Virus record (IMG/VR): IMGVR_UViG_3300021424_000040
Span: 1 to 55,149 of that record
Direction: 5' to 3' (one strand)
Source of the DNA: a virus
DNA: 55,149 bases
Part shown: positions 1-55,149 of the stretch, in pieces
Numbering within the stretch: the stretch's first letter is position 1
How the letters are laid out: each line of letters opens with the position of its first letter
Position numbers and translations under genes: made by a program
The notes under the pieces: generated by a model
Told to the model about the DNA's origin: nothing
What the model saw: only the letters and a program-made list of their open reading frames with translations
The model's database searches: none

Positions 1-226
1 AATGTAATAGGTTGAAACGAATCTCAAACTTTCTGTATCGGATTGAGATACCAAATAAATCATGTGGACCAATACCAAACAGAATGGATGGAAACCATTC
101 AGTAGCAGGAAACTCATCCCATTGCACTACACAATCAATGAATGCAAACTTAGGATAGTTTGAGAGCACATGGAAATACCATTCGTGCCCATAATCTTCG
201 TAGTAGACGTAATCAAAGAGTTTCAT
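1..226 (-). CDS. hypothetical protein, 3' end outside the window
   Basis: An open frame starts at the ATG at 226-224 and runs off the left edge, giving 75 residues that begin MKLFDYVYYEDYGHEWYF. It is rich in Tyr, Phe and Trp, with no motif I recognise. The start is supported by an ATGA overlap with the stop of the upstream gene (TGA at 225-223), the usual sign of translational coupling in this block. It is the last visible member of a run of small minus-strand genes. The function is unknown. Confidence 0.6.
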   Translation of the reverse strand, partial: MKLFDYVYYEDYGHEWYFHVLSNYPKFAFIDCVVQWDEFPATEWFPSILFGIGPHDLFGISIRYRKFEIRFNLLH

Positions 227-549
227 TTGTCTTTACCATTGAGAATCTTGTCAGCATCAGTGTGATAGAAATCCATTGGTTTATTCTTACCAAGCAACTG
301 CAGCACATGACCTTCAAAGTCAGTAGAATCTGACTCGTAGATGACATGACCGAAGTTATTATCACTCTCGGTATAGTTACCAAGATAATCAGCAAAGGTT
401 AGAAATACTGCCATAGCACGAGCTTTGTCATGCTCGGTGAGTGTTTTGTGTGGGTGTGCGATGATACACATAATGACATTGAATAGCTCAGCAAGCGTAT
501 AAGAAAACGCTGGTGCCTCTTCATTCAGTTTCAGCGGGTTGCTCGTCAT
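223..549 (-). CDS. hypothetical protein (108 aa)
   Basis: This is an unrecognised soluble protein. The frame stays open to an ATG at 585, but I place the start at 549 (MTSNPLKLNEE). A GAGG motif lies six bases before that ATG, and the longer starts overlap the upstream gene by up to 65 bases. The first half has a hydrophobic stretch (AELFNVIMCIIAH) that may be a buried helix. The stop overlaps the next start as ATGA. Confidence 0.6.
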   Translation of the reverse strand: MTSNPLKLNEEAPAFSYTLAELFNVIMCIIAHPHKTLTEHDKARAMAVFLTFADYLGNYTESDNNFGHVIYESDSTDFEGHVLQLLGKNKPMDFYHTDADKILNGKDK

Positions 550-733
550 TCCATTCCTCATAGCGTGTTTGGATTCTACCATCATTCAGAAAAATATTCA
601 AGTGTCCTATGCTACCGTTTTCCAAATAGAATGCCATCCATACATGACGACCTTCTTCCATCACTTCATAGTGATATGATTTGATGTTGTCAAGCAGAAA
701 CTCATCTGGGTTGTAAATCTCTTTGTCAGTCAT
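521..733 (-). CDS. hypothetical protein (70 aa)
   Basis: A small acidic protein beginning MTDKEIYNPDEFLLD, with alternating aromatic and charged residues but no known motif. Its ATG overlaps the stop of the glycoside-hydrolase-like gene as ATGA, and its end overlaps the next gene by 29 bases. Such coupling supports it as a real gene. No function can be assigned. Confidence 0.6.
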   Translation of the reverse strand: MTDKEIYNPDEFLLDNIKSYHYEVMEEGRHVWMAFYLENGSIGHLNIFLNDGRIQTRYEEWNDEQPAETE

Positions 734-1641
734 GTTACATCATTAATAAAGTTTCTATCAGGTACTAAACTAGCTTGATTTCTTAGCACACTTCCGTCAA
801 ATCCATCCATTAACCACACACTTTTACCACTATCCCATGCTTCTTTAATACCACCAACATTTGAGTTAAGTGCCCAACCATGGTCAGTATCTAGTATCTG
901 CGGTCCTTTGAAACCATCAACTCTCAGTGCTGGTGATGCTCCACGACCAACGCTAGGAACAATCCAGTCTGCTCCCGTTCGTTTCATCCAGCGTTGTTCT
1001 CCTCGGATACCAGTAGCATAACTCACACCAATATACTTGTCAGTAAACTTATTCCACCATTCAACAACTTTAGATTGAAACCATTTCGTTGATGCAGCGT
1101 TCAACTCATTACCAACTTCTGCCATTACATTATCATACTTGGATGCAATCTCTGCAACTCGTTTGACATGCGCTCGTTGATACTTGTTCCATTCACCTTT
1201 CGTATGAATGTCTTGTGGAATAGTAGGACCGTCTTTAAGACCGTTGAATGGATGATTCTCCCATGCACTACCAAACCCTTGAATAGCACCCTCAAACAAG
1301 CAAATACTGACCGTTAATCCTTCTTTATCTGCTTCTTTGATAGTATTCTCAAGTCTTGTATAGTAAGAGTCTTGTAGACTTCCATCATCTTTCCAAGGAA
1401 CACTACCAACACGCTGAACTCCTGGTGTATTACTACCCCATTTAGATGCAGCAAAGTTAGCTTTTCTAGTTTCAATAGTCCACAACCGAGTCCAGTTTCC
1501 TGTAACTCTATCCATACCTACAGTTTTACCACCAATAGGTTGAACATTATTCCATGTGTGATTGCCAGCAAACTGAGTTTTTTTGCCATCCACATAGAAA
1601 TCATCACCCTTGATTTGGATTCCAGTTAGATTGTCTTTCAT
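730..1641 (-). CDS. (beta/alpha)8-barrel glycoside-hydrolase-like protein
   Basis: A 303-residue protein whose arrangement resembles clan GH-A glycosidases (cellulase or mannanase type). It has an N-terminal substrate-binding-like region (residues 25-60, AGNHTWNNV and NWTRLW) and a central strand ending VMAEVGNELNAAS (about residues 172-184), the usual Asn-Glu acid/base site. Later Trp/Asp-rich segments include DTDHGWAL and VWLMDGFDG. In clan GH-A the nucleophile on a late strand is Glu, but here the best candidates are Asp, so activity is uncertain. There is no signal peptide. The C-terminus ends soon after the putative last strand, so the barrel may be short. It could act on host or virion polysaccharide, but that is inference. 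Confidence 0.55.
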   Translation of the reverse strand: MKDNLTGIQIKGDDFYVDGKKTQFAGNHTWNNVQPIGGKTVGMDRVTGNWTRLWTIETRKANFAASKWGSNTPGVQRVGSVPWKDDGSLQDSYYTRLENTIKEADKEGLTVSICLFEGAIQGFGSAWENHPFNGLKDGPTIPQDIHTKGEWNKYQRAHVKRVAEIASKYDNVMAEVGNELNAASTKWFQSKVVEWWNKFTDKYIGVSYATGIRGEQRWMKRTGADWIVPSVGRGASPALRVDGFKGPQILDTDHGWALNSNVGGIKEAWDSGKSVWLMDGFDGSVLRNQASLVPDRNFINDVT

Positions 1642-1649
1642 AATAGTTA

Positions 1650-2288
1650 TTAAGCAAAGTTATAATGAACTCGGGTATGAAACTCTTTGAAGCAACTCTG
1701 ATTGGAAAGTTTCATCATCACAGGAGGAATGTAATAGGCACATTCAGTGAAGAAATCTTCTTTGCTGAGAAACTTTAGACCATAAAGATACCAAGTGCCA
1801 AACTCTTCATGGAATTTCCTTACAGCACGATATTGCTTTGAAGTAATAGGCACATACTTATGCTCCTCATCAAAGTCATCACCATATGGTGTTGCCTGTG
1901 TCATCATAATACAGGTAGTTTGACCTTCACCAGTGCCGTAGTATTCACCAATCATATACACCCAGTATTCATCAACTGGAAATACATCACGCTGATACTT
2001 CTTCTCATAATCACTCATGGCAACATCAGCAACCAGTTGGTAGTTTTCTTTCCTCTTTGCTTCCAACTCTGCTCGTAGCTCTACCTTTTCAGTTTCAGCA
2101 AGTGCTTTGAGAGCATCGGAATACTTACCAATAGCACCACAAGCAGTTTGAATCACTTTGATTCTTTCGTCTTCAGAAAGTTTCTTCATACCTTCATCAT
2201 TCTCCTTATAAAGTTTGTCAAGTGCTTCCAATGCTTTGTTTTCTGCTTCTCTTCGTGCTGCTTCTTCAAGCATTTCTTCGTGTGTCAT
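1650..2288 (-). CDS. hypothetical protein with N-terminal coiled coil (212 aa)
   Basis: Residues 1-90 are Glu/Lys/Ala-rich with heptad-like spacing (EEMLEEAARREAENKALEAL), which suggests a coiled coil. The C-terminal half is a mixed alpha/beta domain rich in Tyr and Phe (YWVYMIGEYYGTGEGQT). I recognise no family. The start overlaps the upstream gene by 23 bases; Met6 is an alternative start that reduces the overlap. It sits in the same block of unknown genes as its neighbours. Confidence 0.6.
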   Translation of the reverse strand: MTHEEMLEEAARREAENKALEALDKLYKENDEGMKKLSEDERIKVIQTACGAIGKYSDALKALAETEKVELRAELEAKRKENYQLVADVAMSDYEKKYQRDVFPVDEYWVYMIGEYYGTGEGQTTCIMMTQATPYGDDFDEEHKYVPITSKQYRAVRKFHEEFGTWYLYGLKFLSKEDFFTECAYYIPPVMMKLSNQSCFKEFHTRVHYNFA

Positions 2289-2568
2289 GTGTCACCTCAA
2301 AACATACTGAGTTAAACTTTTGTTTTAGCACACCACGTAATTCAATCCTAGTGTGCTGTGAATGCACTTCTACATGCTCTACATAGTATTTGTCACCTAC
2401 GATTAGGATACCAGTTGGGTCATCGTTGTTGCCCCATCTAACCTGCTCTGGTGAGCATCCTAGAAACTTTACTGTATCACCTGCTCTTATATCCATACGC
2501 TTTGCCCATCCTAGATTTGGCCACGTATCTCTATATATCTCATTCAACTTATCGTTGTCATAAAACAT
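2266..2568 (-). CDS. hypothetical protein (100 aa)
   Basis: A small protein of mainly beta character. The middle part (DTVKFLGCSPEQVRWGNNDDPTG, then GDKYYVEHVEVHSQHTRIEL by position) looks like a small barrel similar to those in translation or nucleic-acid-binding proteins, but this is only a resemblance. It starts one base after the methylase stop and overlaps the coiled-coil gene by 23 bases. Confidence 0.55.
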   Translation of the reverse strand: MFYDNDKLNEIYRDTWPNLGWAKRMDIRAGDTVKFLGCSPEQVRWGNNDDPTGILIVGDKYYVEHVEVHSQHTRIELRGVLKQKFNSVCFEVTHDTRRNA

Positions 2569-2569
2569 G

Positions 2570-3415
2570 TCAGGAATACATCAAAATCTCCGTAGCAGGT
2601 TTAGCAGCGTATCCTGTGCTAGTTTTTTTTCTTCGTCCCGCTGTATATGTTACAGGAAATCGCACCAGATTTAGATCACCTTTTCTATCATCAAAGAATG
2701 TAGAACCATCACAACGATTACACAACATCACATGACCATCAGTTGATTTAGCATGTTCGATCAGTTTTTCTGTAGCGGTATCATCCCAACTTGTACCATA
2801 TTTGGTGAAACTATCCCTATATGGCGGATCAAAATAAGTAAACGAACCAGTAGGACAATCAATGTAATCACCACACAGAATGTTTACACGTTGAAGCAAC
2901 TCATTCCAAGCAAAAACATTTTGCTTATCATACACTACATCAGTTTGATTCAATAGACCAGCTGGAGTGCCATATCTACCATTTGTGTTCTTGTTAATCT
3001 GCCAAATACCGTTAAAACCAGTTTTCATGAGGAAGTACAGAACTCCCGCCTCAAATGGTTTTGACCATTGTTGGTAATCGTATGCGTGAGCATGTCTCAC
3101 TTCAAAGAAATACTTCTTCCTGTCTTCTTTAGACAAACAAATGTATTTTGCCTGAAAGACATCTACAACGTTACAAAACTCTTCTGGATTTTCTTTTACC
3201 GATCGGTAAATATTCATGATATTATCGTTAATATCATTGATATATGCGTGTTCGGGATTATATTTCTGCATGATATGCAAAAACATAGCGCCACCACCAA
3301 AAAATGGTTCGCTATAAGAAGTGATATTTACTGCACTAGGAAGATAAGGCAGTTGATATTTAAGGACTTTGGTTTTGCCGCCTGCCCACATGAATAAAGG
3401 TTTAATCTTGGTCAT
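2570..3415 (-). CDS. dam: DNA adenine N6-methyltransferase, D12 (Dam) class
   Basis: A SAM-dependent N6-adenine methylase of 281 residues from the chosen start. Visible motifs in D12-class order are MWAGGK at residues 9-14 (SAM contact), the Gly-rich FFGGGAMF at 38-45, YINDIN at 58-63, and catalytic DPPY at 196-199. Orphan phage Dam enzymes usually modify GATC, either to escape host restriction or to mark phage DNA; the target here cannot be read from the sequence. The frame stays open to 3451, but the ATG at 3415 (MTKIKPLF) overlaps the previous gene by only 14 bases and starts right before the conserved WAGGK, so I prefer it. No restriction partner is visible. Confidence 0.9.
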   Translation of the reverse strand: MTKIKPLFMWAGGKTKVLKYQLPYLPSAVNITSYSEPFFGGGAMFLHIMQKYNPEHAYINDINDNIMNIYRSVKENPEEFCNVVDVFQAKYICLSKEDRKKYFFEVRHAHAYDYQQWSKPFEAGVLYFLMKTGFNGIWQINKNTNGRYGTPAGLLNQTDVVYDKQNVFAWNELLQRVNILCGDYIDCPTGSFTYFDPPYRDSFTKYGTSWDDTATEKLIEHAKSTDGHVMLCNRCDGSTFFDDRKGDLNLVRFPVTYTAGRRKKTSTGYAAKPATEILMYS

Positions 3416-3617
3416 TCTGATAAGTAGGTGGATGATACTTAAGATATTCAAAGAAAGTTAGTTTCATTTCCTTGTGTGTCATGCCACAGTGTTTTGCTGC
3501 AGCTGGCAGAGTCATCTTAGCATGAAACAATCCTTCATTTGCTTCTCTGACGTTTTCTGGAGTGGTTTTAACTGGCACTTCAAATAATGCTGCTTTATTG
3601 ATTTTTAGTAAACCCAT
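3402..3617 (-). CDS. hypothetical protein, possible DNA-binding helices (71 aa)
   Basis: A small basic protein. Residues 35-60 (MTLPAAAKHCGMTHKEMKL) have the spacing of a helix-turn-helix (helix, Gly turn, helix with Thr/Lys), so it may bind DNA, but this is inference. The start at 3617 overlaps the preceding gene by 23 bases. It lies directly upstream of the methylase gene and overlaps it, so the two are probably co-translated. Confidence 0.55.
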   Translation of the reverse strand: MGLLKINKAALFEVPVKTTPENVREANEGLFHAKMTLPAAAKHCGMTHKEMKLTFFEYLKYHPPTYQNDQD

Positions 3618-3801
3618 CTTTCATCTCTTCGATCGTATCAAACAGTTTGTCGATTGACTTGAGCTTATCAATGTCACACATCAACTCAGAAATATACTTA
3701 GATACTACTGGGCGCTCATTTCGTGCTGCAAATGCAAGTGCATTACGCATTGCTGCTTGTGCTTCATCCAGAGAATCTTCAACTTGTTTAGATAGTGCCA
3801 T
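3595..3801 (-). CDS. hypothetical protein (68 aa)
   Basis: A mostly helical acidic protein beginning MALSKQVEDSLDEAQ, with a repeated Ala/Asp/Lys pattern. An in-frame ATG at 3825 adds eight hydrophobic residues and would overlap the upstream membrane gene, so 3801 is the likelier start; it leaves one base after that gene's stop. It resembles short conserved unknown proteins I associate with cyanomyoviruses. The function is unknown. Confidence 0.6.
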   Translation of the reverse strand: MALSKQVEDSLDEAQAAMRNALAFAARNERPVVSKYISELMCDIDKLKSIDKLFDTIEEMKDGFTKNQ

Positions 3802-3802
3802 A

Positions 3803-4054
3803 TTAAAAAAACCAAATTTGAACAAGTTTAACTGCTTCTACGATAGCAAAGAATGATCGGATTGTCAAGATATCCCACATTCGCATCTTTTGAAAATGTG
3901 GCCATGACAATACATTTCCTATCATTCTGCAGTAGATACCAACTTCAACACTAGTGAAAAGAATGATGACATAACCAACAACAAACATCATGTTGCCGAT
4001 TACCCTCATCCAACTAAGCATCGGATATCTAGGGTCAATAAATTTATATTCCAT
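3803..4054 (-). CDS. small membrane protein (83 aa)
   Basis: Two hydrophobic segments are visible: residues about 17-42 (VIGNMMFVVGYVIILFTSVE) and 62-80 (ILTIRSFFAIVEAVKLVQIW). It is probably a two-pass inner-membrane protein. The ATG overlaps the preceding stop as TAATG. I do not recognise the family. Its place among early-type small genes is compatible with a host-takeover role, which is inference. Confidence 0.55.
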   Translation of the reverse strand: MEYKFIDPRYPMLSWMRVIGNMMFVVGYVIILFTSVEVGIYCRMIGNVLSWPHFQKMRMWDILTIRSFFAIVEAVKLVQIWFF

Positions 4055-4233
4055 TAGTCAGAAGCTCGCCATTGTGTAACTCTAGTGCGATTAGTTTGAA
4101 ACTCTTCTACGATTGTGAGGATTTTATGTGCTTTTTCTTTGGCACTTGATTCATTCCAATCCGTAGAGTTTTCACTCCAAAGATACCACATTTCTTCAAT
4201 AATACTATCAATGAGTTTATCATAATGCGTCAT
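4054..4233 (-). CDS. hypothetical protein (59 aa)
   Basis: A 59-residue protein starting MTHYDKLIDSIIEEMWYL. It is helical and charged, with four Trp, and ends WRASD. Both ends are coupled to neighbours: ATGA with the upstream gene and TAATG with the downstream membrane gene. This coupling is the main reason to accept it as coding. The function is unknown. Confidence 0.6.
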   Translation of the reverse strand: MTHYDKLIDSIIEEMWYLWSENSTDWNESSAKEKAHKILTIVEEFQTNRTRVTQWRASD

Positions 4234-4355
4234 TGAATGACCTCCAGTTTGCGCTTTAATGCCTGCTTACGTGCTTTTGCTTGACGCATTGCCTGAGGTT
4301 TCAAGGTGCGTTTGCATTCTTTTTTAGAATGATGTTGCCAGTTAGGCGTAGTCAT
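4230..4355 (-). CDS. tiny basic protein (41 aa)
   Basis: A 41-residue, strongly Lys/Arg-rich protein (MTTPNWQHHSKKECKR at the start, then QAMRQAKARKQALKRKLE). The charge suggests RNA or DNA binding. It is coupled to the next gene by an ATGA overlap. Such short basic proteins are common in T4-like early regions and may act on host nucleic-acid machinery, but nothing in the sequence proves this. Confidence 0.55.
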   Translation of the reverse strand: MTTPNWQHHSKKECKRTLKPQAMRQAKARKQALKRKLEVIQ

Positions 4356-4382
4356 TGATCTGTCCTTTTAGATTATATAGGA

Positions 4383-4613
4383 TTATTCAAAGGTAGGGCA
4401 GACAAAATAGGAGAGTTCATCTCCATCTTTTGCAGTTCCCCACTCATGAAACTCTTGACAAAGAGCGAATATGTCAGCATGACGATTTTGTTTGTCAAGC
4501 ATCTCAAAACGTGCTTCCACGTATTCAAGAATGCCGCCAACCACGTCTCCAACGTCCTCGCAATCAATCATCGGAACCACGCCGTCGTCGCCGTAATCGA
4601 TGATGCCTTTCAT
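4383..4613 (-). CDS. hypothetical acidic protein (76 aa), first gene after an early promoter
   Basis: An acidic protein beginning MKGIIDYGDDGVVPMIDCE, with no motif I know. It is the first gene downstream of the sigma70-like promoter at 4638-4667 and so probably heads the small-gene operon running to position 1. It is likely an early gene; the role is unknown. Its base composition is visibly more GC-rich than the cassette just upstream. Confidence 0.6.
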   Translation of the reverse strand: MKGIIDYGDDGVVPMIDCEDVGDVVGGILEYVEARFEMLDKQNRHADIFALCQEFHEWGTAKDGDELSYFVCPTFE

Positions 4614-4637
4614 GGGTGTCCTGTTCAGTGCTTTGCT

Positions 4638-4667
4638 ACTGTAGCACGGGTGTCAACCCCCTGTCAA
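4638..4667 (-). promoter_or_regulatory. sigma70-type promoter for the 1-4.6 kb small-gene block
   Basis: Read on the minus strand, TTGACA at 4667-4662 and TACAGT at 4643-4638 are 18 bases apart, 25 bases before the ATG at 4613. The -35 box overlaps the last codons of the halogenase gene. The flank around the -35 (CAGGGGGCTTGACAGG) is shared almost exactly with the psbA promoter. Confidence 0.7.
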
Positions 4668-6085
4668 GCCCCCTGACGAAATCCATCAATATAATCTAAA
4701 TGATTCATTGTTTGATCATTAAGTTCCGAAGATAAAGCGAACGGCGGAATATCTGAATAATATTTCCATTTATATCTACGTGCAGATAATGTGTGAAAAA
4801 TCATATCTGCATTAGTAATATCATTACCATCATTGCTGTCAAATCGTTCAATCACATCATCATAAAAATCCCAATGTACATTTTTATGATCTTTCCAAAA
4901 AAGTGTATCGTTCCTATAACAAGTTTTGTATTGTGCTAAAATAAAAGCAGCCCAAAATTTATACAAATGTTCTATAGATTTATTTGAAGTCCACAAACAA
5001 TGTTCATACACAGCTCCAGATCCATATCTCTTTTGTTGACTAAACAAATATTTTAATCGTATCAATGCATCTAAAGTTAATGTTATTCCAGGTGCATCCA
5101 AAGGTTCTAAAAATCCATTACACATACCAATAGTGCAAAAATTGCTATTAAAAGTTTTTTTACTATATCTTGGTTCGAATGAAACTAATCTAGGTGATAT
5201 GTTAGTATCTCCTATATCTTGTAAAAACTCTTCTAACGCTTGTTCATGTGTCACATGTCTATCACTAAAAACATACCCCGTCCCAATCCTAGAATATGTT
5301 GGTGTTATCCATCTCCATCCATATTTCATAGTTTTAGCTATCGTATATGGGTGGAACTGTTTACGTTTTTGTTTATATTCTAAAGGATAAACATATGCTT
5401 TATTGGTTAACAGTATGTCTGATAAATCTACATATTCTAGTCCAAGTTGATCAACGATCAAACTGTTTGAACCAGTTGCAAAAATAAAATAATCTGCTTC
5501 AATATGTGATCCATTTTGAAGTTTTAAAGATTTTATTCTGTTTTCGTCAAATACACAACCTAAAACAGTACTATGAATGACTTCAAAGTTATTTGTTTTT
5601 ATATGATTTGAAAGATAATCAATATATTTTGCAGCATCAAAATGCCAAGAAATAGGGTACTCGTCAAAATTTAATATGACTTCATTTGACCTCACAATGT
5701 TAAATAAATCTTTTGCATATAAATCATGAAATTTTGTTTGACTATCTCTATTAGATAACGAAGCAAAATACGATTTTGATTTTATTTTAATGTGATTCCA
5801 TGGAGTGCCTCCACGTTTAAAGTTGTGTAAAAAATCTTCATCTGACCAGTTTTTATAAAAAACTCCATATTTAACAGCAGCATCAGACTTCACGATAAAC
5901 TCTTGCATTTTACTGCCAATGTCAGCGTGAAAATCATTTAAAACTATAGTATTGGATTCACCAACTCCTATAGGCATTATTTCTGGTGAACCAATAATAG
6001 TAACTTTTTCTATGCTTTTGTCAATGGCAAAATAGTTTGCCGCCATCCATCCAGCTGCTCCAGTTCCAATCACACATATTTTCAT
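4664..6085 (-). CDS. prnA-like: flavin-dependent tryptophan-halogenase-like protein
   Basis: A 473-residue protein of the FADH2-dependent tryptophan halogenase (PrnA/RebH) family, which chlorinates or brominates an aromatic substrate through HOCl held at a lysine. Visible are the FAD fold GTGAAG (residues 7-12), GVGES (40-44) and AVK-x8-NW with Lys72 in the place of PrnA catalytic Lys79. FATG follows at 202-205, then a WxWxI box (GWRWIT, 256-261) with Thr where Pro is usual. FLEPLDAPG at 325-333 aligns with the PrnA active-site FxEPLES-type loop; the catalytic Glu is Asp330 and the adjacent Ser is Ala. It is last in a cassette with two 2OG-Fe(II) oxygenases, next to tail-fibre genes. The substrate is unknown; a virion protein is one possibility. 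No flavin reductase is visible. Confidence 0.85.
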   Translation of the reverse strand: MKICVIGTGAAGWMAANYFAIDKSIEKVTIIGSPEIMPIGVGESNTIVLNDFHADIGSKMQEFIVKSDAAVKYGVFYKNWSDEDFLHNFKRGGTPWNHIKIKSKSYFASLSNRDSQTKFHDLYAKDLFNIVRSNEVILNFDEYPISWHFDAAKYIDYLSNHIKTNNFEVIHSTVLGCVFDENRIKSLKLQNGSHIEADYFIFATGSNSLIVDQLGLEYVDLSDILLTNKAYVYPLEYKQKRKQFHPYTIAKTMKYGWRWITPTYSRIGTGYVFSDRHVTHEQALEEFLQDIGDTNISPRLVSFEPRYSKKTFNSNFCTIGMCNGFLEPLDAPGITLTLDALIRLKYLFSQQKRYGSGAVYEHCLWTSNKSIEHLYKFWAAFILAQYKTCYRNDTLFWKDHKNVHWDFYDDVIERFDSNDGNDITNADMIFHTLSARRYKWKYYSDIPPFALSSELNDQTMNHLDYIDGFRQGA

Positions 6086-6093
6086 AAAAATCT

Positions 6094-6456
6094 TTAATCA
6101 TATTTTACAAATGGAAAATTTTCAAAACAACTATCTCCATTTGAGGTGAAGATATGAACATATACATTATATTCCTCATAATCCATTTCGTTTATGAAAG
6201 GAAACCATTCTTGAGCTCTTTCTCTAGCGGCTATCTCATCTTCAAAAAACAAAACGTTATGCTTTTGAGATAATAAACAATCGACAACTTCTTCTGGACA
6301 TATTTTTTTGTAATGTTTAACAACTTCATCAATTTTTTGTTGATCTGACGATGCCTGAATACCAACTGCTTTGAAATACATCAAAGATTTCTGCTTAAGA
6401 GCAGCATATTCAGACATAGCTTGCCAAAAACTTTTTGGTTCGTAATATGATTCCAT
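6094..6456 (-). CDS. hypothetical protein of the halogenase cassette (120 aa)
   Basis: A 120-residue protein, helical in the first two thirds (YEPKSFWQAMSEYAALKQ) and ending with a beta-rich segment (YNVYVHIFTSNGDSCFENF). No known motif. Its start overlaps the preceding oxygenase stop by one base (TAATG) and the halogenase starts nine bases after its end, so the three are probably one transcript. It may be a partner or substrate-presenting protein, which is inference. Confidence 0.65.
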   Translation of the reverse strand: MESYYEPKSFWQAMSEYAALKQKSLMYFKAVGIQASSDQQKIDEVVKHYKKICPEEVVDCLLSQKHNVLFFEDEIAARERAQEWFPFINEMDYEEYNVYVHIFTSNGDSCFENFPFVKYD

Positions 6457-7151
6457 TAGTCAGAAAATCTCCTTCTTAGTTGCATGAAAATGTGAGTTAA
6501 TCGATTATTAAGATTATCAAATTCTGGTGTATTTAGTTTGTCTTTATACTCGTTGTTTATCTCATGTATATCACAAATAAGTTCCCTTATCATGGAATCT
6601 CTTATTTTACTTTGAACCCAAAAAACAGCAACATCTCTGGTTCCGCGTGTAACTTCAGTAACTTTATGTATGTAAGATGTAGGATAAAAAATAGCGTAAC
6701 CAGAATCCAGTTTAAAAGACTGAGTTTGATTACCTATTTGTAAAACAAGTTCTCCGCCATCATAATCAGTTGGAGGAGATAAGAAAAGAGTGCAACTATA
6801 ATCAGTTCTGATATAATCATTAGTGCTCTTATGTTTCATTATGGAGTTATCGTTATGGAATCCATAATACATCCCTTCAGTATACCGAGCAAAATTCATT
6901 ATTGATATAGATACAGGCAAAATATAGTTTCTAAAATCATAACAATCCTCCAAAGCATGTGCAATGATATCAGAAACTTCTAGATATTTTTTATCAGTAT
7001 AAGACTCTCCATGATCTGCTTCTAGATTATTTTTCTTATCTAGATTAATAGTTTTACCACCCCACAAACCAGATTCAAAAATAGCAGAGTCATAGTATTT
7101 TTTTATTTTATTGATTTGTATATCATTCAAAACTTTCATAACATAAAACAT
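6456..7151 (-). CDS. 2OG-Fe(II) oxygenase, PKHD/prolyl-hydroxylase type
   Basis: A 231-residue double-stranded beta-helix dioxygenase. The Fe(II) triad is His99-x-Asp101 (YGFHND) and His162 (SYIHKVTEV). Arg172 (GTRDVAV) would hold 2-oxoglutarate, and YDGGEL at 130-135 is the characteristic loop of the PiuC/YbiX and prolyl-4-hydroxylase branch. Such enzymes hydroxylate Pro or other side chains using O2. The start at 7151 follows a GGGGG run; Met5 at 7139 lacks a ribosome site. It is next to the halogenase and tail genes, so a virion or host protein may be the substrate (inference). Confidence 0.85.
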   Translation of the reverse strand: MFYVMKVLNDIQINKIKKYYDSAIFESGLWGGKTINLDKKNNLEADHGESYTDKKYLEVSDIIAHALEDCYDFRNYILPVSISIMNFARYTEGMYYGFHNDNSIMKHKSTNDYIRTDYSCTLFLSPPTDYDGGELVLQIGNQTQSFKLDSGYAIFYPTSYIHKVTEVTRGTRDVAVFWVQSKIRDSMIRELICDIHEINNEYKDKLNTPEFDNLNNRLTHIFMQLRRRFSD

Positions 7152-7157
7152 ACTTTA

Positions 7158-8072
7158 TCAACCCCCAGTATTTTCTAAATAATCTTCTGCGTTTTGTACC
7201 ATTCTATCTATATAAGATTTAGAGTTAGTGTTGCTAGGTGGAACAAACTGCAGCGGTGGGACAATAAGTTCAGTATCAATAGCATCCAATGATTTTTTAA
7301 TTTCTTGTCGTATTCTCTCAAAATCTTCCAGTTCTATTTCGCTTCCATCGACAGACCAATCAACTCTAGTTGATGGTAAAGATAACCAAGCTTGGAATCT
7401 TAGAAGCTTTCTCTTTATAGTTTCAAAATAATATTGATTAAACTGATCTGGAGTAGATAAATATTCTACTTCTTTATTTGGATATCTATCAATATAATGT
7501 TCAGGTATAATAGGAAATTTTGCAGTTAGAGGATTGTTTTCAAACTCTGGATCTATTTCTGGAAGATCTCGCAAATACTGCCTGTATTTTCTATATAAAT
7601 CTTGTTTTTCTGTATCTCTTACCGACCCATCATCAATAAAAATCCAATCAGTCATATAAAGCATTCTTTGCCTTAAAAGACGAAGATTAACCTGCAAAAT
7701 ATTAGTAAACTCATTTACTTTTTTTTGAACTTCTTCTTTTGCTTTTTGCAAATCTAATAATCTTGCTTGCTCATAAAATGATGCAAAAATGTTGTATGCA
7801 TCTTTAGCTTGTTCTAGAGTTGCTTCAGTAAACATGTAGTTTTTTTCTGAAGTTTGACGATATCTATAATCATAGATTTGTTTTTTTCTTTCGCAGTTGT
7901 ATTCTCCGCTCTCATAATACTCAAACAAAAGAATATAATCTTTATCATTGTGCCAGAAAGATCCCAACTGCTCACAAAGCAGCAATCTTTTTTCGTCATC
8001 TAAAGTAACTACCTGCCCCTGATAAACAATAGTACTTTCTTTTAGATTAGCTTGAAGAATAATGTTTGCCAT
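7158..8072 (-). CDS. tail-fibre assembly chaperone-like protein (304 aa)
   Basis: The middle of the protein (about residues 130-170) carries R-x-LL-R-x-RML-x-MTDW followed by YRKYRQYLRDLPE. This matches the pattern of the phage tail assembly chaperone (Phage_tail_APC) family: R..LL..TDW, then Y R..LRD.P. A long helical segment precedes it (residues 85-130), and the C-terminus is acidic and helical. It lies between the fibre genes and the oxygenase/halogenase genes, a typical place for a fibre chaperone. The N-terminal 80 residues are unassigned. Confidence 0.6.
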   Translation of the reverse strand: MANIILQANLKESTIVYQGQVVTLDDEKRLLLCEQLGSFWHNDKDYILLFEYYESGEYNCERKKQIYDYRYRQTSEKNYMFTEATLEQAKDAYNIFASFYEQARLLDLQKAKEEVQKKVNEFTNILQVNLRLLRQRMLYMTDWIFIDDGSVRDTEKQDLYRKYRQYLRDLPEIDPEFENNPLTAKFPIIPEHYIDRYPNKEVEYLSTPDQFNQYYFETIKRKLLRFQAWLSLPSTRVDWSVDGSEIELEDFERIRQEIKKSLDAIDTELIVPPLQFVPPSNTNSKSYIDRMVQNAEDYLENTGG

Positions 8073-8082
8073 TGATTATAAC

Positions 8083-8697
8083 TTATTTGAGTTTCGGAAC
8101 TTTGATATACCAACCAGTCAAAATATATTTATCTTCAGTAAATACAGTATTTCCTTTGTGAACATGAGTCATTCCAGCTGGCCAAATAACAACTGTACCT
8201 GCTTCTGATTTTATCCTGCGTTTTTGGTATAAAAACTCCGTTTCTGCCTCTCCATCTGGAAGAGTATTTAAATATATTGCCCAAACTAGTTCTCGATGGG
8301 CATGATCATATGATCCAGATTCATAATGCCACACATGATATCCGCCTCCTGGGGGAGTTTTTTGCATCTTAATATCTGTAGATATGATAGGAACGGTTTT
8401 TAACTGACCATATTCTCTGATATAATCCATCACACATGACTGAAGATATTGATTGATCTCTCCAGTAAACTCTGTATTATGTGCATTGATCATCAAAGAC
8501 AAATCTTTACGACCAAGATTATTATCATGAAACTGTTCAGTGCCATCCGCAAAAGAAGCTCTATCATTTGAGAAGACATCATCAAAATATTTTATATATT
8601 TTTTGCAAAGAGATACTGGAACGTGTTTTTTCCAAACACCAATAAACTCATCAAAATCACCCTCCATCAACTCTAGAGGTTTAATAGGTATAGTCAT
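8083..8697 (-). CDS. 2OG-Fe(II) oxygenase, second copy
   Basis: A 204-residue dioxygenase of a family often seen in cyanophages. Candidate metal ligands are His124-x-Glu126 within GYHVWHYESGS and His178 or His180 in GMTHVHKGN. Lys190 (EDKYILTGW) stands where an Arg usually binds 2-oxoglutarate. The iron-binding acid is Glu rather than the common Asp. It differs clearly from the other oxygenase here, so the two are not recent duplicates. It is the first enzyme after the three collar proteins and ends before the chaperone-like gene. Confidence 0.8.
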   Translation of the reverse strand: MTIPIKPLELMEGDFDEFIGVWKKHVPVSLCKKYIKYFDDVFSNDRASFADGTEQFHDNNLGRKDLSLMINAHNTEFTGEINQYLQSCVMDYIREYGQLKTVPIISTDIKMQKTPPGGGYHVWHYESGSYDHAHRELVWAIYLNTLPDGEAETEFLYQKRRIKSEAGTVVIWPAGMTHVHKGNTVFTEDKYILTGWYIKVPKLK

Positions 8698-8712
8698 AGG
8701 TCACTCCAATAT

Positions 8713-9783
8713 TTAAAATGCTTTAATGATGTATTTATTTCGGTGATAAGCTTGCATCATAGACAATGTTTCTGCACTTGTCAAGTTAGTAGTTAATCTG
8801 CTGTCAAATAAAGTTCTAACTGAAGAAGAACTACTTACTTTTAGTGTACCTACGTTACATTCCAACCCAAGTTCAGTAACAGAAATAGTTTTACTTGCCG
8901 TGTTACCATATCCAACTGCACCTGAAGATATTCCTTCGTTGCCACCTTCTTGATCATGACCCCAAGTTCTAGCCTGCCCAGATGTATTTGCGGATATTTG
9001 ATGACTATGTTTTCTTGTTGTTGGAATATCTCCTGGACTTGCATTTTCTACTCTTCTTCGATAAGAAATAATACTACCAAATGCACCGTTTAAACAACAA
9101 ATCAACTCCGTTCCTCCTGGATCAGGTGGATTTACAATACTAGGTCCACCATCTGCTGAAGTTGCTGCTTCTTCATTCGTTAATCTACTATGTGGCAATA
9201 CATGAGTATGAGGTGGAGCAGAATATAGTTGTGTAGAACCAAAAGGACCAAAATTTTGTGTAATGTTACCAGATAATGTTATTGGTGCTTCAACTTCTAC
9301 ATTTTCAAATCCTCTAGATTTTTTACTAACAATTTCAAAAGTATCATCCTGAGTTGGGGTTTGCTGTCTAATATCAGAAATAACGTAAGAACCACCAATA
9401 CCACCAGGATAGTTAACATCTATTGGAGTCCCCCCACCTGCTCCACTATTAGGTGTTAATGTTGCACTGCCTGGAATATTACCATCTGATCTACCAGTTC
9501 CAGTCAAATATCTTGCCCTATAGTTAGGTAGGTTAAAAGTTCCTGTCATATTTGGATATGTACCACTTACAGTGCCGCCATAAGTAGTTCCTATTATTTC
9601 ATACAAAGCATAATATTGGTTTGGATTTAAACTAGAACCATCACATTCCAACCAACCTGGATAATCAACATCAATATCCCAATCATCAGTCGTGCTAGTC
9701 CACCCAGAAGGTTTTGGTATACAAACAACTGTTCCAACAGTTGCTCCACTTTTTTGTGATTGTTTAGAATATTTTACTGCCAT
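8713..9783 (-). CDS. tail-collar-domain fibre protein 1 (356 aa)
   Basis: The N-terminal 110 residues hold a phage tail collar domain: PGWLECDGSSLNPNQYYALY, then IIGTTYGG and FNLPNYRARYLTG. This pattern (GW..CDG, ..L...IG..YGG, F.LPDLR..) is typical of T4 gp12-type fibres and microcystin-dependent MdpB. The rest is beta-rich, Gly/Ser/Thr-rich and His-containing (HTHVLPHS, RKHSHQIS), and the end YHRNKYIIKAF resembles the other two proteins. It is probably a receptor-binding or short-fibre subunit. It is the last of three tandem collar genes. Confidence 0.8.
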   Translation of the reverse strand: MAVKYSKQSQKSGATVGTVVCIPKPSGWTSTTDDWDIDVDYPGWLECDGSSLNPNQYYALYEIIGTTYGGTVSGTYPNMTGTFNLPNYRARYLTGTGRSDGNIPGSATLTPNSGAGGGTPIDVNYPGGIGGSYVISDIRQQTPTQDDTFEIVSKKSRGFENVEVEAPITLSGNITQNFGPFGSTQLYSAPPHTHVLPHSRLTNEEAATSADGGPSIVNPPDPGGTELICCLNGAFGSIISYRRRVENASPGDIPTTRKHSHQISANTSGQARTWGHDQEGGNEGISSGAVGYGNTASKTISVTELGLECNVGTLKVSSSSSVRTLFDSRLTTNLTSAETLSMMQAYHRNKYIIKAF

Positions 9784-9784
9784 T

Positions 9785-10648
9785 TTAATATTTTATTAAA
9801 TATTCTACTAAAATAAATGGTGGTTGAACATCATTTATAACATAAGTATCATCTATATTTATTTTAACATCTGTAAAAACTTTATCTTCTACTGGCGCTG
9901 TCAATGCTGCAATATTTCCAGATATACTTTTAGTTGGTGGCGATCCATACTTAACGGTGTGTGAGTGCAGTGTTGCTTCTTCAGAAAGATCATCACCAAT
10001 CTGAGTGTTTACAGCTTCTCCTCTAAAAGTACACTCAGCTCCAAAGGTTTGTGTAGTGTCATATGAATGATTTTCAGTCACTGCGGTTCCTCTAAGACTT
10101 ACGGTGTTGGCCCAGTGACCATGTGGAAGCATACTATCAGAAGTTACAGTAGATTGATCTGTTGATCCAGGAATAGATATAGCTAGATTACCATTTAATG
10201 TTACAGATCTTGCTGGAATAGCAAAAGAACCTGTATATTGAATAGCAACTGTTATTTGACCTTCCCCCTCTGTAGATTCTAACTCAACATCAACGCCAAC
10301 TTTAGGTTGTAATATTCCACTTGCAGCACCAACAGCATAATAACTTTCATATCCTCCAGATGAAGGACTTGCTTTTATGTATTTTGACCCTAAATCAGGT
10401 AGTTGCATTTCATCATTTTCCAAATCAACATTATCTTTTTTGTAAATTGATTGAGCACCAGTACCTAAAATCCTAGCAAGATTTGGATAAACATCTGCTT
10501 TGACTTTACTGCCATCACACCTAAGATATCCTGCGGGAACATATACTCTCCAATCTTCACCTGTTTTGCCATCCAATTTTCTAGGAAATGGCACTATAGT
10601 TCCAGCAGTTGTTCCGTATTTTCCTTTTTCGTAAGAATAGTTTGCCAT
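9785..10648 (-). CDS. tail-collar-domain fibre protein 2 (287 aa)
   Basis: A collar domain occupies residues 15-105: PAGYLRCDGSKVKADVYPNL, then ILGTGAQSIY and MQLPDLGSKYIKA. The remainder is a beta-rich shaft/tip with HGHW and LHSHTVKYG His clusters, which in short tail fibres may bind metal. It ends VQPPFILVEYLIKY, like its neighbours. The gene is one base from the flanking collar genes, so the three are translated in series. It is the shortest of the set. Confidence 0.8.
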   Translation of the reverse strand: MANYSYEKGKYGTTAGTIVPFPRKLDGKTGEDWRVYVPAGYLRCDGSKVKADVYPNLARILGTGAQSIYKKDNVDLENDEMQLPDLGSKYIKASPSSGGYESYYAVGAASGILQPKVGVDVELESTEGEGQITVAIQYTGSFAIPARSVTLNGNLAISIPGSTDQSTVTSDSMLPHGHWANTVSLRGTAVTENHSYDTTQTFGAECTFRGEAVNTQIGDDLSEEATLHSHTVKYGSPPTKSISGNIAALTAPVEDKVFTDVKINIDDTYVINDVQPPFILVEYLIKY

Positions 10649-10649
10649 T

Positions 10650-11753
10650 TTACCAAGCCTTGATAATATACTGTATTCGTAACGAAGGAGTTGATGTATT
10701 TACATTAAACTGCAACAACTCTTCAAAAGTTTCGTTTACTGGTGCTACATTACCAGTGGTAATATCATTAACAACAATATTAGATTGTACCTGAAAACTA
10801 CCTTGATTTACAGAATAACCAACTGGACCATGTACGTGAGATCCCAATGAGTTATCATTACTTGAGTTAGCAGTTGGCCATACACTAAAAACATCACTTA
10901 TAGTGGTAGCAAAGTTAAAATTACCTGTGTTAACTAAAGTATTATCATTACTTCCTAACCAGTTTTTAGGTGCGGTATTAATCCTCTCTGGAGCATCAGT
11001 AACTCTGTCATTATTACTGTTGAATCCTCCACCTAAAGGAATGCCACCAGCAATAGAGTTTTTATAATAGTTATTTCTGTTTGTTTGAGCATTATTACAC
11101 TCGCTCAACAAAAAGTTATCATTATCACAACAGTCACCTGTCTGAAAAAGGTCAGGATCAAATATACCACCAGTCGACGGGTCGCACCCAGTAAAGACTG
11201 GATTACTGCCGAACTCGGTCTGGCATCGTTCTACTCCTCCGCTTCCTCTTCCAATACTAGAAAAATTACCAGTATGTGTGTGAGTAGGCCAATGATAATC
11301 TCCCAAAGTTCTAGAAGCAACAGTAACTTCATCAAAATATGCGGGGGGATTGATAGTTTGACCCGTTATTTTAGCAGTATATGTCCCCGAAGCAAGATTA
11401 TTATCAATAGCAACAGTTAGTGCAAGATTAGATGTGTAAATAACATTACTTAGATTTGATTGATTAGTTCCTATTTGACCTGAAAACACCGAAGAAGTTC
11501 CTGAAGGAAGGTAACTTGTTTTCATATCTGCTAAAGCTTTAGCATTTAAATCTGGCAACCTAAAAAAGTTTCCAGACCCACCATAATATTGACCAATAAT
11601 ATCAAACAAATCTGGATAATCAACGGATTGTTTAGTAGATCCATTACATGCGATCCATCCCTTAGGGATACTATCTTCGCCACCAGACCACGGCATAATA
11701 GTGCCGATGGCCATTCCTTTCATTGTTTTTAGTGCATTATAGTTAATAGACAT
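10650..11753 (-). CDS. tail-collar-domain fibre protein 3 (367 aa)
   Basis: The collar domain is clear at residues 15-85: GTIMPWSGGEDSIPKGWIAC, NGSTKQSVDYPDLF, IIGQYYGG and FFRLPDLNAKAL. The later part has HTHTGNF and SHVHGPV His motifs, a Cys-rich patch (GDCCDNDN) and the shared end LRIQYIIKAW. It follows the giant virion gene by three bases, so it is probably expressed from the same late promoter. It is likely a fibre or collar subunit; which receptor it binds cannot be read. Confidence 0.8.
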   Translation of the reverse strand: MSINYNALKTMKGMAIGTIMPWSGGEDSIPKGWIACNGSTKQSVDYPDLFDIIGQYYGGSGNFFRLPDLNAKALADMKTSYLPSGTSSVFSGQIGTNQSNLSNVIYTSNLALTVAIDNNLASGTYTAKITGQTINPPAYFDEVTVASRTLGDYHWPTHTHTGNFSSIGRGSGGVERCQTEFGSNPVFTGCDPSTGGIFDPDLFQTGDCCDNDNFLLSECNNAQTNRNNYYKNSIAGGIPLGGGFNSNNDRVTDAPERINTAPKNWLGSNDNTLVNTGNFNFATTISDVFSVWPTANSSNDNSLGSHVHGPVGYSVNQGSFQVQSNIVVNDITTGNVAPVNETFEELLQFNVNTSTPSLRIQYIIKAW

Positions 11754-11756
11754 ATC

Positions 11757-14700
11757 TTAGATTTCCATTATCCACCAACCTTGTTGCGCTGAATCAATGG
11801 CAGTTCCATTACCATCCAAGTTACCAATATAAAGAAGACCAAAAGCAGCATTTGGCGTATTAACTAAAAGTTCTCCGCTATCCCAAACAGTAGATCTATT
11901 TCCCGCCAATGTTCCAGTATCATCTCCCTGTATAGGAGTTGCATTCGAACCTTGTTTTGGTGCTCTAATAACTAGAGTACAGTTAAAGGTCAATCCACCA
12001 GAAGCATCAACAAATCTAATCATATCGCCAGTTTGAGGGGTTGCAGGTAACTTAAGAACCAAAGCTCCAGTACCACTTGGTTTAAGTATATAGTTGACAT
12101 TAGATATTAGCGTTGGTGCTGTTGCATCGGTGTTTGTTCCCGCGCTTAGATATAACCATTTTCTACCACCAGAGTTGGTAAAGTAGTTATTGATTCCTCC
12201 TAAATCAACCGAACCATTATTATTTACAGCAAACCTTTCAGTGCTGCTAGCATTAACAACAAAGTCGCCACCGCTAACAGTTAGATCTCCAGTTACAGTC
12301 ACATTATCTGCAAATGTAGCATCATTTCCACTCAATGTTAATACTGTAGATCCAGTACTAGACTTAATATCATTACCTGTTACAGTTAGATCGCCAACAA
12401 CGGTTACGTCGGATCCAGATAATGTTAGAGCAGTGTTTGTGCTTGATTTAATATCATTTCCACTTACTGTTAGATCACCAAGAACAAATGTATCTCCAGA
12501 AGAAGCATCAACATTTAATCTAGAAGTACCACCTACTTGAAGATCGATTAACTTGGAAGCATCATTTGAAGCAGTATTTGTGATATTTAACTTGATACCA
12601 GTAAAAGTAACCGCCGAACTGTTCCAAGTAGCAGTAGCATCTAATACATTAACATCGGTTGTTAATGTTCCTTGTGTAATAGTAGTTTCTCCATTACACA
12701 TATCAACCGTGAATCTATTCGTAGTGCTATCTTTGAGTGAGAATAGTCTATCAGCAGTTGTAGCAGAACAGGAACTTACAAGGTTAAATGGACCATAAAC
12801 AGTCAAACCACCAAGAGAAGTTGCGTCACTTACAACAGTTGCCCCATCAGTCGAATCAACTTCAAACTTAGTTGATCCAGCGCCATTAGTTACTTTAAGT
12901 TTTTGTGCTACAGATCCCGTTGAAGTACCAATCTTTACAGCTTCACCACTGCTACCAGAAACGTTTCTAGAAACAAAGATATAATCCCCTTGCGCTAATG
13001 TTCCACCAAACTCAGACAGATTAAATACGTCAGTTGTGCCACTTCCATCAACGTTTGCGATCAACCAAGTAGAGTCTAAAGCAACATTAACTTTTTTAAT
13101 ATTTGAATCATCAGGATGATTTGTTTTTGTTGGTAGGAAAGTACCATATGGTTGTCTAGTAACAATAATATAATAAGGAGCAGCAGTAGTTCTTCTCAAA
13201 CCACCCGAAGCAACTCTGACGATTTCTGGGTGTGTTGCAGTAGATCCAGATCCAGATACAGCACTATCAATCAAAATATCATCATTTTCAGAATAAGTTG
13301 GTGCAGACTCTAGAGGTAGATAGTATTGATTTCCAGACAATGCTGCTAATGCAGTGCCATCATCAGCAAGATAAGTGTTAATAGCATTTTGGAAGAACGT
13401 TCCACCCCAAGGTCCAGCACCAGCTGTATCTACTTTATTATCAAATCCACTAACAATCGTCACTAAGTCTACATTTTTATCTACGGGAGGAGCTGAAGGA
13501 TATCCCGTATGTGACGATATAGTAGACCCTAAAGATGCTCTAGCGCCATTAAACGAGAACGTAGCAGTGCCACCATCTAGAGTTATATTGCCCTTCACTA
13601 GTAGTGAAGCATCAACTGTTAAACTATTTTTAACTGTTGTAGTGCCACCCTGACCACCAATATTTAAAACTGATGCATTCAATCCGAAAGATATTTCAGA
13701 CGCAGATCCAGAATCAGAGAAGAAGTTTACTTTGCCCGCAGTAGTTCCTAGAGTAACTGTATCACTCAACCCTTTATTAATACCAATAGCAACATCACCC
13801 CAGAACTTAGTTGATCTAGTTTTAACTTCTAAGAAACTATTTGATTCATTTGCATTATAAGCACCACCAAGAGTTAACTTAGAAGAAGTAGCAGATGTAG
13901 ATGGATTTCCAATATCAACTCTCACATTTGCAGAAGAATTGAAAATATCTAATGTGGTAGAACCAGTTGCGGCAGTTGCAAGATTTACATCGTGAGTTCC
14001 AGTTCCTGTGTTTCCGATATTTAATGTTTGATTTACTGCAGCATTACCAATATTAATCGTCTGAGTTGATGTTGTAATATTTGCAATATTAAAAGAAGTT
14101 GCTCTCGCAGCAAAGTTTACTGTTGCTGGATAGTTGCCAATATTGAGAGTACCAGTAAATGTAGTATTATCAACAAAGTTAAACGTACCTGTAGTTACAG
14201 TAGTTGTGATGTCTCCGCCATTAACTTCAATATCAGATTCAAATCTAAAGTTTCCAGTGATTCTACCATCACCATCAACTACTATAGTTCTATCAAGTTC
14301 TGCATTTGTTATATTAATACCAATTCTATTAGTAGAAGTTGAAAGTCTAAATGTTGCTTCACTATTTGGATTTGCGCTATCACCGCCAATCAAGAATGCA
14401 TTTGAAACTCCATTGAATGTTCTGTTGGTTGGATTGGAGTTAGCAACATAGTTATTTGGACTGGTTGCTAGAGTCTTACCACTGAAGAATGCAGTACCAA
14501 CTAAATCTAAGTTTGCTCTAGGTACTGTTTCATCCGAAATAAATGCATTGTTGTACGCAGAATGTGGAGATCTAGAAACAGTATTGATTCCTAGTTTATA
14601 ATCACCAATATTTGATGTCTCTGTTCTAAGAGCTTCAGTACCAATGATTCCCCATTCTTTCCAATATGTGCTACTTCTAGAAACAACAATGTTTGGTTGA

Positions 14701-17700
14701 GTTTGTGTAATGATTGAGTATGTGTTGCTTTCTACTGTAATCTGCTGTCCTTCAGCTGGAGTAACATCTAGGTAAGTTGCACTTGAACTAAATGGATTCG
14801 CAACTGTATTAACTACACGCCAAATACCATTAATCTGAGCAATAGGAGATTGAGCACCAACAATCTTAATCTGAGTTGATTCAGTAATACTTAGAAGTGT
14901 ATTTGTCCAAGGAGGAGAACCAGCAACATTCCAGTTCAAGCGAATAATATTTCCACTTCCAAATCCTTGAATGCTAGCAATCTGTGGATTGGTAATACCA
15001 GAATCTCCTTGTTTAGTGATAACACTATAAGTATTCGCAAAAATCCAACCAGCTCCACCAGTTACATCTGTTTGAGATCCTTTGAGAAGAACATCGCCAG
15101 AAATAGGATTTCTAGAACCAAACTCAATGATTTGAGTTGAAGGTCCAGAACCACCAAAAGGAGATGCTTGATCTGGAGTTTTATTTGTAATATGTGTTCT
15201 GAATGTATAACTTTGCTCACCACGAGCATACATTCTTAACATTCCGAGAGAAATGCTATTCTTTTCAATCTTAATATCTCCAGTCTTTTGACCAAGAGAT
15301 GTTATATTTAACTTATCATCATCATTATTTAGATCAATATTAGTTTTTACTGTGATTGCTGGATCTACTGGACCACCAGAACTATTCAGAGCATTTACAT
15401 TAACAAAGATAGGTGAAGTAAATACACTTGGTTTAGTTCCATCAAATCCTTCAACAGTAATGATATCCTTGAAGGTAACAGGAACATCAAAGGTGGTAAC
15501 AAGAGTTCCAATATCTTCATTATCGTCTTCCGATTCAACAACTTCTGCTTTTTCTAAGAATGTTTCTTCGCCCGTGATAGCATTAATCTTACGGTTACCG
15601 ATATAAAGGTCACCGTTAGAGTTTAAACCAGTGTAGAATACGATACCAGCATCTTCTCTCTTTGCCTGAGCGTAGAAGTCTTGAGTATCAGTAAGAACAA
15701 CTTCCTGACGCGCAGGGAAACCAGTAGAGTAGTTACCAGGACCGAAACCAAGATATTCAAACGTATGGTTACCAGAACGTGCAATAGATGGTCTACGAAG
15801 TTCTACATATAGTCTCTTCTCAGTAGGATACTGAGAATCTCCCGAGATAGGAATCTTTCTCGTTTCCGAACCAGCAGAAGCAGGACCAGATTGAGCTTCG
15901 ATGATGTTTTCATCAGTGAAGCTATAAGTACCAGAACCAGGATCTTGAACAAAATCAAGAACAGCTTCTTTAGTTAGTGAGTTTTTAGAATCATTAACTG
16001 TAACCAATCCATGAACGTAGTTGTCTGCTGCTGAAATAGTTGCAGGGGGATCCTTGAGAGAATCATCAAGAGCTCTGTACCATTCTGGATCGTTCTTATA
16101 AAACTCTGGATATAGTTTGGAGATTGGTTGCGAGAATCTGAAGTTTCTGAAGTTTTCTCCAACACCAGAACCTACTGGGAATGGTCTAATGTCACCACGA
16201 ACGCAGGTTAGATAGTATACACCATCTTGCTGATTTGGAATCCTTCTTCTAATAGTATCGACTGAGAAAATATAATATGATCCCTCCAAGTCTTCAACAT
16301 CAGTAACTTCCGCAATCGTGTAACTAACGTTGGTGGAATCTTTCACAACATCTCCAGGAGTTAATGTGTAAACATTAGCACCCTCTACAGCATATAGATT
16401 TCTTGATTTATCTGTTCTACCACCATCAGGTTCATCCATCATCACTGCTGAAACAGAACCTTGCTTAAAGGTGGTTGTTTCAAAAACATTGAAATCTAAC
16501 ACCGAGTTTCCAGTGATTCCCTTAAGAATCAAGTAATACTCATTTTCATACTTCAAGAAAGCATGTACATATCCAGAACCAGAACATGCTCCTTCCCATT
16601 CAATAAAGTTATCTGAATCTAAATCGGTTAGACTTGCTTCAAAAGTTCCATCTCCTCCCTGTGGAGAAGTAATCTTTACTGTAGTGAAGATTGTAGTCTT
16701 GTAAGCTGCATCGACATCATGATCAAATACAGTTAACTCAAGGTAATTTACGCCATTGATTGTTCTTTGTCTAGCAGACTGAATGCTAGCAGTAATCTTT
16801 GAGTTGGTTTGTATCTTTACGGGATTTAGATATGGATCATAAACCGTATCATCAAAACCAGCTGCATTTAACTGAGCATATGTCCAACCCAGTTTTTCGC
16901 TTACCTGTTGATTAGCAGAGTTTAATGCATAGAATGTTGCAAATGGACTTGCATTGCCAGTTGGTTTTAATAGAATTTTTTGAGCAAGTAGTTTTCTCTT
17001 GGAGTCCGTTCTAAGTTTGAATACAAAACCATTTAGAGGATCTCTTACAGTAGTTCCTCTGTAAGCAGGAATAACAAATCTAAATCTGTAAACTCTGTCT
17101 TGTTTAGTTCTAGCATCATTAACTCTTTCATAGAAAGAATCTGATGTTTTTGCGTTATCACCAACAGAATCATCACTATAATCAGACTGTTTTAGTCTAG
17201 TAATAATATTGTTTGTAGAACCATCTGAAACAGTATTTAAATACCACCTACCCTTAGGAGTAGATGCAACATCTACTGTAGGATCAAACTTCAATGGTGA
17301 TCTCTTCTTGTTGGCAAACGTGTAGAAGGTAGTTCCACTATTCTCAAAGAACTCTACTGGGTTTTCATTTGCAATAGCATTTTGAGCAGTTAAGAAAATT
17401 TTAAACTTCTTGGCAATGTAGTTACCATTTCCATCATCAAAATATCTGACATAATACTCTGTAGTATCATTAAAAAGACCAATGTAAGTGTTAGCTGGAT
17501 TTGGCAACGTAGAGTTCGCACCCAAATCACTACCAGTCCTAAAAAATACTCGTTGTAATGTGACACCTGCATCATTGACAGGCACATCAAAGATATGGGG
17601 AGATTCTGTTAAAAAAGTAGTGGAATCAAATAAAGTGGTCTTATATTGATGCAAATCATACGAAATATCTTGCACATATTGATAAACATCAATAATAACA

Positions 17701-20700
17701 TTTTGATTAATATTTTCCGTTTCTGAAGAATAAATGTAAATACCAGCAGCTGCATTCTCTTCGCTAGTAGCAAGAAGAATTTTTTGTTGATCAGTTTTAG
17801 AAAAGTCTCCAGTGGCATAGTCGAATGGTTGAGTTCTTCTGCCAGGAGCGATTACAAAATACTTAGTATTTGTACTAAATCCTTTTGGTAGACGAACTAA
17901 TCGCTTATCGACATTAGATCCAGGTTTTGCTCTAGGAACAAGACGAACAGGAGTACCTGTTTCTAGATTATGTGGATTAGCTAATAGATTTTCACCTTGA
18001 ATCTCTTGAAGAGTAAAAGCAGTAGCTCTTTGAGATAGTAGTGCAGTATCAATCTCAGGAGCAGTTGGAGTTACTGAGTTTACACCATTTTGCAGAATAG
18101 TGGAGATAATCGCAAAATAAGTATTGAGAGCACTATAAATGCTGGAGCATTCCCCATCTCCACTATAAGTATAATCTTGTGTAACTGTGTTATCTACAGA
18201 TGGTTCTATAGTAGATGTCCAAACACCTTCTTCTAACTGGAAGAATACTTTAACACTAGTTCCAGCAACAGCAGTTTTAGTTGTGCCTAGATTAAACTTA
18301 CTACCTTTAGTTCCTAACTCAATCTGCGTGGAGTTTACGATTCTCTTAATATAAGAATCTGCTGGAATATAAGCAGTACTGATATTAGTAGATTTAGGAA
18401 CTACCTTACCATCAACGACTTCTTCATACTGATCATTATAATTTGTTAGTTCATTTCCAGTATTATTTCCAGTATTTGAAGGTATATTGTTTACTCCCAC
18501 TACTTTCATACCAACAGTCAATCCTCTGGTTGAAGGAACTGTTACAATAGCAGAGTTTGCAGTATTTACAGTTGCATAAGTATTGTGATTTCTCATCGCA
18601 GAAATACACAAATCTCTCACATAGTTGTAAGCATCAAGAGTTTCACTGAGTTCATCTTGAATATAGTCAAGTGTAAATCCATCATTTACTCCATCAGTGT
18701 CTTGTGTTACCCCAACATAATATGCTTTAGCAGCATTAATAGTATTAACATTTCCACCGAGTCTAAGGTCCGCAACGATTGCTTCTACAATATATCCAAT
18801 GTCGCGCTTACACTTGCTGTTTTCAGATACTCTAGACCATGCACCAGGATTTGGTGTTGGTAAAGAGTTTAGATTACCAGAAGAAATAGATGTGGTTAAA
18901 ATTGCGGTTAAAGTATCAATCGTAGTTCTTACGTTAGCACAATCATATAAACCATTATTTACGGCGGCAAGATTATTAAGATTTCCAGCAGTAAGAGTGG
19001 TAGTAACTATACCAAATAAGTTATCAATAATGCTTTTTGTGCTTGCACATGAGTTTACACTTGTATTAGATCCAGTTGCAGGATCTGGTAGGATAGTTAG
19101 ATCTTTAACTGTTAGTTGATTTGTAATAGCTTGCTTACAAAGATCTCTAGCAGCATTAAATGCAGCAATAGATGCAGTGATTTCTCCTGCTAAACCATTC
19201 GTAAGAAGTGCATTGCCACTAAAATATTCTTTAAGATTAGCAATAGTATACTCATTTCCACCAAAGTTTAAATCATTTGCAACCGCAGAAACAATAATAC
19301 CGATGTCTCTTTTGCATTTTGTACTTCCAGCAGTAGACTCTCCAGTATTTCCAGGAATGGCAGCAACTTGAGAAGTTGTTAGCGTAGCAAATGCACTATT
19401 AATAATTTCCTGTTTATTGGCAAAAATAAGATCACTTGCATTCTTTAATATACTAGCAGCAGCAGTTCTGTTTGCATAATCAATCGTTACTGTTGAGATA
19501 TATGGCACACCAATAGCAGGAGTACTAGAAGGAGCACTTAAAGCAGTATATTTAAACTGAGTAGCAGTAAGTCCACTAGAAAGAACAGTGAACTCACCAT
19601 TATATGCTGATTGATTTAATCCAATAACACTGATTGAAGTACCAACAGTTAAGTTATGAGGTGATGAACATGTTACCGTTACAGTAGTTCCACTTGCAGT
19701 CATTGAAGCAACTTGCAGTGAACTTGTGGAAGATAGCATATTAGCAATAGCTAACTTACACAAGTCTCTAACACGATTAAATGCAAATACAGACTGTGTT
19801 TCTTCTCCAGTTAAACCATTGCTTAATGGTTGACCATTATTACCGAAGTAAGATTCGGTTGCTTCAACCATATGAATGTTGCCACCATCATAAAGATCAT
19901 CTGCAATAGAATCAATAATAATCCCTAGGTCTCTGCGGCACTTGGTTTCATTAGGATTCACAAATCCAGGGGAAGAAGTAACCATTTCACTGTATGCAGT
20001 GTCGATGATTTCCTGTCTGTTTGCACGGATTAAGTTAGATGCATCTCTATATCTACCAGTATCTGCAGTGATACTTGGGTTTACATAAGGAATGTTTTGT
20101 AAATCTGGGTACTTTTCTAGAATATACCCAAATGCTTCTGATTGAATAAATGTTTGGTTCGCTTCAATCAGATTAGCAGCATCTTGACGAAGATTATATT
20201 CTGTGGTAAATGATGCCCCAGCTGGATTTAATGTGGTAAGAGAAGAAGCCCATCTTTTAAATCCAGAAGGACTTAATACTGCGCTCTTTTCTGTTGGACC
20301 AGACTCTCCAGTGCCAGCATTTAACTTAACTTTGATCTGTTCATTTACCCTCGCACCAAGTCTAAACTTATTTACAGACGCAGCTGGTCTGTTTTCTGGG
20401 TCTTTTACACTGTCACCAGCAAGATAAATTCTGCTGGTATTAGTGGTATCATTTGTAAGATTGATTTGAATAGGATAATACTGTTGTTTGGTTTTATCGG
20501 ACGTTTTGAGTTCTTGTGGAGGAATAATGTCTGTGATGTATCCACCCTTATCTTGGTTAAAGGAAAATCCTTTGAAACCAATCGAGTGCATCGATGTGTT
20601 ACCAAAGTTTGAGTTAGAGTTGGTGATAGACATATCACCACCAGACTCAAGCAGGAAGTGATCGGCAAAACCTACAGCGAAGATCGAAACGTTTTGAATG

Positions 20701-22295
20701 AACGAGTCATCTGAAGCACGAACGTGGAAGTTTCTCCAATCATCCTTCCAATATGCATCACCCTTAATGTGATAAGGAGTGGTTGCAAACGCATCAGTTA
20801 GAGGGGCTTGGTTCCATGTGTTGCTAAACTCATCGTAGCGAATGAAAGCACGGTCGTCTCTCTGTAGCGAAACACCTGTATACTGAGCGATAACCATCGA
20901 CTTGAAACCAGTCGCTCTGCGACCGTCAGCCCAGATACCACAGATACCCCAAGTCGAACGAATCGAGCAGTTGAAGACGTATGGGGATGCTGATTCTACC
21001 GAGTCAACCTCTGCCTGAACAGTAGCAGTTTGATTGAGAGGAATAGTAGAAGTAGCAGTATATGTTTCACCAGAAGTTAGATTCAAACCCTGTGCAGTGA
21101 ATGGCACACGATAGTAGAACACTTTAGGATCATTTGTGCTGATATTATATACAGCAAATACACCATTCAGTGCTTCATTGAGATTATTGTTAGTTACTGC
21201 AACGTACTGTCCAGGGAAGAATCCATGATTAATCTTAGTTCTTACTTCAAGAGTAAGAATACCTGTATCATTTCCAGTGCCGTCAATCAACTTGATACTG
21301 TCAATAAACACAGCATCAGAAAGAGGACCAACGATTCTATTTTCTTGTACTCTGTAATCAAACTCTCTACCACGAACAACAAGACGAGTCCATTTAGTAT
21401 CATCAGACTCTGGATTAATACCAACCACAACAGCATTTGCTACAAATGCATTCCCATTATAAAGAACTTTATCTCCACTATTATAAGTAGTTGTGCTTGA
21501 CCACTGTTGTGTTACGGGAGTGCTAGAACCTTCAACATACACATCATCAATATTTGGTTGATAATCACCAAAAGCTCTTGCAATCTTTCTGTAAAGTAAT
21601 CCTAAATCTTCTCTATCAGCAAACACGAAGTTTGTGATCTTGTGGTGTGAGAACTCAGGTACTGGGCGATTAGTTGTATCGTTTGGTTGCGTGTAGACGC
21701 GACCTACAGTACCGTCGTATAAAGGAGAGTTTGATGAAAGGTCTCCATCGAGAATGGTGAACTGCCAGAAATAACAACCACCAGTTACATTGAATAGAGC
21801 ACAACGAGGAACATCCTTATCAGCAGGATCAGGAACATATAGAGCACGAACCTGAGTTCTACGAAGGTCAGTACCTACAAGTGACGTACCTCTAGGAATA
21901 GTCGCACCACCATCACGACCATTGAATCTATAGAGAACATTGTCTGGATCAGATAAATCAAAACTTACATCTTCATTTGCTTCCCACTGCTGAAGAGCTT
22001 CATTGTATTGAAATACTGGAATATCTTCAACATCAGGTACGCCTGGTCTGTTATCAATATAGTGATTACCAGGAGCCAGCATGATTGTAAACTGGTCGAA
22101 TCTGTCGTTATCTACGTTTGGTAGATACGAGAATCTAGCAACCTCTAAAAACGCACGCTGAATGCTGATAAAAGGTCTTAAAGGTGTATTACCTCTGTTA
22201 TCTAAGGCGTCGGACGCATTATAATCATCGGGAGAAACATAAAGATATTTACCAGTCTTACTTGAAATAAGATTATCTAATCTCGTTAATGGCAT
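11757..22295 (-). CDS. giant virion / tail-fibre-like structural protein (3512 aa)
   Basis: A single uninterrupted frame of 3512 residues, probably an extended fibre or baseplate-attached adhesin. The N-terminus (LISSKTGKYLYVSPDDYNAS) opens a beta-helix/pectate-lyase-like region (about 1-600). A module with C-[KR]-RD-[IL]-G, GGN and RDLCK motifs occurs three times (about residues 780, 990 and 1160). A long beta-domain stretch follows. Near the C-terminus are short repeats: INIGN/LNIGN units (about 2710-2800) and LTV-[ST]-GNDIKSS units (about 3250-3350). No transmembrane segment or enzyme motif is seen. A late box lies 39 bases upstream and a terminator hairpin lies before that. The three collar genes follow directly. 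Virion location is inferred from context. Confidence 0.85.
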   Translation of the reverse strand: MPLTRLDNLISSKTGKYLYVSPDDYNASDALDNRGNTPLRPFISIQRAFLEVARFSYLPNVDNDRFDQFTIMLAPGNHYIDNRPGVPDVEDIPVFQYNEALQQWEANEDVSFDLSDPDNVLYRFNGRDGGATIPRGTSLVGTDLRRTQVRALYVPDPADKDVPRCALFNVTGGCYFWQFTILDGDLSSNSPLYDGTVGRVYTQPNDTTNRPVPEFSHHKITNFVFADREDLGLLYRKIARAFGDYQPNIDDVYVEGSSTPVTQQWSSTTTYNSGDKVLYNGNAFVANAVVVGINPESDDTKWTRLVVRGREFDYRVQENRIVGPLSDAVFIDSIKLIDGTGNDTGILTLEVRTKINHGFFPGQYVAVTNNNLNEALNGVFAVYNISTNDPKVFYYRVPFTAQGLNLTSGETYTATSTIPLNQTATVQAEVDSVESASPYVFNCSIRSTWGICGIWADGRRATGFKSMVIAQYTGVSLQRDDRAFIRYDEFSNTWNQAPLTDAFATTPYHIKGDAYWKDDWRNFHVRASDDSFIQNVSIFAVGFADHFLLESGGDMSITNSNSNFGNTSMHSIGFKGFSFNQDKGGYITDIIPPQELKTSDKTKQQYYPIQINLTNDTTNTSRIYLAGDSVKDPENRPAASVNKFRLGARVNEQIKVKLNAGTGESGPTEKSAVLSPSGFKRWASSLTTLNPAGASFTTEYNLRQDAANLIEANQTFIQSEAFGYILEKYPDLQNIPYVNPSITADTGRYRDASNLIRANRQEIIDTAYSEMVTSSPGFVNPNETKCRRDLGIIIDSIADDLYDGGNIHMVEATESYFGNNGQPLSNGLTGEETQSVFAFNRVRDLCKLAIANMLSSTSSLQVASMTASGTTVTVTCSSPHNLTVGTSISVIGLNQSAYNGEFTVLSSGLTATQFKYTALSAPSSTPAIGVPYISTVTIDYANRTAAASILKNASDLIFANKQEIINSAFATLTTSQVAAIPGNTGESTAGSTKCKRDIGIIVSAVANDLNFGGNEYTIANLKEYFSGNALLTNGLAGEITASIAAFNAARDLCKQAITNQLTVKDLTILPDPATGSNTSVNSCASTKSIIDNLFGIVTTTLTAGNLNNLAAVNNGLYDCANVRTTIDTLTAILTTSISSGNLNSLPTPNPGAWSRVSENSKCKRDIGYIVEAIVADLRLGGNVNTINAAKAYYVGVTQDTDGVNDGFTLDYIQDELSETLDAYNYVRDLCISAMRNHNTYATVNTANSAIVTVPSTRGLTVGMKVVGVNNIPSNTGNNTGNELTNYNDQYEEVVDGKVVPKSTNISTAYIPADSYIKRIVNSTQIELGTKGSKFNLGTTKTAVAGTSVKVFFQLEEGVWTSTIEPSVDNTVTQDYTYSGDGECSSIYSALNTYFAIISTILQNGVNSVTPTAPEIDTALLSQRATAFTLQEIQGENLLANPHNLETGTPVRLVPRAKPGSNVDKRLVRLPKGFSTNTKYFVIAPGRRTQPFDYATGDFSKTDQQKILLATSEENAAAGIYIYSSETENINQNVIIDVYQYVQDISYDLHQYKTTLFDSTTFLTESPHIFDVPVNDAGVTLQRVFFRTGSDLGANSTLPNPANTYIGLFNDTTEYYVRYFDDGNGNYIAKKFKIFLTAQNAIANENPVEFFENSGTTFYTFANKKRSPLKFDPTVDVASTPKGRWYLNTVSDGSTNNIITRLKQSDYSDDSVGDNAKTSDSFYERVNDARTKQDRVYRFRFVIPAYRGTTVRDPLNGFVFKLRTDSKRKLLAQKILLKPTGNASPFATFYALNSANQQVSEKLGWTYAQLNAAGFDDTVYDPYLNPVKIQTNSKITASIQSARQRTINGVNYLELTVFDHDVDAAYKTTIFTTVKITSPQGGDGTFEASLTDLDSDNFIEWEGACSGSGYVHAFLKYENEYYLILKGITGNSVLDFNVFETTTFKQGSVSAVMMDEPDGGRTDKSRNLYAVEGANVYTLTPGDVVKDSTNVSYTIAEVTDVEDLEGSYYIFSVDTIRRRIPNQQDGVYYLTCVRGDIRPFPVGSGVGENFRNFRFSQPISKLYPEFYKNDPEWYRALDDSLKDPPATISAADNYVHGLVTVNDSKNSLTKEAVLDFVQDPGSGTYSFTDENIIEAQSGPASAGSETRKIPISGDSQYPTEKRLYVELRRPSIARSGNHTFEYLGFGPGNYSTGFPARQEVVLTDTQDFYAQAKREDAGIVFYTGLNSNGDLYIGNRKINAITGEETFLEKAEVVESEDDNEDIGTLVTTFDVPVTFKDIITVEGFDGTKPSVFTSPIFVNVNALNSSGGPVDPAITVKTNIDLNNDDDKLNITSLGQKTGDIKIEKNSISLGMLRMYARGEQSYTFRTHITNKTPDQASPFGGSGPSTQIIEFGSRNPISGDVLLKGSQTDVTGGAGWIFANTYSVITKQGDSGITNPQIASIQGFGSGNIIRLNWNVAGSPPWTNTLLSITESTQIKIVGAQSPIAQINGIWRVVNTVANPFSSSATYLDVTPAEGQQITVESNTYSIITQTQPNIVVSRSSTYWKEWGIIGTEALRTETSNIGDYKLGINTVSRSPHSAYNNAFISDETVPRANLDLVGTAFFSGKTLATSPNNYVANSNPTNRTFNGVSNAFLIGGDSANPNSEATFRLSTSTNRIGINITNAELDRTIVVDGDGRITGNFRFESDIEVNGGDITTTVTTGTFNFVDNTTFTGTLNIGNYPATVNFAARATSFNIANITTSTQTINIGNAAVNQTLNIGNTGTGTHDVNLATAATGSTTLDIFNSSANVRVDIGNPSTSATSSKLTLGGAYNANESNSFLEVKTRSTKFWGDVAIGINKGLSDTVTLGTTAGKVNFFSDSGSASEISFGLNASVLNIGGQGGTTTVKNSLTVDASLLVKGNITLDGGTATFSFNGARASLGSTISSHTGYPSAPPVDKNVDLVTIVSGFDNKVDTAGAGPWGGTFFQNAINTYLADDGTALAALSGNQYYLPLESAPTYSENDDILIDSAVSGSGSTATHPEIVRVASGGLRRTTAAPYYIIVTRQPYGTFLPTKTNHPDDSNIKKVNVALDSTWLIANVDGSGTTDVFNLSEFGGTLAQGDYIFVSRNVSGSSGEAVKIGTSTGSVAQKLKVTNGAGSTKFEVDSTDGATVVSDATSLGGLTVYGPFNLVSSCSATTADRLFSLKDSTTNRFTVDMCNGETTITQGTLTTDVNVLDATATWNSSAVTFTGIKLNITNTASNDASKLIDLQVGGTSRLNVDASSGDTFVLGDLTVSGNDIKSSTNTALTLSGSDVTVVGDLTVTGNDIKSSTGSTVLTLSGNDATFADNVTVTGDLTVSGGDFVVNASSTERFAVNNNGSVDLGGINNYFTNSGGRKWLYLSAGTNTDATAPTLISNVNYILKPSGTGALVLKLPATPQTGDMIRFVDASGGLTFNCTLVIRAPKQGSNATPIQGDDTGTLAGNRSTVWDSGELLVNTPNAAFGLLYIGNLDGNGTAIDSAQQGWWIMEI

Positions 22296-22333
22296 TACTC
22301 AGTTACCCTAACTATGGTGGATTTCTTCTGAGT

Positions 22334-22341
22334 TATTTATA
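22334..22341 (-). promoter_or_regulatory. T4-type late promoter box for the giant virion gene
   Basis: TATAAATA reads on the minus strand 39-46 bases before the ATG at 22295. It lies just downstream of the T-tract of the terminator hairpin of the tRNA operon, so the late unit starts where the early/tRNA unit ends. Confidence 0.65.
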
Positions 22342-22342
22342 A

Positions 22343-22369
22343 GAAAAAACCTCAGGCGAACCTGAGGTT
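22343..22369 (-). terminator. intrinsic terminator with UUCG loop after the tRNA genes
   Basis: On the minus strand AACCTCAGG, loop TTCG and CCTGAGGTT form a nine-pair stem (22369-22348), followed by T residues. It ends the tRNA-containing transcript 23 bases after tRNA-Thr. Confidence 0.85.
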
Positions 22370-22391
22370 ACTGCGTCTTCCTTCACACGGA

Positions 22392-22465
22392 AGCCCAAGG
22401 TCGGACTTGAACCGACGACCTACGGTTTACAAAACCGTTGCTCTATCCAGCTGAGCTACTCAGGC
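22392..22465 (-). tRNA. trnT: tRNA-Thr (anticodon UGU)
   Basis: A 74-base cloverleaf. Acceptor GCCTGAG pairs with CTTGGGC (two G-T pairs). The D arm contains GCTCAGCTGGATAGAGC. The anticodon stem ACGGT/ACCGT encloses loop TTTGTAA (anticodon TGT), and the T arm is GTCGG-TTCAAGT-CCGAC. CCA is not encoded (TTCC follows), so it must be added. It reads ACA codons, common in AT-rich phage genes. Confidence 0.95.
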
Positions 22466-22466
22466 A

Positions 22467-22733
22467 TTAATCATCTTTAGGAAGTAAATCTGGATTTTCT
22501 ACTTCTAACTCAAACATCAGAGGATGCATCTCTTCCATAATCAAATAGTTACAATAAACAAACATGTCTTCATCATCGTAATCACGGTATTGGAGTGCTT
22601 CTGATTGAACTGAAGGATGTTCTTGTATTATTTGAGGAAGTTCATCAAATGTATATGGAACACCTTGAATGAAATACATACGAACTACCTCACCCATATA
22701 AAAGCAATATGCTTGAGAGAGTGTGTATTTCAT
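22467..22733 (-). CDS. hypothetical protein between tRNA genes (88 aa)
   Basis: An acidic protein starting MKYTLSQAYCFYMGEVVR and ending NPDLLPKDD, with no motif I recognise. It lies between tRNA-Leu and tRNA-Thr, ending two bases before the latter, so it is part of the same transcript. It would be made wherever the tRNAs are expressed. The function is unknown. Confidence 0.65.
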   Translation of the reverse strand: MKYTLSQAYCFYMGEVVRMYFIQGVPYTFDELPQIIQEHPSVQSEALQYRDYDDEDMFVYCNYLIMEEMHPLMFELEVENPDLLPKDD

Positions 22734-22764
22734 AACATTTCCACTACAATGTATTTAGTGGAAA

Positions 22765-22847
22765 TAGGGCGAGGGGGACTTGAACCCCCACAGGCTAAGC
22801 CCGACAGATTTTAAGTCTGGTGTGTCTACCGATTCCACCACCGCCCC
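22765..22847 (-). tRNA. trnL: tRNA-Leu (anticodon UAA)
   Basis: An 83-base class II tRNA. Acceptor GGGGCGG pairs with TCGCCCT (two G-T wobbles). It has the Leu-type D arm TGGTGGAATCGGTAGACAC, anticodon loop CTTAAAA (TAA), a long variable arm, and T arm GGGGG-TTCAAGT-CCCCC with discriminator A. It reads UUA, a codon favoured in AT-rich genomes. CCA is not encoded. Confidence 0.95.
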
Positions 22848-22861
22848 GTGGTGATGACAGT

Positions 22862-22890
22862 ATTATAGCAGATGCTCAAGTGACTGTCAA
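22862..22890 (-). promoter_or_regulatory. consensus sigma70 promoter for tRNA-Leu / 88-aa gene / tRNA-Thr
   Basis: TTGACA (22890-22885), 17 bases, then TATAAT (22867-22862) on the minus strand: a perfect consensus 15 bases before tRNA-Leu. It starts two bases after the 3' end of the CAU tRNA, so that tRNA belongs to the preceding unit. Confidence 0.85.
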
Positions 22891-22891
22891 G

Positions 22892-22964
22892 TGCTGATTG
22901 TGGGGATCGAACCCACCTGTATCCGATTATGAGTCGGGTGCTTTCACCAGATAGCTAAACCAGC
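22892..22964 (-). tRNA. tRNA with CAU anticodon (Met, or Ile2 if lysidine-modified)
   Basis: A 73-base cloverleaf. Acceptor GCTGGTT pairs fully with AATCAGC (one G-T pair). The D arm is GCT-ATCTGGTGAA-AGC. The anticodon stem has one weak C-A pair around loop CTCATAA (CAT), and the T arm is GTGGG-TTCGATC-CCCAC with discriminator A. It lacks initiator features, so it is elongator Met or an AUA-reading Ile2 tRNA; sequence alone does not decide. CCA is not encoded. Confidence 0.9.
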
Positions 22965-22965
22965 A

Positions 22966-23154
22966 TCAGCGTATCACAAAGTTTTGTGATTTTAACAGTT
23001 TACTACACTGGTCTTTTAGTTCAACTAACTCGTTGATTGTAGAACATTTAAAGGTGATAGTCGTTCCATCGTCACCTCGGATGATTACCTTCTTATTATA
23101 CAGGTCAACCGTGATGGTGTCAAGAGCTGACTCAGAAGGATTTTTAAGATTCAT
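22966..23154 (-). CDS. hypothetical protein (62 aa) co-transcribed with the CAU tRNA
   Basis: A 62-residue protein beginning MNLKNPSESALDTITVDLYN. It has a beta-hairpin pattern (KKVIIRGDDGTTITFKC), then a short helix. A sigma70 promoter lies 31 bases upstream, and the gene ends one base before the CAU tRNA. No family is recognised. Similar KVxIxGDDGxxxxF small proteins occur in cyanophages in my memory, without known function. Confidence 0.65.
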   Translation of the reverse strand: MNLKNPSESALDTITVDLYNKKVIIRGDDGTTITFKCSTINELVELKDQCSKLLKSQNFVIR

Positions 23155-23184
23155 AAGACTCAGACCTCAAAGCGCCACATTGCT

Positions 23185-23213
23185 AGTATACAGGGTTTGA
23201 TCGTTGCTGTCAA
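23185..23213 (-). promoter_or_regulatory. sigma70-type promoter for the 62-aa gene and CAU tRNA
   Basis: TTGACA (23213-23208), a 17-base spacer and TATACT (23190-23185) on the minus strand. The expected start point (about 23178) leaves a leader of about 24 bases. It begins three bases after the end of the baseplate operon. Confidence 0.8.
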
Positions 23214-23215
23214 GC

Positions 23216-24763
23216 TCAGTTCAGGAATATTCCTGTCATGTTTTTGATTGTAGTTTTTGCTAGACTAATCTGAATATATTTGTCTATAGGTGGTACTATT
23301 GGGGTTGGAGAAACTGCCATAGTTACTTCTGTGCCGCTAAACAACACGGATTTTCCTATAACTGATCCCGCATAAACGCCAGGTTTTGTCAATCCTTTAA
23401 CTAACGCTGGAGTAGATAAATCTGCTTTCAATGACGCAGTATCAAATACTGCAGCAAACATAGATTCCTGAGATGCCATTATTACATTTCCAAGATTTGT
23501 AGTTAAATCTATATTTCCTGTTGTCGCCCTCACTTTTAATCCACCACCAACTGCTGTTGCTGGACTGTGTATGTATACAACTGGAGGAGTTTTCTCTACA
23601 CTTTTTGCTCCTATTGCTGGCTTGACAAGATTTTTATTTACGATATAATAACCAGCACTAACACCATTAATAATAGGAGATGGACCCAAAGGAGGCGGAA
23701 CTGGAACTAACTGCCTCATAACTTCCGTCATTTTTCTTCCGCCAATTTCTTCCAACATGTCACCTTCTACTTTAATACTCATAGTACCAGCAGATTCAAT
23801 AGCAAAGTTTCCTTGAGGATCATTCATAGCAATAATTTGTTCACCATCACACTTTGCGTAGTTAGCAGATTCTATTCCTTGTTTACTAACATAAGTTTGT
23901 TTGAAAACACTTGATTTCATTTCAATAGTTCCACCTTGCTCATCTGATGGTGCTTGTCCTGCTGTAGTTTGTTCTCCTGATCCAACACCAGCATGAATTT
24001 TAATGTCAGTACCTTTTAGTTCCAAAGAATCTGCTGCATCTATTAAAATATTATTCCCACCTAATCTAAGATCTCCATTTGAACATTTAATATCTGCGTT
24101 TCCATTAATATACAATGAAAAAGAAGGCCCTTCAGTTCCAGAAGAACCAGACTTGCCAGATAAAACTTTATTATTATTTCCAACTTCTATTACTAAATAT
24201 TCACCTACTTTAATCTGACTACCACCATCCGCCAAAACATGAAATCCACCTGTTTTTGGATCTTCGGATGGATTTTTTGTTCCTCGTATATAAAAACTTC
24301 CATCAGTATCAATAGTAAATCCAGCTCCAGAACTAGTTAGTACTTGATAAAAACTATCACCTGTCTGTGTATCATGTCCTTCAGTTTTTATAATATTGCC
24401 TCCCTGACTAACTTCAGATTTGACTTTATCGACCGCAGCAAATGCGTTTCCTGCTTGAAAGTTTTCTTGCGCTTCACTGTCAGTTCCAGAAGAACTTCCA
24501 GTGCCTTTTAGCTCATCTGGAATCCATGCTCCAATATTTTGGAGTACTCCCATTACTTCAGAACCAAAGTCATTAATGCTAGACTGTATATCAGATAAAG
24601 TATCACTTATTCCAGCAGTTAGATCTCCAGGGTCGCCAAGGTCTATAACATTAGGAGAAGTAGTTGATAGAGACGAATCACAACCTTCATCTTGCACTGG
24701 AACTGCCAGTGTAGAAGCTCCAGATCTTAGTTCTGCTTGCAACTCTAACCAAGTTTTTGCCAT
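23216..24763 (-). CDS. baseplate/spike-like structural protein (515 aa)
   Basis: The N-terminal part is Ser/Gly/Asp-rich and probably flexible. From about residue 150 it is a run of short beta units (FTIDTDGSFYIRGT, ILIDAADSLELKGTDIKIHA, FAIESAGTMSIKVEG) like the C-terminal beta-helix of gp5/VgrG spikes. A Pro-rich loop follows (VPVPPPLGPSP). It directly follows the gp5-like gene in the same direction, as a separate gene after the OB-fold hub protein, and so may supply the spike helix. This role is inference from the repeat pattern and position. Confidence 0.6.
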   Translation of the reverse strand: MAKTWLELQAELRSGASTLAVPVQDEGCDSSLSTTSPNVIDLGDPGDLTAGISDTLSDIQSSINDFGSEVMGVLQNIGAWIPDELKGTGSSSGTDSEAQENFQAGNAFAAVDKVKSEVSQGGNIIKTEGHDTQTGDSFYQVLTSSGAGFTIDTDGSFYIRGTKNPSEDPKTGGFHVLADGGSQIKVGEYLVIEVGNNNKVLSGKSGSSGTEGPSFSLYINGNADIKCSNGDLRLGGNNILIDAADSLELKGTDIKIHAGVGSGEQTTAGQAPSDEQGGTIEMKSSVFKQTYVSKQGIESANYAKCDGEQIIAMNDPQGNFAIESAGTMSIKVEGDMLEEIGGRKMTEVMRQLVPVPPPLGPSPIINGVSAGYYIVNKNLVKPAIGAKSVEKTPPVVYIHSPATAVGGGLKVRATTGNIDLTTNLGNVIMASQESMFAAVFDTASLKADLSTPALVKGLTKPGVYAGSVIGKSVLFSGTEVTMAVSPTPIVPPIDKYIQISLAKTTIKNMTGIFLN

Positions 24764-24774
24764 AATACTTTACT

Positions 24775-27441
24775 CTACGGGCAATCGATAACCTCATCAG
24801 CACCAGATGGAGCGATTTCTCCAACCAGCTGATTAAACTTACTATTATCTAGGCAAGAAAAGGATGGTATTGCTTTAGCACCATACCCATTTCCTTGAAT
24901 AACTATTTCTGGATATTTTTCAAAACTTTTTATTTTGTCTAAAACTTGTACGTCAACTATATTTCCGTTATCATTTATTATAGCTCTAGCAATAGATGGA
25001 TCACCATTTACATATATTGTGGGAACTTTTGTATAACCTATTCCTGGCCTAATCAAAACAAATCCATCAATAACACATTGTTTAGTTCTAGTTTTATTTG
25101 GTGTATATCCTCTTCCTGGTCTTTGAACCAATACTTTCTGCAATCTTCCAGTATCATCTAAAACTGCTTTTGCTGATGCTCCAACACCAACACCATATAT
25201 TTTTATAAAGGGTGGAAAAACATATGGATCCCCAGGATCTTCGATTGGTATATCTATTATCTTACCATCCTCATCTACTTCAGGTGTACCCAATAACGGT
25301 GATTTAAATGTAGGTTGTTGTGGTGTTGTAGAAGGTGGAACAGGAACAGGATTCACAATAGTAAATAGTTTAGATCTAGCGGCTACATTAAATGTAACTT
25401 GTCTTGATCCAGTAAAACTTAGGTTTTCGGAAATAGTTATAGTTTTTGTTGCTACACTATTATTCATCGTCATTTTTCCAAGAATACTGTTGTTAACGAA
25501 GTCTCCCGTCTGAACCACACCAAACATTACATAATCAAACTCTGTTCCATTTGATATAGTATTGGAAAGATCAGTCAACGTAAAAGTAATACTTTCACCT
25601 GCTTCAACAATATTTTTATCCGATACTAAAGAATAAGATACAAACACACTAGGTTGTATATTTACAGTGGAATCAACAAACTCTATGTTATCACTAGCAT
25701 CTCCTACAGGATATATTGAAAAATGACCAGTAGTTGAAAAATTTGCAATAATATTTGTGTTTATTACCGATATAGTTTCTGATTGACCTCCAGTAGAGAA
25801 AAATCCACTACCGATTACCCCAGCAATCATTGGTAATGTAGTTACAGTTTCAGTATCATCATCTTCACCTGGCAAATCATCTTCGTCTGGTTCATATGGA
25901 TTAGGAAAATCATCAAAATAATCTGGACCAAATGGATCATCTGGTGGTTCCAATACCCCTTCTGGTTCTCCACTAAACTCATCTGGATTTGGTTCACCTC
26001 CACCAACATCTGCTTCTGTTAATGGGGGGCATGGAATAGCAGTAGATTCTTGGCAACTTGTTTGTAACGGAACTGGCGCAATATCATCTCGTATATCTGC
26101 TATAAGTTTGTCCAACATAGCAAAATCGTCAGCTCCTGGTTTCTTCTCAGGTCCAGTACAATTTTTAAGTTGTTCCTTATCTCTACATTTGTTGCCATTT
26201 CCACTACAAGAAATGCCCAAAAGTTGAAAAATATATTCTAATGCAGCACCCAAAATGTTCAGTGGACTTGCAATAATACCTAGTAAAGATTGAAGTGGTC
26301 CTAAAATAGCATCTATTAATCCAGTTAAATATGATTCTATTTCAGTCAAAATTTCAGATATTACTGCTTCCACTACACAAGTTGCGCCATTAACAACACT
26401 GGTTAATAAATCTGTTATTAATTTAGTTAAAAAATCAAGCAACTTTTTTTCTAAATCAGCGATCGAACAGTTAATCTTTCCCAACTGATCATTTAACCAC
26501 TGAATAATACTACCAAGAACTCCAGTCTTTTTAGTTTTTATTGCTTCTCCCGTTACTGGATCTATAGTCGGAGCTGGTATACCCATTGCAAACTTAACGA
26601 TAGCACCAACACCTTTTTTTATCAATGCTAGCATTTGAGCTTTTGCTCTTTCGATATATGCTCTAGCAACACCAAAAGCTCTATTAATATATCCTTTTGC
26701 TGCATTAGAATAATCAACTAAAGTTCCAGTAGCATTACTCAATAACTTAGTTCCTATTTGCCCACCACTACTTGAAATAGAACCAAATAGTTCAGTTAGA
26801 GTATTTTCCATCCAACTATCAGTTTTATTAGCATCTTTACATGCTACGTCAGCAACGTTCGCACAAGAAAATCTCGTAGAAGTTGCAGTGGTACTGTACT
26901 CGGAAGCAGATTGAGCAACAATCGGCGTTGGTCCTGGATTATTAGTTCCCTTTCCTTTAACGTCACCAGTATTTCCTGGTCTAGCATCTGATTTATTTAC
27001 TGCACCTACTGGTTGAGCAACATATGGATTAGTTGGTGGTATAAATCGAGTAAATGCTAAACATTCTTCAGTTTGTGTTTGAGCACTGAAATCATTACTG
27101 CTTGTGGAGTTTGTTACTTTCTGCAAACTACCCATAATAATAGGTTGTTGCCCTATAGCACCATCCATAAAGAAACCAATAACCCAGTCTCCTTTTTGTA
27201 ACTTCGCAGAAGAGTAGTTACTATTTCCTTCACTGGAAGGTGCGGTAACTGGCAGCATTACTACTGCCCAAGGTAAATCAGATACTGGAACTGCAGTGCA
27301 ACTTCTTACATGCTGACCGACAATACGAACTTTATACCTGTTAGAATTTTTTACACCATCTTCCGTCTCTACTTGTCCAATCCACCAGTAGAAACCGTCT
27401 TTTCCAGCAAAATTAACAGGTAAGTTAAGTTCAGGTAGCAT
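24775..27441 (-). CDS. 5: gp5-like baseplate hub protein with OB fold (888 aa)
   Basis: Residues 15-110 match the gp5 N-terminal OB domain: FYWWIGQVE, RYKVRIVGQH, LPWAVVMLPVTAPS, then KGDWVIGFFMDG and QQPIIMGSLQ. There is no obvious T4 gp5 lysozyme domain. Instead, residues about 240-410 are hydrophobic and helical (VVEAVISEILTEIE, LLGIIASPLNILGAALEY). An acidic Pro-rich linker follows (about 480-550), and the C-terminus carries GxGY repeats (RPGRGYTPN, RPGIGYTKVP, QGNGYGAKA). It probably forms the hub with the gp27-like protein three genes upstream in the operon; wall-cutting activity appears to be moved to other proteins. Confidence 0.8.
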   Translation of the reverse strand: MLPELNLPVNFAGKDGFYWWIGQVETEDGVKNSNRYKVRIVGQHVRSCTAVPVSDLPWAVVMLPVTAPSSEGNSNYSSAKLQKGDWVIGFFMDGAIGQQPIIMGSLQKVTNSTSSNDFSAQTQTEECLAFTRFIPPTNPYVAQPVGAVNKSDARPGNTGDVKGKGTNNPGPTPIVAQSASEYSTTATSTRFSCANVADVACKDANKTDSWMENTLTELFGSISSSGGQIGTKLLSNATGTLVDYSNAAKGYINRAFGVARAYIERAKAQMLALIKKGVGAIVKFAMGIPAPTIDPVTGEAIKTKKTGVLGSIIQWLNDQLGKINCSIADLEKKLLDFLTKLITDLLTSVVNGATCVVEAVISEILTEIESYLTGLIDAILGPLQSLLGIIASPLNILGAALEYIFQLLGISCSGNGNKCRDKEQLKNCTGPEKKPGADDFAMLDKLIADIRDDIAPVPLQTSCQESTAIPCPPLTEADVGGGEPNPDEFSGEPEGVLEPPDDPFGPDYFDDFPNPYEPDEDDLPGEDDDTETVTTLPMIAGVIGSGFFSTGGQSETISVINTNIIANFSTTGHFSIYPVGDASDNIEFVDSTVNIQPSVFVSYSLVSDKNIVEAGESITFTLTDLSNTISNGTEFDYVMFGVVQTGDFVNNSILGKMTMNNSVATKTITISENLSFTGSRQVTFNVAARSKLFTIVNPVPVPPSTTPQQPTFKSPLLGTPEVDEDGKIIDIPIEDPGDPYVFPPFIKIYGVGVGASAKAVLDDTGRLQKVLVQRPGRGYTPNKTRTKQCVIDGFVLIRPGIGYTKVPTIYVNGDPSIARAIINDNGNIVDVQVLDKIKSFEKYPEIVIQGNGYGAKAIPSFSCLDNSKFNQLVGEIAPSGADEVIDCP

Positions 27442-27443
27442 AT

Positions 27444-27662
27444 TTAAACATCAAATACTTTACATTCTAGGGCGTTTGGATTTGAGTCGCAATACAACTC
27501 CAATGGAGATGGATCGTGACTATCGTTTGGATGATTTTGTTTATATTTTTCCAGTTGTCCTAGTTCTTCTTCTACATGTCTTCTGGATTGAGATGATACA
27601 AGTGGATCATCTAAAATTTTACGATCATTTTCGATATGATCATCGATATTTTTTTCTGACAT
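27444..27662 (-). CDS. cp12: CP12-like Calvin-cycle inhibitor protein
   Basis: A 72-residue protein whose C-terminus SPLELYCDSNPNALECKVFD matches the CP12 signature: Cys58 and Cys67 with eight residues between, Pro at the fourth, Glu before the second Cys, and a final aromatic-Asp. CP12 uses this disulfide loop to bind GAPDH and, with PRK, to switch off the Calvin cycle. The N-terminal Cys pair of plant CP12 is absent, as in other short versions. The rest is a charged, disordered-looking helix (DDHIENDRKILDDPLVSS). It lies between gp27-like and gp5-like genes with 3-base gaps, so it is probably made late with the tail proteins. Confidence 0.8.
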   Translation of the reverse strand: MSEKNIDDHIENDRKILDDPLVSSQSRRHVEEELGQLEKYKQNHPNDSHDPSPLELYCDSNPNALECKVFDV

Positions 27663-27665
27663 TTT

Positions 27666-29072
27666 TTAACTGCCTAAGTTATCTCGGATTAGTTCTAGAT
27701 TACATACCGCAATCAAACCTTTGTCATTATCTCTAATAACTTCGTAAGATATCTTCTTGATAAGATACAATCCACTATTTGCTTTATCGTATCTTTCTTC
27801 TTCTCTCTTCGATTGTACAGATTGATTGGGAAGTTTTACGTTTAGTTTATCTCCTGCCCTCAGTTGAAAATTAATGGGTATAGTGATATTTAGTACCTGA
27901 TTATTCAATATCATACCTCTGCTGATAGACTGAGCTAACCATTGCTTTTTAAAATCAGGAAACTCAGTGCTACCACCTTTATCTGGTGATGCTATTTCAT
28001 CTGAATCATGAAATATTTCATGATCAAAACACTGTAACATAATACGAGTTGGATACTCTGATAATGTTTTAATAGTATCTGGAATCTGTTCATCTTTTCC
28101 CAAATGATACATTTGAGGGTATTCTTTACTTAAATCAAAGAAATATTCTTCGTATTCACAACTTGATGTATTGAAAAAAGAAATCATAGATGAATATACC
28201 CCATATCTCATTTTTCTTAAAATATTTTCTTGTGCTGAAAAAGAATAGTTTAATATTTTATATGAATTTTTTTCTGCAGTATCTCTATCATCCTGAGCAA
28301 ATGCATAAACATAATCTTTATGTTTAACAGAAGCTTGTATCAATGCATCTATTGATTTAAAAACATATCCATCATATCTCTCAAAGAACATATACCCTGC
28401 ACTACCAGAAACTACAGCAGCTGATTTTGCTGTTGCTGAGTTAGTAACACCGTTTTCTCCAGATGTTGTTCCGCTACCTGTTGTAGAAGAAGTCGCATTT
28501 GCAATAGTTGGATTTGCTGAACTTGATACACATTCTGGGAGAATAGATGTTATTACATCAAATGGACGCTTGAGTGAAGGTATTAGTTTCATTTTATACT
28601 TACACGTCTCGCCATCAACTATCTTTCTATCTCCTAATTTTATATAGTTATCAATCAAATCCGCTGCAATAGCATCGCCAGTTCCCTTCAAAACTTTACC
28701 AACTCGCAAAGTTTCATTTCTAAGTGCTGCTTCAGAAAATAAATCAAGTATATACAGTTGTTTACTTTTAGAAACGATTCTATTTCTCACACCATAAACA
28801 ACAAACCTCCATTTAAAAGTTTCTTCTGAAATATTTGGTGCTTGTAACTCTATATCTACTATTTCGGTGCCAACAATAGGAACAGTTCCAATAAGGTTTA
28901 TAGCAGTATCAAATATCATCAACTCTGCTGCCATCGTATAACTTTCCACATTTTCAAATATTTTTATGCCAAATATTTGCGCTTCTGGATTGTTACCAGT
29001 AAGCATGTGCTCTTTTCCTTTTGTATCTGTTATAATAACTTTTTTAACTACTGCATTTAAATCCAATCCCAT
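27666..29072 (-). CDS. 27: gp27-like baseplate hub protein (468 aa)
   Basis: It starts MGLDLNAVVKKVIITDTKGK, using an ATG that shares its A with the preceding stop (TAATG); a longer open extension to 29126 lies inside the upstream gene and is rejected. The first 250 residues show a tail-tube-like beta domain (FENVESYTMAAELMIFDTAI, WRFVVYGVRNRIVSKSKQ) as in T4 gp27/VgrG. A Ser/Thr/Gly-rich insert follows (about 220-245), then a second domain ending with a barrel-like LRAGDKLNVKLPNQ. In T4 a gp27 trimer sits on gp5; the gp5-like gene two places downstream supports this. Confidence 0.7.
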   Translation of the reverse strand: MGLDLNAVVKKVIITDTKGKEHMLTGNNPEAQIFGIKIFENVESYTMAAELMIFDTAINLIGTVPIVGTEIVDIELQAPNISEETFKWRFVVYGVRNRIVSKSKQLYILDLFSEAALRNETLRVGKVLKGTGDAIAADLIDNYIKLGDRKIVDGETCKYKMKLIPSLKRPFDVITSILPECVSSSANPTIANATSSTTGSGTTSGENGVTNSATAKSAAVVSGSAGYMFFERYDGYVFKSIDALIQASVKHKDYVYAFAQDDRDTAEKNSYKILNYSFSAQENILRKMRYGVYSSMISFFNTSSCEYEEYFFDLSKEYPQMYHLGKDEQIPDTIKTLSEYPTRIMLQCFDHEIFHDSDEIASPDKGGSTEFPDFKKQWLAQSISRGMILNNQVLNITIPINFQLRAGDKLNVKLPNQSVQSKREEERYDKANSGLYLIKKISYEVIRDNDKGLIAVCNLELIRDNLGS

Positions 29073-31921
29073 TACATTGACCCCCAAGGAGAAGAAATAC
29101 AGAGAACAGATGCCAATCCATGACATGATGGATCGTTAGAATATTCTGAAGTATCTTGAGACGATTTAGAAGGTGACGGAACACTAGATGAGGATTCTCC
29201 GCCAATAACATTAATGATTGCTGTTTCGGACATTTCATCTGCTACTTGATTTGTTGCGGCAATAGGTGGTGCTGAAGGGGCAGTTTTAGGTGGAGATGCA
29301 GTGCTTGTCTCTGATTTTTGTGACGTATTACTTGCTAGTGGATTTAATATACCACTAAACATTTTTACCATTTTTTCAACATCATCTAAACGTTGTTCGA
29401 CCGTTATCTTATTATTGATATTAGCAACGCCAAACATCGAACCACCCTTTTCGTGTCCCAATAAATCTTTTATAGCGGCATCAGTTGCTGCTCTCCTGTT
29501 TCCAAGACCTTGAGGAACTGAACCAAGAGAACCAGAACTAGCTGCTCTCTGTAAAGCAGGAACTGCCTTATCAGATGCACCTTGCCCCATAGGTGTTGTC
29601 AACCATCTAGTAAGACGCTGGAACCAGCCACCCTCTTCAAAAGATGTCAGATTACTCTGCTTTGGAATAGCAATCTCTGGTCCATGGATTCCACCCAAAT
29701 CCTGTTTTTCATTTTGTCTTGACCAAACTGGAGTTTTATTGCTATTATCAATTAGTTTATCATTTGCTCTATAACTATATTCTCCTGGTTTTAATACACT
29801 AGCATTATTAAATGGATTCCAATCCCTCTTTGTACTAACTTGCCTGACAACTCCAGTACGCAAGTCTCTAACTAGATCGAAACTATCTGCCTTACCCTGT
29901 TTTTGGACTTCATCTAGATACAGTTGAGTAACTTTTTCTCCTGGTTTCCATCTATAAATCTGTCCTTTATTATCATACCAATATTTCTTATTACTTCCAA
30001 CAACAGGATTGAGGTCTGCACTTGGAACCATAACTTTATCTCCAGATGCAAGTTGAACCTGTGTTCCTTTAACCTCTTTTTCTGTAGTAAGCGCAGTTTC
30101 GCCATCTGCAACATTTATTCCAGCTGGCGCTATTCTTTCCATAGCTGCTCCAGCACCAGGAATATTTTCCAATGTTTGTTTCGTATCTTCTTGACGCTCA
30201 TTCGATCTTTCTTTATTAGCATCACCAGTTGGTTTTGGCGAACCACTGCCAGTAGTTTTATTATCTGTTTCTTTCTTAGCACCCAAAGCCTCTAGAGAAC
30301 CAGAAATAAGATTTTCTAAGAACTTTGATCTTTCTTTCTTAGCACTGGCATCTTCTTTAAACTTACCACCACCAACTTTTAGATTTGGTAATGCTTGAGA
30401 CATGCCAAACTGTCTAGCAAGATTTTGAATATCTGGACCCAATGCTTGCGCTACGGGAGTTCCCAACGGACCCATTCCTTTCACGAACTGATCAACTACA
30501 GAAAGCATAGAAGCAGCAGATGCTTTTATTCCAGGATCATCAGATCCAGAAAGACCTTTTGATTTTGCATCAGCACTGTTTAAATCAACAACTGCTTCTT
30601 TTCCTGCTTCACCCAACATAACAGAACCAGAAGAGTTCTTTATTCTCGATTCTGATGTTCCATATTCGTTACCCCATGCGGATCCCCAAGACCCCTTTTT
30701 GCTATTTGGATCAAATGCTTGTCTAAAATTTTCTCTAAGATTGGCGTCAATCTCTGCCATCTTAGCATTTGATTTACTAACATCCCCACCTGCCATTATT
30801 AGTTCAAAAATAGCTCTGAATGGAGCTCCAATAGTCTCTGCCACAGCAGACTGGCCGTCAAGCACACGAGCAATAGGATCTTCTGTCATATCTAACAGCT
30901 GATCAGGTATGATCCCAGTTTGTGCTGCTATACCAACTGGAGTAAGCGGAGGTATCATTAAAAAAGTATTCAAAAATGGATTTTTTAGAACTTCCTTTTT
31001 CTTTTTACTGTCAAGTGCTCTCCATTGATCCCCTAGACCACGGGTTGCTTCTCCAACTGCGCTAGCAGCAAGTCCTGTGCCCGCCACAGCGGCAGTTGCT
31101 GCCGCACCAGAGGCAACTGCTCCTGCCGTAATACCACCTCCCGCTGCCGCTCCGCCGCCCGCTGCAGCGCCTCCACCACCCAATCCCAACATGTTAGCAA
31201 CTGGACCAGGAAGGAATCTGGCGATCAGTGCAGACAATCCACCACCAGACATCAATCCAGATACAAAGTTAATAACACCTTGCATCTGTTGCCACTTATC
31301 CATCAAAAATCCAGTTAAGGTATCTCCACCAGTTTTTTCTGATGATGCCATTCCAAACATACCAGAAGCACCAGCAGCTCCAGATGCTGATTGTGGACGT
31401 TCACCGCCCATCAGTTCTATTAGTTCTCCTTGTGATTCTAGTTGATCTGCAAGAATAGCTTGTACACCCGTTATTCCGTTAGAAGTAAAACTACTAGATT
31501 GCAGTTGAGAGTTTAATAGTTGAGTTATAGCAGTTAAACCACCCTGAATGGAGGTTGTATCCGCAACAAGCGAACCAAATCCACCTGTAAGTATTTTTGC
31601 TAGTCCAGCTCCAGCACCACCACCTCCTCCCCCAGTAGGGGATGATTTAGGTTGTTCTGGTTTAGGTGGTTCTTTATATTTAAAGTTTTCTCCAAATGTT
31701 TTTTTGCCAGATAAAAATCCACCACCAAAGTTATGGGCAAGTGCTTTTTTAAATAGTCCTTTTTTATCCTCTTCAGCAACTTCACCGCCTTCTGCTTCTA
31801 CTTTTTCTTGACGTTCTTTTTCTTGTTTAGCATCATCTCTAGATTGCATAGCTTTACCAGCTATAAATCCACCTAATGTTTGTCCACTCGTTTTTTGAGA
31901 TTGCTCTACGCCAAATGACAT
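29072..31921 (-). CDS. large hub/tail-measure-type structural protein (949 aa)
   Basis: A Gly/Ala/Ser-rich virion protein. The N-terminus (QTLGGFIAGKAMQSRDDAKQ) resembles that of the next upstream gene's product (LTEYIVEKASKSRNDAKS), so they may share a docking segment. It has a hydrophobic Gly-rich zone at about 245-300 (GAVASGAAATAAVAGTG). Residues about 440 (VMLGEAGKEAVVDLNS) match a motif common in tape-measure proteins. The C-terminus is Ser/Pro-rich. It may be the tape measure or a hub protein (T4 gp29/gp28 position); sequence alone does not decide. A late box (31945-31952) lies upstream. Confidence 0.6.
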   Translation of the reverse strand: MSFGVEQSQKTSGQTLGGFIAGKAMQSRDDAKQEKERQEKVEAEGGEVAEEDKKGLFKKALAHNFGGGFLSGKKTFGENFKYKEPPKPEQPKSSPTGGGGGGAGAGLAKILTGGFGSLVADTTSIQGGLTAITQLLNSQLQSSSFTSNGITGVQAILADQLESQGELIELMGGERPQSASGAAGASGMFGMASSEKTGGDTLTGFLMDKWQQMQGVINFVSGLMSGGGLSALIARFLPGPVANMLGLGGGGAAAGGGAAAGGGITAGAVASGAAATAAVAGTGLAASAVGEATRGLGDQWRALDSKKKKEVLKNPFLNTFLMIPPLTPVGIAAQTGIIPDQLLDMTEDPIARVLDGQSAVAETIGAPFRAIFELIMAGGDVSKSNAKMAEIDANLRENFRQAFDPNSKKGSWGSAWGNEYGTSESRIKNSSGSVMLGEAGKEAVVDLNSADAKSKGLSGSDDPGIKASAASMLSVVDQFVKGMGPLGTPVAQALGPDIQNLARQFGMSQALPNLKVGGGKFKEDASAKKERSKFLENLISGSLEALGAKKETDNKTTGSGSPKPTGDANKERSNERQEDTKQTLENIPGAGAAMERIAPAGINVADGETALTTEKEVKGTQVQLASGDKVMVPSADLNPVVGSNKKYWYDNKGQIYRWKPGEKVTQLYLDEVQKQGKADSFDLVRDLRTGVVRQVSTKRDWNPFNNASVLKPGEYSYRANDKLIDNSNKTPVWSRQNEKQDLGGIHGPEIAIPKQSNLTSFEEGGWFQRLTRWLTTPMGQGASDKAVPALQRAASSGSLGSVPQGLGNRRAATDAAIKDLLGHEKGGSMFGVANINNKITVEQRLDDVEKMVKMFSGILNPLASNTSQKSETSTASPPKTAPSAPPIAATNQVADEMSETAIINVIGGESSSSVPSPSKSSQDTSEYSNDPSCHGLASVLCISSPWGSM

Positions 31922-31944
31922 CTATCGACCCTACCTTGTATTGA

Positions 31945-31952
31945 TATTTATC
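31945..31952 (-). promoter_or_regulatory. late promoter box (GATAAATA) for the 949-aa gene
   Basis: GATAAATA on the minus strand, 24-31 bases before the ATG at 31921, overlapping the end of the upstream gene. The same variant stands before speD. Confidence 0.45.
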
Positions 31953-34392
31953 GTGAACGACGCATAGTTAACTCTCTGATAAACTTAAGGGGGTCAAAAA
32001 ATGCACCACCACCCGAACTTCGGGTTGAAGATCTAGAAGACGGAGACACTGATGGTTGTGAAGAACCACCACCTACTCTATTGACAACAATATTCCCCTG
32101 TTTTTTATCAGACGTTGCAACCACCCTTGTCTGAGAACTAACTGTTTTGGGAATAGGTGCAGGTTTTGGTAGTTTTGCGTCATAAAACCATCCATGGAAG
32201 TTATAGTTTTTACCTCTAGTAATATCGCCAGGTTTCATATAAGGTTTCTGACTTTCTCCCATAAAATCTGTTCTACCACCAACAAATCTTGCTGCTGCTT
32301 GCTGTAAAGTGGGATTTGTTATAGATTTTGCTGCCATATCAACTTTACTTGCATTCCCAACCGCAGCAATAGCAGATTTTCGATCTTTAATAGCATTCCA
32401 TTTACCAGCATTATTAAATGTTGGTTGATACTGTCCAGGAGCAGTTATAATAGATGATATACTTCTTCCGCCAGGATAAGAACCAATTGCAGCACGATTA
32501 TATAAAGACTGTGCAACATCTGCTTGTCCCTGTGAATGTAATGAATCTTCTTTTGATGTTAATGCTGCTATTTTCCAAAACTCCGCAGAACCACCAGCAG
32601 AAAAATAAGAAGAAACTTTTGCATCTAATCCAGAAGCAATCTCTGACCATCTTTTAAATACTCCCATTGGATCATCTTTCATGCTATATTCTTTGTTTTC
32701 AATCGGATAAACTTCAAACCCCCCATCAAATACACGAACGATCTCTTTACCGTGTAGAGTAACGGGCAAACCCTGAATATTACTATCAAAACCACTTTCG
32801 GGTCCATCCACAATGTATGTACCTAATATATTTTTGCTATTTCCGATAGAAGTACCTCTAGAAGCTGATATTTTAGCAAGTACCGCTTTGGAATCTGCTA
32901 TTCTTTCCGCTTGTTCTCTTGGCCCTTGGTCTGCTGGTCTTTCATAATTATGCAACACCCAATTACTTGCTTCTTCTATTGTTTTTGATGCCTTGAAACG
33001 ACCTTCACGATCATATGTAGGAAATTCTCTTTTCAACATTTCATAGTTAATTGCGTCAGTCAACCCTTGTTTGTCTGGATCAACACCCATGCTCTTAGCA
33101 AGGTCATATAACTTCTGCTGTCTGGATGCAGTAGTCCATTGCGCCCACCCATATCCACATTTTCCAGGCATTGCTTGAGGAAGCAATCCTTTTTTGCTGC
33201 CCTCCAACAAATCTGGGACAAGATTAGTATTTTCTTGAGTTAAGTTTCCTACGATTCCTGCTGCCTGAAAGTCTGCATAACCCAAATCTTTCATGAGCAT
33301 TTTTGCTATCTTTACTGCTTTTTCGCTAGCGTTACCAGTAAAATCTCCAGGAGTAACATTTTCTCCAGTAATACCAGTAAATGTTTTATCTATAAACTTG
33401 GAAATAAAATCTTCATCATTTAAAAACTTACCCCAAGTTTTTCCAAACTCTTTAGAAGCAATATCTTTTTCTCTTTCAGCAGCCGCTGCAGGTCCACCTA
33501 ATAAGTTACTTAGTATGCTATCAGTAACGCCTAATGCTAAAGCAAATGGTTTTACTAGTGATTTTACATATGGTAAGAAAAATCCACCAATCGCACCAGA
33601 ACTTTTTATAAACTGACTAATCAAGTTAACAGAAGCAATACCTGCTGCTTGTAAAGGTAATTGCATTACATCAGCATATGGCACTAAAGATTGTGTTTTA
33701 TCTTTTTTAGGCAATCCTGGGGTTATGCCTCCTTCTGCTTTTTTATCTGGAGAAGATGGGGGATTTACGGTTGGTGGTTTTGATGAGGATTGATTAGATT
33801 GAATAGAATTTGTGGTATTTTTGGATGATTCATCCACAGAATCAATATCTTCAGTATCGTCTTCTTCTTCATCCGAAAGTTGCTGTGGTTTTTTTGCTTC
33901 TGCTATCTCAATCTCTGGAAAATTAGAAAACTTATGAGCAATCGCAGTAAATACTGCTTTTTCTAGTTCTGCGCGTTGCGCTAACATATCAGTCAAAATC
34001 TCGATATTTTGTGCCATAGCAAGATCTTGCTCTGTCACTTCCGACATAACTTTACCGAGATGATATATTTTAGTCTTTATTTCTTCGGTTTGTCTAGAAA
34101 GACGATAAAAACCTTGTTCTAGCTCCTTGCCAAATGACAACTGTTGCTTTTGTTGTTCTCTTTTTTCCTTTGTCTTTTTCTCTAATATTTTTGATACAAA
34201 ATATCCACTAAGAGTTCCACTAGATGTTTTTTTCTTCTTATTTTTATCTTTTGATTTTCCGCCAAGCAAAAACTCAGTTAGGGTGCCACCACCAGATGTT
34301 GATTTTTTAGATTTTTTCTTATCTTTTGATTTAGCATCATTTCGAGACTTCGATGCTTTTTCTACGATATATTCTGTTAGTGTTTTTGCCAT
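31948..34392 (-). CDS. virion protein with phage tail lysozyme domain (814 aa)
   Basis: The N-terminus is extremely Lys-rich (residues 1-80), then comes a coiled coil (about 85-160, LSRQTEEIKTKIYHLGKVMS). Residues about 355-480 form a tail-lysozyme (Phage_lysozyme2) domain: AAGIVGNLTQENTNLVPDLL with the likely catalytic Glu, then CGYGWAQWTTASRQQKLYDL, the usual GYG-AQW signature. A further domain (about 600-730) with KEDSLHSQGQADVAQSLYNR resembles a cell-wall hydrolase region (SleB-type pattern), less surely. It would cut peptidoglycan during DNA injection. The shared DPMGVFK motif links it to the M23 protein next door. Confidence 0.75.
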   Translation of the reverse strand: MAKTLTEYIVEKASKSRNDAKSKDKKKSKKSTSGGGTLTEFLLGGKSKDKNKKKKTSSGTLSGYFVSKILEKKTKEKREQQKQQLSFGKELEQGFYRLSRQTEEIKTKIYHLGKVMSEVTEQDLAMAQNIEILTDMLAQRAELEKAVFTAIAHKFSNFPEIEIAEAKKPQQLSDEEEDDTEDIDSVDESSKNTTNSIQSNQSSSKPPTVNPPSSPDKKAEGGITPGLPKKDKTQSLVPYADVMQLPLQAAGIASVNLISQFIKSSGAIGGFFLPYVKSLVKPFALALGVTDSILSNLLGGPAAAAEREKDIASKEFGKTWGKFLNDEDFISKFIDKTFTGITGENVTPGDFTGNASEKAVKIAKMLMKDLGYADFQAAGIVGNLTQENTNLVPDLLEGSKKGLLPQAMPGKCGYGWAQWTTASRQQKLYDLAKSMGVDPDKQGLTDAINYEMLKREFPTYDREGRFKASKTIEEASNWVLHNYERPADQGPREQAERIADSKAVLAKISASRGTSIGNSKNILGTYIVDGPESGFDSNIQGLPVTLHGKEIVRVFDGGFEVYPIENKEYSMKDDPMGVFKRWSEIASGLDAKVSSYFSAGGSAEFWKIAALTSKEDSLHSQGQADVAQSLYNRAAIGSYPGGRSISSIITAPGQYQPTFNNAGKWNAIKDRKSAIAAVGNASKVDMAAKSITNPTLQQAAARFVGGRTDFMGESQKPYMKPGDITRGKNYNFHGWFYDAKLPKPAPIPKTVSSQTRVVATSDKKQGNIVVNRVGGGSSQPSVSPSSRSSTRSSGGGAFFDPLKFIRELTMRRSR

Positions 34393-34409
34393 GATCGACC
34401 TACCTAGCT

Positions 34410-34438
34410 AAAATATTTAGAAAAACCTTTTTTGTCAA
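34410..34438 (-). promoter_or_regulatory. possible sigma70-type promoter for the lysozyme gene
   Basis: TTGACA (34438-34433), 17 bases and TATTTT (34415-34410) on the minus strand, 18 bases before the ATG at 34392. It lies in a 101-base AT-rich gap without genes, so chance is possible. No terminator hairpin is seen in the gap. Confidence 0.35.
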
Positions 34439-34493
34439 AAATTTGCCGAGATTTTTTTTCGACCAATTTGGTATTTAAGAGTCATTTTTGAAA

Positions 34494-37199
34494 TCACTGC
34501 ATCCTACGAAGTTTTTGAAGTTCCATGACCATGTTCGTATCCATTTTTAAATCCACAAAGACAGGAGTTGAATCTGAGTATGCAGTTGATACAATACCAT
34601 TTGATTTACTCATAGGCATCTCTATAGTAGTAACTTTTGCAGCTGGTTTGTTTTCTGTAGCAGTTACAGTTGAAGTTGGTGATGCTGGTGGAGTCACTGG
34701 CGATTTTTGCTGCAACACTGATTGTATTTCTTCATAACCAGATTGTCCCGACTTAACTTTGTTAGCAAGTTTTGGGTATAATTTTGCCCATTGTTGCATT
34801 GGAGTTAGATTTGGATCAACTACAGTAGTGGTTATTTTTTCTACAGCATTTGCTTGTGGTTTTTTGCTTTGTGGTTTTGACGATGATGATGTTGGTCTTC
34901 TATCTTGTATAAACCTATTTTGAACACCTGGAGCATTCAAAGTATTCATCGTATAACTTTTTCCTGATTTGTTTAACTGCTGCCAACCGTAGTTTTTACC
35001 TGCCCAATAAACATCTTTGCCATTTAGTTTTGCTTTTGAACCCAACTCTCTTTCCTTTTTTTTGGTTTTAAAAACACCCATGGGATCCCACCATGCATTA
35101 CCACCAGAAGCAAAACTAGGTTTATTTTGATGAGTCCATTCAACTGGGTCTATCCTGTCTCCCCAGCTACCTTTCCTAACTTCCCAGTGTAGGTGTACCC
35201 CTTCAGAGTGTCCAGTTGTACCCGTTGTTCCCAAAACCTGCCCCGCTTGTACCTTAGATCCCTTAGTAATGCTATCTGCCACTTTTTCTAAGTGACCATA
35301 AAATGTGAATATCTTGGGAGAGTCATGTTGAATCTCCACATAGTTTCCATAACCATAACCACTATTTTTTGGCCAGTCTCTATTAACATCAGTAATCGTT
35401 CCAGCAAAGGGAGTAATAATCTTAAGATTTTGATATCCTGCTGGAGCTAAGTCGATACCAGTGTGGGGTTTGCCCCACCGCATACCAAATCCAGAAATAT
35501 AATGTAATTTTCCCGTGTCTGATTTTGTATACGGAACCCACGCAGGAGGTTTAGAAACATTAGTTCCCCCCATTCCACCAAGACCTTCGCCATTTGGTCC
35601 GATTGTCAAAATATCTTTTGCTATTTCTGCAGCACCACCACCTTCTCCATCTTCTCCTTCGCGTACCCCACCTTCAAAAATCAAACGGTTATTCTTAAAA
35701 TATAGTTTCCATGACTTATAGAACTTCCTTTCTTCACCTTCATTAGGAATCACGCCAGCATATGCTGGTCCACCTAACATATCCAAAACAATATTTACGG
35801 GTATGCCAAGTATTGATGCAGCAGACTGAACTAACTTTGGTAACGCATTATTAAAATATCCTGCGAGTGGTCCCAAGGAAGACAATACATTACCAAATAC
35901 AGATATTACTGAACCCAGCAATCCTTTCATGGGCAAAGACATAACTTTGCCCAATCCATTGATGTATTCAATCTCATCATAGTTACCAAACATATCTTTA
36001 CCATAGTTTCTATTCAATGGTATAATCGCTGTGCCTGGTGCCAAGTTTCCTACAGTAGGATTAGTATAGATTCCAGGTTGGATTATATTTTTTAGTCCAG
36101 TGCCAGGAGATATGCCACCTTCTGCCATTGCTGGCATGGAAGTTGACATCAAACCAGAAGAGGCTTTTCTTGGCGATTGTGGTTTGGTATCTGGTTTCCA
36201 AAACTCCCACCATTGTTTTGGTGGTTCTGGTTCTTGTTTTGGTTCTGGTACTTCAGGAGTAGACTCTTGTTGTATCGGTTCTTTATCTACTTGAATATCA
36301 TCCAATCCCAAATCAATAGATTGTTCTCTTGATTTAGATTCAAGATCATTTAGAAACTCAGTGTAGTTTTCTACTTGCTGACCAACTAAAAACTGGGCAA
36401 GTTTTAATCCTTCATTACTAGATCTTATGACAGAAGTTCTTCTCTTAACTAATGTCGTCTGCGCGGATAACTCAGCACTTATGTTATCTAAAATAGCAGA
36501 TAACTCAGTAATCTTTTGACGTGCAGCATTAGGAAACTTCTTGGGGATTAACTGCAAAGGAGACTTAGACTCAGTAGAGTTTGAAATAACTTCTTCTTCA
36601 GGTGAAGAAGCAAGAGTTTCTGTTAAAGATTTTGGACTATCTTCTGATGTCTCGGCATCTACTATTTCTTTTATCTTAGTCTCTTCTTCTTGTTGCTGAG
36701 CAAGTTTAATATCAGAAGAGTTTGTGTAACTACCTTCCCATGGATCCGCAATAGGTTCCATAGGTGCTATCAAAGGTTCTGCTGCTTGAACATTTGCAGA
36801 CTTTCTGCCCTTGACTATCTCAGCTATTCTAGATTGAACTTGTTTTGCTTCAATCTTATCATCAACTTCTTTGCGAAAAGGTTTCTCTAGAAACTCCTCA
36901 ACCAACCATTTCTGATATTGCTCTTGATTGTATGCACCACCGTACTTATCATTCTGATTGACTTGAGGATACCAACCACCAGATTTAATGTTCTCGATTA
37001 ATCGATTGGCGTCTGCTTCAGACAATTTGACATAAGATGAGTATCTAGTACCACCTAGTTCAGGCAGTTCTCTACCAGTCAATCTACCTTTAAGTATTAA
37101 CCAAGATTTTTCACCAGTTTTGTCCGCAGGCCACCATGGTTGCTTAGGATCTAATATACCCTCTGGCGGTTGTTCTATTTCTAAGTCTTCTGGATTCAT
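34494..37199 (-). CDS. virion protein with M23 (LytM) peptidase domain (901 aa)
   Basis: The N-terminal 130 residues contain WWPADKTGEKSWLILKGRLTG and a domain of unknown type. A long charged region follows, with a helical segment (KITELSAILDNISAELSAQT). A tape-measure-like segment is MAEGGISPGTGLKNIIQPG with GTAIIPLNRNYG. The zinc-peptidase domain (about 560-690) shows GKPHTGIDLAPAG (His and Asp ligands), FTFYGHLEKV and GVHLHWEVRKG (HxH), all M23 metal-site residues. Such enzymes cut peptide cross-links. The C-terminus repeats the WWDPMGVFK motif. It is probably in the tail tip or tube, with the neighbouring lysozyme protein covering the glycan bond. Confidence 0.75.
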   Translation of the reverse strand: MNPEDLEIEQPPEGILDPKQPWWPADKTGEKSWLILKGRLTGRELPELGGTRYSSYVKLSEADANRLIENIKSGGWYPQVNQNDKYGGAYNQEQYQKWLVEEFLEKPFRKEVDDKIEAKQVQSRIAEIVKGRKSANVQAAEPLIAPMEPIADPWEGSYTNSSDIKLAQQQEEETKIKEIVDAETSEDSPKSLTETLASSPEEEVISNSTESKSPLQLIPKKFPNAARQKITELSAILDNISAELSAQTTLVKRRTSVIRSSNEGLKLAQFLVGQQVENYTEFLNDLESKSREQSIDLGLDDIQVDKEPIQQESTPEVPEPKQEPEPPKQWWEFWKPDTKPQSPRKASSGLMSTSMPAMAEGGISPGTGLKNIIQPGIYTNPTVGNLAPGTAIIPLNRNYGKDMFGNYDEIEYINGLGKVMSLPMKGLLGSVISVFGNVLSSLGPLAGYFNNALPKLVQSAASILGIPVNIVLDMLGGPAYAGVIPNEGEERKFYKSWKLYFKNNRLIFEGGVREGEDGEGGGAAEIAKDILTIGPNGEGLGGMGGTNVSKPPAWVPYTKSDTGKLHYISGFGMRWGKPHTGIDLAPAGYQNLKIITPFAGTITDVNRDWPKNSGYGYGNYVEIQHDSPKIFTFYGHLEKVADSITKGSKVQAGQVLGTTGTTGHSEGVHLHWEVRKGSWGDRIDPVEWTHQNKPSFASGGNAWWDPMGVFKTKKKERELGSKAKLNGKDVYWAGKNYGWQQLNKSGKSYTMNTLNAPGVQNRFIQDRRPTSSSSKPQSKKPQANAVEKITTTVVDPNLTPMQQWAKLYPKLANKVKSGQSGYEEIQSVLQQKSPVTPPASPTSTVTATENKPAAKVTTIEMPMSKSNGIVSTAYSDSTPVFVDLKMDTNMVMELQKLRRMQ

Positions 37200-37375
37200 T
37201 TCATCGCCTTCTGTCTTGCTTTGTCGTTTTGCTCTTCAATATAAGCGTTTAACATAGTGACATACACGATTCTTTCCCAGGGAAGCATGTTCTCTAACTC
37301 CGATAATGAAAACTTATGATGATACATCAAGTTAAAGTTTGATTGATAGTGGTTCACCAGATTTTCATGGAACAT
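37196..37375 (-). CDS. gp51-like hub assembly protein (59 aa, tentative)
   Basis: A 59-residue protein starting MFHENLVNHYQSNFNLMYHH. A core LPWERIVYVTMLNAYIEEQN is typical of the short proteins found directly after gp26-like or tail chaperone genes. In T4, gene 51 is next to gene 26 and acts in hub assembly, so this is a reasonable counterpart, but the link rests mainly on position and size. Its stop overlaps the next start as ATGA, and its start lies two bases after the gp26-like stop. Confidence 0.5.
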   Translation of the reverse strand: MFHENLVNHYQSNFNLMYHHKFSLSELENMLPWERIVYVTMLNAYIEEQNDKARQKAMK

Positions 37376-37377
37376 GC

Positions 37378-38094
37378 TTATCCGAAAAAATTTACAAGTC
37401 CCTCAATAGTATAATCTGATTCAACTTCTGTTTTTGGATTTTTAACTGTGAAAGTATGAGATAGTTTTGGCATGGTAGCAAAGAAATCTTTCACTTTCTC
37501 AAACTGTTTTGAGGTCATGCCACCAATCCACTCTTCAATCTCCTTCTTTGGGGTAGTTTTTGCTTCATACACATCTTCACCAACAAAAATTTGATCAACA
37601 GAATCTACAATAATATCAAATACTTCTTCTGCATTCAAACTCTTCATCATGATTTGCGTTTGAATAAACTGATCCATGCCTGGATACTTCATGATCAATC
37701 CAGAATCATCCGACAACATGATTTTATTTGTGTGTTTTTTGTCCTTTATTACTTTTACTTGGTTGATATCCAACTCATAATCAACTTGAGTTTCATTATC
37801 ATCTTGACATGTGATTTTCATTTTTACAGTCTCGCCAACAGATTTGGCGCGAATGTTAAGAAACAAATATTCAATATCAAAAGAAGCAAGTTCAGTAACT
37901 TTAACTCCTCTAGTCAATACACAATCTTTTACTATATCAACAACAGCATTTGTAATCTGTTTTTCATCCTCAGATTCCATTGCCATAAGAAGAATCTTTT
38001 CTTCTTTCACTAAGAATGGTCTGTATTTAATAGTCTTGCCTGTAGATGGTAGTTCCAACTCATAGTTAGGCACTGGTGGTTTTGGTAAAGCCAT
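37378..38094 (-). CDS. 26: gp26-like baseplate hub subunit
   Basis: A 238-residue protein of the T4 baseplate (gp26) family. The N-terminus LPKPPVPNYELELPSTGKTI, then KYRPFLVKEEKILLMAMES and YLFLNIRAKSVGETVK, is the usual order in this family, with EEWIGGMTSKQFEKVKDFFA near the end. In T4 it is part of the central hub. It follows the tube-like gene after 50 bases and precedes the small gp51-like gene. The length agrees with T4 gp26 (208 residues). The start has a GGAG motif a few bases upstream. Confidence 0.8.
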   Translation of the reverse strand: MALPKPPVPNYELELPSTGKTIKYRPFLVKEEKILLMAMESEDEKQITNAVVDIVKDCVLTRGVKVTELASFDIEYLFLNIRAKSVGETVKMKITCQDDNETQVDYELDINQVKVIKDKKHTNKIMLSDDSGLIMKYPGMDQFIQTQIMMKSLNAEEVFDIIVDSVDQIFVGEDVYEAKTTPKKEIEEWIGGMTSKQFEKVKDFFATMPKLSHTFTVKNPKTEVESDYTIEGLVNFFG

Positions 38095-38144
38095 GATTAC
38101 TCCAAAAAGATATGATGTCGTAAAAATATTTAGATGAGATTATA

Positions 38145-38771
38145 TTATCTACCGTTCAAGGTATCTTTTCCTATACCCCAACGTCTGTAATAAAAATTAC
38201 AGGTAATTTTCACTAACTGAGAAGAACCATACGAAAGAGGTGTTTGATCTAACGAATATGGCCAAGCATCATACAAAGTATAAGTAGTTGAGATTGCTCC
38301 GTTATCGTTTGTTCTGGATCTCTCGGTCTTATATATTTTTATTTTTGATTGATATTCGTTTGGATATCTTAGTCTTCTACCAGATTCAGTTCCATCAGCA
38401 TTCCCATTGCCATCATCAAAAATAAATCGCATCCATTCACCAAGTTTATGTAATGGAGTCATATATGCATCACACATAAATGATAGTTGAATGTCATTAT
38501 ATATTGGTCCAGTTGGATAATAGACTGGCGCATCTCCAGCCATTCTAGTTACAGATCCTGTTGCAAATTGATATCCTGGTAAAGAAACTTCATCACAAAA
38601 TATCATCATTCTAGTGTCGTCAGTGATGGAACTATTTTTATAGGACCAAGTAGTTCCGCCAAATAACTTAGTACCAGAAAAATCAATTTCCACAGCGAAG
38701 TTATTACTGGTCGCCATACCCTTTCCTTGGGTTATCATCGTCAGTAATGATTGTATTCCTGTGCTTGCCAT
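38145..38771 (-). CDS. tail-tube-fold protein (gp19/gp54 family)
   Basis: A 208-residue protein with the T4 gp19-like tube fold pattern: NNFAVEIDFSG, CDEVSLPGYQ, YYPTGPIYNDIQLSFMCDAY, LHKLGEWMRFIF and a final ITCNFYYRRW. In T4, gp19, gp48 and gp54 share this fold. Its place beside gp26, away from a sheath/tube pair, favours a tube initiator or adaptor (gp54-like) over the main tube, but the length is closer to gp19. A late box lies 23 bases upstream. It is divergent from gp4 with 33 bases between. Confidence 0.65.
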   Translation of the reverse strand: MASTGIQSLLTMITQGKGMATSNNFAVEIDFSGTKLFGGTTWSYKNSSITDDTRMMIFCDEVSLPGYQFATGSVTRMAGDAPVYYPTGPIYNDIQLSFMCDAYMTPLHKLGEWMRFIFDDGNGNADGTESGRRLRYPNEYQSKIKIYKTERSRTNDNGAISTTYTLYDAWPYSLDQTPLSYGSSQLVKITCNFYYRRWGIGKDTLNGR

Positions 38772-38772
38772 C

Positions 38773-38780
38773 TATAAATA
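38773..38780 (+). promoter_or_regulatory. late promoter box for gp4 operon
   Basis: TATAAATA on the plus strand, 24-31 bases before the ATG at 38805. It faces the opposite box at 38794-38801. Confidence 0.7.
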
Positions 38781-38793
38781 TTTGGGGAAGATG

Positions 38794-38801
38794 TATTTAT
38801 A
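38794..38801 (-). promoter_or_regulatory. late promoter box for the tube-like / hub operon
   Basis: TATAAATA on the minus strand, 23-30 bases before the ATG at 38771. The two late boxes converge in a 33-base gap, so the two transcripts must overlap at their 5' ends. Confidence 0.7.
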
Positions 38802-38804
38802 TTT

Positions 38805-39239
38805 ATGGCATACTCTGGATTCTTTAAACCAACTAACCCCAAGAAATACAGAGGCAACCCAACGAACATCATCTACCGTTCGCTATGGGAAAGAAAGTTC
38901 ATGATGTTCTGCGACCGCAATCAAAGTGTCATGGAGTGGGGCAGTGAAGAAGTTGTGATACCATACCGCTCACCGATTGATGGTAGGGTACACAGATATT
39001 ATGTGGACTTCTATATTAAAGTTCGTACCAAAACAAATGAAATCAAAAAATATCTCATTGAAGTTAAACCGAAGAAGCAAACAGTTCCTCCACCACCATC
39101 AAAAAAACAAACTAAAATATACAAAGATAAAGTATTAACGTTCTTAAAGAACCAAGCGAAGTGGGAAGCCGCAAGTGACTGGTGTGAGGATAGACAAATG
39201 CAGTTCCTTATTCTCACCGAAGATCACTTGGGGGTATAA
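38805..39239 (+). CDS. 4: head completion protein gp4 (nuclease-like fold)
   Basis: A 144-residue protein closely resembling T4 gp4 (gp50/gp4, 150 residues): MAYSGFFKPTNPKKYRG, IIYRSLWERKFMMFCD, WGSEEVVIPYRSPIDG, YYVDFYIKV and YLIEVKPKKQTVPP. The Glu/Asp/Lys set (WE, VDF, EVK) is the pattern of a PD-(D/E)XK/TnsA-type nuclease fold. In T4 it acts in head completion, after DNA packaging. It is first of a four-gene plus-strand late operon. Confidence 0.88.
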   Translation: MAYSGFFKPTNPKKYRGNPTNIIYRSLWERKFMMFCDRNQSVMEWGSEEVVIPYRSPIDGRVHRYYVDFYIKVRTKTNEIKKYLIEVKPKKQTVPPPPSKKQTKIYKDKVLTFLKNQAKWEAASDWCEDRQMQFLILTEDHLGV

Positions 39240-39242
39240 CAA

Positions 39243-39920
39243 ATGGCAAAGGGATTTAAATCCACAAAAAAAGAAAAATCAAAAGGATACAATACACTTT
39301 TTGAAAGAGTAAAAGAAAAAAGTGGCGGCGAAGAACAGTCTTGGCAGTGGTATAGAAAGACTGTTCGTTCAATGGCGTTGGAATATAAACAACAACCTGA
39401 AAAAACTATACGCGACGAAAGAAAAGACAGAACAGATACTGAAGATAATCAAGACGAAAATAGATTAAGAAGATACGCCAGACAAGGAAGATTATTTCTG
39501 TTTGAATACGAAGCAAAGATGAAGTACCTTCCTTACTATGATACGTTTCCGCTTGTATATGTGTTCAGTGCAAATGCAGATCACTTTATTGGAGCAAACT
39601 TACACTACTTACATCCAAGAAAAAGACCACACGTTATAGAAAGATTAAAAGATGGAAGAATTGATATACCTCGCGTATGTATCCATAAATATATTCTAGA
39701 CCATGTTGACGGATTTCTTCTTGATCTTGCTATAGATGAATGGGATACTGCTATCTCATTACCCGTTGAACATTTCGTAAGGGAACGAGGAAATGTTTTA
39801 GTGCCATACAAATCAACAGATGTATGGACAGAAACAAATGATAAATGGGGTGATAGAATCAAAGCAAAACGAATCATCAAAGGTTATGGTAGACCAGAAG
39901 ACATCGAGGAAGTAAGTTAA
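39243..39920 (+). CDS. conserved T4-like phage protein of unknown role (225 aa)
   Basis: A basic N-terminus (residues 1-80, FKSTKKEKSKGYNTLFER), then a conserved core KYLPYYDTFPLVYVFSANAD and FIGANLHYLHPRKRP. A Y-DTFPLV....GANLHYL pattern recurs in many myoviruses in my memory, without a firm function. Placed between gp4 and the gp48-like gene, it may be a head or tail completion factor; T4 gp2 (DNA end protector) also sits next to gp4, but I see no specific match. It ends with an overlap of one base with the next ATG. Confidence 0.6.
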   Translation: MAKGFKSTKKEKSKGYNTLFERVKEKSGGEEQSWQWYRKTVRSMALEYKQQPEKTIRDERKDRTDTEDNQDENRLRRYARQGRLFLFEYEAKMKYLPYYDTFPLVYVFSANADHFIGANLHYLHPRKRPHVIERLKDGRIDIPRVCIHKYILDHVDGFLLDLAIDEWDTAISLPVEHFVRERGNVLVPYKSTDVWTETNDKWGDRIKAKRIIKGYGRPEDIEEVS

Positions 39921-40801
39921 TGTCACGATTAGTTTATCCAGAAAGAATACAACGTAGTAAAGACTACATTAAATTTCAGTTTAAAGAATATGACACACCA
40001 TACAAAGGCGGTGCTTCTGGAAACGAAGCTGGTCAAGATTATTTTGCAACTAAAGAACTCGCTAATAAAGGAACTCCAATATATTTACCAATGCCAGATG
40101 AAATTGGTTCTTCATTTCAAGGTAACTGGGGAGGAAAAGATATCACAGGATTAGCACAGTTAGCGTTAGGAACAGTTGGAAAAACAGCAGGTGGAATAAT
40201 AACAGGTGATGCGAAGCAACTGGTTGGTGGCATAGCAAACTTGTTTAAAGTAGATACGTTAAAATCTGCTGGTGGTGGTCTTGTCGCAGATGCACTAGAA
40301 ACATTAGGAGCTAAAGTAAATGAAGCGCCTGGTCTGGGAGGAAATCTAACAACAAATGACATCCTACAACTAACAACAGGATCAATCATAAATCCAAATA
40401 CCGAACTTCTATATAGTGGAACTGGACTAAGAACACATGGGTATTCATTTAAAATGATACCACACACTAAATCAGAAGCAACTAGTATTCTTCAAATAGT
40501 TAATGAGTTTAAAAAAGCATGTGCTCCCAAAAGAAAAAGTGCTGCTCTTGGAGATTTAACAAAAAACTTCATAGGTTTGCCTGATTTGTGTGAGGTAACT
40601 TTTATATCTGGAAGTACAGAAAATCGAAATCTTCCAAAGTATAAACCCTCCGCAATAACATCAGTACAAGTTAACTATGTTACAGATGGTAAATATGTTT
40701 CTTTTACTGGTGGAGAACCTATCGGAGTAGCATTGACTGTCGCATTCATGGAAACAAAACTAGTCTTTAGAGAAGATATCGAAGGAGGTAGTGCAAGATA
40801 A
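39920..40801 (+). CDS. 48: gp48-like baseplate tail-tube cap
   Basis: A 293-residue protein. The N-terminus RLVYPERIQRSKDYIKFQFK is followed by a Gly/Ala-rich variable middle (GGIITGDAKQLVGGIANLF). The C-terminal tube-like domain has NTELLYSGTGLRTHGYSFKM, FIGLPDLCEVTFISG and VGVALT-type strands ending FMETKLVFREDI. This layout matches cyanophage gp48, which caps the baseplate and starts the tail tube. It overlaps both neighbours by one base (TAATG). gp54 is an alternative, since the families share the fold. Confidence 0.7.
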   Translation: MSRLVYPERIQRSKDYIKFQFKEYDTPYKGGASGNEAGQDYFATKELANKGTPIYLPMPDEIGSSFQGNWGGKDITGLAQLALGTVGKTAGGIITGDAKQLVGGIANLFKVDTLKSAGGGLVADALETLGAKVNEAPGLGGNLTTNDILQLTTGSIINPNTELLYSGTGLRTHGYSFKMIPHTKSEATSILQIVNEFKKACAPKRKSAALGDLTKNFIGLPDLCEVTFISGSTENRNLPKYKPSAITSVQVNYVTDGKYVSFTGGEPIGVALTVAFMETKLVFREDIEGGSAR

Positions 40802-41490
40802 TGGCATTTTTTAATCGTATACCAAATGTAGAATATGATAAGAAACCTTCAAGGTTTCCATATTCCGAAAAAGAATATGTACTCGTGAAAAACTTCTTTC
40901 GTAGACACAAGTTAACAGAAGAATCATACAACTACATCAATCTATTCAATGAATATGTTCTCACTGATGAAGACCGAATAGATTATCTTGCATACAAAAC
41001 ATATGGGCAATCAGAATTTGACTGGGTTATTCTGATTACTAACAATGTAATCAACTCATACTTTGATTTACCAGTAAAAGAATCTGACCTGTATGAAATG
41101 GTAGACTTTGCCTATCGCTACGAACCATTTGAAACAGGTGAAGAAAATACATTACCAGCCGATAGAACTCATCACTACGAAACATACGAAATCAAAAACT
41201 CCCAAGGGAAAATTGTTCTACAGAAAGGATTAAAAGTAGAACGTTCTTTCTATACGTCACCATTCAAGTACAATGATGGGAATGGAACTATCGTAACTAA
41301 GACTGGCAATCAAGTTTGTCGTATCGTTACCAACTACGAATACGAAAAAACTCTGAACGATGATAAGAGAAAAATCTATCTCTTACGTCCAGAGTTTGTG
41401 CAAGATTTTATTGATCAGTATGAGAAAGAAATGGAATACTCTAAGTCTTCCTCATACATCGACAGATTCACTAAGAAATCTGGAGTTTAA
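40801..41490 (+). CDS. 53: gp53-like baseplate wedge subunit
   Basis: A 229-residue protein. FFNRIPNVEYDKKP, then YINLFNEYVLTDEDRIDYLA and YGQSEFDWVILITNNVINSY, is the gp53 pattern, in which a short conserved motif Y-G-x3-x-WV-x-L-x-x-N is kept from T4. The C-terminus KIYLLRPEFVQDFIDQYEKE is typical of the cyanophage version. It is the last gene of the plus-strand group and ends exactly where the convergent gp32 gene ends. Confidence 0.8.
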   Translation: MAFFNRIPNVEYDKKPSRFPYSEKEYVLVKNFFRRHKLTEESYNYINLFNEYVLTDEDRIDYLAYKTYGQSEFDWVILITNNVINSYFDLPVKESDLYEMVDFAYRYEPFETGEENTLPADRTHHYETYEIKNSQGKIVLQKGLKVERSFYTSPFKYNDGNGTIVTKTGNQVCRIVTNYEYEKTLNDDKRKIYLLRPEFVQDFIDQYEKEMEYSKSSSYIDRFTKKSGV

Positions 41491-42411
41491 TCAGTCTTCC
41501 TCAGCAAGGCGAGCGAAGTAACTGAGAGCATCATCTTCTTCCTCATCTACACCAGCAGCGACTGCAACCTTAGGAAGGGCAGGTTCGCGGCGGGTAGCAG
41601 GAGCAGGAGCAGAGAACTCTTCATCCTCTTCCTCATCCATCACACGAGTTGCTTGAGCAGCACGGGCGGATGCAGGAGTCTGAGTGATGCCAAGCACCAG
41701 ATTCAGACGCTCTTCAAGTTCTTCATAGGACTTGAAGTTATCAGGAGACACAAATGCCTGAAGAGAATGTGCCTGACGCCAGATAGATTCCAGTTTGGTA
41801 TCATCTGCATTCAGAGCAGAAGGAGCAGCGAACTCGGACTTGTCGTAGTTCCAGTAACCAGCAACATTAGTGATTTTCAGTTTAAAGTTAGCACCTTCCC
41901 ACAGATCGAAAGGATTCACAGGAGTTTCATCTTCAAACTCAGGTTGCATAGCGGCAGTGATCTTGTCGAAGATCTTCTTACCAAACTTGTACAGGAACAC
42001 TTTACCCTCGTTCTCAGGGTTTGCTTTGTCACTCACAACATAGATGTTAGCATAATAAGTCAGTTTACGCTTCTGCTTACGAGCAGTTTCTTTATCAGAA
42101 TCACGACCGCTATTCCACAGACGACGGTTCACTTCACCAACAGGATCTTTCTGACCAAGAGTAGTCAGAGAGTTTTCGATGTACCAACCACCATCACCTT
42201 GGAAGGCATGAGAATATAGCTTAACGAACGGAATGTCTTCTCCATCAGGTGCAGGAAGAAAACGAATAACAGCGAACCCGTTACCAGCGGCGTCAACACT
42301 GGGCTTCCAGAAGCGATCATCGCTAGTGGAAGTAGAGTTTGCTTTCTCAAGTTCCTTCGTCAAAGAAGCAAAGGAGTTTTGAGATTTACGCTTAAGATCA
42401 GCGAAAGACAT
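41491..42411 (-). CDS. 32: single-stranded DNA-binding protein gp32
   Basis: A 306-residue protein. It has the basic N-terminal LAST-like segment (FADLKRKSQNSFASLTKELE), the OB-fold core (GFAVIRFLPAP, IPFVKLYSHAF, WYIENSLTTLG, then RKLTYYANIYVVSDKANPEN and EGKVFLYKFGKKIFDKI) and the acidic C-terminal tail (EEEDDALSYFARLAEED) that recruits partner proteins. The T4 zinc site (a His and CPVC-type cysteines) is missing: the core has no Cys, and the matching place reads KDPVGE. It coats ssDNA in replication and recombination. It has its own early-type promoter and a GAGG ribosome site. Confidence 0.92.
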   Translation of the reverse strand: MSFADLKRKSQNSFASLTKELEKANSTSTSDDRFWKPSVDAAGNGFAVIRFLPAPDGEDIPFVKLYSHAFQGDGGWYIENSLTTLGQKDPVGEVNRRLWNSGRDSDKETARKQKRKLTYYANIYVVSDKANPENEGKVFLYKFGKKIFDKITAAMQPEFEDETPVNPFDLWEGANFKLKITNVAGYWNYDKSEFAAPSALNADDTKLESIWRQAHSLQAFVSPDNFKSYEELEERLNLVLGITQTPASARAAQATRVMDEEEDEEFSAPAPATRREPALPKVAVAAGVDEEEDDALSYFARLAEED

Positions 42412-42466
42412 AGGATTACCTCGGATTGTTTTGGATTTGGTTTGTGTGACGCCCGATCACTTAGTC

Positions 42467-42495
42467 ATCATACCACAGGCAGAGGTCGGCGTCAA
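42467..42495 (-). promoter_or_regulatory. sigma70-type promoter for gp32
   Basis: TTGACG (42495-42490), 17 bases, TATGAT (42472-42467) on the minus strand, leaving a leader of about 49 bases. The -35 lies inside the loop of an inverted repeat (see next entry). Confidence 0.7.
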
Positions 42496-42503
42496 CCCTC
42501 TGC
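42479..42503 (-). repeat. inverted repeat around the gp32 -35 box
   Basis: GCAGAGG and CCTCTGC (seven pairs, 11-base loop) flank the TTGACG box. It begins at the end of the DUF1825 gene, so it may serve as a weak terminator for that gene or an operator for gp32. No T-tract follows, so a plain intrinsic terminator is unlikely. Confidence 0.5.
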
Positions 42504-42836
42504 CTCTATCTCCTTCTCAAACTGGTCGAGCTTGGCAAGCATCTCACGCATCAGGGAGAGCACGTCAGCGGTCTCCCACCAACCGTAGAGCATCTTAGCA
42601 CCCTGTTCGATCTGCTCGCACATATCAACTGCTCTGGGATCGTCTGATAGTTTCAGACGCATGTAAAAGATCTGTTGTTTTTCAACCAGTGCTCGTACAG
42701 TATCAATATAGTTCAGCTGATCTTCTTTGCTCCCTTGAAAAGGACCAGAAAGTGTCAGCTCCATTGCTTCCATTTGAAGACGCTCCATTTCTTTTGCTTC
42801 TTCACGGACAATATCAGAATCAAAGAAGTCAGTCAT
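42492..42836 (-). CDS. DUF1825 family protein (cyanobacterial-type)
   Basis: A 114-residue helical protein starting MTDFFDSDIVREEAKEMERL. It has internal LNYIDTVRALVEKQQIFYMR and EQGAKMLYGWWETADVLSLM, the profile of DUF1825, which is otherwise nearly confined to cyanobacteria. It was probably acquired from a host. Its function in cells is unknown. It overlaps the gp33-like stop by ATGA and ends at the gp32 promoter. Confidence 0.8.
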   Translation of the reverse strand: MTDFFDSDIVREEAKEMERLQMEAMELTLSGPFQGSKEDQLNYIDTVRALVEKQQIFYMRLKLSDDPRAVDMCEQIEQGAKMLYGWWETADVLSLMREMLAKLDQFEKEIEAEG

Positions 42837-43051
42837 ACCAGCATCAGTTTAGCGCGAGATGTTTTTTTGATGAAGTTCAGTTGTTGAGCTTCGTGCTTAA
42901 GTTTTTCTTTAAGAGGTTTGGAAATCAGTTTAGGAACAGTTTCAATCTCAATATCATTTTCACTACAGAAATGTAGAATAGCATCAATGTAACTCATCTT
43001 GTCATTATTTACAAGAGTTTCTACTTCCGTAGAAAACTTCGCAATAGTCAT
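42833..43051 (-). CDS. 33: gp33-like late transcription accessory protein
   Basis: A 72-residue helical protein: FSTEVETLVNNDKMSYIDAI, HFCSENDIEIETV, KLISKPLKEKLKHEAQQLNF. This is the pattern I know from cyanophage gp33, which links the late sigma (gp55) and the clamp to RNA polymerase at late promoters. A longer start at 43087 exists, but the ATG at 43051 has GAGG eight bases upstream and avoids overlap with the nuclease gene. It agrees with the late boxes found in this window. T4 gp33 (112 residues) is longer. Confidence 0.65.
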   Translation of the reverse strand: MTIAKFSTEVETLVNNDKMSYIDAILHFCSENDIEIETVPKLISKPLKEKLKHEAQQLNFIKKTSRAKLMLV

Positions 43052-43076
43052 AAATTTATCCTCTATTAGTTTAGAT

Positions 43077-43751
43077 TTATCCTCCATATGTTTCCTGGTA
43101 GAGTGAGCGTAGTTCTATGAAACGGTCGAGATATTTCTTCTCAGGTTTCTTGATAACGACTTGAGTGTTACCATCTTCACATGCAACGATGGTGACAAGT
43201 TGTTGAATGCGTGTCTTATATAGTTCATAAAACATGCACCCATAAACTGTTTCTTGAATATAATAGTCTTCCATCCATTCTTCGCGCTTCTCTTCCGCTG
43301 AGGTTTTGAAGTCAATGACGGATGGAATACCATCAAACTCACCGATGCAATCAACTCGCCCTGCAACTTCCAAGTTGTCAGAGTATAATGCTGCTTCTTG
43401 TAAATAGACCTTAGTGATTCTATTGAGAGTTGGAACAGCATTTTTAAACATCATAAGGGGGAGGGGTTGCCCTTTGAAGTTGTCCTCATTATAGCAGTTA
43501 TTGAGCAAATCTTCAACCATCTTATGAAAGTTTGTGCCGCGAGTAGAGGCACGAGTTGAGATTCGCTGCGCTTTGTCATGACCGACACGCTGCTTCCACT
43601 CATTCAGTTTCTTTTTCTTCTTCGGGCACACCCCAAGAACAGTTGTAATAGATGGATACTTACCACCAGAAGGTGTAGGATAAAGCCTACGACCTTCTAC
43701 CATGATAGGTTCAATCTCAATGGGTTTGAATGACGAAGAATGAAGAAACAT
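43077..43751 (-). CDS. RecB/Cas4-type PD-(D/E)XK exonuclease
   Basis: A 224-residue nuclease. The domain shows YPSITTVLGVCPKKKK near the start and RGTNFHKMVEDLL with His76. The catalytic set is Asp134 in GRVDCIGEFDG and Asp147/Lys149 in VIDFKTS. This is the arrangement of the MGME1/RecB exonuclease group. It probably trims DNA ends in recombination or in host-DNA degradation. It begins a few bases after phoH. Confidence 0.8.
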   Translation of the reverse strand: MFLHSSSFKPIEIEPIMVEGRRLYPTPSGGKYPSITTVLGVCPKKKKKLNEWKQRVGHDKAQRISTRASTRGTNFHKMVEDLLNNCYNEDNFKGQPLPLMMFKNAVPTLNRITKVYLQEAALYSDNLEVAGRVDCIGEFDGIPSVIDFKTSAEEKREEWMEDYYIQETVYGCMFYELYKTRIQQLVTIVACEDGNTQVVIKKPEKKYLDRFIELRSLYQETYGG

Positions 43752-44510
43752 TTAGAAACCTAGATTAATTTTACTAATAATGTAACTGCGAACAAGACCA
43801 GAACGAACGATGTCTTGCACACCAAACTCAATAGATTCAAACTCATCCATTGTAGAGATGATCTTTTGAAAGTCAAGGATGCCATTGCGTTCGTTAGTTT
43901 TGATCAAATCTGTCTGTTGCACATCGCCACAGAACATAATCTTACAATCCTGACCAACACGAGTGATGATTGAATCAAGTTCGTGGAAGTTAAGGTTCTG
44001 CATTTCATCTACAACAATGATGCAGTTATCCATGGTGGTGCCGCGCAGGAATGAAGTAGACCAGAAGCTGATGGTTCCTTGGTTCTTTAGATTGCCATAC
44101 AGTAGTTCAAACTCTTCATCAGTTGAAAGGTTGAACATATACTTTACCATATTCTTATAAGGAATCTGATAGAGCGATGACTTATCTTCATGGTCACCAG
44201 GAAGGAAACCAATCTCGCGTGTCGCTACAAGTGAGCGAACAATATAAACTTTTTCGTAGGGAGTGTTCTCGTTCAGAACATCTTTGAGTGCCAGATAGAG
44301 AGCAACAAATGTTTTACCAGTGCCAGCAGCACCGTAAGCAAACAGATGCTTATCATTTTCCCATGCTTCAAACATCTTACCTTGTGATTCGGTAAGAGGT
44401 TCGATATCTTTAGCAAAATATTCTTCGTTGAGAGGCTTCTTGCGCTTCATTTGCTTTACGCTCATTCCAGTTGGAACAGCTTGCTTAGTCTTACGATTTC
44501 TTACAGGCAT
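43752..44510 (-). CDS. phoH: PhoH-like P-loop ATPase
   Basis: A 252-residue protein. Walker A GAAGTGKT is at residues 60-67, Walker B CIIVVDEMQNL near 163, and SESQGKMF-like LTESQGKMFEAW at 40 is the PhoH N-terminal motif. A sensor CKIMFCGDVQQTDL follows. PhoH is widespread in marine cyanophages and of uncertain role (an RNA helicase-like ATPase, sometimes phosphate-regulated). The N-terminal 25 residues are basic. It is the second member of the operon running towards gp33. No Pho box was seen. Confidence 0.9.
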   Translation of the reverse strand: MPVRNRKTKQAVPTGMSVKQMKRKKPLNEEYFAKDIEPLTESQGKMFEAWENDKHLFAYGAAGTGKTFVALYLALKDVLNENTPYEKVYIVRSLVATREIGFLPGDHEDKSSLYQIPYKNMVKYMFNLSTDEEFELLYGNLKNQGTISFWSTSFLRGTTMDNCIIVVDEMQNLNFHELDSIITRVGQDCKIMFCGDVQQTDLIKTNERNGILDFQKIISTMDEFESIEFGVQDIVRSGLVRSYIISKINLGF

Positions 44511-44512
44511 AT

Positions 44513-44743
44513 TCAGAGACGATTAATGTTTGAACCAGGGGTATCGGCAGCACGATTGATAATGTGTTTCCAATCGCTATCAGTTTTATTCTGCCAGTTT
44601 CCTACTTCAGATACGGCATGAAGTATTGTAGGCATCTGAGTTAGATGAGGATTGTCTGTGAGATATTGTTCCCTTTCAGCCATATACATCCACTTCTCAA
44701 ACTCATCGCCTGTATTGTTATCTTTGAATCTGTAAGTTGGCAT
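44513..44743 (-). CDS. small FmdB-like protein lacking zinc cysteines (76 aa)
   Basis: It starts MPTYRFKDNNTGDEFEKWMY, like the FmdB-type zinc ribbon MPTYxFxCxxCG, but both Cys pairs are absent. The longer frame upstream to 44962 is inside another gene and not used. It overlaps the preceding gene by 26 bases. The function is unknown; phage relatives with the same opening exist in my memory. Confidence 0.6.
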   Translation of the reverse strand: MPTYRFKDNNTGDEFEKWMYMAEREQYLTDNPHLTQMPTILHAVSEVGNWQNKTDSDWKHIINRAADTPGSNINRL

Positions 44744-45281
44744 CTTCAATAAACCATGATGGAACAGTGGCAGGAGATTTCCATTTCGCAAACGAAACTT
44801 TATCTCCAATATAGTAATTACGGTATGACTGGATACTATCTCCAGGCACTTTATATTTATCTGGCATCGCAGGAGGGGGGTCAACCCACCCAGCATGTTT
44901 AATATTGAATGGCGGAACCCAAAGATAACTAACCATACTCTCAGTGCTATGATAGTTTCCATAACGTCGGGTGTATTCTACACAGCAGTGCTGAAACAAA
45001 TCAAACAACCAGCGATAGTGTGACGAAGATTGTCGCACCCAAATGTTAGAAGGATGATTGATATGGGATGCTTTGTATAGAATGTCTTCGCGTGGTTTGT
45101 CAAGTCGCCAGCGTTTGATGCTGCGATTGTTTGCCGTCTTGGCAGTATAAGGAATGCCGTCAAGCACACGATGAGCAGTAGACATGAGTTGAGCATACTC
45201 AACAATCATTTTCACTACATGCTTATCGCAATGCTCGGCGGCACAAGTGCGTGGGTCGTAACTCAAGTAGAAGATATTCAT
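44718..45281 (-). CDS. conserved phage protein (187 aa)
   Basis: The start is MNIFYLSYDPRTCAAEHCDK, followed by HVVKMIVEYAQLMSTAHRVL. This opening, with conserved Cys/His and KHVVKM, belongs to a family found in many phages without firm function. A Trp/His-rich second part (SNIWVRQSSSHYRWLFDLFQ) follows. The His/Cys residues may bind a metal or catalyse a reaction; I assign no activity. A possible promoter lies before it (45303-45331). Confidence 0.7.
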   Translation of the reverse strand: MNIFYLSYDPRTCAAEHCDKHVVKMIVEYAQLMSTAHRVLDGIPYTAKTANNRSIKRWRLDKPREDILYKASHINHPSNIWVRQSSSHYRWLFDLFQHCCVEYTRRYGNYHSTESMVSYLWVPPFNIKHAGWVDPPPAMPDKYKVPGDSIQSYRNYYIGDKVSFAKWKSPATVPSWFIEDANLQIQR

Positions 45282-45302
45282 AGAGTCTCTGTCATTGACT
45301 CC

Positions 45303-45331
45303 ATTATATCACCATTCCAGTGCTTCTGCAA
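45303..45331 (-). promoter_or_regulatory. possible promoter with perfect -10 (TATAAT)
   Basis: TATAAT (45308-45303) on the minus strand, with a weak TTGCAG 17 bases upstream (45331-45326), 22 bases before the ATG at 45281. The -10 overlaps the end of thyX. Confidence 0.35.
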
Positions 45332-45953
45332 CCGTTGGAAACTGTTCTTTGAACACCTCTTTACACTGCTCAGCGATGACCATATGTTCTTTCTGTGTTC
45401 CGTTAGCAGAACGCAGATTGATATAGTGTGCCCAAGAACGCACTGAGCCTGTCATATACAGGCGCGTGGTAGTTGCTAAAGGAAGCACAAAGCGAGCACA
45501 CTCCTTAGCGACACCATGCTCTAGCAGGCGCTTGTAGAGGTTGTTAGAACGGATGAAGTGCTCTTGAATTTCTGTCTCAAGAACAAGTTTTAGATACCCT
45601 TCAAGATCATCAGTAGAATTCTGACGATTCTTATCATCTTGACGACGCAATTCTGGTACAGGAATATCTCCTGTTAACAGATTAGTATCAGCATAGCGTT
45701 GCGAAAACTCTTGGAATGTAAATGAACGGTGACGCAAGATTTGCGCTGCAATACCACGGGAGGTTTCAATCTCCAGTGTCATATGAGATTGCTCAAACAC
45801 AGACCAATGATTATGCTTAATACAATAACGCAATAACCCTGCGTAGTTTTCGTTATCTTGATTACTAGGGTTAGACACTCTAGCAACATACGCCATTGTC
45901 TTTTCTGCATCAGGCGTGACGGAAATGAGTTTAACTTGAGAATGGATTGTCAT
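45309..45953 (-). CDS. thyX: flavin-dependent thymidylate synthase ThyX
   Basis: A 214-residue enzyme that makes dTMP from dUMP using FAD and methylenetetrahydrofolate. The ThyX signature RHRSFTFQEFS is at residues 74-84 (RHR-x7-S), with SQRY right after. YVARVSNP near 22 and AGLLRYCIKHNHWSVFEQ are further family blocks, and the C-terminal FVLPLATTTRLYMTGSVRSW is typical. The frame opens at 45968, but the ATG at 45953 reduces the overlap with the upstream gene to 23 bases. It supplies dTMP for phage DNA. Confidence 0.92.
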   Translation of the reverse strand: MTIHSQVKLISVTPDAEKTMAYVARVSNPSNQDNENYAGLLRYCIKHNHWSVFEQSHMTLEIETSRGIAAQILRHRSFTFQEFSQRYADTNLLTGDIPVPELRRQDDKNRQNSTDDLEGYLKLVLETEIQEHFIRSNNLYKRLLEHGVAKECARFVLPLATTTRLYMTGSVRSWAHYINLRSANGTQKEHMVIAEQCKEVFKEQFPTVAEALEW

Positions 45954-46137
45954 ATTGTGTGGCACCATCGAGACGACGAACTTCAGCGAGAGTAGATTTA
46001 CGATAACGATTGTATTGCTTTACAATCTTTCTAAACTCTTTTTCATTAATTTTTGCGCTTAGAAAAGGAGTTTGTGGTTCTACTTCAGGTGATTCTACCA
46101 CTTCTTGTGCTTCAATGTCAATGATTTCTTCAGTCAT
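45931..46137 (-). CDS. hypothetical protein (68 aa)
   Basis: An acidic N-terminus (MTEEIIDIEAQEVVESPEVE), then a basic helical half (EFRKIVKQYNRYRKSTLAEV) ending QYDNPFSS. The split charge suggests a binding peptide for another protein or DNA. It precedes thyX with a 23-base overlap. The function is unknown. Confidence 0.6.
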   Translation of the reverse strand: MTEEIIDIEAQEVVESPEVEPQTPFLSAKINEKEFRKIVKQYNRYRKSTLAEVRRLDGATQYDNPFSS

Positions 46138-46138
46138 A

Positions 46139-46534
46139 TTAGTTAGATGTAAGATTTAAAGTCACAGAAATAATGTCTCCACTATTTGCTATATTATATG
46201 GAGCACTAGGAAATCTTTCAGCAAACAATACCTGATTGTTTGTTGTAGTGATAACATAATATCCATGTACGTTTCCAACAGATCCAGTAAAAGACCACGT
46301 TTGTGTTGGATATGATGCAGTTGGACCGTTAACTGTCCACGCACTGCCGATTAGATTGATAGCAGCATAACCATTGCTCTGAGTTACCTGAGTAAAATCT
46401 GTAGATAAACTATCTTGCGATGGAGTATAGTCATTACTATACAAACGCAGTTGCAAATTTTCTACAGAAACATCATTTGCTACCAAATACGCTAAAGCTA
46501 AACTTTTAGCAGCATCAGTTACTTGTAGCGCCAT
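46139..46534 (-). CDS. putative virion protein, phage beta-sandwich type (131 aa)
   Basis: A 131-residue protein. ALQVTDAAKSLALAYLVAND at the start, then LQLRLYSNDYTPSQDS, YAAINLIGSAWTV and QTWSFTGSVGNVHGYYVIT, are the pattern of a widespread small phage protein in structural gene sets (likely tail or decoration). Here it lies among metabolic genes, which is unusual. The fold is inferred. Confidence 0.6.
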   Translation of the reverse strand: MALQVTDAAKSLALAYLVANDVSVENLQLRLYSNDYTPSQDSLSTDFTQVTQSNGYAAINLIGSAWTVNGPTASYPTQTWSFTGSVGNVHGYYVITTTNNQVLFAERFPSAPYNIANSGDIISVTLNLTSN

Positions 46535-46792
46535 TTACTTCCTCCTTTTTTCTTCTTTTGCTGGTTTGTTGCCCCATAGTTTAGGATTAACTCTTCCTTC
46601 GGATTGTTTCCAACCTTTTAGACCTTCTCTATATCTATCCCAATAGTAGTCAAAGATTTCTACTTGTTTATCAGAGATAACTAAATCATATGCAAGTGCT
46701 CCATCGATTTCATAAGTAACTAAGTAAGCAGTGTAAGGCAAACCTCTATCGTTTGCCAGTTCAGGATCACAGTTTTGATGGAGAATCTTCAT
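46535..46792 (-). CDS. hypothetical protein (85 aa)
   Basis: The start at 46792 (MKILHQNCDPELANDRGLPY) shares its A with the preceding TGA (TGATG), preceded by a GGGGAGG ribosome site. The frame is open further upstream to 46810, but that lies in the other gene. The C-terminus is basic (NKPAKEEKRRK). I do not recognise the family. Confidence 0.6.
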   Translation of the reverse strand: MKILHQNCDPELANDRGLPYTAYLVTYEIDGALAYDLVISDKQVEIFDYYWDRYREGLKGWKQSEGRVNPKLWGNKPAKEEKRRK

Positions 46793-47241
46793 CAGGAACG
46801 ACCTCCCCATTGAATCTGCGGGAAGGTTTCTTCGATAAGTGCCTTTGAAATACGAGTATACTTTTTCTGTAAATTTTTATCTTTCACCAGACAAAGAACT
46901 TCTGCTTCATCTGGGTGAAGATTCTCAAGCATTCCCAAAAAGATTTGTTCTCTTTTTGATTGAGTAATACCAGACCCACCTTTTACAAAGTGGAACATTT
47001 TTTTACCTTCATTTTCTAATAAAAGATGATCTGTTCCTTCTGGAGCTGGGTTGGGTGTGTATGGGACTTCGCCTTCGGGTAGCATTGATACTACACTTTC
47101 ATCATAGTTCCAAATAAAAAGTGATCTTAATACTTGAGTATTATTTTGAAGAAGAATCTTTTTCTTTTCTTCTTTAGTTTTTGCGTTATTTACTTTACGC
47201 AATACCTCTGAGATTAGAGGGCGGTATGTTTTAGTTGCCAT
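46792..47241 (-). CDS. DUF6433-like T4-family protein (149 aa)
   Basis: MATKTYRPLISEVLRKVNNA, then KILLQNNTQVLRSLFIWNYD, matches my memory of the DUF6433 family found in T4-like phages next to RNase H; the match is from memory only. It is helical, with the second half carrying HPDEAEVLCLVKDKNLQKKY. It is directly downstream of rnh. The role is unknown, possibly linked to replication by context. Confidence 0.6.
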   Translation of the reverse strand: MATKTYRPLISEVLRKVNNAKTKEEKKKILLQNNTQVLRSLFIWNYDESVVSMLPEGEVPYTPNPAPEGTDHLLLENEGKKMFHFVKGGSGITQSKREQIFLGMLENLHPDEAEVLCLVKDKNLQKKYTRISKALIEETFPQIQWGGRS

Positions 47242-47247
47242 GTCAGT

Positions 47248-48138
47248 TCAAAATGGTTGTGTGTTACGAAATACATATTCTTCCATCAACTTAGTGAGTT
47301 GATGTTGCTGAAAGTATTCTAATGGAACTTTCCTTTCGTTGCTATTTAGTGCTTTGTAATACGATACAATCTCGGTAGCCAGATTTTCTGGAATACATGT
47401 AAGATCAATAAGTTTTTTATTCCTCATGTAGTTTGATTTTTCTTCAGGAGTTTTACAGAAATCCCATGGATCTTGTTTTACCCATCTTTCTAAGTTTTTC
47501 TTACTTATAGGTTTCTGTCTCTTACCTACCACAAATGTATCAGCATCAGATAGGAAGTTAGGTATGCCATCTGACTTATCTCCTTTAATGATATGCTCTC
47601 TGGCATATGCTTTAGGGTCTGCATGTTTAATCTCCTTCTTAAGAATAGGATTATATTGCTTTACAAAAGGATACTTCTGTAGTTGAATAAAATCTTTATC
47701 TCCCGAAAGAATCAGAACCTCTTCTGGTTGCCTACCTTCTTTTTCAAGTTTGATATTTCGATACGATTGATAAGTAGTAAGAGTGCTGATAACATCATCT
47801 GCTTCAGCGCCATATATTTCAACAACCTTGTATGGAAAATAGGTTTTGATTTCATCGCGTATCTTATTCAGAACTTCGAAGATAGCATTCCAATCTAGGT
47901 CGGATGCTTCTCGGTCTTTCTTTCTATTCTGTTTGTAATAAGGAAATGCTTCCTTGCGCCAATAGTGCTTACTATCATAGGCTAGAACAACCTCACCATA
48001 CTTAGGAGAGTATTGTTTTTCAAAATTACGAAGGGCAGTAAGCACCATATGTCGAACAAGGTTTTCATTTAATGCATCACCTTTCAGTTGCATCATCAGA
48101 TTACTAATCATAATCTGATTCATATCAATTAGAATCAT
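47248..48138 (-). CDS. rnh: T4-type RNase H (5'-3' exonuclease, FEN family)
   Basis: A 296-residue nuclease, the size of T4 RNase H (305). Acid clusters are DMNQI (residue 5), YDSKHYWRKEAFPYYK, AEADDVIST, SGDKDFIQLQ and KGDKSDGIPNFL, the metal-binding set of flap/5' nucleases. It removes RNA primers from Okazaki fragments. It follows the small membrane gene without a gap, and the DUF6433-like gene follows seven bases after its stop. Confidence 0.9.
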   Translation of the reverse strand: MILIDMNQIMISNLMMQLKGDALNENLVRHMVLTALRNFEKQYSPKYGEVVLAYDSKHYWRKEAFPYYKQNRKKDREASDLDWNAIFEVLNKIRDEIKTYFPYKVVEIYGAEADDVISTLTTYQSYRNIKLEKEGRQPEEVLILSGDKDFIQLQKYPFVKQYNPILKKEIKHADPKAYAREHIIKGDKSDGIPNFLSDADTFVVGKRQKPISKKNLERWVKQDPWDFCKTPEEKSNYMRNKKLIDLTCIPENLATEIVSYYKALNSNERKVPLEYFQQHQLTKLMEEYVFRNTQPF

Positions 48139-48381
48139 TTAGTCCTCGTCGTTGTACTCCTCAAAATCTTCAGAATTCTCAAAGCGAACTGCTACAATCT
48201 CATCAGGAATCAGTTGACCGTTCTCATCAAACATTTCAGGATGCATTGGTTGAATCCTGTTTTTGTCTAGAAATGCATAGATGATGTCGTTACCGAACCA
48301 TCCAGCAATGAAACCGATAGCGAATGAACCGATGATGCCTATTCCACTAAAGAATAGAATGTATGGTGTTGCTGACTCCAT
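48139..48381 (-). CDS. small membrane-anchored protein (80 aa)
   Basis: MESATPYILFFSGIGIIGSF begins a single transmembrane helix (residues 6-28, with GFIAGWFG), followed by an acidic tail (ENSEDFEEYNDED). The ATG at 48381 has GGGAG eight bases upstream; a possible start at 48408 is inside the previous gene. It is probably an inner-membrane protein with a cytoplasmic acidic tail. The function is unknown. Confidence 0.6.
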   Translation of the reverse strand: MESATPYILFFSGIGIIGSFAIGFIAGWFGNDIIYAFLDKNRIQPMHPEMFDENGQLIPDEIVAVRFENSEDFEEYNDED

Positions 48382-48382
48382 T

Positions 48383-48520
48383 TTACTGCTCCCTTGTTGG
48401 TTTGTCAACCTCCCAAGTGAACTCCAAATTGAAATGGAATGTCTTGCGTAGGAGGTTGAATGTTTTACTCAGTTGTAATCCATGTCTAGGTTTGACTTTA
48501 TCAACCCTCCTACGCAGCAT
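48383..48520 (-). CDS. tiny basic protein (45 aa)
   Basis: MLRRRVDKVKPRHGLQLSKT, then LLRKTFHFNLEFTWEVDKP: Arg/Lys-rich. The frame is open back to 48622, but starts before 48534 lie within another gene, so I choose the ATG at 48520, with AAAGG ten bases upstream. It stops one base before the next gene's ATG. It is a weak gene call. Confidence 0.45.
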   Translation of the reverse strand: MLRRRVDKVKPRHGLQLSKTFNLLRKTFHFNLEFTWEVDKPTREQ

Positions 48521-48533
48521 GAATTCTATACCT

Positions 48534-48917
48534 TTATTTATTTGAGGTTGTGACCGTCTTCTTCTTGTTCTTGCTCCCAGGTTTTCTTCCTCTGCGTTTT
48601 GATTGCTCATACTTATTAGCATCCTCCATAATATTAGAAAGATAATCTTTTATTTTTCGAGCTCTAGGTTTACTTATCCACCCGTATGCTTCTCTAACAA
48701 AAGATGCAGAATCTCCACCCGTTAAATATAAATCAAGTTCTTCCACTTGATCTTTGATAGAAATAAACAACGTAGAGTTGATGAAAGATAGCACTTGTTC
48801 TCTTTTCAAATCTTGAGATTTCAAATACTCATAAAAATTTAACTGATACTTTTCTTCAAAGAAAGCACGTTCGATTTCTATATTTACTACGTCGTAAATA
48901 TCTTCGAGAAAAATCAT
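48534..48917 (-). CDS. hypothetical protein with AT-hook-like basic tail (127 aa)
   Basis: A helical, acidic N-terminal domain (MIFLEDIYDVVNIEIERAFF) is followed by KPRARKIKDYLSNIMEDANK and a basic end SKRRGRKPGSKNKKK. The RGRKPG core is an AT-hook, which binds the minor groove of AT-rich DNA. It may be a DNA-binding regulator or a packaging factor; this is inference. It starts one base after the glutaredoxin stop. Confidence 0.65.
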   Translation of the reverse strand: MIFLEDIYDVVNIEIERAFFEEKYQLNFYEYLKSQDLKREQVLSFINSTLFISIKDQVEELDLYLTGGDSASFVREAYGWISKPRARKIKDYLSNIMEDANKYEQSKRRGRKPGSKNKKKTVTTSNK

Positions 48918-48918
48918 G

Positions 48919-49173
48919 TCACTTCTTCTTGTTACTAGATACCAATCCTTCCTTCACAAAAAGTCTAACAGTATCTACCAGTCCACCGACAGGAACATCA
49001 TCAATAACCACAAACGGAAAACCTGGAACATTTGGAAAAGAAGATAAGAAATCCTTTTTACTCATAGTTACGTTAACAACAATCTCTTCGTATTCAACTT
49101 CAGCTCTCCTAAAAAGTTCTTTTAAATGACTACAGGAAGGACATCCTCTTAATGTATAAGCCTGGATTTTCAT
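48919..49173 (-). CDS. glutaredoxin-like protein
   Basis: An 84-residue thioredoxin-fold protein. The active site CPSC is at residues 11-14 (TLRGCPSCSHLKEL), the cis-Pro region reads GFPFVVIDDVPVGG, and a helix follows (VDTVRLFVKEG). It can reduce ribonucleotide reductase or mixed disulfides. The two-Cys site suggests a true redox protein. It follows speD after one base. Confidence 0.85.
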   Translation of the reverse strand: MKIQAYTLRGCPSCSHLKELFRRAEVEYEEIVVNVTMSKKDFLSSFPNVPGFPFVVIDDVPVGGLVDTVRLFVKEGLVSSNKKK

Positions 49174-49174
49174 A

Positions 49175-49525
49175 TTAAATACCTCTATGAATAACTGTAA
49201 ATATTGGTTCTTTAGATTCTAGCACATCCGCCATGAATCTACAAGCAACATCTGGTGCCGTGTGATCGCCACAAGTGAAGATATCTACCGCAGCATACCT
49301 CTTTTCAGGCCAGGTATGAATGCTAATATGACTTTCTGATAACAGGCAAACAGCGGTGATTCCCTGTGGCGTAAACTCATACTTAACTTCTTCAATCAAT
49401 GTTGCGTTAGCATGTTCTACTGCTTGCCTAAGGGAAGTGCTAATAAAATGCGAATCGTTTAAAAGGTCTGCATTACATTCACATAACTCTGCGATATGAT
49501 GCACACCTAGCACTTCTTTGACCAT
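49175..49525 (-). CDS. speD: S-adenosylmethionine decarboxylase proenzyme SpeD
   Basis: A 116-residue SpeD. The self-cleavage site LLSESHISIHTWPE has Ser65 as the pyruvoyl precursor (Glu64-Ser65-His66). His70 and Cys85 (VDIFTCG) are the other conserved catalytic residues. It makes decarboxylated SAM for spermidine synthesis. A TTG start at 49549 is possible, but the ATG at 49525 has GGAG eight bases upstream. A late box lies at 49550-49557. speD is a known cyanophage auxiliary gene. Confidence 0.9.
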   Translation of the reverse strand: MVKEVLGVHHIAELCECNADLLNDSHFISTSLRQAVEHANATLIEEVKYEFTPQGITAVCLLSESHISIHTWPEKRYAAVDIFTCGDHTAPDVACRFMADVLESKEPIFTVIHRGI

Positions 49526-49549
49526 CAATGTAACTCCAATGTCGTTCAA

Positions 49550-49557
49550 TATTTATC
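49550..49557 (-). promoter_or_regulatory. late promoter box (GATAAATA) for speD
   Basis: GATAAATA on the minus strand, 25-32 bases before the speD ATG, between the psbA terminator and speD. Confidence 0.5.
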
Positions 49558-49561
49558 CAAT

Positions 49562-49584
49562 AAAAAAGGGGGATTGCTCCCCCC
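49562..49584 (-). terminator. intrinsic terminator after psbA
   Basis: On the minus strand GGGGG-AGCAAT-CCCCC, followed by TTTTTT, lies 24 bases after the psbA stop. It separates psbA from speD, which has its own late box. Confidence 0.85.
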
Positions 49585-49608
49585 AGTTTATCAGTTGTAA
49601 CTGAAGTG

Positions 49609-50691
49609 TCAACCGATTGCAGGTGCGGTGAGAGCAACAGGAGTTGCATCAGCAGCAGCAAGATCAAGAGGGAAGTTGTGAGCGTTGCGCTCGTGCATCA
49701 CTTCCATACCAAGACCACCACGATTCAAGATGTCTGCCCAAGTTGGGATGACACGATTGGAACTATCAACGATTGATTGGTTGAAGTTGAATCCGTTGAG
49801 GTTGAATGCCATGGTGCTAACACCAAGAGCAGTAAACCAGATACCGACAACAGGCCAAGCAGCAAGGAAGAAGTGCAGTGAACGTGAGTTGTTGAACGAT
49901 GCATACTGGAAGATCAGACGACCAAAGTAACCGTGAGCAGCTACAATGTTGTATGTTTCTTCTTCTTGTCCAAACTTGTATCCGTAGTTCTGGGATTCGT
50001 TCTCTGTGGTTTCACGAACGAGGGAACTTGTGACCAAAGATCCATGCATAGCAGAGAAAAGAGAACCGCCAAATACACCAGCCACCCCAAGCATATGGAA
50101 GGGGTGCATGAGGATGTTATGCTCCGCCTGAAAAACAAGCATGTAGTTAAATGTTCCACTAATGCCGAGCGGCATGGCATCAGAGAAGGAACCTTGTCCA
50201 AAGGGATACACGAGGAAAACTGCAGAAGCAGCAGCAACGGGTGCGCTGTAGGCAACACAAATCCAAGGACGCATACCCAGTCGGTAAGAGAGTTCCCATT
50301 CACGACCCATGTAGGCATAGATACCGATTAGAAAGTGGAAGACGACCAGTTGAAATGGTCCACCATTATATAGCCACTCATCGAGTGAAGCGGCTTCCCA
50401 GATGGGATAGAAGTGCAGTCCAATAGCATTGGACGATGGGACAACAGCACCAGAGATGATGTTGTTTCCATACATAAGAGAACCAGCGACGGGCTCACGG
50501 ATGCCGTCAATATCCACGGGGGGTGCGGCGATGAAGGCGACGATGAAGCAGATGGTTGCTGCAAGCAGGGTGGGAATCATAAGAGTTCCAAACCAACCGA
50601 CATACAAACGATTGTCGGTAGAGGTAACCCACTCGCAGAAGTTTTGCCAAATGTTTTCACCACCGCGACGTGTTGCGATAGTTGCAGTCAT
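49609..50691 (-). CDS. psbA: photosystem II D1 protein
   Basis: A full-length 360-residue D1 protein. The N-terminal helix region has [20 protein letters not shown], then [14 protein letters not shown] and the central [20 protein letters not shown]. The residue corresponding to D1 position 130 is Glu (MGREWEL), as in the high-light D1:2 type. The QB loop includes [20 protein letters not shown]. The C-terminus is [20 protein letters not shown], so the cleavage site after the conserved Ala is kept. It replaces damaged host D1 so that photosystem II stays active in infection. Its GC is visibly higher than the fibre genes, in line with a host origin. It has a strong promoter and late box. Confidence 0.97.
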
Positions 50692-50722
50692 TGAAAATAC
50701 TCCGAGTAGTTGAGAAAGTATT

Positions 50723-50748
50723 GTTAAGGAATGTTTCGTTTCCTTAAC
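50723..50748 (-). repeat. hairpin in the psbA 5' leader
   Basis: GTTAAGGAA and TTCCTTAAC form a perfect nine-base stem with an eight-base loop. The expected transcript start from the early promoter (about 50750) is just before it, so the mRNA may begin with this hairpin, which often protects the 5' end. Confidence 0.65.
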
Positions 50749-50751
50749 ATT

Positions 50752-50759
50752 TATTTATA
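50752..50759 (-). promoter_or_regulatory. late promoter box overlapping the psbA early -10
   Basis: TATAAATA on the minus strand at 50759-50752, sharing three bases with the early TACTAT box. Confidence 0.6.
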
Positions 50760-50785
50760 GTAGCACGGTTCCCCGTACCTGTCAA
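50757..50785 (-). promoter_or_regulatory. sigma70-type promoter of psbA
   Basis: TTGACA (50785-50780), 17 bases, TACTAT (50762-50757) on the minus strand, giving a leader of about 59 bases. The flank GTCAGGGGGCTTGACAGG is nearly the same as at 4661-4676. Confidence 0.8.
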
Positions 50786-50804
50786 GCCCCCTGACAGCAC
50801 CATT

Positions 50805-50812
50805 TATAAATA
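50805..50812 (+). promoter_or_regulatory. late promoter box for the 878-aa fibre gene
   Basis: TATAAATA on the plus strand, 33-40 bases before the ATG at 50846. Confidence 0.65.
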
Positions 50813-50845
50813 ACATAAATAGAAAACTTTTCACGGCGTCGTGTA

Positions 50846-53482
50846 ATGGCAAATCGCTTTCCGTTAATTGGTAACTCTGTCACTAAAAGATTAGAAGAAC
50901 TGGCAACAGGGGACAACTTAAATCTGTCTCAAAGTGGCATTTATGATGGTGTTGGAGTAGGTAATGAGGGTCAGATACTTTATTCTACTGGTGATGGTGT
51001 TGAGTGGGCAAATGTCCCCGCAGAAATAGATACAACATATTCCATAGGTGCAGAAGATGGCACTGATGGGAAAAAAATTATTAGATTAACAGACGTAAAC
51101 TTGGTTACGGATGATGTTACATTAGTTCCTGGAACAAATATTTCATTAAGTAGAAGCAACGATGAAATAACAATCAATGCTACTTACATCGATAACGATA
51201 CTATCACCAGTATTAAAGGCGGTTCAGCAGGTAGCTTTGTCACTGGAGATGTAACTATTTCTCCATCTGGTTCGGTTTTCATTACTCAAGCAGGCAATAC
51301 TATCACTATTGGTGCTTCAGATACCAACACCATTACTAGATTGAAGGGTGGTTCTTCTGGTTCATTTGTTACTGGGGATGTTACTATCACTGCATCTGGT
51401 GCTTCATCGGCTTCTCAAGCAGGAAATACGATTAACATCATAAGCACAGATACAATAACAAGAATCAAAGGAGGAGCATCTGGGTCTTTCACTACTGGAG
51501 ATGTAACATTTACTGGAGGAGCAGCAACTACAGTATCGCAAAACGGTCAAACTGTTACAGTATCATCCCCCAATACAACTTATGGATTGAATGTAGGAAG
51601 CAGTTCAACAACAGTAAAAACTATTACATTAGCTGGTTCTGATAATACCAACGTAGTAGTATCTCTAACTGCTGGTCCTGGTGTTATATTAACAGTTGAC
51701 AATAATGACATTGAGTTTTCGGTAGACGTAACAACTATTAATGTTTCGGACTTAGGGGACACCACAATCACAAACCCAACAAACGGGCAAGTACTAAAAT
51801 ATAGTAGTGATGGATGGATAAATCAAGCAGTAAACTATTCTGAAATATCAAATCTACCAGATTTAAAGACTGTAGCAACTACTGGTTCTTATAGCGACCT
51901 ACTGAATCTACCAGATTTAAAGACTGTAGCAACTACTGGTTCTTATAGCGACCTACTGAATCTACCAGATTTAAAGACTGTAGCAACTACTGGTTCTTAT
52001 AGCGACCTACTGAATCTACCAGACTTGGTAACAGATGCTTCGGACTTAACAGATACAACGGGAAGATTCTTCTCTGGAGATTATGAAGACTTAGACAATA
52101 CTCCAGCATTATCACAGTTAGCAATCAGTGCTGACTATAACGACATTCAAGTTAATAAACCCACTATTCCTCCCGATAGAGAGTATGTAGTATCAGCAGA
52201 AACTGATGTCTCTGGAGCTGCAATAAGATTAAGAGAAATAAATGCACTGGTTGATGATAACCTATTAATCCAATCTGGTTCTGGAATAAACGTAAGTAGA
52301 ATAGACGAAAATACTATCAATATTTCATCTACTATAAGTGGATTGCCTAGCGGTCTAACTGCAACTGCATCGTCTTTGGTTTTTGAAGGTGCTACGGTCA
52401 ATACCTTCAAAACTACTTTATCTGTTGTCGATCCTACTGCTAATAGAACTCTAACTTTACCCAACGCAAATGGTACAATTATTATAGATTCCACGAACAA
52501 AACATATGCATCTGATGTAACAGAAACAGATAGTAAGTTTTACGAATCAAAGCTAGGTCTATTGGGTTCAAATACTGGCGCCACAACATATTCGATTATT
52601 GCTGGCACTAAGGGATTAGTTGTAAGTTCCGATGCTGCAGTTGGTGGTCAGCAATCTGCATCACTAGGAAGAGGCATGACTATAACTCCTCCTCCATCTG
52701 TACACATAGGAACCGCTGCTCCATCATGGGCTAAAGATGGAGACCTATGGTATAACAATCAGACGGGAACATTAAGAATATTTGATGAAAGTTTATATCC
52801 TACACCAGATGTTACTGTTGATTATTTCCAAGCAGTAGATCAGGGAGAAGGTAGATTCTTCTGTGATAGAGCTCCACTCATTTATATCCCATTGGAATCT
52901 CAATATGTAGTTGGTCCTGGCATTCCAACAGGAGCATTTGTAAGTAGTAGATTTGATCCACAAACAGGAAATAATGTTGGTTGGTTTAACTTAAATACAA
53001 CAGTCACTAGTAACATACCACACAACGCAACTCTAAGAGTTTATAACTCAAATCCAAATGTAAACATAAACAATATTTGGAGAGTTTTATACGAACAATC
53101 AGACTCTTTACAATCCAGAACAGCAGCAGTGGTAACTACGTCCGCATTAGCGCCCAGTGTTGGGGAAAATGTAACTTTTAATGGATTCAAAACATATTCC
53201 CTCCTAAAAATTCAAACAAATAAAGAAGCTTGGGTTACTTTATACACCAGTGAATCTGCAAGAACTAATGATGCCTCAAGATCAGAAGGTACTTCTGCTC
53301 CAGATAACTCAGGAATCATTTGTGATTTTATTACAGGTGGTGCAGAAACAATAATAGTAACTCCAGTAAAAATAGGATTTACCGAAAATGGCACTACCAA
53401 TATTCCCGCCAGAATCGTAAATAAAACTGGAATAGAACAAACCGTCACAGTAACCATAACTTTGGTAAAACTCGAAGCATAA
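50846..53482 (+). CDS. repeat-rich tail-fibre-like protein (878 aa)
   Basis: It starts MANRFPLIGNSVTKRLEELA, then follow three degenerate units of about 33 residues (IKGGSAGSFVTGDVTI, LKGGSSGSFVTGDVTI, IKGGASGSFTTGDVTF), a beta-rich shaft pattern. Residues 334-390 hold three exact 18-residue tandem repeats (NLPDLKTVATTGSYSDLL), and the repeat ends with a variant. Later regions are beta-rich and end in a possible adhesive tip (FITGGAETIIVTPVKIGFTE). It is probably a fibre or virion adhesin, with a late box upstream; no enzyme motif is seen. It is the only structural gene on the plus strand between psbA and hli. Confidence 0.75.
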   Translation: MANRFPLIGNSVTKRLEELATGDNLNLSQSGIYDGVGVGNEGQILYSTGDGVEWANVPAEIDTTYSIGAEDGTDGKKIIRLTDVNLVTDDVTLVPGTNISLSRSNDEITINATYIDNDTITSIKGGSAGSFVTGDVTISPSGSVFITQAGNTITIGASDTNTITRLKGGSSGSFVTGDVTITASGASSASQAGNTINIISTDTITRIKGGASGSFTTGDVTFTGGAATTVSQNGQTVTVSSPNTTYGLNVGSSSTTVKTITLAGSDNTNVVVSLTAGPGVILTVDNNDIEFSVDVTTINVSDLGDTTITNPTNGQVLKYSSDGWINQAVNYSEISNLPDLKTVATTGSYSDLLNLPDLKTVATTGSYSDLLNLPDLKTVATTGSYSDLLNLPDLVTDASDLTDTTGRFFSGDYEDLDNTPALSQLAISADYNDIQVNKPTIPPDREYVVSAETDVSGAAIRLREINALVDDNLLIQSGSGINVSRIDENTINISSTISGLPSGLTATASSLVFEGATVNTFKTTLSVVDPTANRTLTLPNANGTIIIDSTNKTYASDVTETDSKFYESKLGLLGSNTGATTYSIIAGTKGLVVSSDAAVGGQQSASLGRGMTITPPPSVHIGTAAPSWAKDGDLWYNNQTGTLRIFDESLYPTPDVTVDYFQAVDQGEGRFFCDRAPLIYIPLESQYVVGPGIPTGAFVSSRFDPQTGNNVGWFNLNTTVTSNIPHNATLRVYNSNPNVNINNIWRVLYEQSDSLQSRTAAVVTTSALAPSVGENVTFNGFKTYSLLKIQTNKEAWVTLYTSESARTNDASRSEGTSAPDNSGIICDFITGGAETIIVTPVKIGFTENGTTNIPARIVNKTGIEQTVTVTITLVKLEA
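51851..52012 (+). repeat. three identical 54-bp tandem repeats in the fibre gene
   Basis: Units at 51851-51904, 51905-51958 and 51959-52012 are identical at every base and encode 18 residues each, in frame. A degenerate fourth begins at 52013 (AATCTACCAGACTTGG). They are not a CRISPR: no spacers, and the reading frame continues through them. Confidence 0.95.
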
Positions 53483-53512
53483 AAAAGGGGGGTCTATAGA
53501 CCCCCCTTTAAA
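53481..53512. terminator. bidirectional terminator between fibre and hli operon
   Basis: A 20-base perfect palindrome (GGGGGGTCTATAGACCCCCC, 53487-53506) is flanked by AAAAAA on the left and TTTAAA on the right. For minus-strand transcripts it has a full T-tract; for the plus-strand fibre transcript the T-tract is short. Confidence 0.8.
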
Positions 53513-53515
53513 GTA

Positions 53516-53635
53516 TCACCACACACCAGGAATAATCTGACCAGTAGTGAGGTAAGTGCCAACAGCAATGACGAATCCAAGCATTGCCAGACGTGCGTTG
53601 AGGATCTCTGCCTCAGGGGTGAATCCGAATTTCAT
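53516..53635 (-). CDS. hli: high-light-inducible protein (39 aa)
   Basis: A 39-residue single-helix Hli: EILNARLAMLGFVIAVGTYL has the ExxNxRxAMxGF chlorophyll-binding motif of the Lhc family, followed by a short tail. Hli proteins bind chlorophyll and dissipate light energy near photosystem II. It is fourth of a four-gene operon and overlaps the previous stop by ATGA. Confidence 0.9.
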   Translation of the reverse strand: MKFGFTPEAEILNARLAMLGFVIAVGTYLTTGQIIPGVW

Positions 53636-53832
53636 TTTGTTTCTCCTTGATAAGGGTGTTGTTGTTTGAGTTCAGGGTTTGATTCAGATGAAACCACTTG
53701 TTTAACAGGTTTGATGACAATGAACTTGTCATTCTTTAGGGTGCCTGCAATCTTGACCTCAAGATCAATCTCGCTATCCCACCCAATTTCTTGAAGGGCA
53801 ACACTAAGTTGCCCCAACATTCCAGCACTCAT
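53632..53832 (-). CDS. hypothetical protein in the hli operon (66 aa)
   Basis: A 66-residue protein beginning MSAGMLGQLSVALQEIGWDS. It has a beta strand pattern (EIDLEVKIAGTLKNDKFIVI), then a Lys/Gln-rich tail. The start overlaps the previous stop as TAATG (Met5 is an alternative). It lies between the 28-residue membrane gene and hli, suggesting a photosystem-related or coupled role, but nothing shows it directly. Confidence 0.6.
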   Translation of the reverse strand: MSAGMLGQLSVALQEIGWDSEIDLEVKIAGTLKNDKFIVIKPVKQVVSSESNPELKQQHPYQGETK

Positions 53833-53918
53833 TAGTATGTTTCAGCGAGTTGCTCTACAGCATAGCATAGAGTAACGAAAAAAGCAACCGAGGTAACGGT
53901 AAAAATAACTTCAGTCAT
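53832..53918 (-). CDS. 28-residue membrane peptide in the hli operon
   Basis: MTEVIFTVTSVAFFVTLCYA is followed by VEQLAETY. One hydrophobic helix spans residues 4-20. It is coupled at both ends: ATGA with the upstream Hli and TAATG with the next gene. Its size is like the small photosystem II subunits, but I match it to none of them. Confidence 0.6.
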   Translation of the reverse strand: MTEVIFTVTSVAFFVTLCYAVEQLAETY

Positions 53919-54112
53919 CAGAAGATACCAAAGAAGAGTTTGCCAGTGAGTGAATAAGAAATAGCACCAGCAATAATACCGACCATAGCCCAGCGCCCAT
54001 TGTATTTCTCCTTTACTTGGTTGGGTGTATCCATTCCATAGTTTTCGTAATACATGGTAGGCTCAGTTGCCCACATGTTTTGTTGTCCACGGTCGTTTGT
54101 TGTAACAGTCAT
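53918..54112 (-). CDS. hli: high-light-inducible protein (64 aa)
   Basis: A 64-residue Hli with an N-terminal extension (MTVTTNDRGQQNMWATEPTM) and the Lhc-like helix EKYNGRWAMVGIIAGAISYS (ExxNGRxAMxG). The end is LTGKLFFGIF. It is first in the operon, after a sigma70 promoter (leader about 18 bases). It probably works with PsbA to protect photosystem II. Confidence 0.88.
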   Translation of the reverse strand: MTVTTNDRGQQNMWATEPTMYYENYGMDTPNQVKEKYNGRWAMVGIIAGAISYSLTGKLFFGIF

Positions 54113-54136
54113 GTGTTTTGTAACGAATCTTTACAT

Positions 54137-54165
54137 AGTATATAGTATTGTAAAGAGTTTGTCAA
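54137..54165 (-). promoter_or_regulatory. sigma70-type promoter of the hli operon
   Basis: TTGACA (54165-54160), 17 bases, TATACT (54142-54137) on the minus strand. The flank ends GGGGCTTGACA as in the psbA promoter. Confidence 0.8.
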
Positions 54166-54233
54166 GCCCCATCTGTCAGCAAATGACAATAAGCATTTCC
54201 ACTCATCTAAATAGCTCGTTATACTACACCCAT

Positions 54234-54359
54234 ATGAGGTATATTCATATTTGTTTATTACTTTGGAATGGCAAAACAGAATGGAGAGTTATTCCCTGGG
54301 GAAAAAAACATTTAGATCTTCACAGAAAAGATGGTGACATAATAATGTATAAAGAGTAA
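54234..54359 (+). CDS. tiny protein (41 aa)
   Basis: MRYIHICLLLWNGKTEWRVI, then PWGKKHLDLHRKDGDIIMYK: a beta-rich basic peptide. It is the first of a plus-strand chain of tiny genes. A TATACT at 54220 would give a transcript starting almost at the ATG. The start is the first ATG in the frame after the promoter region. The function is unknown. Confidence 0.45.
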   Translation: MRYIHICLLLWNGKTEWRVIPWGKKHLDLHRKDGDIIMYKE

Positions 54360-54363
54360 ACAC

Positions 54364-54576
54364 ATGTATAACTTATCAAGCAGAGACGTTAATCGTATCA
54401 TCACAGCATGTAAGCATTACGCTTACCACGAAACTGGTAGCGAATGGATGCACGACGAGTATATTAAAATCATCGAAAAACTTTGCACGTATCTTGACCA
54501 AAACTTCGACAAGGATACACAGAAGCCACTTGAGTGTTACATTAATGTAAAGAAAGATGACTCATCTAGTAGTTGA
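54364..54576 (+). CDS. hypothetical protein (70 aa)
   Basis: MYNLSSRDVNRIITACKHYA, then HDEYIKIIEKLCTYLDQNFD, ending VKKDDSSSS. Helical with an acidic end. It follows the 41-residue gene by four bases and overlaps the next by 20. No family is recognised. Confidence 0.6.
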   Translation: MYNLSSRDVNRIITACKHYAYHETGSEWMHDEYIKIIEKLCTYLDQNFDKDTQKPLECYINVKKDDSSSS

Positions 54577-54727
54577 AATCTTAAATAATCCCATCAGTTT
54601 AGGCATTCTCTGTTTTGCCTTGGTAATGTTTCCTATCATAGGTATCGCTAAAATCCATGAGTCACAGAATGAATCAAATACAACCAGAGCATTTAGTAAC
54701 GAAAAAAGAATGTCAGGAGATGATTGA
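54557..54727 (+). CDS. small membrane protein (56 aa)
   Basis: MTHLVVEILNNPISLGILCF begins a hydrophobic segment (residues 14-33, ALVMFPIIGIAK), and a charged tail follows (EKRMSGDD). It is probably single-pass. It overlaps the previous gene by 20 bases and the next by up to 71. The start could also be further inside; confidence is limited. Confidence 0.5.
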   Translation: MTHLVVEILNNPISLGILCFALVMFPIIGIAKIHESQNESNTTRAFSNEKRMSGDD

Positions 54728-54875
54728 TGCTGCTATACGAAGGCACAATAGGAATGCTTCCATTATTTCTATGTGCGTTGGTTGGCTGGTTCTTGCTTTA
54801 TTTGCTGAAGGATTGCTGAGATTGATTGGCGTCATTCCCCCACTACTACCATGGCTCAACATTACCCTGAAATAA
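54657..54875 (+). CDS. small membrane protein (72 aa)
   Basis: MSHRMNQIQPEHLVTKKECQ is followed by one long hydrophobic segment (residues about 36-60, ISMCVGWLVLALFAEGLLRL). Possible starts at 54657, 54669 or 54720 cannot be separated; the overlap with the 56-residue gene is smallest for the last. Probably a membrane-anchored peptide; the role is unknown. Confidence 0.5.
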   Translation: MSHRMNQIQPEHLVTKKECQEMIDAAIRRHNRNASIISMCVGWLVLALFAEGLLRLIGVIPPLLPWLNITLK

Positions 54876-55042
54876 TCGGTATTGCTTTTCTATTGGTCTT
54901 TGCTGCCACGATGTTCTATCAAGGCACAATGATTATGAAAGGATTGAGAGGTTACAGACACTGTGCAAGAGATCAACACGAATCAGAAAATATGCGACGA
55001 AGATTAGAAGAAATGATGAACAAAAAAATAAATGATCACTGA
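54851..55042 (+). CDS. small membrane protein (63 aa)
   Basis: MAQHYPEIIGIAFLLVFAAT has a transmembrane helix at residues 8-30, then a basic amphipathic end (ENMRRRLEEMMNKKINDH). It overlaps the previous gene by 25 bases and the next start by 11. It is a likely inner-membrane peptide of unknown role. Confidence 0.55.
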   Translation: MAQHYPEIIGIAFLLVFAATMFYQGTMIMKGLRGYRHCARDQHESENMRRRLEEMMNKKINDH

Positions 55043-55149
55043 AGAAGACATAAAAGAATTACAAGAAAGAGTTTTAGATTTAAAAATGATAGAGCTCTTT
55101 GAAGAACCATCCACCTACGAAGACGAAGATTATGGAAATGACAGAATTT
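55032..55149 (+). CDS. hypothetical protein, C-terminus outside the window
   Basis: The frame starts at the ATG at 55032 (MITEEDIKELQERVLDLKMI) and is open to the edge. It is acidic and helical, rich in Glu/Asp. It overlaps the preceding gene by 11 bases. Not enough is visible to assign a family. Confidence 0.5.
   Translation, partial: MITEEDIKELQERVLDLKMIELFEEPSTYEDEDYGNDRI

Follow-up and report, generated by a model that had tools for sequence, protein, structure and literature searches.

The window analysed here is the whole of a 55,149-nucleotide stretch of DNA from a cyanobacterial virus (IMG/VR record IMGVR_UViG_3300021424_000040), in which five minus-strand genes occupy positions 4664–8697 with intergenic distances of 10, 6, −1 and 8 bases, and start 15 bases past the third of three Collar-domain (PF07484) genes. 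The fibre block, on the same strand, is headed by a gene for a giant fibre/virion structural protein of 3512 amino acids (11757–22295), assigned because its positional equivalents in S-PM2, Syn1, S-H9-1 and others carry annotations as short tail fibre or virion structural proteins. It continues with Collar/short tail fibre protein 1 (367 aa; 10650–11753; PF07484 E = 3e-16, phrog_4591 E = 2e-49), Collar protein 2 (287 aa, T4-GC736 type; 9785–10648; PF07484 E = 1.5e-6, phrog_4714 E = 3e-45; 59 phage records) and Collar/short tail fibre protein 3 (356 aa; 8713–9783; PF07484 E = 2e-13). Behind these lie genes for a 2OG-Fe(II) oxygenase (OGB, 204 aa, T4-GC240 type; 8083–8697), a tail (fibre) assembly chaperone (TAC, 304 aa, T4-GC741 type; 7158–8072), a PiuC/PKHD-type 2OG-Fe(II) oxygenase (OGA, 231 aa; 6456–7151), a 120-residue protein (SML; 6094–6456; phrog_4883 E = 1e-8) and a flavin-dependent-halogenase-family protein (FDH, 473 aa; 4664–6085). 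The five-gene layout behind the Collar genes is as described by the first-pass annotation, and its family calls were also borne out, with matches to PF04820 (Trp_halogenase, E = 6e-73) for FDH, PF13640 for OGA and OGB (E = 3e-12 and 2e-7, respectively), and PF16778 (E = 5e-7) and phrog_4697 (E = 3e-36) for TAC. It had called the two oxygenases unrelated, which did not hold, as both match PF13640 and phrog_61. The cassette is also A/T-rich, as had been noticed, with a GC content of 31–32% compared with 37–39% in its surroundings. The OGB-TAC-OGA-SML genes likewise lie 4–5 GC points below the fibre genes of the same phage in S-CAM4, S-PM2 and Sf-CH1b, and low GC was therefore ruled out as a sign of recent acquisition.

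In OGA, residues H99, D101, H162 and R172 (HxD...H...R) are invariant in alignment A4, with the HxD iron motif encoded at 6849–6857, and the protein exceeds the NCBIfam equivalog cut-off for NF003974 (165.9 versus 143 bits) and matches PiuC in the PDB at E = 2e-25. OGB exceeds the Pfam cut-off for PF13640 (32.6 versus 27 bits), and residues H124, E126, H180 and K190, forming the facial triad and the 2OG-binding basic residue, are invariant in alignment A5; its probable iron motif is HxE and not HxD (8320–8328), and a relative in Sf-CH1b with 59% identity is annotated as prolyl-4-hydroxylase-like. At the level of sequence, the invariance of these catalytic residues shows both active sites to be intact. 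OGA groups with the PiuC/YbiX PKHD-type hydroxylases (PDB 9GHL and 3DKQ) by sequence and has all of their active-site residues, although it is phage-encoded and lies within a fibre operon; to our knowledge, a natural substrate is known for neither OGA nor PiuC/YbiX. TAC exceeds the PF16778 cut-off (29.8 versus 26.6 bits), adjoins collar genes and has relatives in 51 phage records, with the name 'tail assembly chaperone' in RefSeq, although its alignment is too weakly conserved to serve as a query for the collection. SML is predicted to adopt an alpha/beta fold in a confident model, for which there was no PDB match. By position and structure it is orthologous to the protein after PiuC in ACG-2014h and also matches proteins of S-WAM2, S-RSM4 and ACG-2014i, with no other matches in the viral library beyond cyanophage module-type proteins.

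OGB, TAC, OGA and SML form an old collinear block of the cyanomyovirus short-tail-fibre/collar region, with the fibre chaperone gene sitting between both oxygenase genes. The order giant fibre, gp12, collar, (structural), OGB, TAC, OGA, (2OG), SML is kept in six annotated cyanomyoviruses (S-CAM4, Sf-CH1b, S-H9-1, Syn1, ACG-2014h and S-PM2), which span at least five genera and carry the module directly behind short-tail-fibre/collar genes. Likewise, among 80 IMG/VR OGB loci, ranked by similarity to module members and hence a choice that favours the module, TAC is next after OGB in 63/79, a Collar gene precedes OGB in 54/76, OGA follows TAC in 48/60 and SML is present in 43/60. OGB itself belongs to a large family, found at 560 places in 373 phage records, many of them away from fibres. 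In cyano- and pelagimyophages, the host recognition cluster is similarly a tail-fibre region that is hypervariable and holds additional enzyme genes, although the sections of that paper drawn on here describe glycosyltransferases and AMGs and do not note an oxygenase-chaperone module (PMC7029224).

FDH, however, is a lineage-specific addition appended to the OGB-TAC-OGA-SML module. Its clade is virus-only (SH-aLRT 100), and two peptide patterns found no bacterial source for it in 84,980 species genomes. Members occupy several genomic places and most are located away from fibre genes, for example in two long records, where the closest Collar gene is 16–17 kb away. The position behind the module is common only to relatives that are 88–100% identical, and an ancient fibre cassette that included FDH was therefore ruled out. 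The first-pass annotation had tentatively tied all of the enzymes to the fibres; gene order in other cyanophages upholds this for OGB, TAC, OGA and SML, which remain fibre-linked in the six cyanophages and most of the 80 IMG/VR loci, but not for FDH, whose clade is mostly found apart from fibres.

Other FDH lineages were also detected near fibres and oxygenases. FDH genes lie within 1.5 kb of 2OG genes in 9/16 cases, against 3.0 expected (P ~6e-4), and fibre-family neighbours are present at 18/55 canonical FDH loci. Short FDHs stand behind the OGB-TAC-OGA-SML module at three loci (L120, L124 and L131), and at another (L028) FDH is fused to DUF6445; this extension has an HxD...H pattern by eye, and was rejected as an OGA homologue after BLASTP and PDB searches gave nothing. 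VirX1 of cyanophage Syn10 (PDB 6QGM), which prefers iodide in vitro (PMC8407142), is like the window FDH cyanomyovirus-encoded and of the same fold family, and is located in a separate island of fibre, FDH and 2OG/JmjC genes; the pairing of FDH, oxygenase and fibre therefore arose more than once. However, VirX1 is distant in sequence and in another part of the tree, with ESTG in VirX1-type proteins where the window FDH has DAPG, and both its fibre cluster and its 2OG neighbours differ from those of the window FDH. VirX1-type pairs adjoin such other fibre clusters in Syn10, S-RIM44, P-TIM40, S-SZBM1 and related contigs. The VirX1 island also contains a JmjC_2 protein, a family that includes known protein hydroxylases.

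As a variant A flavin-dependent halogenase by family, FDH scores 246.7 bits against a PF04820 cut-off of 21, and the top Foldseek matches to its AlphaFold2 model (pLDDT 91) are all Trp halogenases, with E ~1e-32 and TM 0.76–0.85 against PrnA, RebH and Thal. In common with PrnA, RebH, PyrH and Thal it has this fold, the GxGxxG flavin motif (GTGAAG at residues 7–12), the WxW motif and the catalytic lysine, Lys72 (5870–5872; alignments A1 and A6), which is the equivalent of PrnA Lys79 and invariant in 38 sequences, whereas identity to these enzymes is about 22–25%, the C-terminal region is shorter and there is no biosynthetic cluster. In the PrnA structure, the backbone amides of T348 and G349 have a role in halide binding. 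The corresponding E346-S/A347-T/N348-G/S349 loop (PrnA numbering) is replaced in FDH by D330-A331-P332-G333 (5087–5098), which places Asp at the catalytic Glu346, Ala at Ser and, at T348, a Pro with no backbone NH for halide. Asp-Ala-Pro-Gly is found in 36/36 clade members and 0/94 other FDH sequences. The segment starting at F325 (FLEPLDAPG) fits neither of two published halogenase signatures, Fx.Px.Sx.G and FX[DE]PX[EFL] (PMC8407142), and a halogenase function is therefore doubtful despite retention of Lys72 and the flavin site. Halogenation was thus the weakest part of the earlier reading, of which the family match stands.

With this loop and these signatures, FDH could be a flavin monooxygenase (hydroxylase) on a halogenase fold, whatever its substrate, a reading that we place somewhat short of even odds and for which there is a precedent in QhpG, a halogenase-like flavoprotein hydroxylating peptidyl Trp (PMC7876137). 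Invariant Lys72 speaks for the opposite, as do the low activity retained by a PrnA E-to-D mutant and the W-x-W-x-x-P motif, which is tied to blocking of monooxygenation (PMC8407142) and reads WRWITP in FDH, with both Trp and the Pro of WxWxIP kept and Ile changed to Thr across the whole clade. Orthology to LodB/GoxB/QhpG was not detected, with the NCBIfam LodB model giving 19.1 bits against a cut-off of 400 (E = 6e-4) over 95 residues of the Rossmann part, and the likeness is functional only.

Our preferred reading, to which we give a probability of roughly 0.5, is that the cassette comprises a module for tail-fibre maturation and one additional, optional enzyme, the oxygenases, chaperone and FDH all acting on fibres; the genomic association is observed, and from it we infer the substrate and product. 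TAC would hold new fibre/collar chains before or during trimerisation, and OGB and OGA, using host O2, Fe(II) and 2-oxoglutarate, would hydroxylate side chains of these polypeptides while they are exposed, before folding, much as prolyl/lysyl hydroxylases act on collagen chains, such that the host-gripping tips could be stabilised or chemically tuned. The comparison with collagen, where 2OG oxygenases and a chaperone serve fibrous trimers, is by analogy only, with homology considered only at the level of the 2OG superfamily. No collagen-like G-X-Y runs were found in the phage fibres, which rules out collagen-like fibres as a prolyl-hydroxylase substrate. We know of no substrate in phages for any of these enzyme families. 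FDH would obtain FADH2 from a host flavin reductase (no phage-encoded partner was detected by PF01613 in eight records, some of them fragments) and might oxidise these fibre/collar proteins a second time, at an aromatic residue, either by halogenation or, in view of the altered halide loop, by hydroxylation as in QhpG. Flavin oxidation of an aromatic residue in a ribosomal product is also the mode of SrpI, an FDH-fold enzyme acting on peptidyl Trp (PMC10858898), and MibH, both halogenases, and of QhpG and LodB/GoxB in peptidyl-Trp hydroxylation, although their targets are RiPP precursors or quinoprotein subunits and not phage fibres. A narrower version, in which a cyanomyovirus fibre-oxidation system of two 2OG hydroxylases and a chaperone is joined by a virus-only FDH turned peptidyl-aromatic hydroxylase with its halide chemistry lost, is very doubtful; if true, fibre tips would gain non-standard residues.

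Adjacency of the module and fibres could also stem from late co-expression or a recombination hotspot. Rather unlikely, in our view, is auxiliary metabolism, with the oxygenases and FDH acting on host small molecules or 2-oxoglutarate balance and the fibre site being a gene-acquisition hotspot. This is the published view of cyanophage 2OG oxygenases, of which up to 24 occur in one genome (PMC9602691), whether as 2OG/NtcA nitrogen signalling or DNA repair (PMC3037559) or as host reprogramming (PMC9602691), and it is counted as the published reading of PrnA too. Furthermore, many cyanophage 2OG genes are located outside fibre regions, host-recognition regions are described as hypervariable islands with AMGs (PMC7029224), and VirX1 takes many small aromatics in vitro (PMC8407142). 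However, a hotspot leaves unexplained the collinear OGB-TAC-OGA-SML order behind collar genes in several genera, with a tail chaperone mid-block, and a partner biosynthetic gene is absent. It is distinctly unlikely that FDH is an ordinary halogenase of a free aromatic metabolite, placed behind the fibre module by chance: its fold and Lys72 are as in Trp halogenases, and the scattered places of its clade and restriction of this site to near-identical relatives would agree with this, but its motifs depart from the halogenase signatures, its short C-terminal tail does not align with the PrnA tail carrying the Trp-binding residues, and the FDH-oxygenase-fibre association recurs in separate lineages. 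Chance adjacency or an annotation artefact has a negligible probability, as nothing was found in its favour and the order is kept in divergent genomes, the family matches are strong and the structure is confidently predicted.

The role of cyanophage 2OG oxygenases and of the frequent halogenase genes is usually answered as host metabolism, and the conserved fibre-chaperone-oxygenase module offers another answer, namely chemical finishing by phages of their receptor-binding proteins; in such viruses, the host-gripping fibres are the candidate substrate and may be chemically modified. The module also points to where the natural substrate of VirX1 might be sought, and the FDH clade stands out for its halogenase fold, its restriction to viruses and the changed chemistry of its catalytic loop. 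Experimental evolution of S-TIM4 was rejected as proof, since ORF23 is located by CP12 in the baseplate region, has no collar neighbour and has many paralogues. None-the-less, this gene is of the OGB family (1e-59) and mutated together with mostly fibre/baseplate genes, which is suggestive only of a fibre link for the family.

The five minus-strand ORFs of the cassette (4664-8697) were found where the first-pass annotation had placed them. Successive ORFs are separated by 10, 6, -1 and 8 bases, and the cassette starts 15 bases behind three Collar proteins, with a 3512-aa fibre protein also ahead of it. The A/T richness noted for this region was likewise borne out, with a GC content of 31-32% across the cassette vs 37-39% outside. 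The 55,149-base window, a viral contig in IMG/VR, carries psbA, PhoH, Thy1 and genes for a T4-type baseplate and tail tube, and on this gene content is a fragment of a T4-like cyanophage. Pfam and PHROGs assigned the cassette products to Trp_halogenase (FDH, 4664-6085), an unknown phrog_4883 protein (SML, 120 aa, 6094-6456), PF13640 2OG oxygenases (OGA, 6456-7151, and OGB, 8083-8697) and a tail assembly chaperone (TAC, 7158-8072). OGA is a PiuC/PKHD-type enzyme (NCBIfam model above cut-off; PDB match), while a sequence search of the PDB with OGB gave no match, and its closest annotated relative (59% identity) is named as a prolyl-4-hydroxylase-domain protein. Active-site residues are invariant across eight orthologues in both OGA (H99, D101, H162, R172) and OGB (H124, E126, H180, K190). 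Relatives of SML are distant in sequence (14-30%, the closest excepted). The confident model predicted for SML (pLDDT 93) had no match in the PDB, but in a viral library it matched proteins of S-WAM2, S-RSM4 and ACG-2014i and the same-position protein of ACG-2014h.

Judged by gene order, four of the five cassette genes (OGB, TAC, OGA and SML) form an old fibre-linked module. Their tblastn matches adjoin one another in marine cyanophages with order kept, and the annotated regions of S-CAM4, Sf-CH1b, S-H9-1, Syn1, ACG-2014h and S-PM2 run from a giant short tail fibre through gp12, a tail collar gene, (virion structural genes) and a gp12/structural gene to a 2OG gene, then to the tail assembly chaperone, the PiuC-type 2OG, (a second small 2OG) and SML; S-H9-1 has the arrangement of the window without the halogenase. 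Scanning IMG/VR with an OGB alignment placed TAC directly after OGB in 63/79 loci and a Collar protein directly before it in 54/76, with OGA and SML following TAC in 48 and 43 of 60, respectively; because ranking was by likeness to module members, these counts are biased towards the module, and contig ends and low-ranking loci explain many of the exceptions. Several cyanophage RefSeq records label the second small 2OG protein 'DNA endonuclease V' (T4-GC166, GC61; L096:25648-26163, L098:24124-24633, L093:21013-21528). This looks like a misannotation, since the Syn1 protein is a PF13640 2OG-Fe(II) oxygenase by Pfam; phrog_274 matches it, OGA and OGB alike.

FDH is a lineage-specific addition to the module, its position being common to phages with FDHs 88-100% identical. 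The wider clade (36 sequences, 36-100% identity) forms a single branch with a long stem (SH-aLRT 100), and a peptide-pattern search of 84,980 species genomes of bacteria and archaea found none of its members. GWRWITP and EPLDAPG occur in 36/36 clade sequences, and Asp-Ala-Pro-Gly at the catalytic loop in 0/94 other FDHs. The window FDH keeps Lys72 and the flavin motif, and its predicted fold is that of a halogenase (pLDDT 91; PrnA, PyrH, Thal and RebH at TM 0.76-0.85). In PrnA, chloride is held by the backbone amides of Thr348 and Gly349, so Pro at the Thr348 position would remove one chloride donor. Active halogenases are marked by the signatures Fx.Px.Sx.G and FX[DE]PX[EFL], and a Glu-to-Asp change leaves low activity (PMC8407142); the window FDH carries neither signature. 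The proposal that these enzymes modify the fibres is borne out in part: support is strong for the association of oxygenases and chaperone with fibres, given the conserved gene order, and weak for halogenation, in view of the missing signatures and the DAPG loop.

Elsewhere in the clade, FDH lies 16-17 kb from the closest Collar gene in L007 and L013 and ~3.5 kb in L028/L029, where the protein (703 aa; L028:6645-8756) has a C-terminal DUF6445 extension with a 2OG-oxygenase-like HxD...H pattern. L010-L012 hold another oxidative cluster (around 6900-14523 of L010), without Collar genes, in which FDH is flanked by five 2OG oxygenases, a sulfotransferase and a 1144-aa phrog_27227 protein. The S-PM2 FDH gene (NC_006820.1 121319-122608) has one in-frame stop and therefore appears broken in that record.

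We also inspected FDH position in a first annotated set of ten phages. S-RIM44, Syn10, P-TIM40 and S-SZBM1 have one or two FDHs directly behind giant structural and fibre-type proteins, followed by a row of 2OG/JmjC_2 genes; those of Syn1, S-B64, HTVC008M, S-SSM7, P-SSM2 and S-H38 are located elsewhere. The 530-aa Syn10 FDH CPUG_00131 is presumably VirX1, as it fits by length and source. Besides a second FDH, its island (3406-17299 of the Syn10 locus; also in S-RIM44) encodes several 2OG oxygenases, a JmjC_2 protein (PF08007) and fibre-tip proteins, which are Gly_rich_2 in Syn10; this content suggests a fibre protein as the natural substrate of VirX1. Canonical FDH loci have fibre-family neighbours in 18/55 and 2OG genes within 5 kb in 38/55, and a 2OG gene lies within 1.5 kb at 9/16 FDH places vs 3.0 expected (P ~6e-4; 13 long records, which are not independent). 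Short (~370 aa) divergent FDHs with canonical EPLEATS directly follow the same OGB-TAC-SML module in L120 (12069-13175), L124 (5684-6793) and L131 (12028-13149). Separate FDH lineages beside fibre-oxygenase clusters thus argue for a functional tie, and do not point to a substrate.

Published work places these genes in auxiliary metabolism (PMC3037559, PMC9602691, PMC2984593), which is the main rival to fibre modification; a literature search of incomplete coverage found no paper that connects modification of fibres with oxygenases or halogenases of these kinds. The genes present, their arrangement, the active sites and the FDH clade are observed; from them we infer that the module serves fibre maturation, with substrate, timing and product proposed as follows. 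Fibre chains held by the chaperone would be hydroxylated by OGB and OGA, and the flavoenzyme would add oxidation of an aromatic residue using FADH2 from the host, a PF01613 search of 8 records, some of them fragments, having found no flavin reductase. Precedents for such chemistry on ribosomal products are SrpI, which brominates Trp of a peptide (PMC10858898), and the halogenase-like flavoprotein QhpG, which dihydroxylates Trp of a protein (PMC7876137). S-TIM4 evolved on sub-optimal hosts acquired mutations mostly in fibre/baseplate genes, plus the 2OG gene ORF23 (PMC6224464); ORF23 (L179:16481-17167) is an OGB-family oxygenase (1e-59) that does not adjoin collar genes, and its mutation lends fibre maturation indirect support of uncertain weight.

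Outside the cassette, a 303-aa minus-strand ORF (730-1641) resembles a TIM-barrel glycoside hydrolase by eye, with no match in Pfam, PHROGs or NCBIfam. A D12-class N6-adenine DNA methyltransferase (2570-3451, minus strand; PF02086, E 2e-27), also found in L002-L003, lies downstream of the cassette. Three tRNA genes (Thr, Leu, Met; 22392-22964, minus strand) stand directly upstream of the giant fibre gene, and tRNAs are likewise close to the giant-fibre position in S-H9-1.

Follow-up and report, generated by a model that had tools for sequence, protein, structure and literature searches.

Phage fibres commonly contain short repeat units, the number of which changes now and then. In T4, duplications in the tail-fibre adhesin have reportedly been found (work ascribed to Tetart and colleagues in 1996). 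As in the locus described here, a small segment of a fibre is said to be duplicated, but in T4 it belongs to the adhesin part of the fibre, whereas the present repeat is linker-like and lies away from the C-terminus. Tail-fibre domain duplications are described, in the available portions of the report, for the Xanthomonas phages OP1, Xp10, and Xop411 (PMC2248197). According to the same portions, these are in-frame copies of a small fibre domain whose number differs between relatives, as is the case here, and the changes in OP1 mutants accompany host range, whereas the present array is known from its sequence alone. In the Enterococcus phage EfV12-phi1, tandem copies of 1.8 kb arose in a fibre gene under coevolution, by a mechanism that the authors, in the text available, state is not known (PMC6365445). 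These copies are likewise in frame and, in the sections available, are placed upstream of a predicted binding domain, but their unit is more than 30 times longer than the one analysed here and they arose under laboratory selection. Tail-associated BACON repeats of crAss-like phages, tandem protein repeats like the present ones, expanded in one lineage through successive duplications according to the available part of that study (PMC6949934). BACON is, however, a named domain of carbohydrate-binding type with a family model, whereas the repeat described below is 18 aa long and no family was found for it. In the excerpts available on the evolution of cyanophage S-TIM4, mutations in fibre and baseplate genes are described and a change in repeat copy number is not (PMC6224464). 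Kayvirus 812 was considered as a further parallel and rejected, its tandem repeats lying, in the available text, at the genome end and not in a fibre (PMC6445280).

The locus was found in a cyanomyovirus contig, the whole of which (a virus record of 55,149 bases) is referred to below as the window. As in the duplications that alter host range, in-frame perfect tandem copies were present in a fibre gene, and the window array belongs with the known phage-fibre duplications. By analogy with these systems, an effect of the array on host range is possible.

The array was encoded in an 878-aa ORF (50846–53482, + strand), the product of which was assigned as a tail-fibre-like virion structural protein. 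The ORF was divergent from psbA (49609–50691; phrog_182, photosystem II D1), located upstream. Genes for a 3512-aa tail-fibre protein and for a baseplate hub and tail lysozyme were found on the strand opposite to the 878-aa ORF. The DNA of the window matched 273 records of Synechococcus and other cyanophages, none of which reached 80% query coverage, and the DNA of the 878-aa ORF gave no match against the phage collection. At the protein level, residues 60–292 matched phrog_6002, "virion structural protein" (E 2.2e-55), and blastp matched the N-terminus to cyanophage proteins annotated as "structural protein" or "tail fiber-like". Three degenerate repeats of ~43 aa (DTITxxKGGxxGSFxTGDVTI...; 51197–51568, +; 129-nt spacing) formed part of this N-terminal module, which is common to other cyanophage structural proteins (phrog_6002). 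The C-terminal module (53108–53479, +; phrog_9627 and phrog_15343) also had cyanophage protein matches; its 124 residues resembled small structural proteins and a cyanophage "baseplate wedge subunit and tail pin". Since both terminal modules match cyanophage structural proteins, the 878-aa product is predicted to be a modular fibre-like protein, with a putative location in the virion taken from the annotation of its homologues. The original prediction that the array lies in a fibre thus holds in the form of a fibre-like structural protein.

Directly 3' of the stop codon, a perfect hairpin was present (53484–53509, +; -20.9 kcal/mol, z -4.6), which is a probable terminator. On the other side of the ORF, ~33 bp upstream of it, TATAAATA, the T4 late promoter consensus, was found at 50805–50812 (+), but the five matches in the window are at chance level. 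Separately, TGTCAAGCCC occurred three times on the + strand (4662–4671, 50780–50789, and 54160–54169; expected 0.06). The first copy overlapped the end of an ORF at 4664–6085 (-), an auxiliary-type gene in a cyanophage that matched phrog_2928, "tryptophan halogenase" (E 1.1e-79). The second lay between psbA and the fibre gene, and the third overlapped the region of a short ORF near 54160. The window also contained a 901-aa ORF (34494–37199, -), in which residues ~562–713 resembled a metallo-endopeptidase or endolysin.

Within the fibre gene, at 51851–52023 (173 bp), a 54-bp unit was repeated perfectly 3.2 times in tandem. Three copies at 51851–51904, 51905–51958, and 51959–52012 (all +), as originally predicted, were base-identical and in frame, and a partial fourth copy of 11 bp (AATCTACCAGA, 52013–52023, +), located within the fourth protein unit described below, continued the period. 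All copies were in one frame of the ORF, each encoding 18 aa. The array had a TRF score of 346, compared with 59 for the second-best repeat in the window, and its exact self-match at period 54 was 119 nt long. When synonymous codons were shuffled with the protein kept (n = 2000), the longest match at period 54 was 35 nt and none of the 2000 shuffles reached 119 nt; when codon order was shuffled (n = 300), the longest match at any period of 20–199 was 14. The likeness of the copies at the DNA level therefore far exceeds what a repeated protein needs.

The encoded repeat, hereafter the YxDL unit, was 18 aa long with the pattern Y-x-D-L-x-x-x-P-x-L-x-x-V-A-x-x-G-x. Six units with Y-x-[DE]-[LI] and a proline a few residues on were identified in the 878-aa protein, at residues 331, 349, 367, 385, 413, and 431. 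Tandem Y-x-D-L-x-x-x-P at 18-aa spacing was thus present in the window array, unit 1 having Y-x-E-I. The second half of unit 1 (51836–51889, +) was identical to units 2 and 3, the whole unit being 85% identical. A spacer of 18 residues, VTDASDLTDTTGRFFSGD (52028–52081, +), was situated in and after unit 4 and was kept in relatives, where it lay one unit earlier; it was followed by the diverged units 5 and 6 (52082–52174, +). The perfect DNA copies began inside unit 1 and stopped inside unit 4.

No Pfam family matched the 878-aa protein at E up to 1, and the window array fragment gave three weak Pfam matches, all below the cut-off. When 100 arrays were compared with Pfam, 48 had scattered matches to unrelated families (E up to 0.1; the best was EBNA2_N, 2e-6), which, judged without family cut-offs for these members, look compositional. 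A PDB sequence search with the 878-aa protein, the array, or the array profile gave no meaningful match. In the literature, no paper on the YxDL motif was found, which is weak evidence as such letters are seldom printed, and "SYNDL" returned a dynamin-like protein as the sole match among the matches listed. AlphaFold2 yielded a mean pLDDT of 33 for the whole 878-aa protein and, for the array with 100 aligned arrays, a mean pLDDT of 63 and a pTM of 0.16; both models were set aside, their confidence being too low to interpret, so that a role in the shaft is argued from position and homology. From its place between the N- and C-terminal modules, the YxDL unit is probably a spacer in a shaft or linker.

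Only one near-identical contig was found, the twin IMGVR_UViG_3300020200_000256 (L002/L006), which carried an identical three-copy array. It differed from the window by 9 mismatches in 12,093 nt, all within 57 bp at 54842–54898; window and twin are both assembled contigs, possibly not independent samples. The mismatch cluster may be a patch of recombination or may stem from assembly close to the end of the contig. The window and the L006 contig ended at the same base. The nearest relatives beyond the twin were L003 and L004 (72% and 71% aa identity), the protein sequence of L005 being the same as that of L004. Further scans for closer relatives returned the same four contigs and no closer outgroup, and a gain in the window versus a loss in the relatives is therefore unpolarised.

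Window units 2 and 3 were 100% identical to each other, whereas neither exceeded 72% identity to any unit of L003 or L004, and adjoining units inside L003 and L004 were 43–63% identical. All 39 third positions compared between the window copies, including 24 fourfold sites, were identical, which puts fourfold divergence below ~0.12 (rule of three). Between L003 and L004, 79 of 449 fourfold sites differed and the array was unchanged. With DNA identity beyond the need of the protein and no third-position difference, the evidence supports window copies that are young or recently homogenised; the original prediction, that the copies arose recently or are kept equal by recombination, is borne out by an identity unmatched in 2000 synonymous shuffles. 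We consider it probable, with good confidence, that the array is the YxDL segment of a cyanomyovirus fibre-like protein in which the 54-bp unit was recently duplicated in frame, or homogenised, by slippage or unequal recombination. Alternatively, older units may be kept identical by ongoing gene conversion with no net change in number. An identity that runs from the middle of unit 1 to the middle of unit 4, ignoring the borders of the protein units, is in line with such conversion, but a simple duplication in the same phase would look no different, and neither the units of the relatives nor units 5 and 6 of the window array itself have been homogenised; this explanation is conceivable but rather unlikely.

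The YxDL repeat was found in several phage groups. When IMG/VR was scanned with a pattern of two tandem units followed by the beginning of another, at least 119 stretches were found; the pattern imposed Y, D, L, P, V, A, and G, whose conservation is thus partly by construction. By motif search, arrays were identified in at least 118 distinct IMG/VR contigs (L002–L005 included) and at 13 named-phage loci, the named phages being PA5oct-like Pseudomonas phages, KIL phages, and Synechococcus phages. Unit spacing was 18 aa in 405 of 510 cases and 14 aa in 60 of 510, a count that includes duplicate loci and refers to the matches listed. The arrays of PA5oct-like phages and other IMG/VR contigs had the same 18-aa period and motif as the window, but, unlike in the window, their units were mostly diverged and their number was fixed. 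An exact run of at least 54 nt at period 54 was present in 11 of the 118 IMG/VR contigs listed, the twin L002 among them. The longest perfect run among 134 loci, a list from which L002 was left out and in which three loci repeating the L003–L005 contigs were kept, was that of the window (119 nt), followed by L058 (113), L046 (102), and L052 (90). Perfect neighbouring copies are thus recurrent and not unique to the window.

To compare copy number, ORFs with arrays were paired when their flanks (as much as 60 aa on either side) were at least 90% identical, with duplicates on the same contig removed. Of the resulting 17 groups of close relatives, array length was constant in 14, including ten PA5oct-like phages (45 pairs), nine related IMG/VR contigs (33 pairs), and KIL3/KIL3b, and it differed in the other three (-18, -22, and -88 aa). 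Alignment at the DNA level covered one of the three length changes, that between L094 and L111, where L111 carried 54 bp extra, in frame and inside the array, the DNA being otherwise nearly identical. The protein flanks of this pair were 98% identical, and L064 had the same array length as L094. This clean 54-bp in-frame indel shows that gain or loss of a whole unit occurs in nature in the YxDL repeat family. The expectation that slippage changes length while the frame is kept was accordingly borne out for the repeat family (L094 and L064 versus L111) and not for the window array itself. Between near-identical phages, copy number differed by one unit in L094/L111 of the repeat family and was the same in the window and its twin. 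Because array length was fixed in those 14 groups, frequent phase-like length variation is not the rule.

These comparisons bear on a second alternative, an adaptive length switch in which copy number changes often within a population and thereby alters how far the fibre reaches and which hosts are infected. In OP1 and its relatives, host range changes with fibre duplications (PMC2248197), and in EfV12-phi1 such duplications arise under coevolution (PMC6365445), as far as the available portions of both reports go, and one natural pair of the YxDL family differs by one unit; but the twin has the same copy number as the window, 14 of 17 groups show no length change, and the total length of the window array equals that of its relatives, and we regard such a switch as improbable. 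As for that total, L003 and L004 have three units, the spacer, and three units, whereas the window has four units, the spacer, and two units, and all have six units and 878 aa. Because the window's surplus of one unit ahead of the spacer is offset by a deficit of one behind it, the fibre in the window is no longer than that of the relatives, and a lengthening of the fibre by the expansion, as originally proposed, is not supported.

Another alternative with a low probability is that assembly produced the copy number, by collapsing a perfect array that is in truth longer or expanding one that is shorter. An exact repeat of 119 nt requires overlaps or k-mers longer than 119 to be crossed unambiguously, and four perfect copies require more than 173. 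The window run is near the resolving limit of short-read k-mers and is the longest of the 134 loci, suggesting a ceiling, but two contigs, though possibly not independent samples, agree on three copies. Because long perfect arrays need longer overlaps, the contig collection is probably biased against them. The copy number given here is that of a contig, not of a molecule, and the real copy number, or its range, may exceed the three copies of the contig. Finally, it is very unlikely that the YxDL array acts as a length-buffered ruler in which a gain on one side of the spacer is matched by a loss on the other, with selection holding six units and 878 aa, and the opposite unit changes across the spacer in two lineages may be due to chance; if the ruler were real, unit turnover would leave fibre length unchanged.

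On the favoured explanation, recent in-frame duplication or homogenisation, the YxDL array, flanked by the N-terminal part and the C-terminal module, would serve as a shaft or linker. In the window lineage, a 54-bp unit would recently have been duplicated in frame, or the units homogenised, presumably through slippage or unequal recombination between adjoining copies, either of which could act. Each such event would add or remove one whole unit with the frame intact, and an added unit would be expected to change the length or flexibility of the spacer and not to create a new receptor site. For the window locus alone, the consequence is modest. The YxDL repeat is widespread, and the searches described above found neither a Pfam family nor a solved relative for it; what structure it adopts and how it affects fibre length can both be tested. 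Together, the window array and the L094/L111 indel provide a concrete example of short fibre repeats turning over in whole units.
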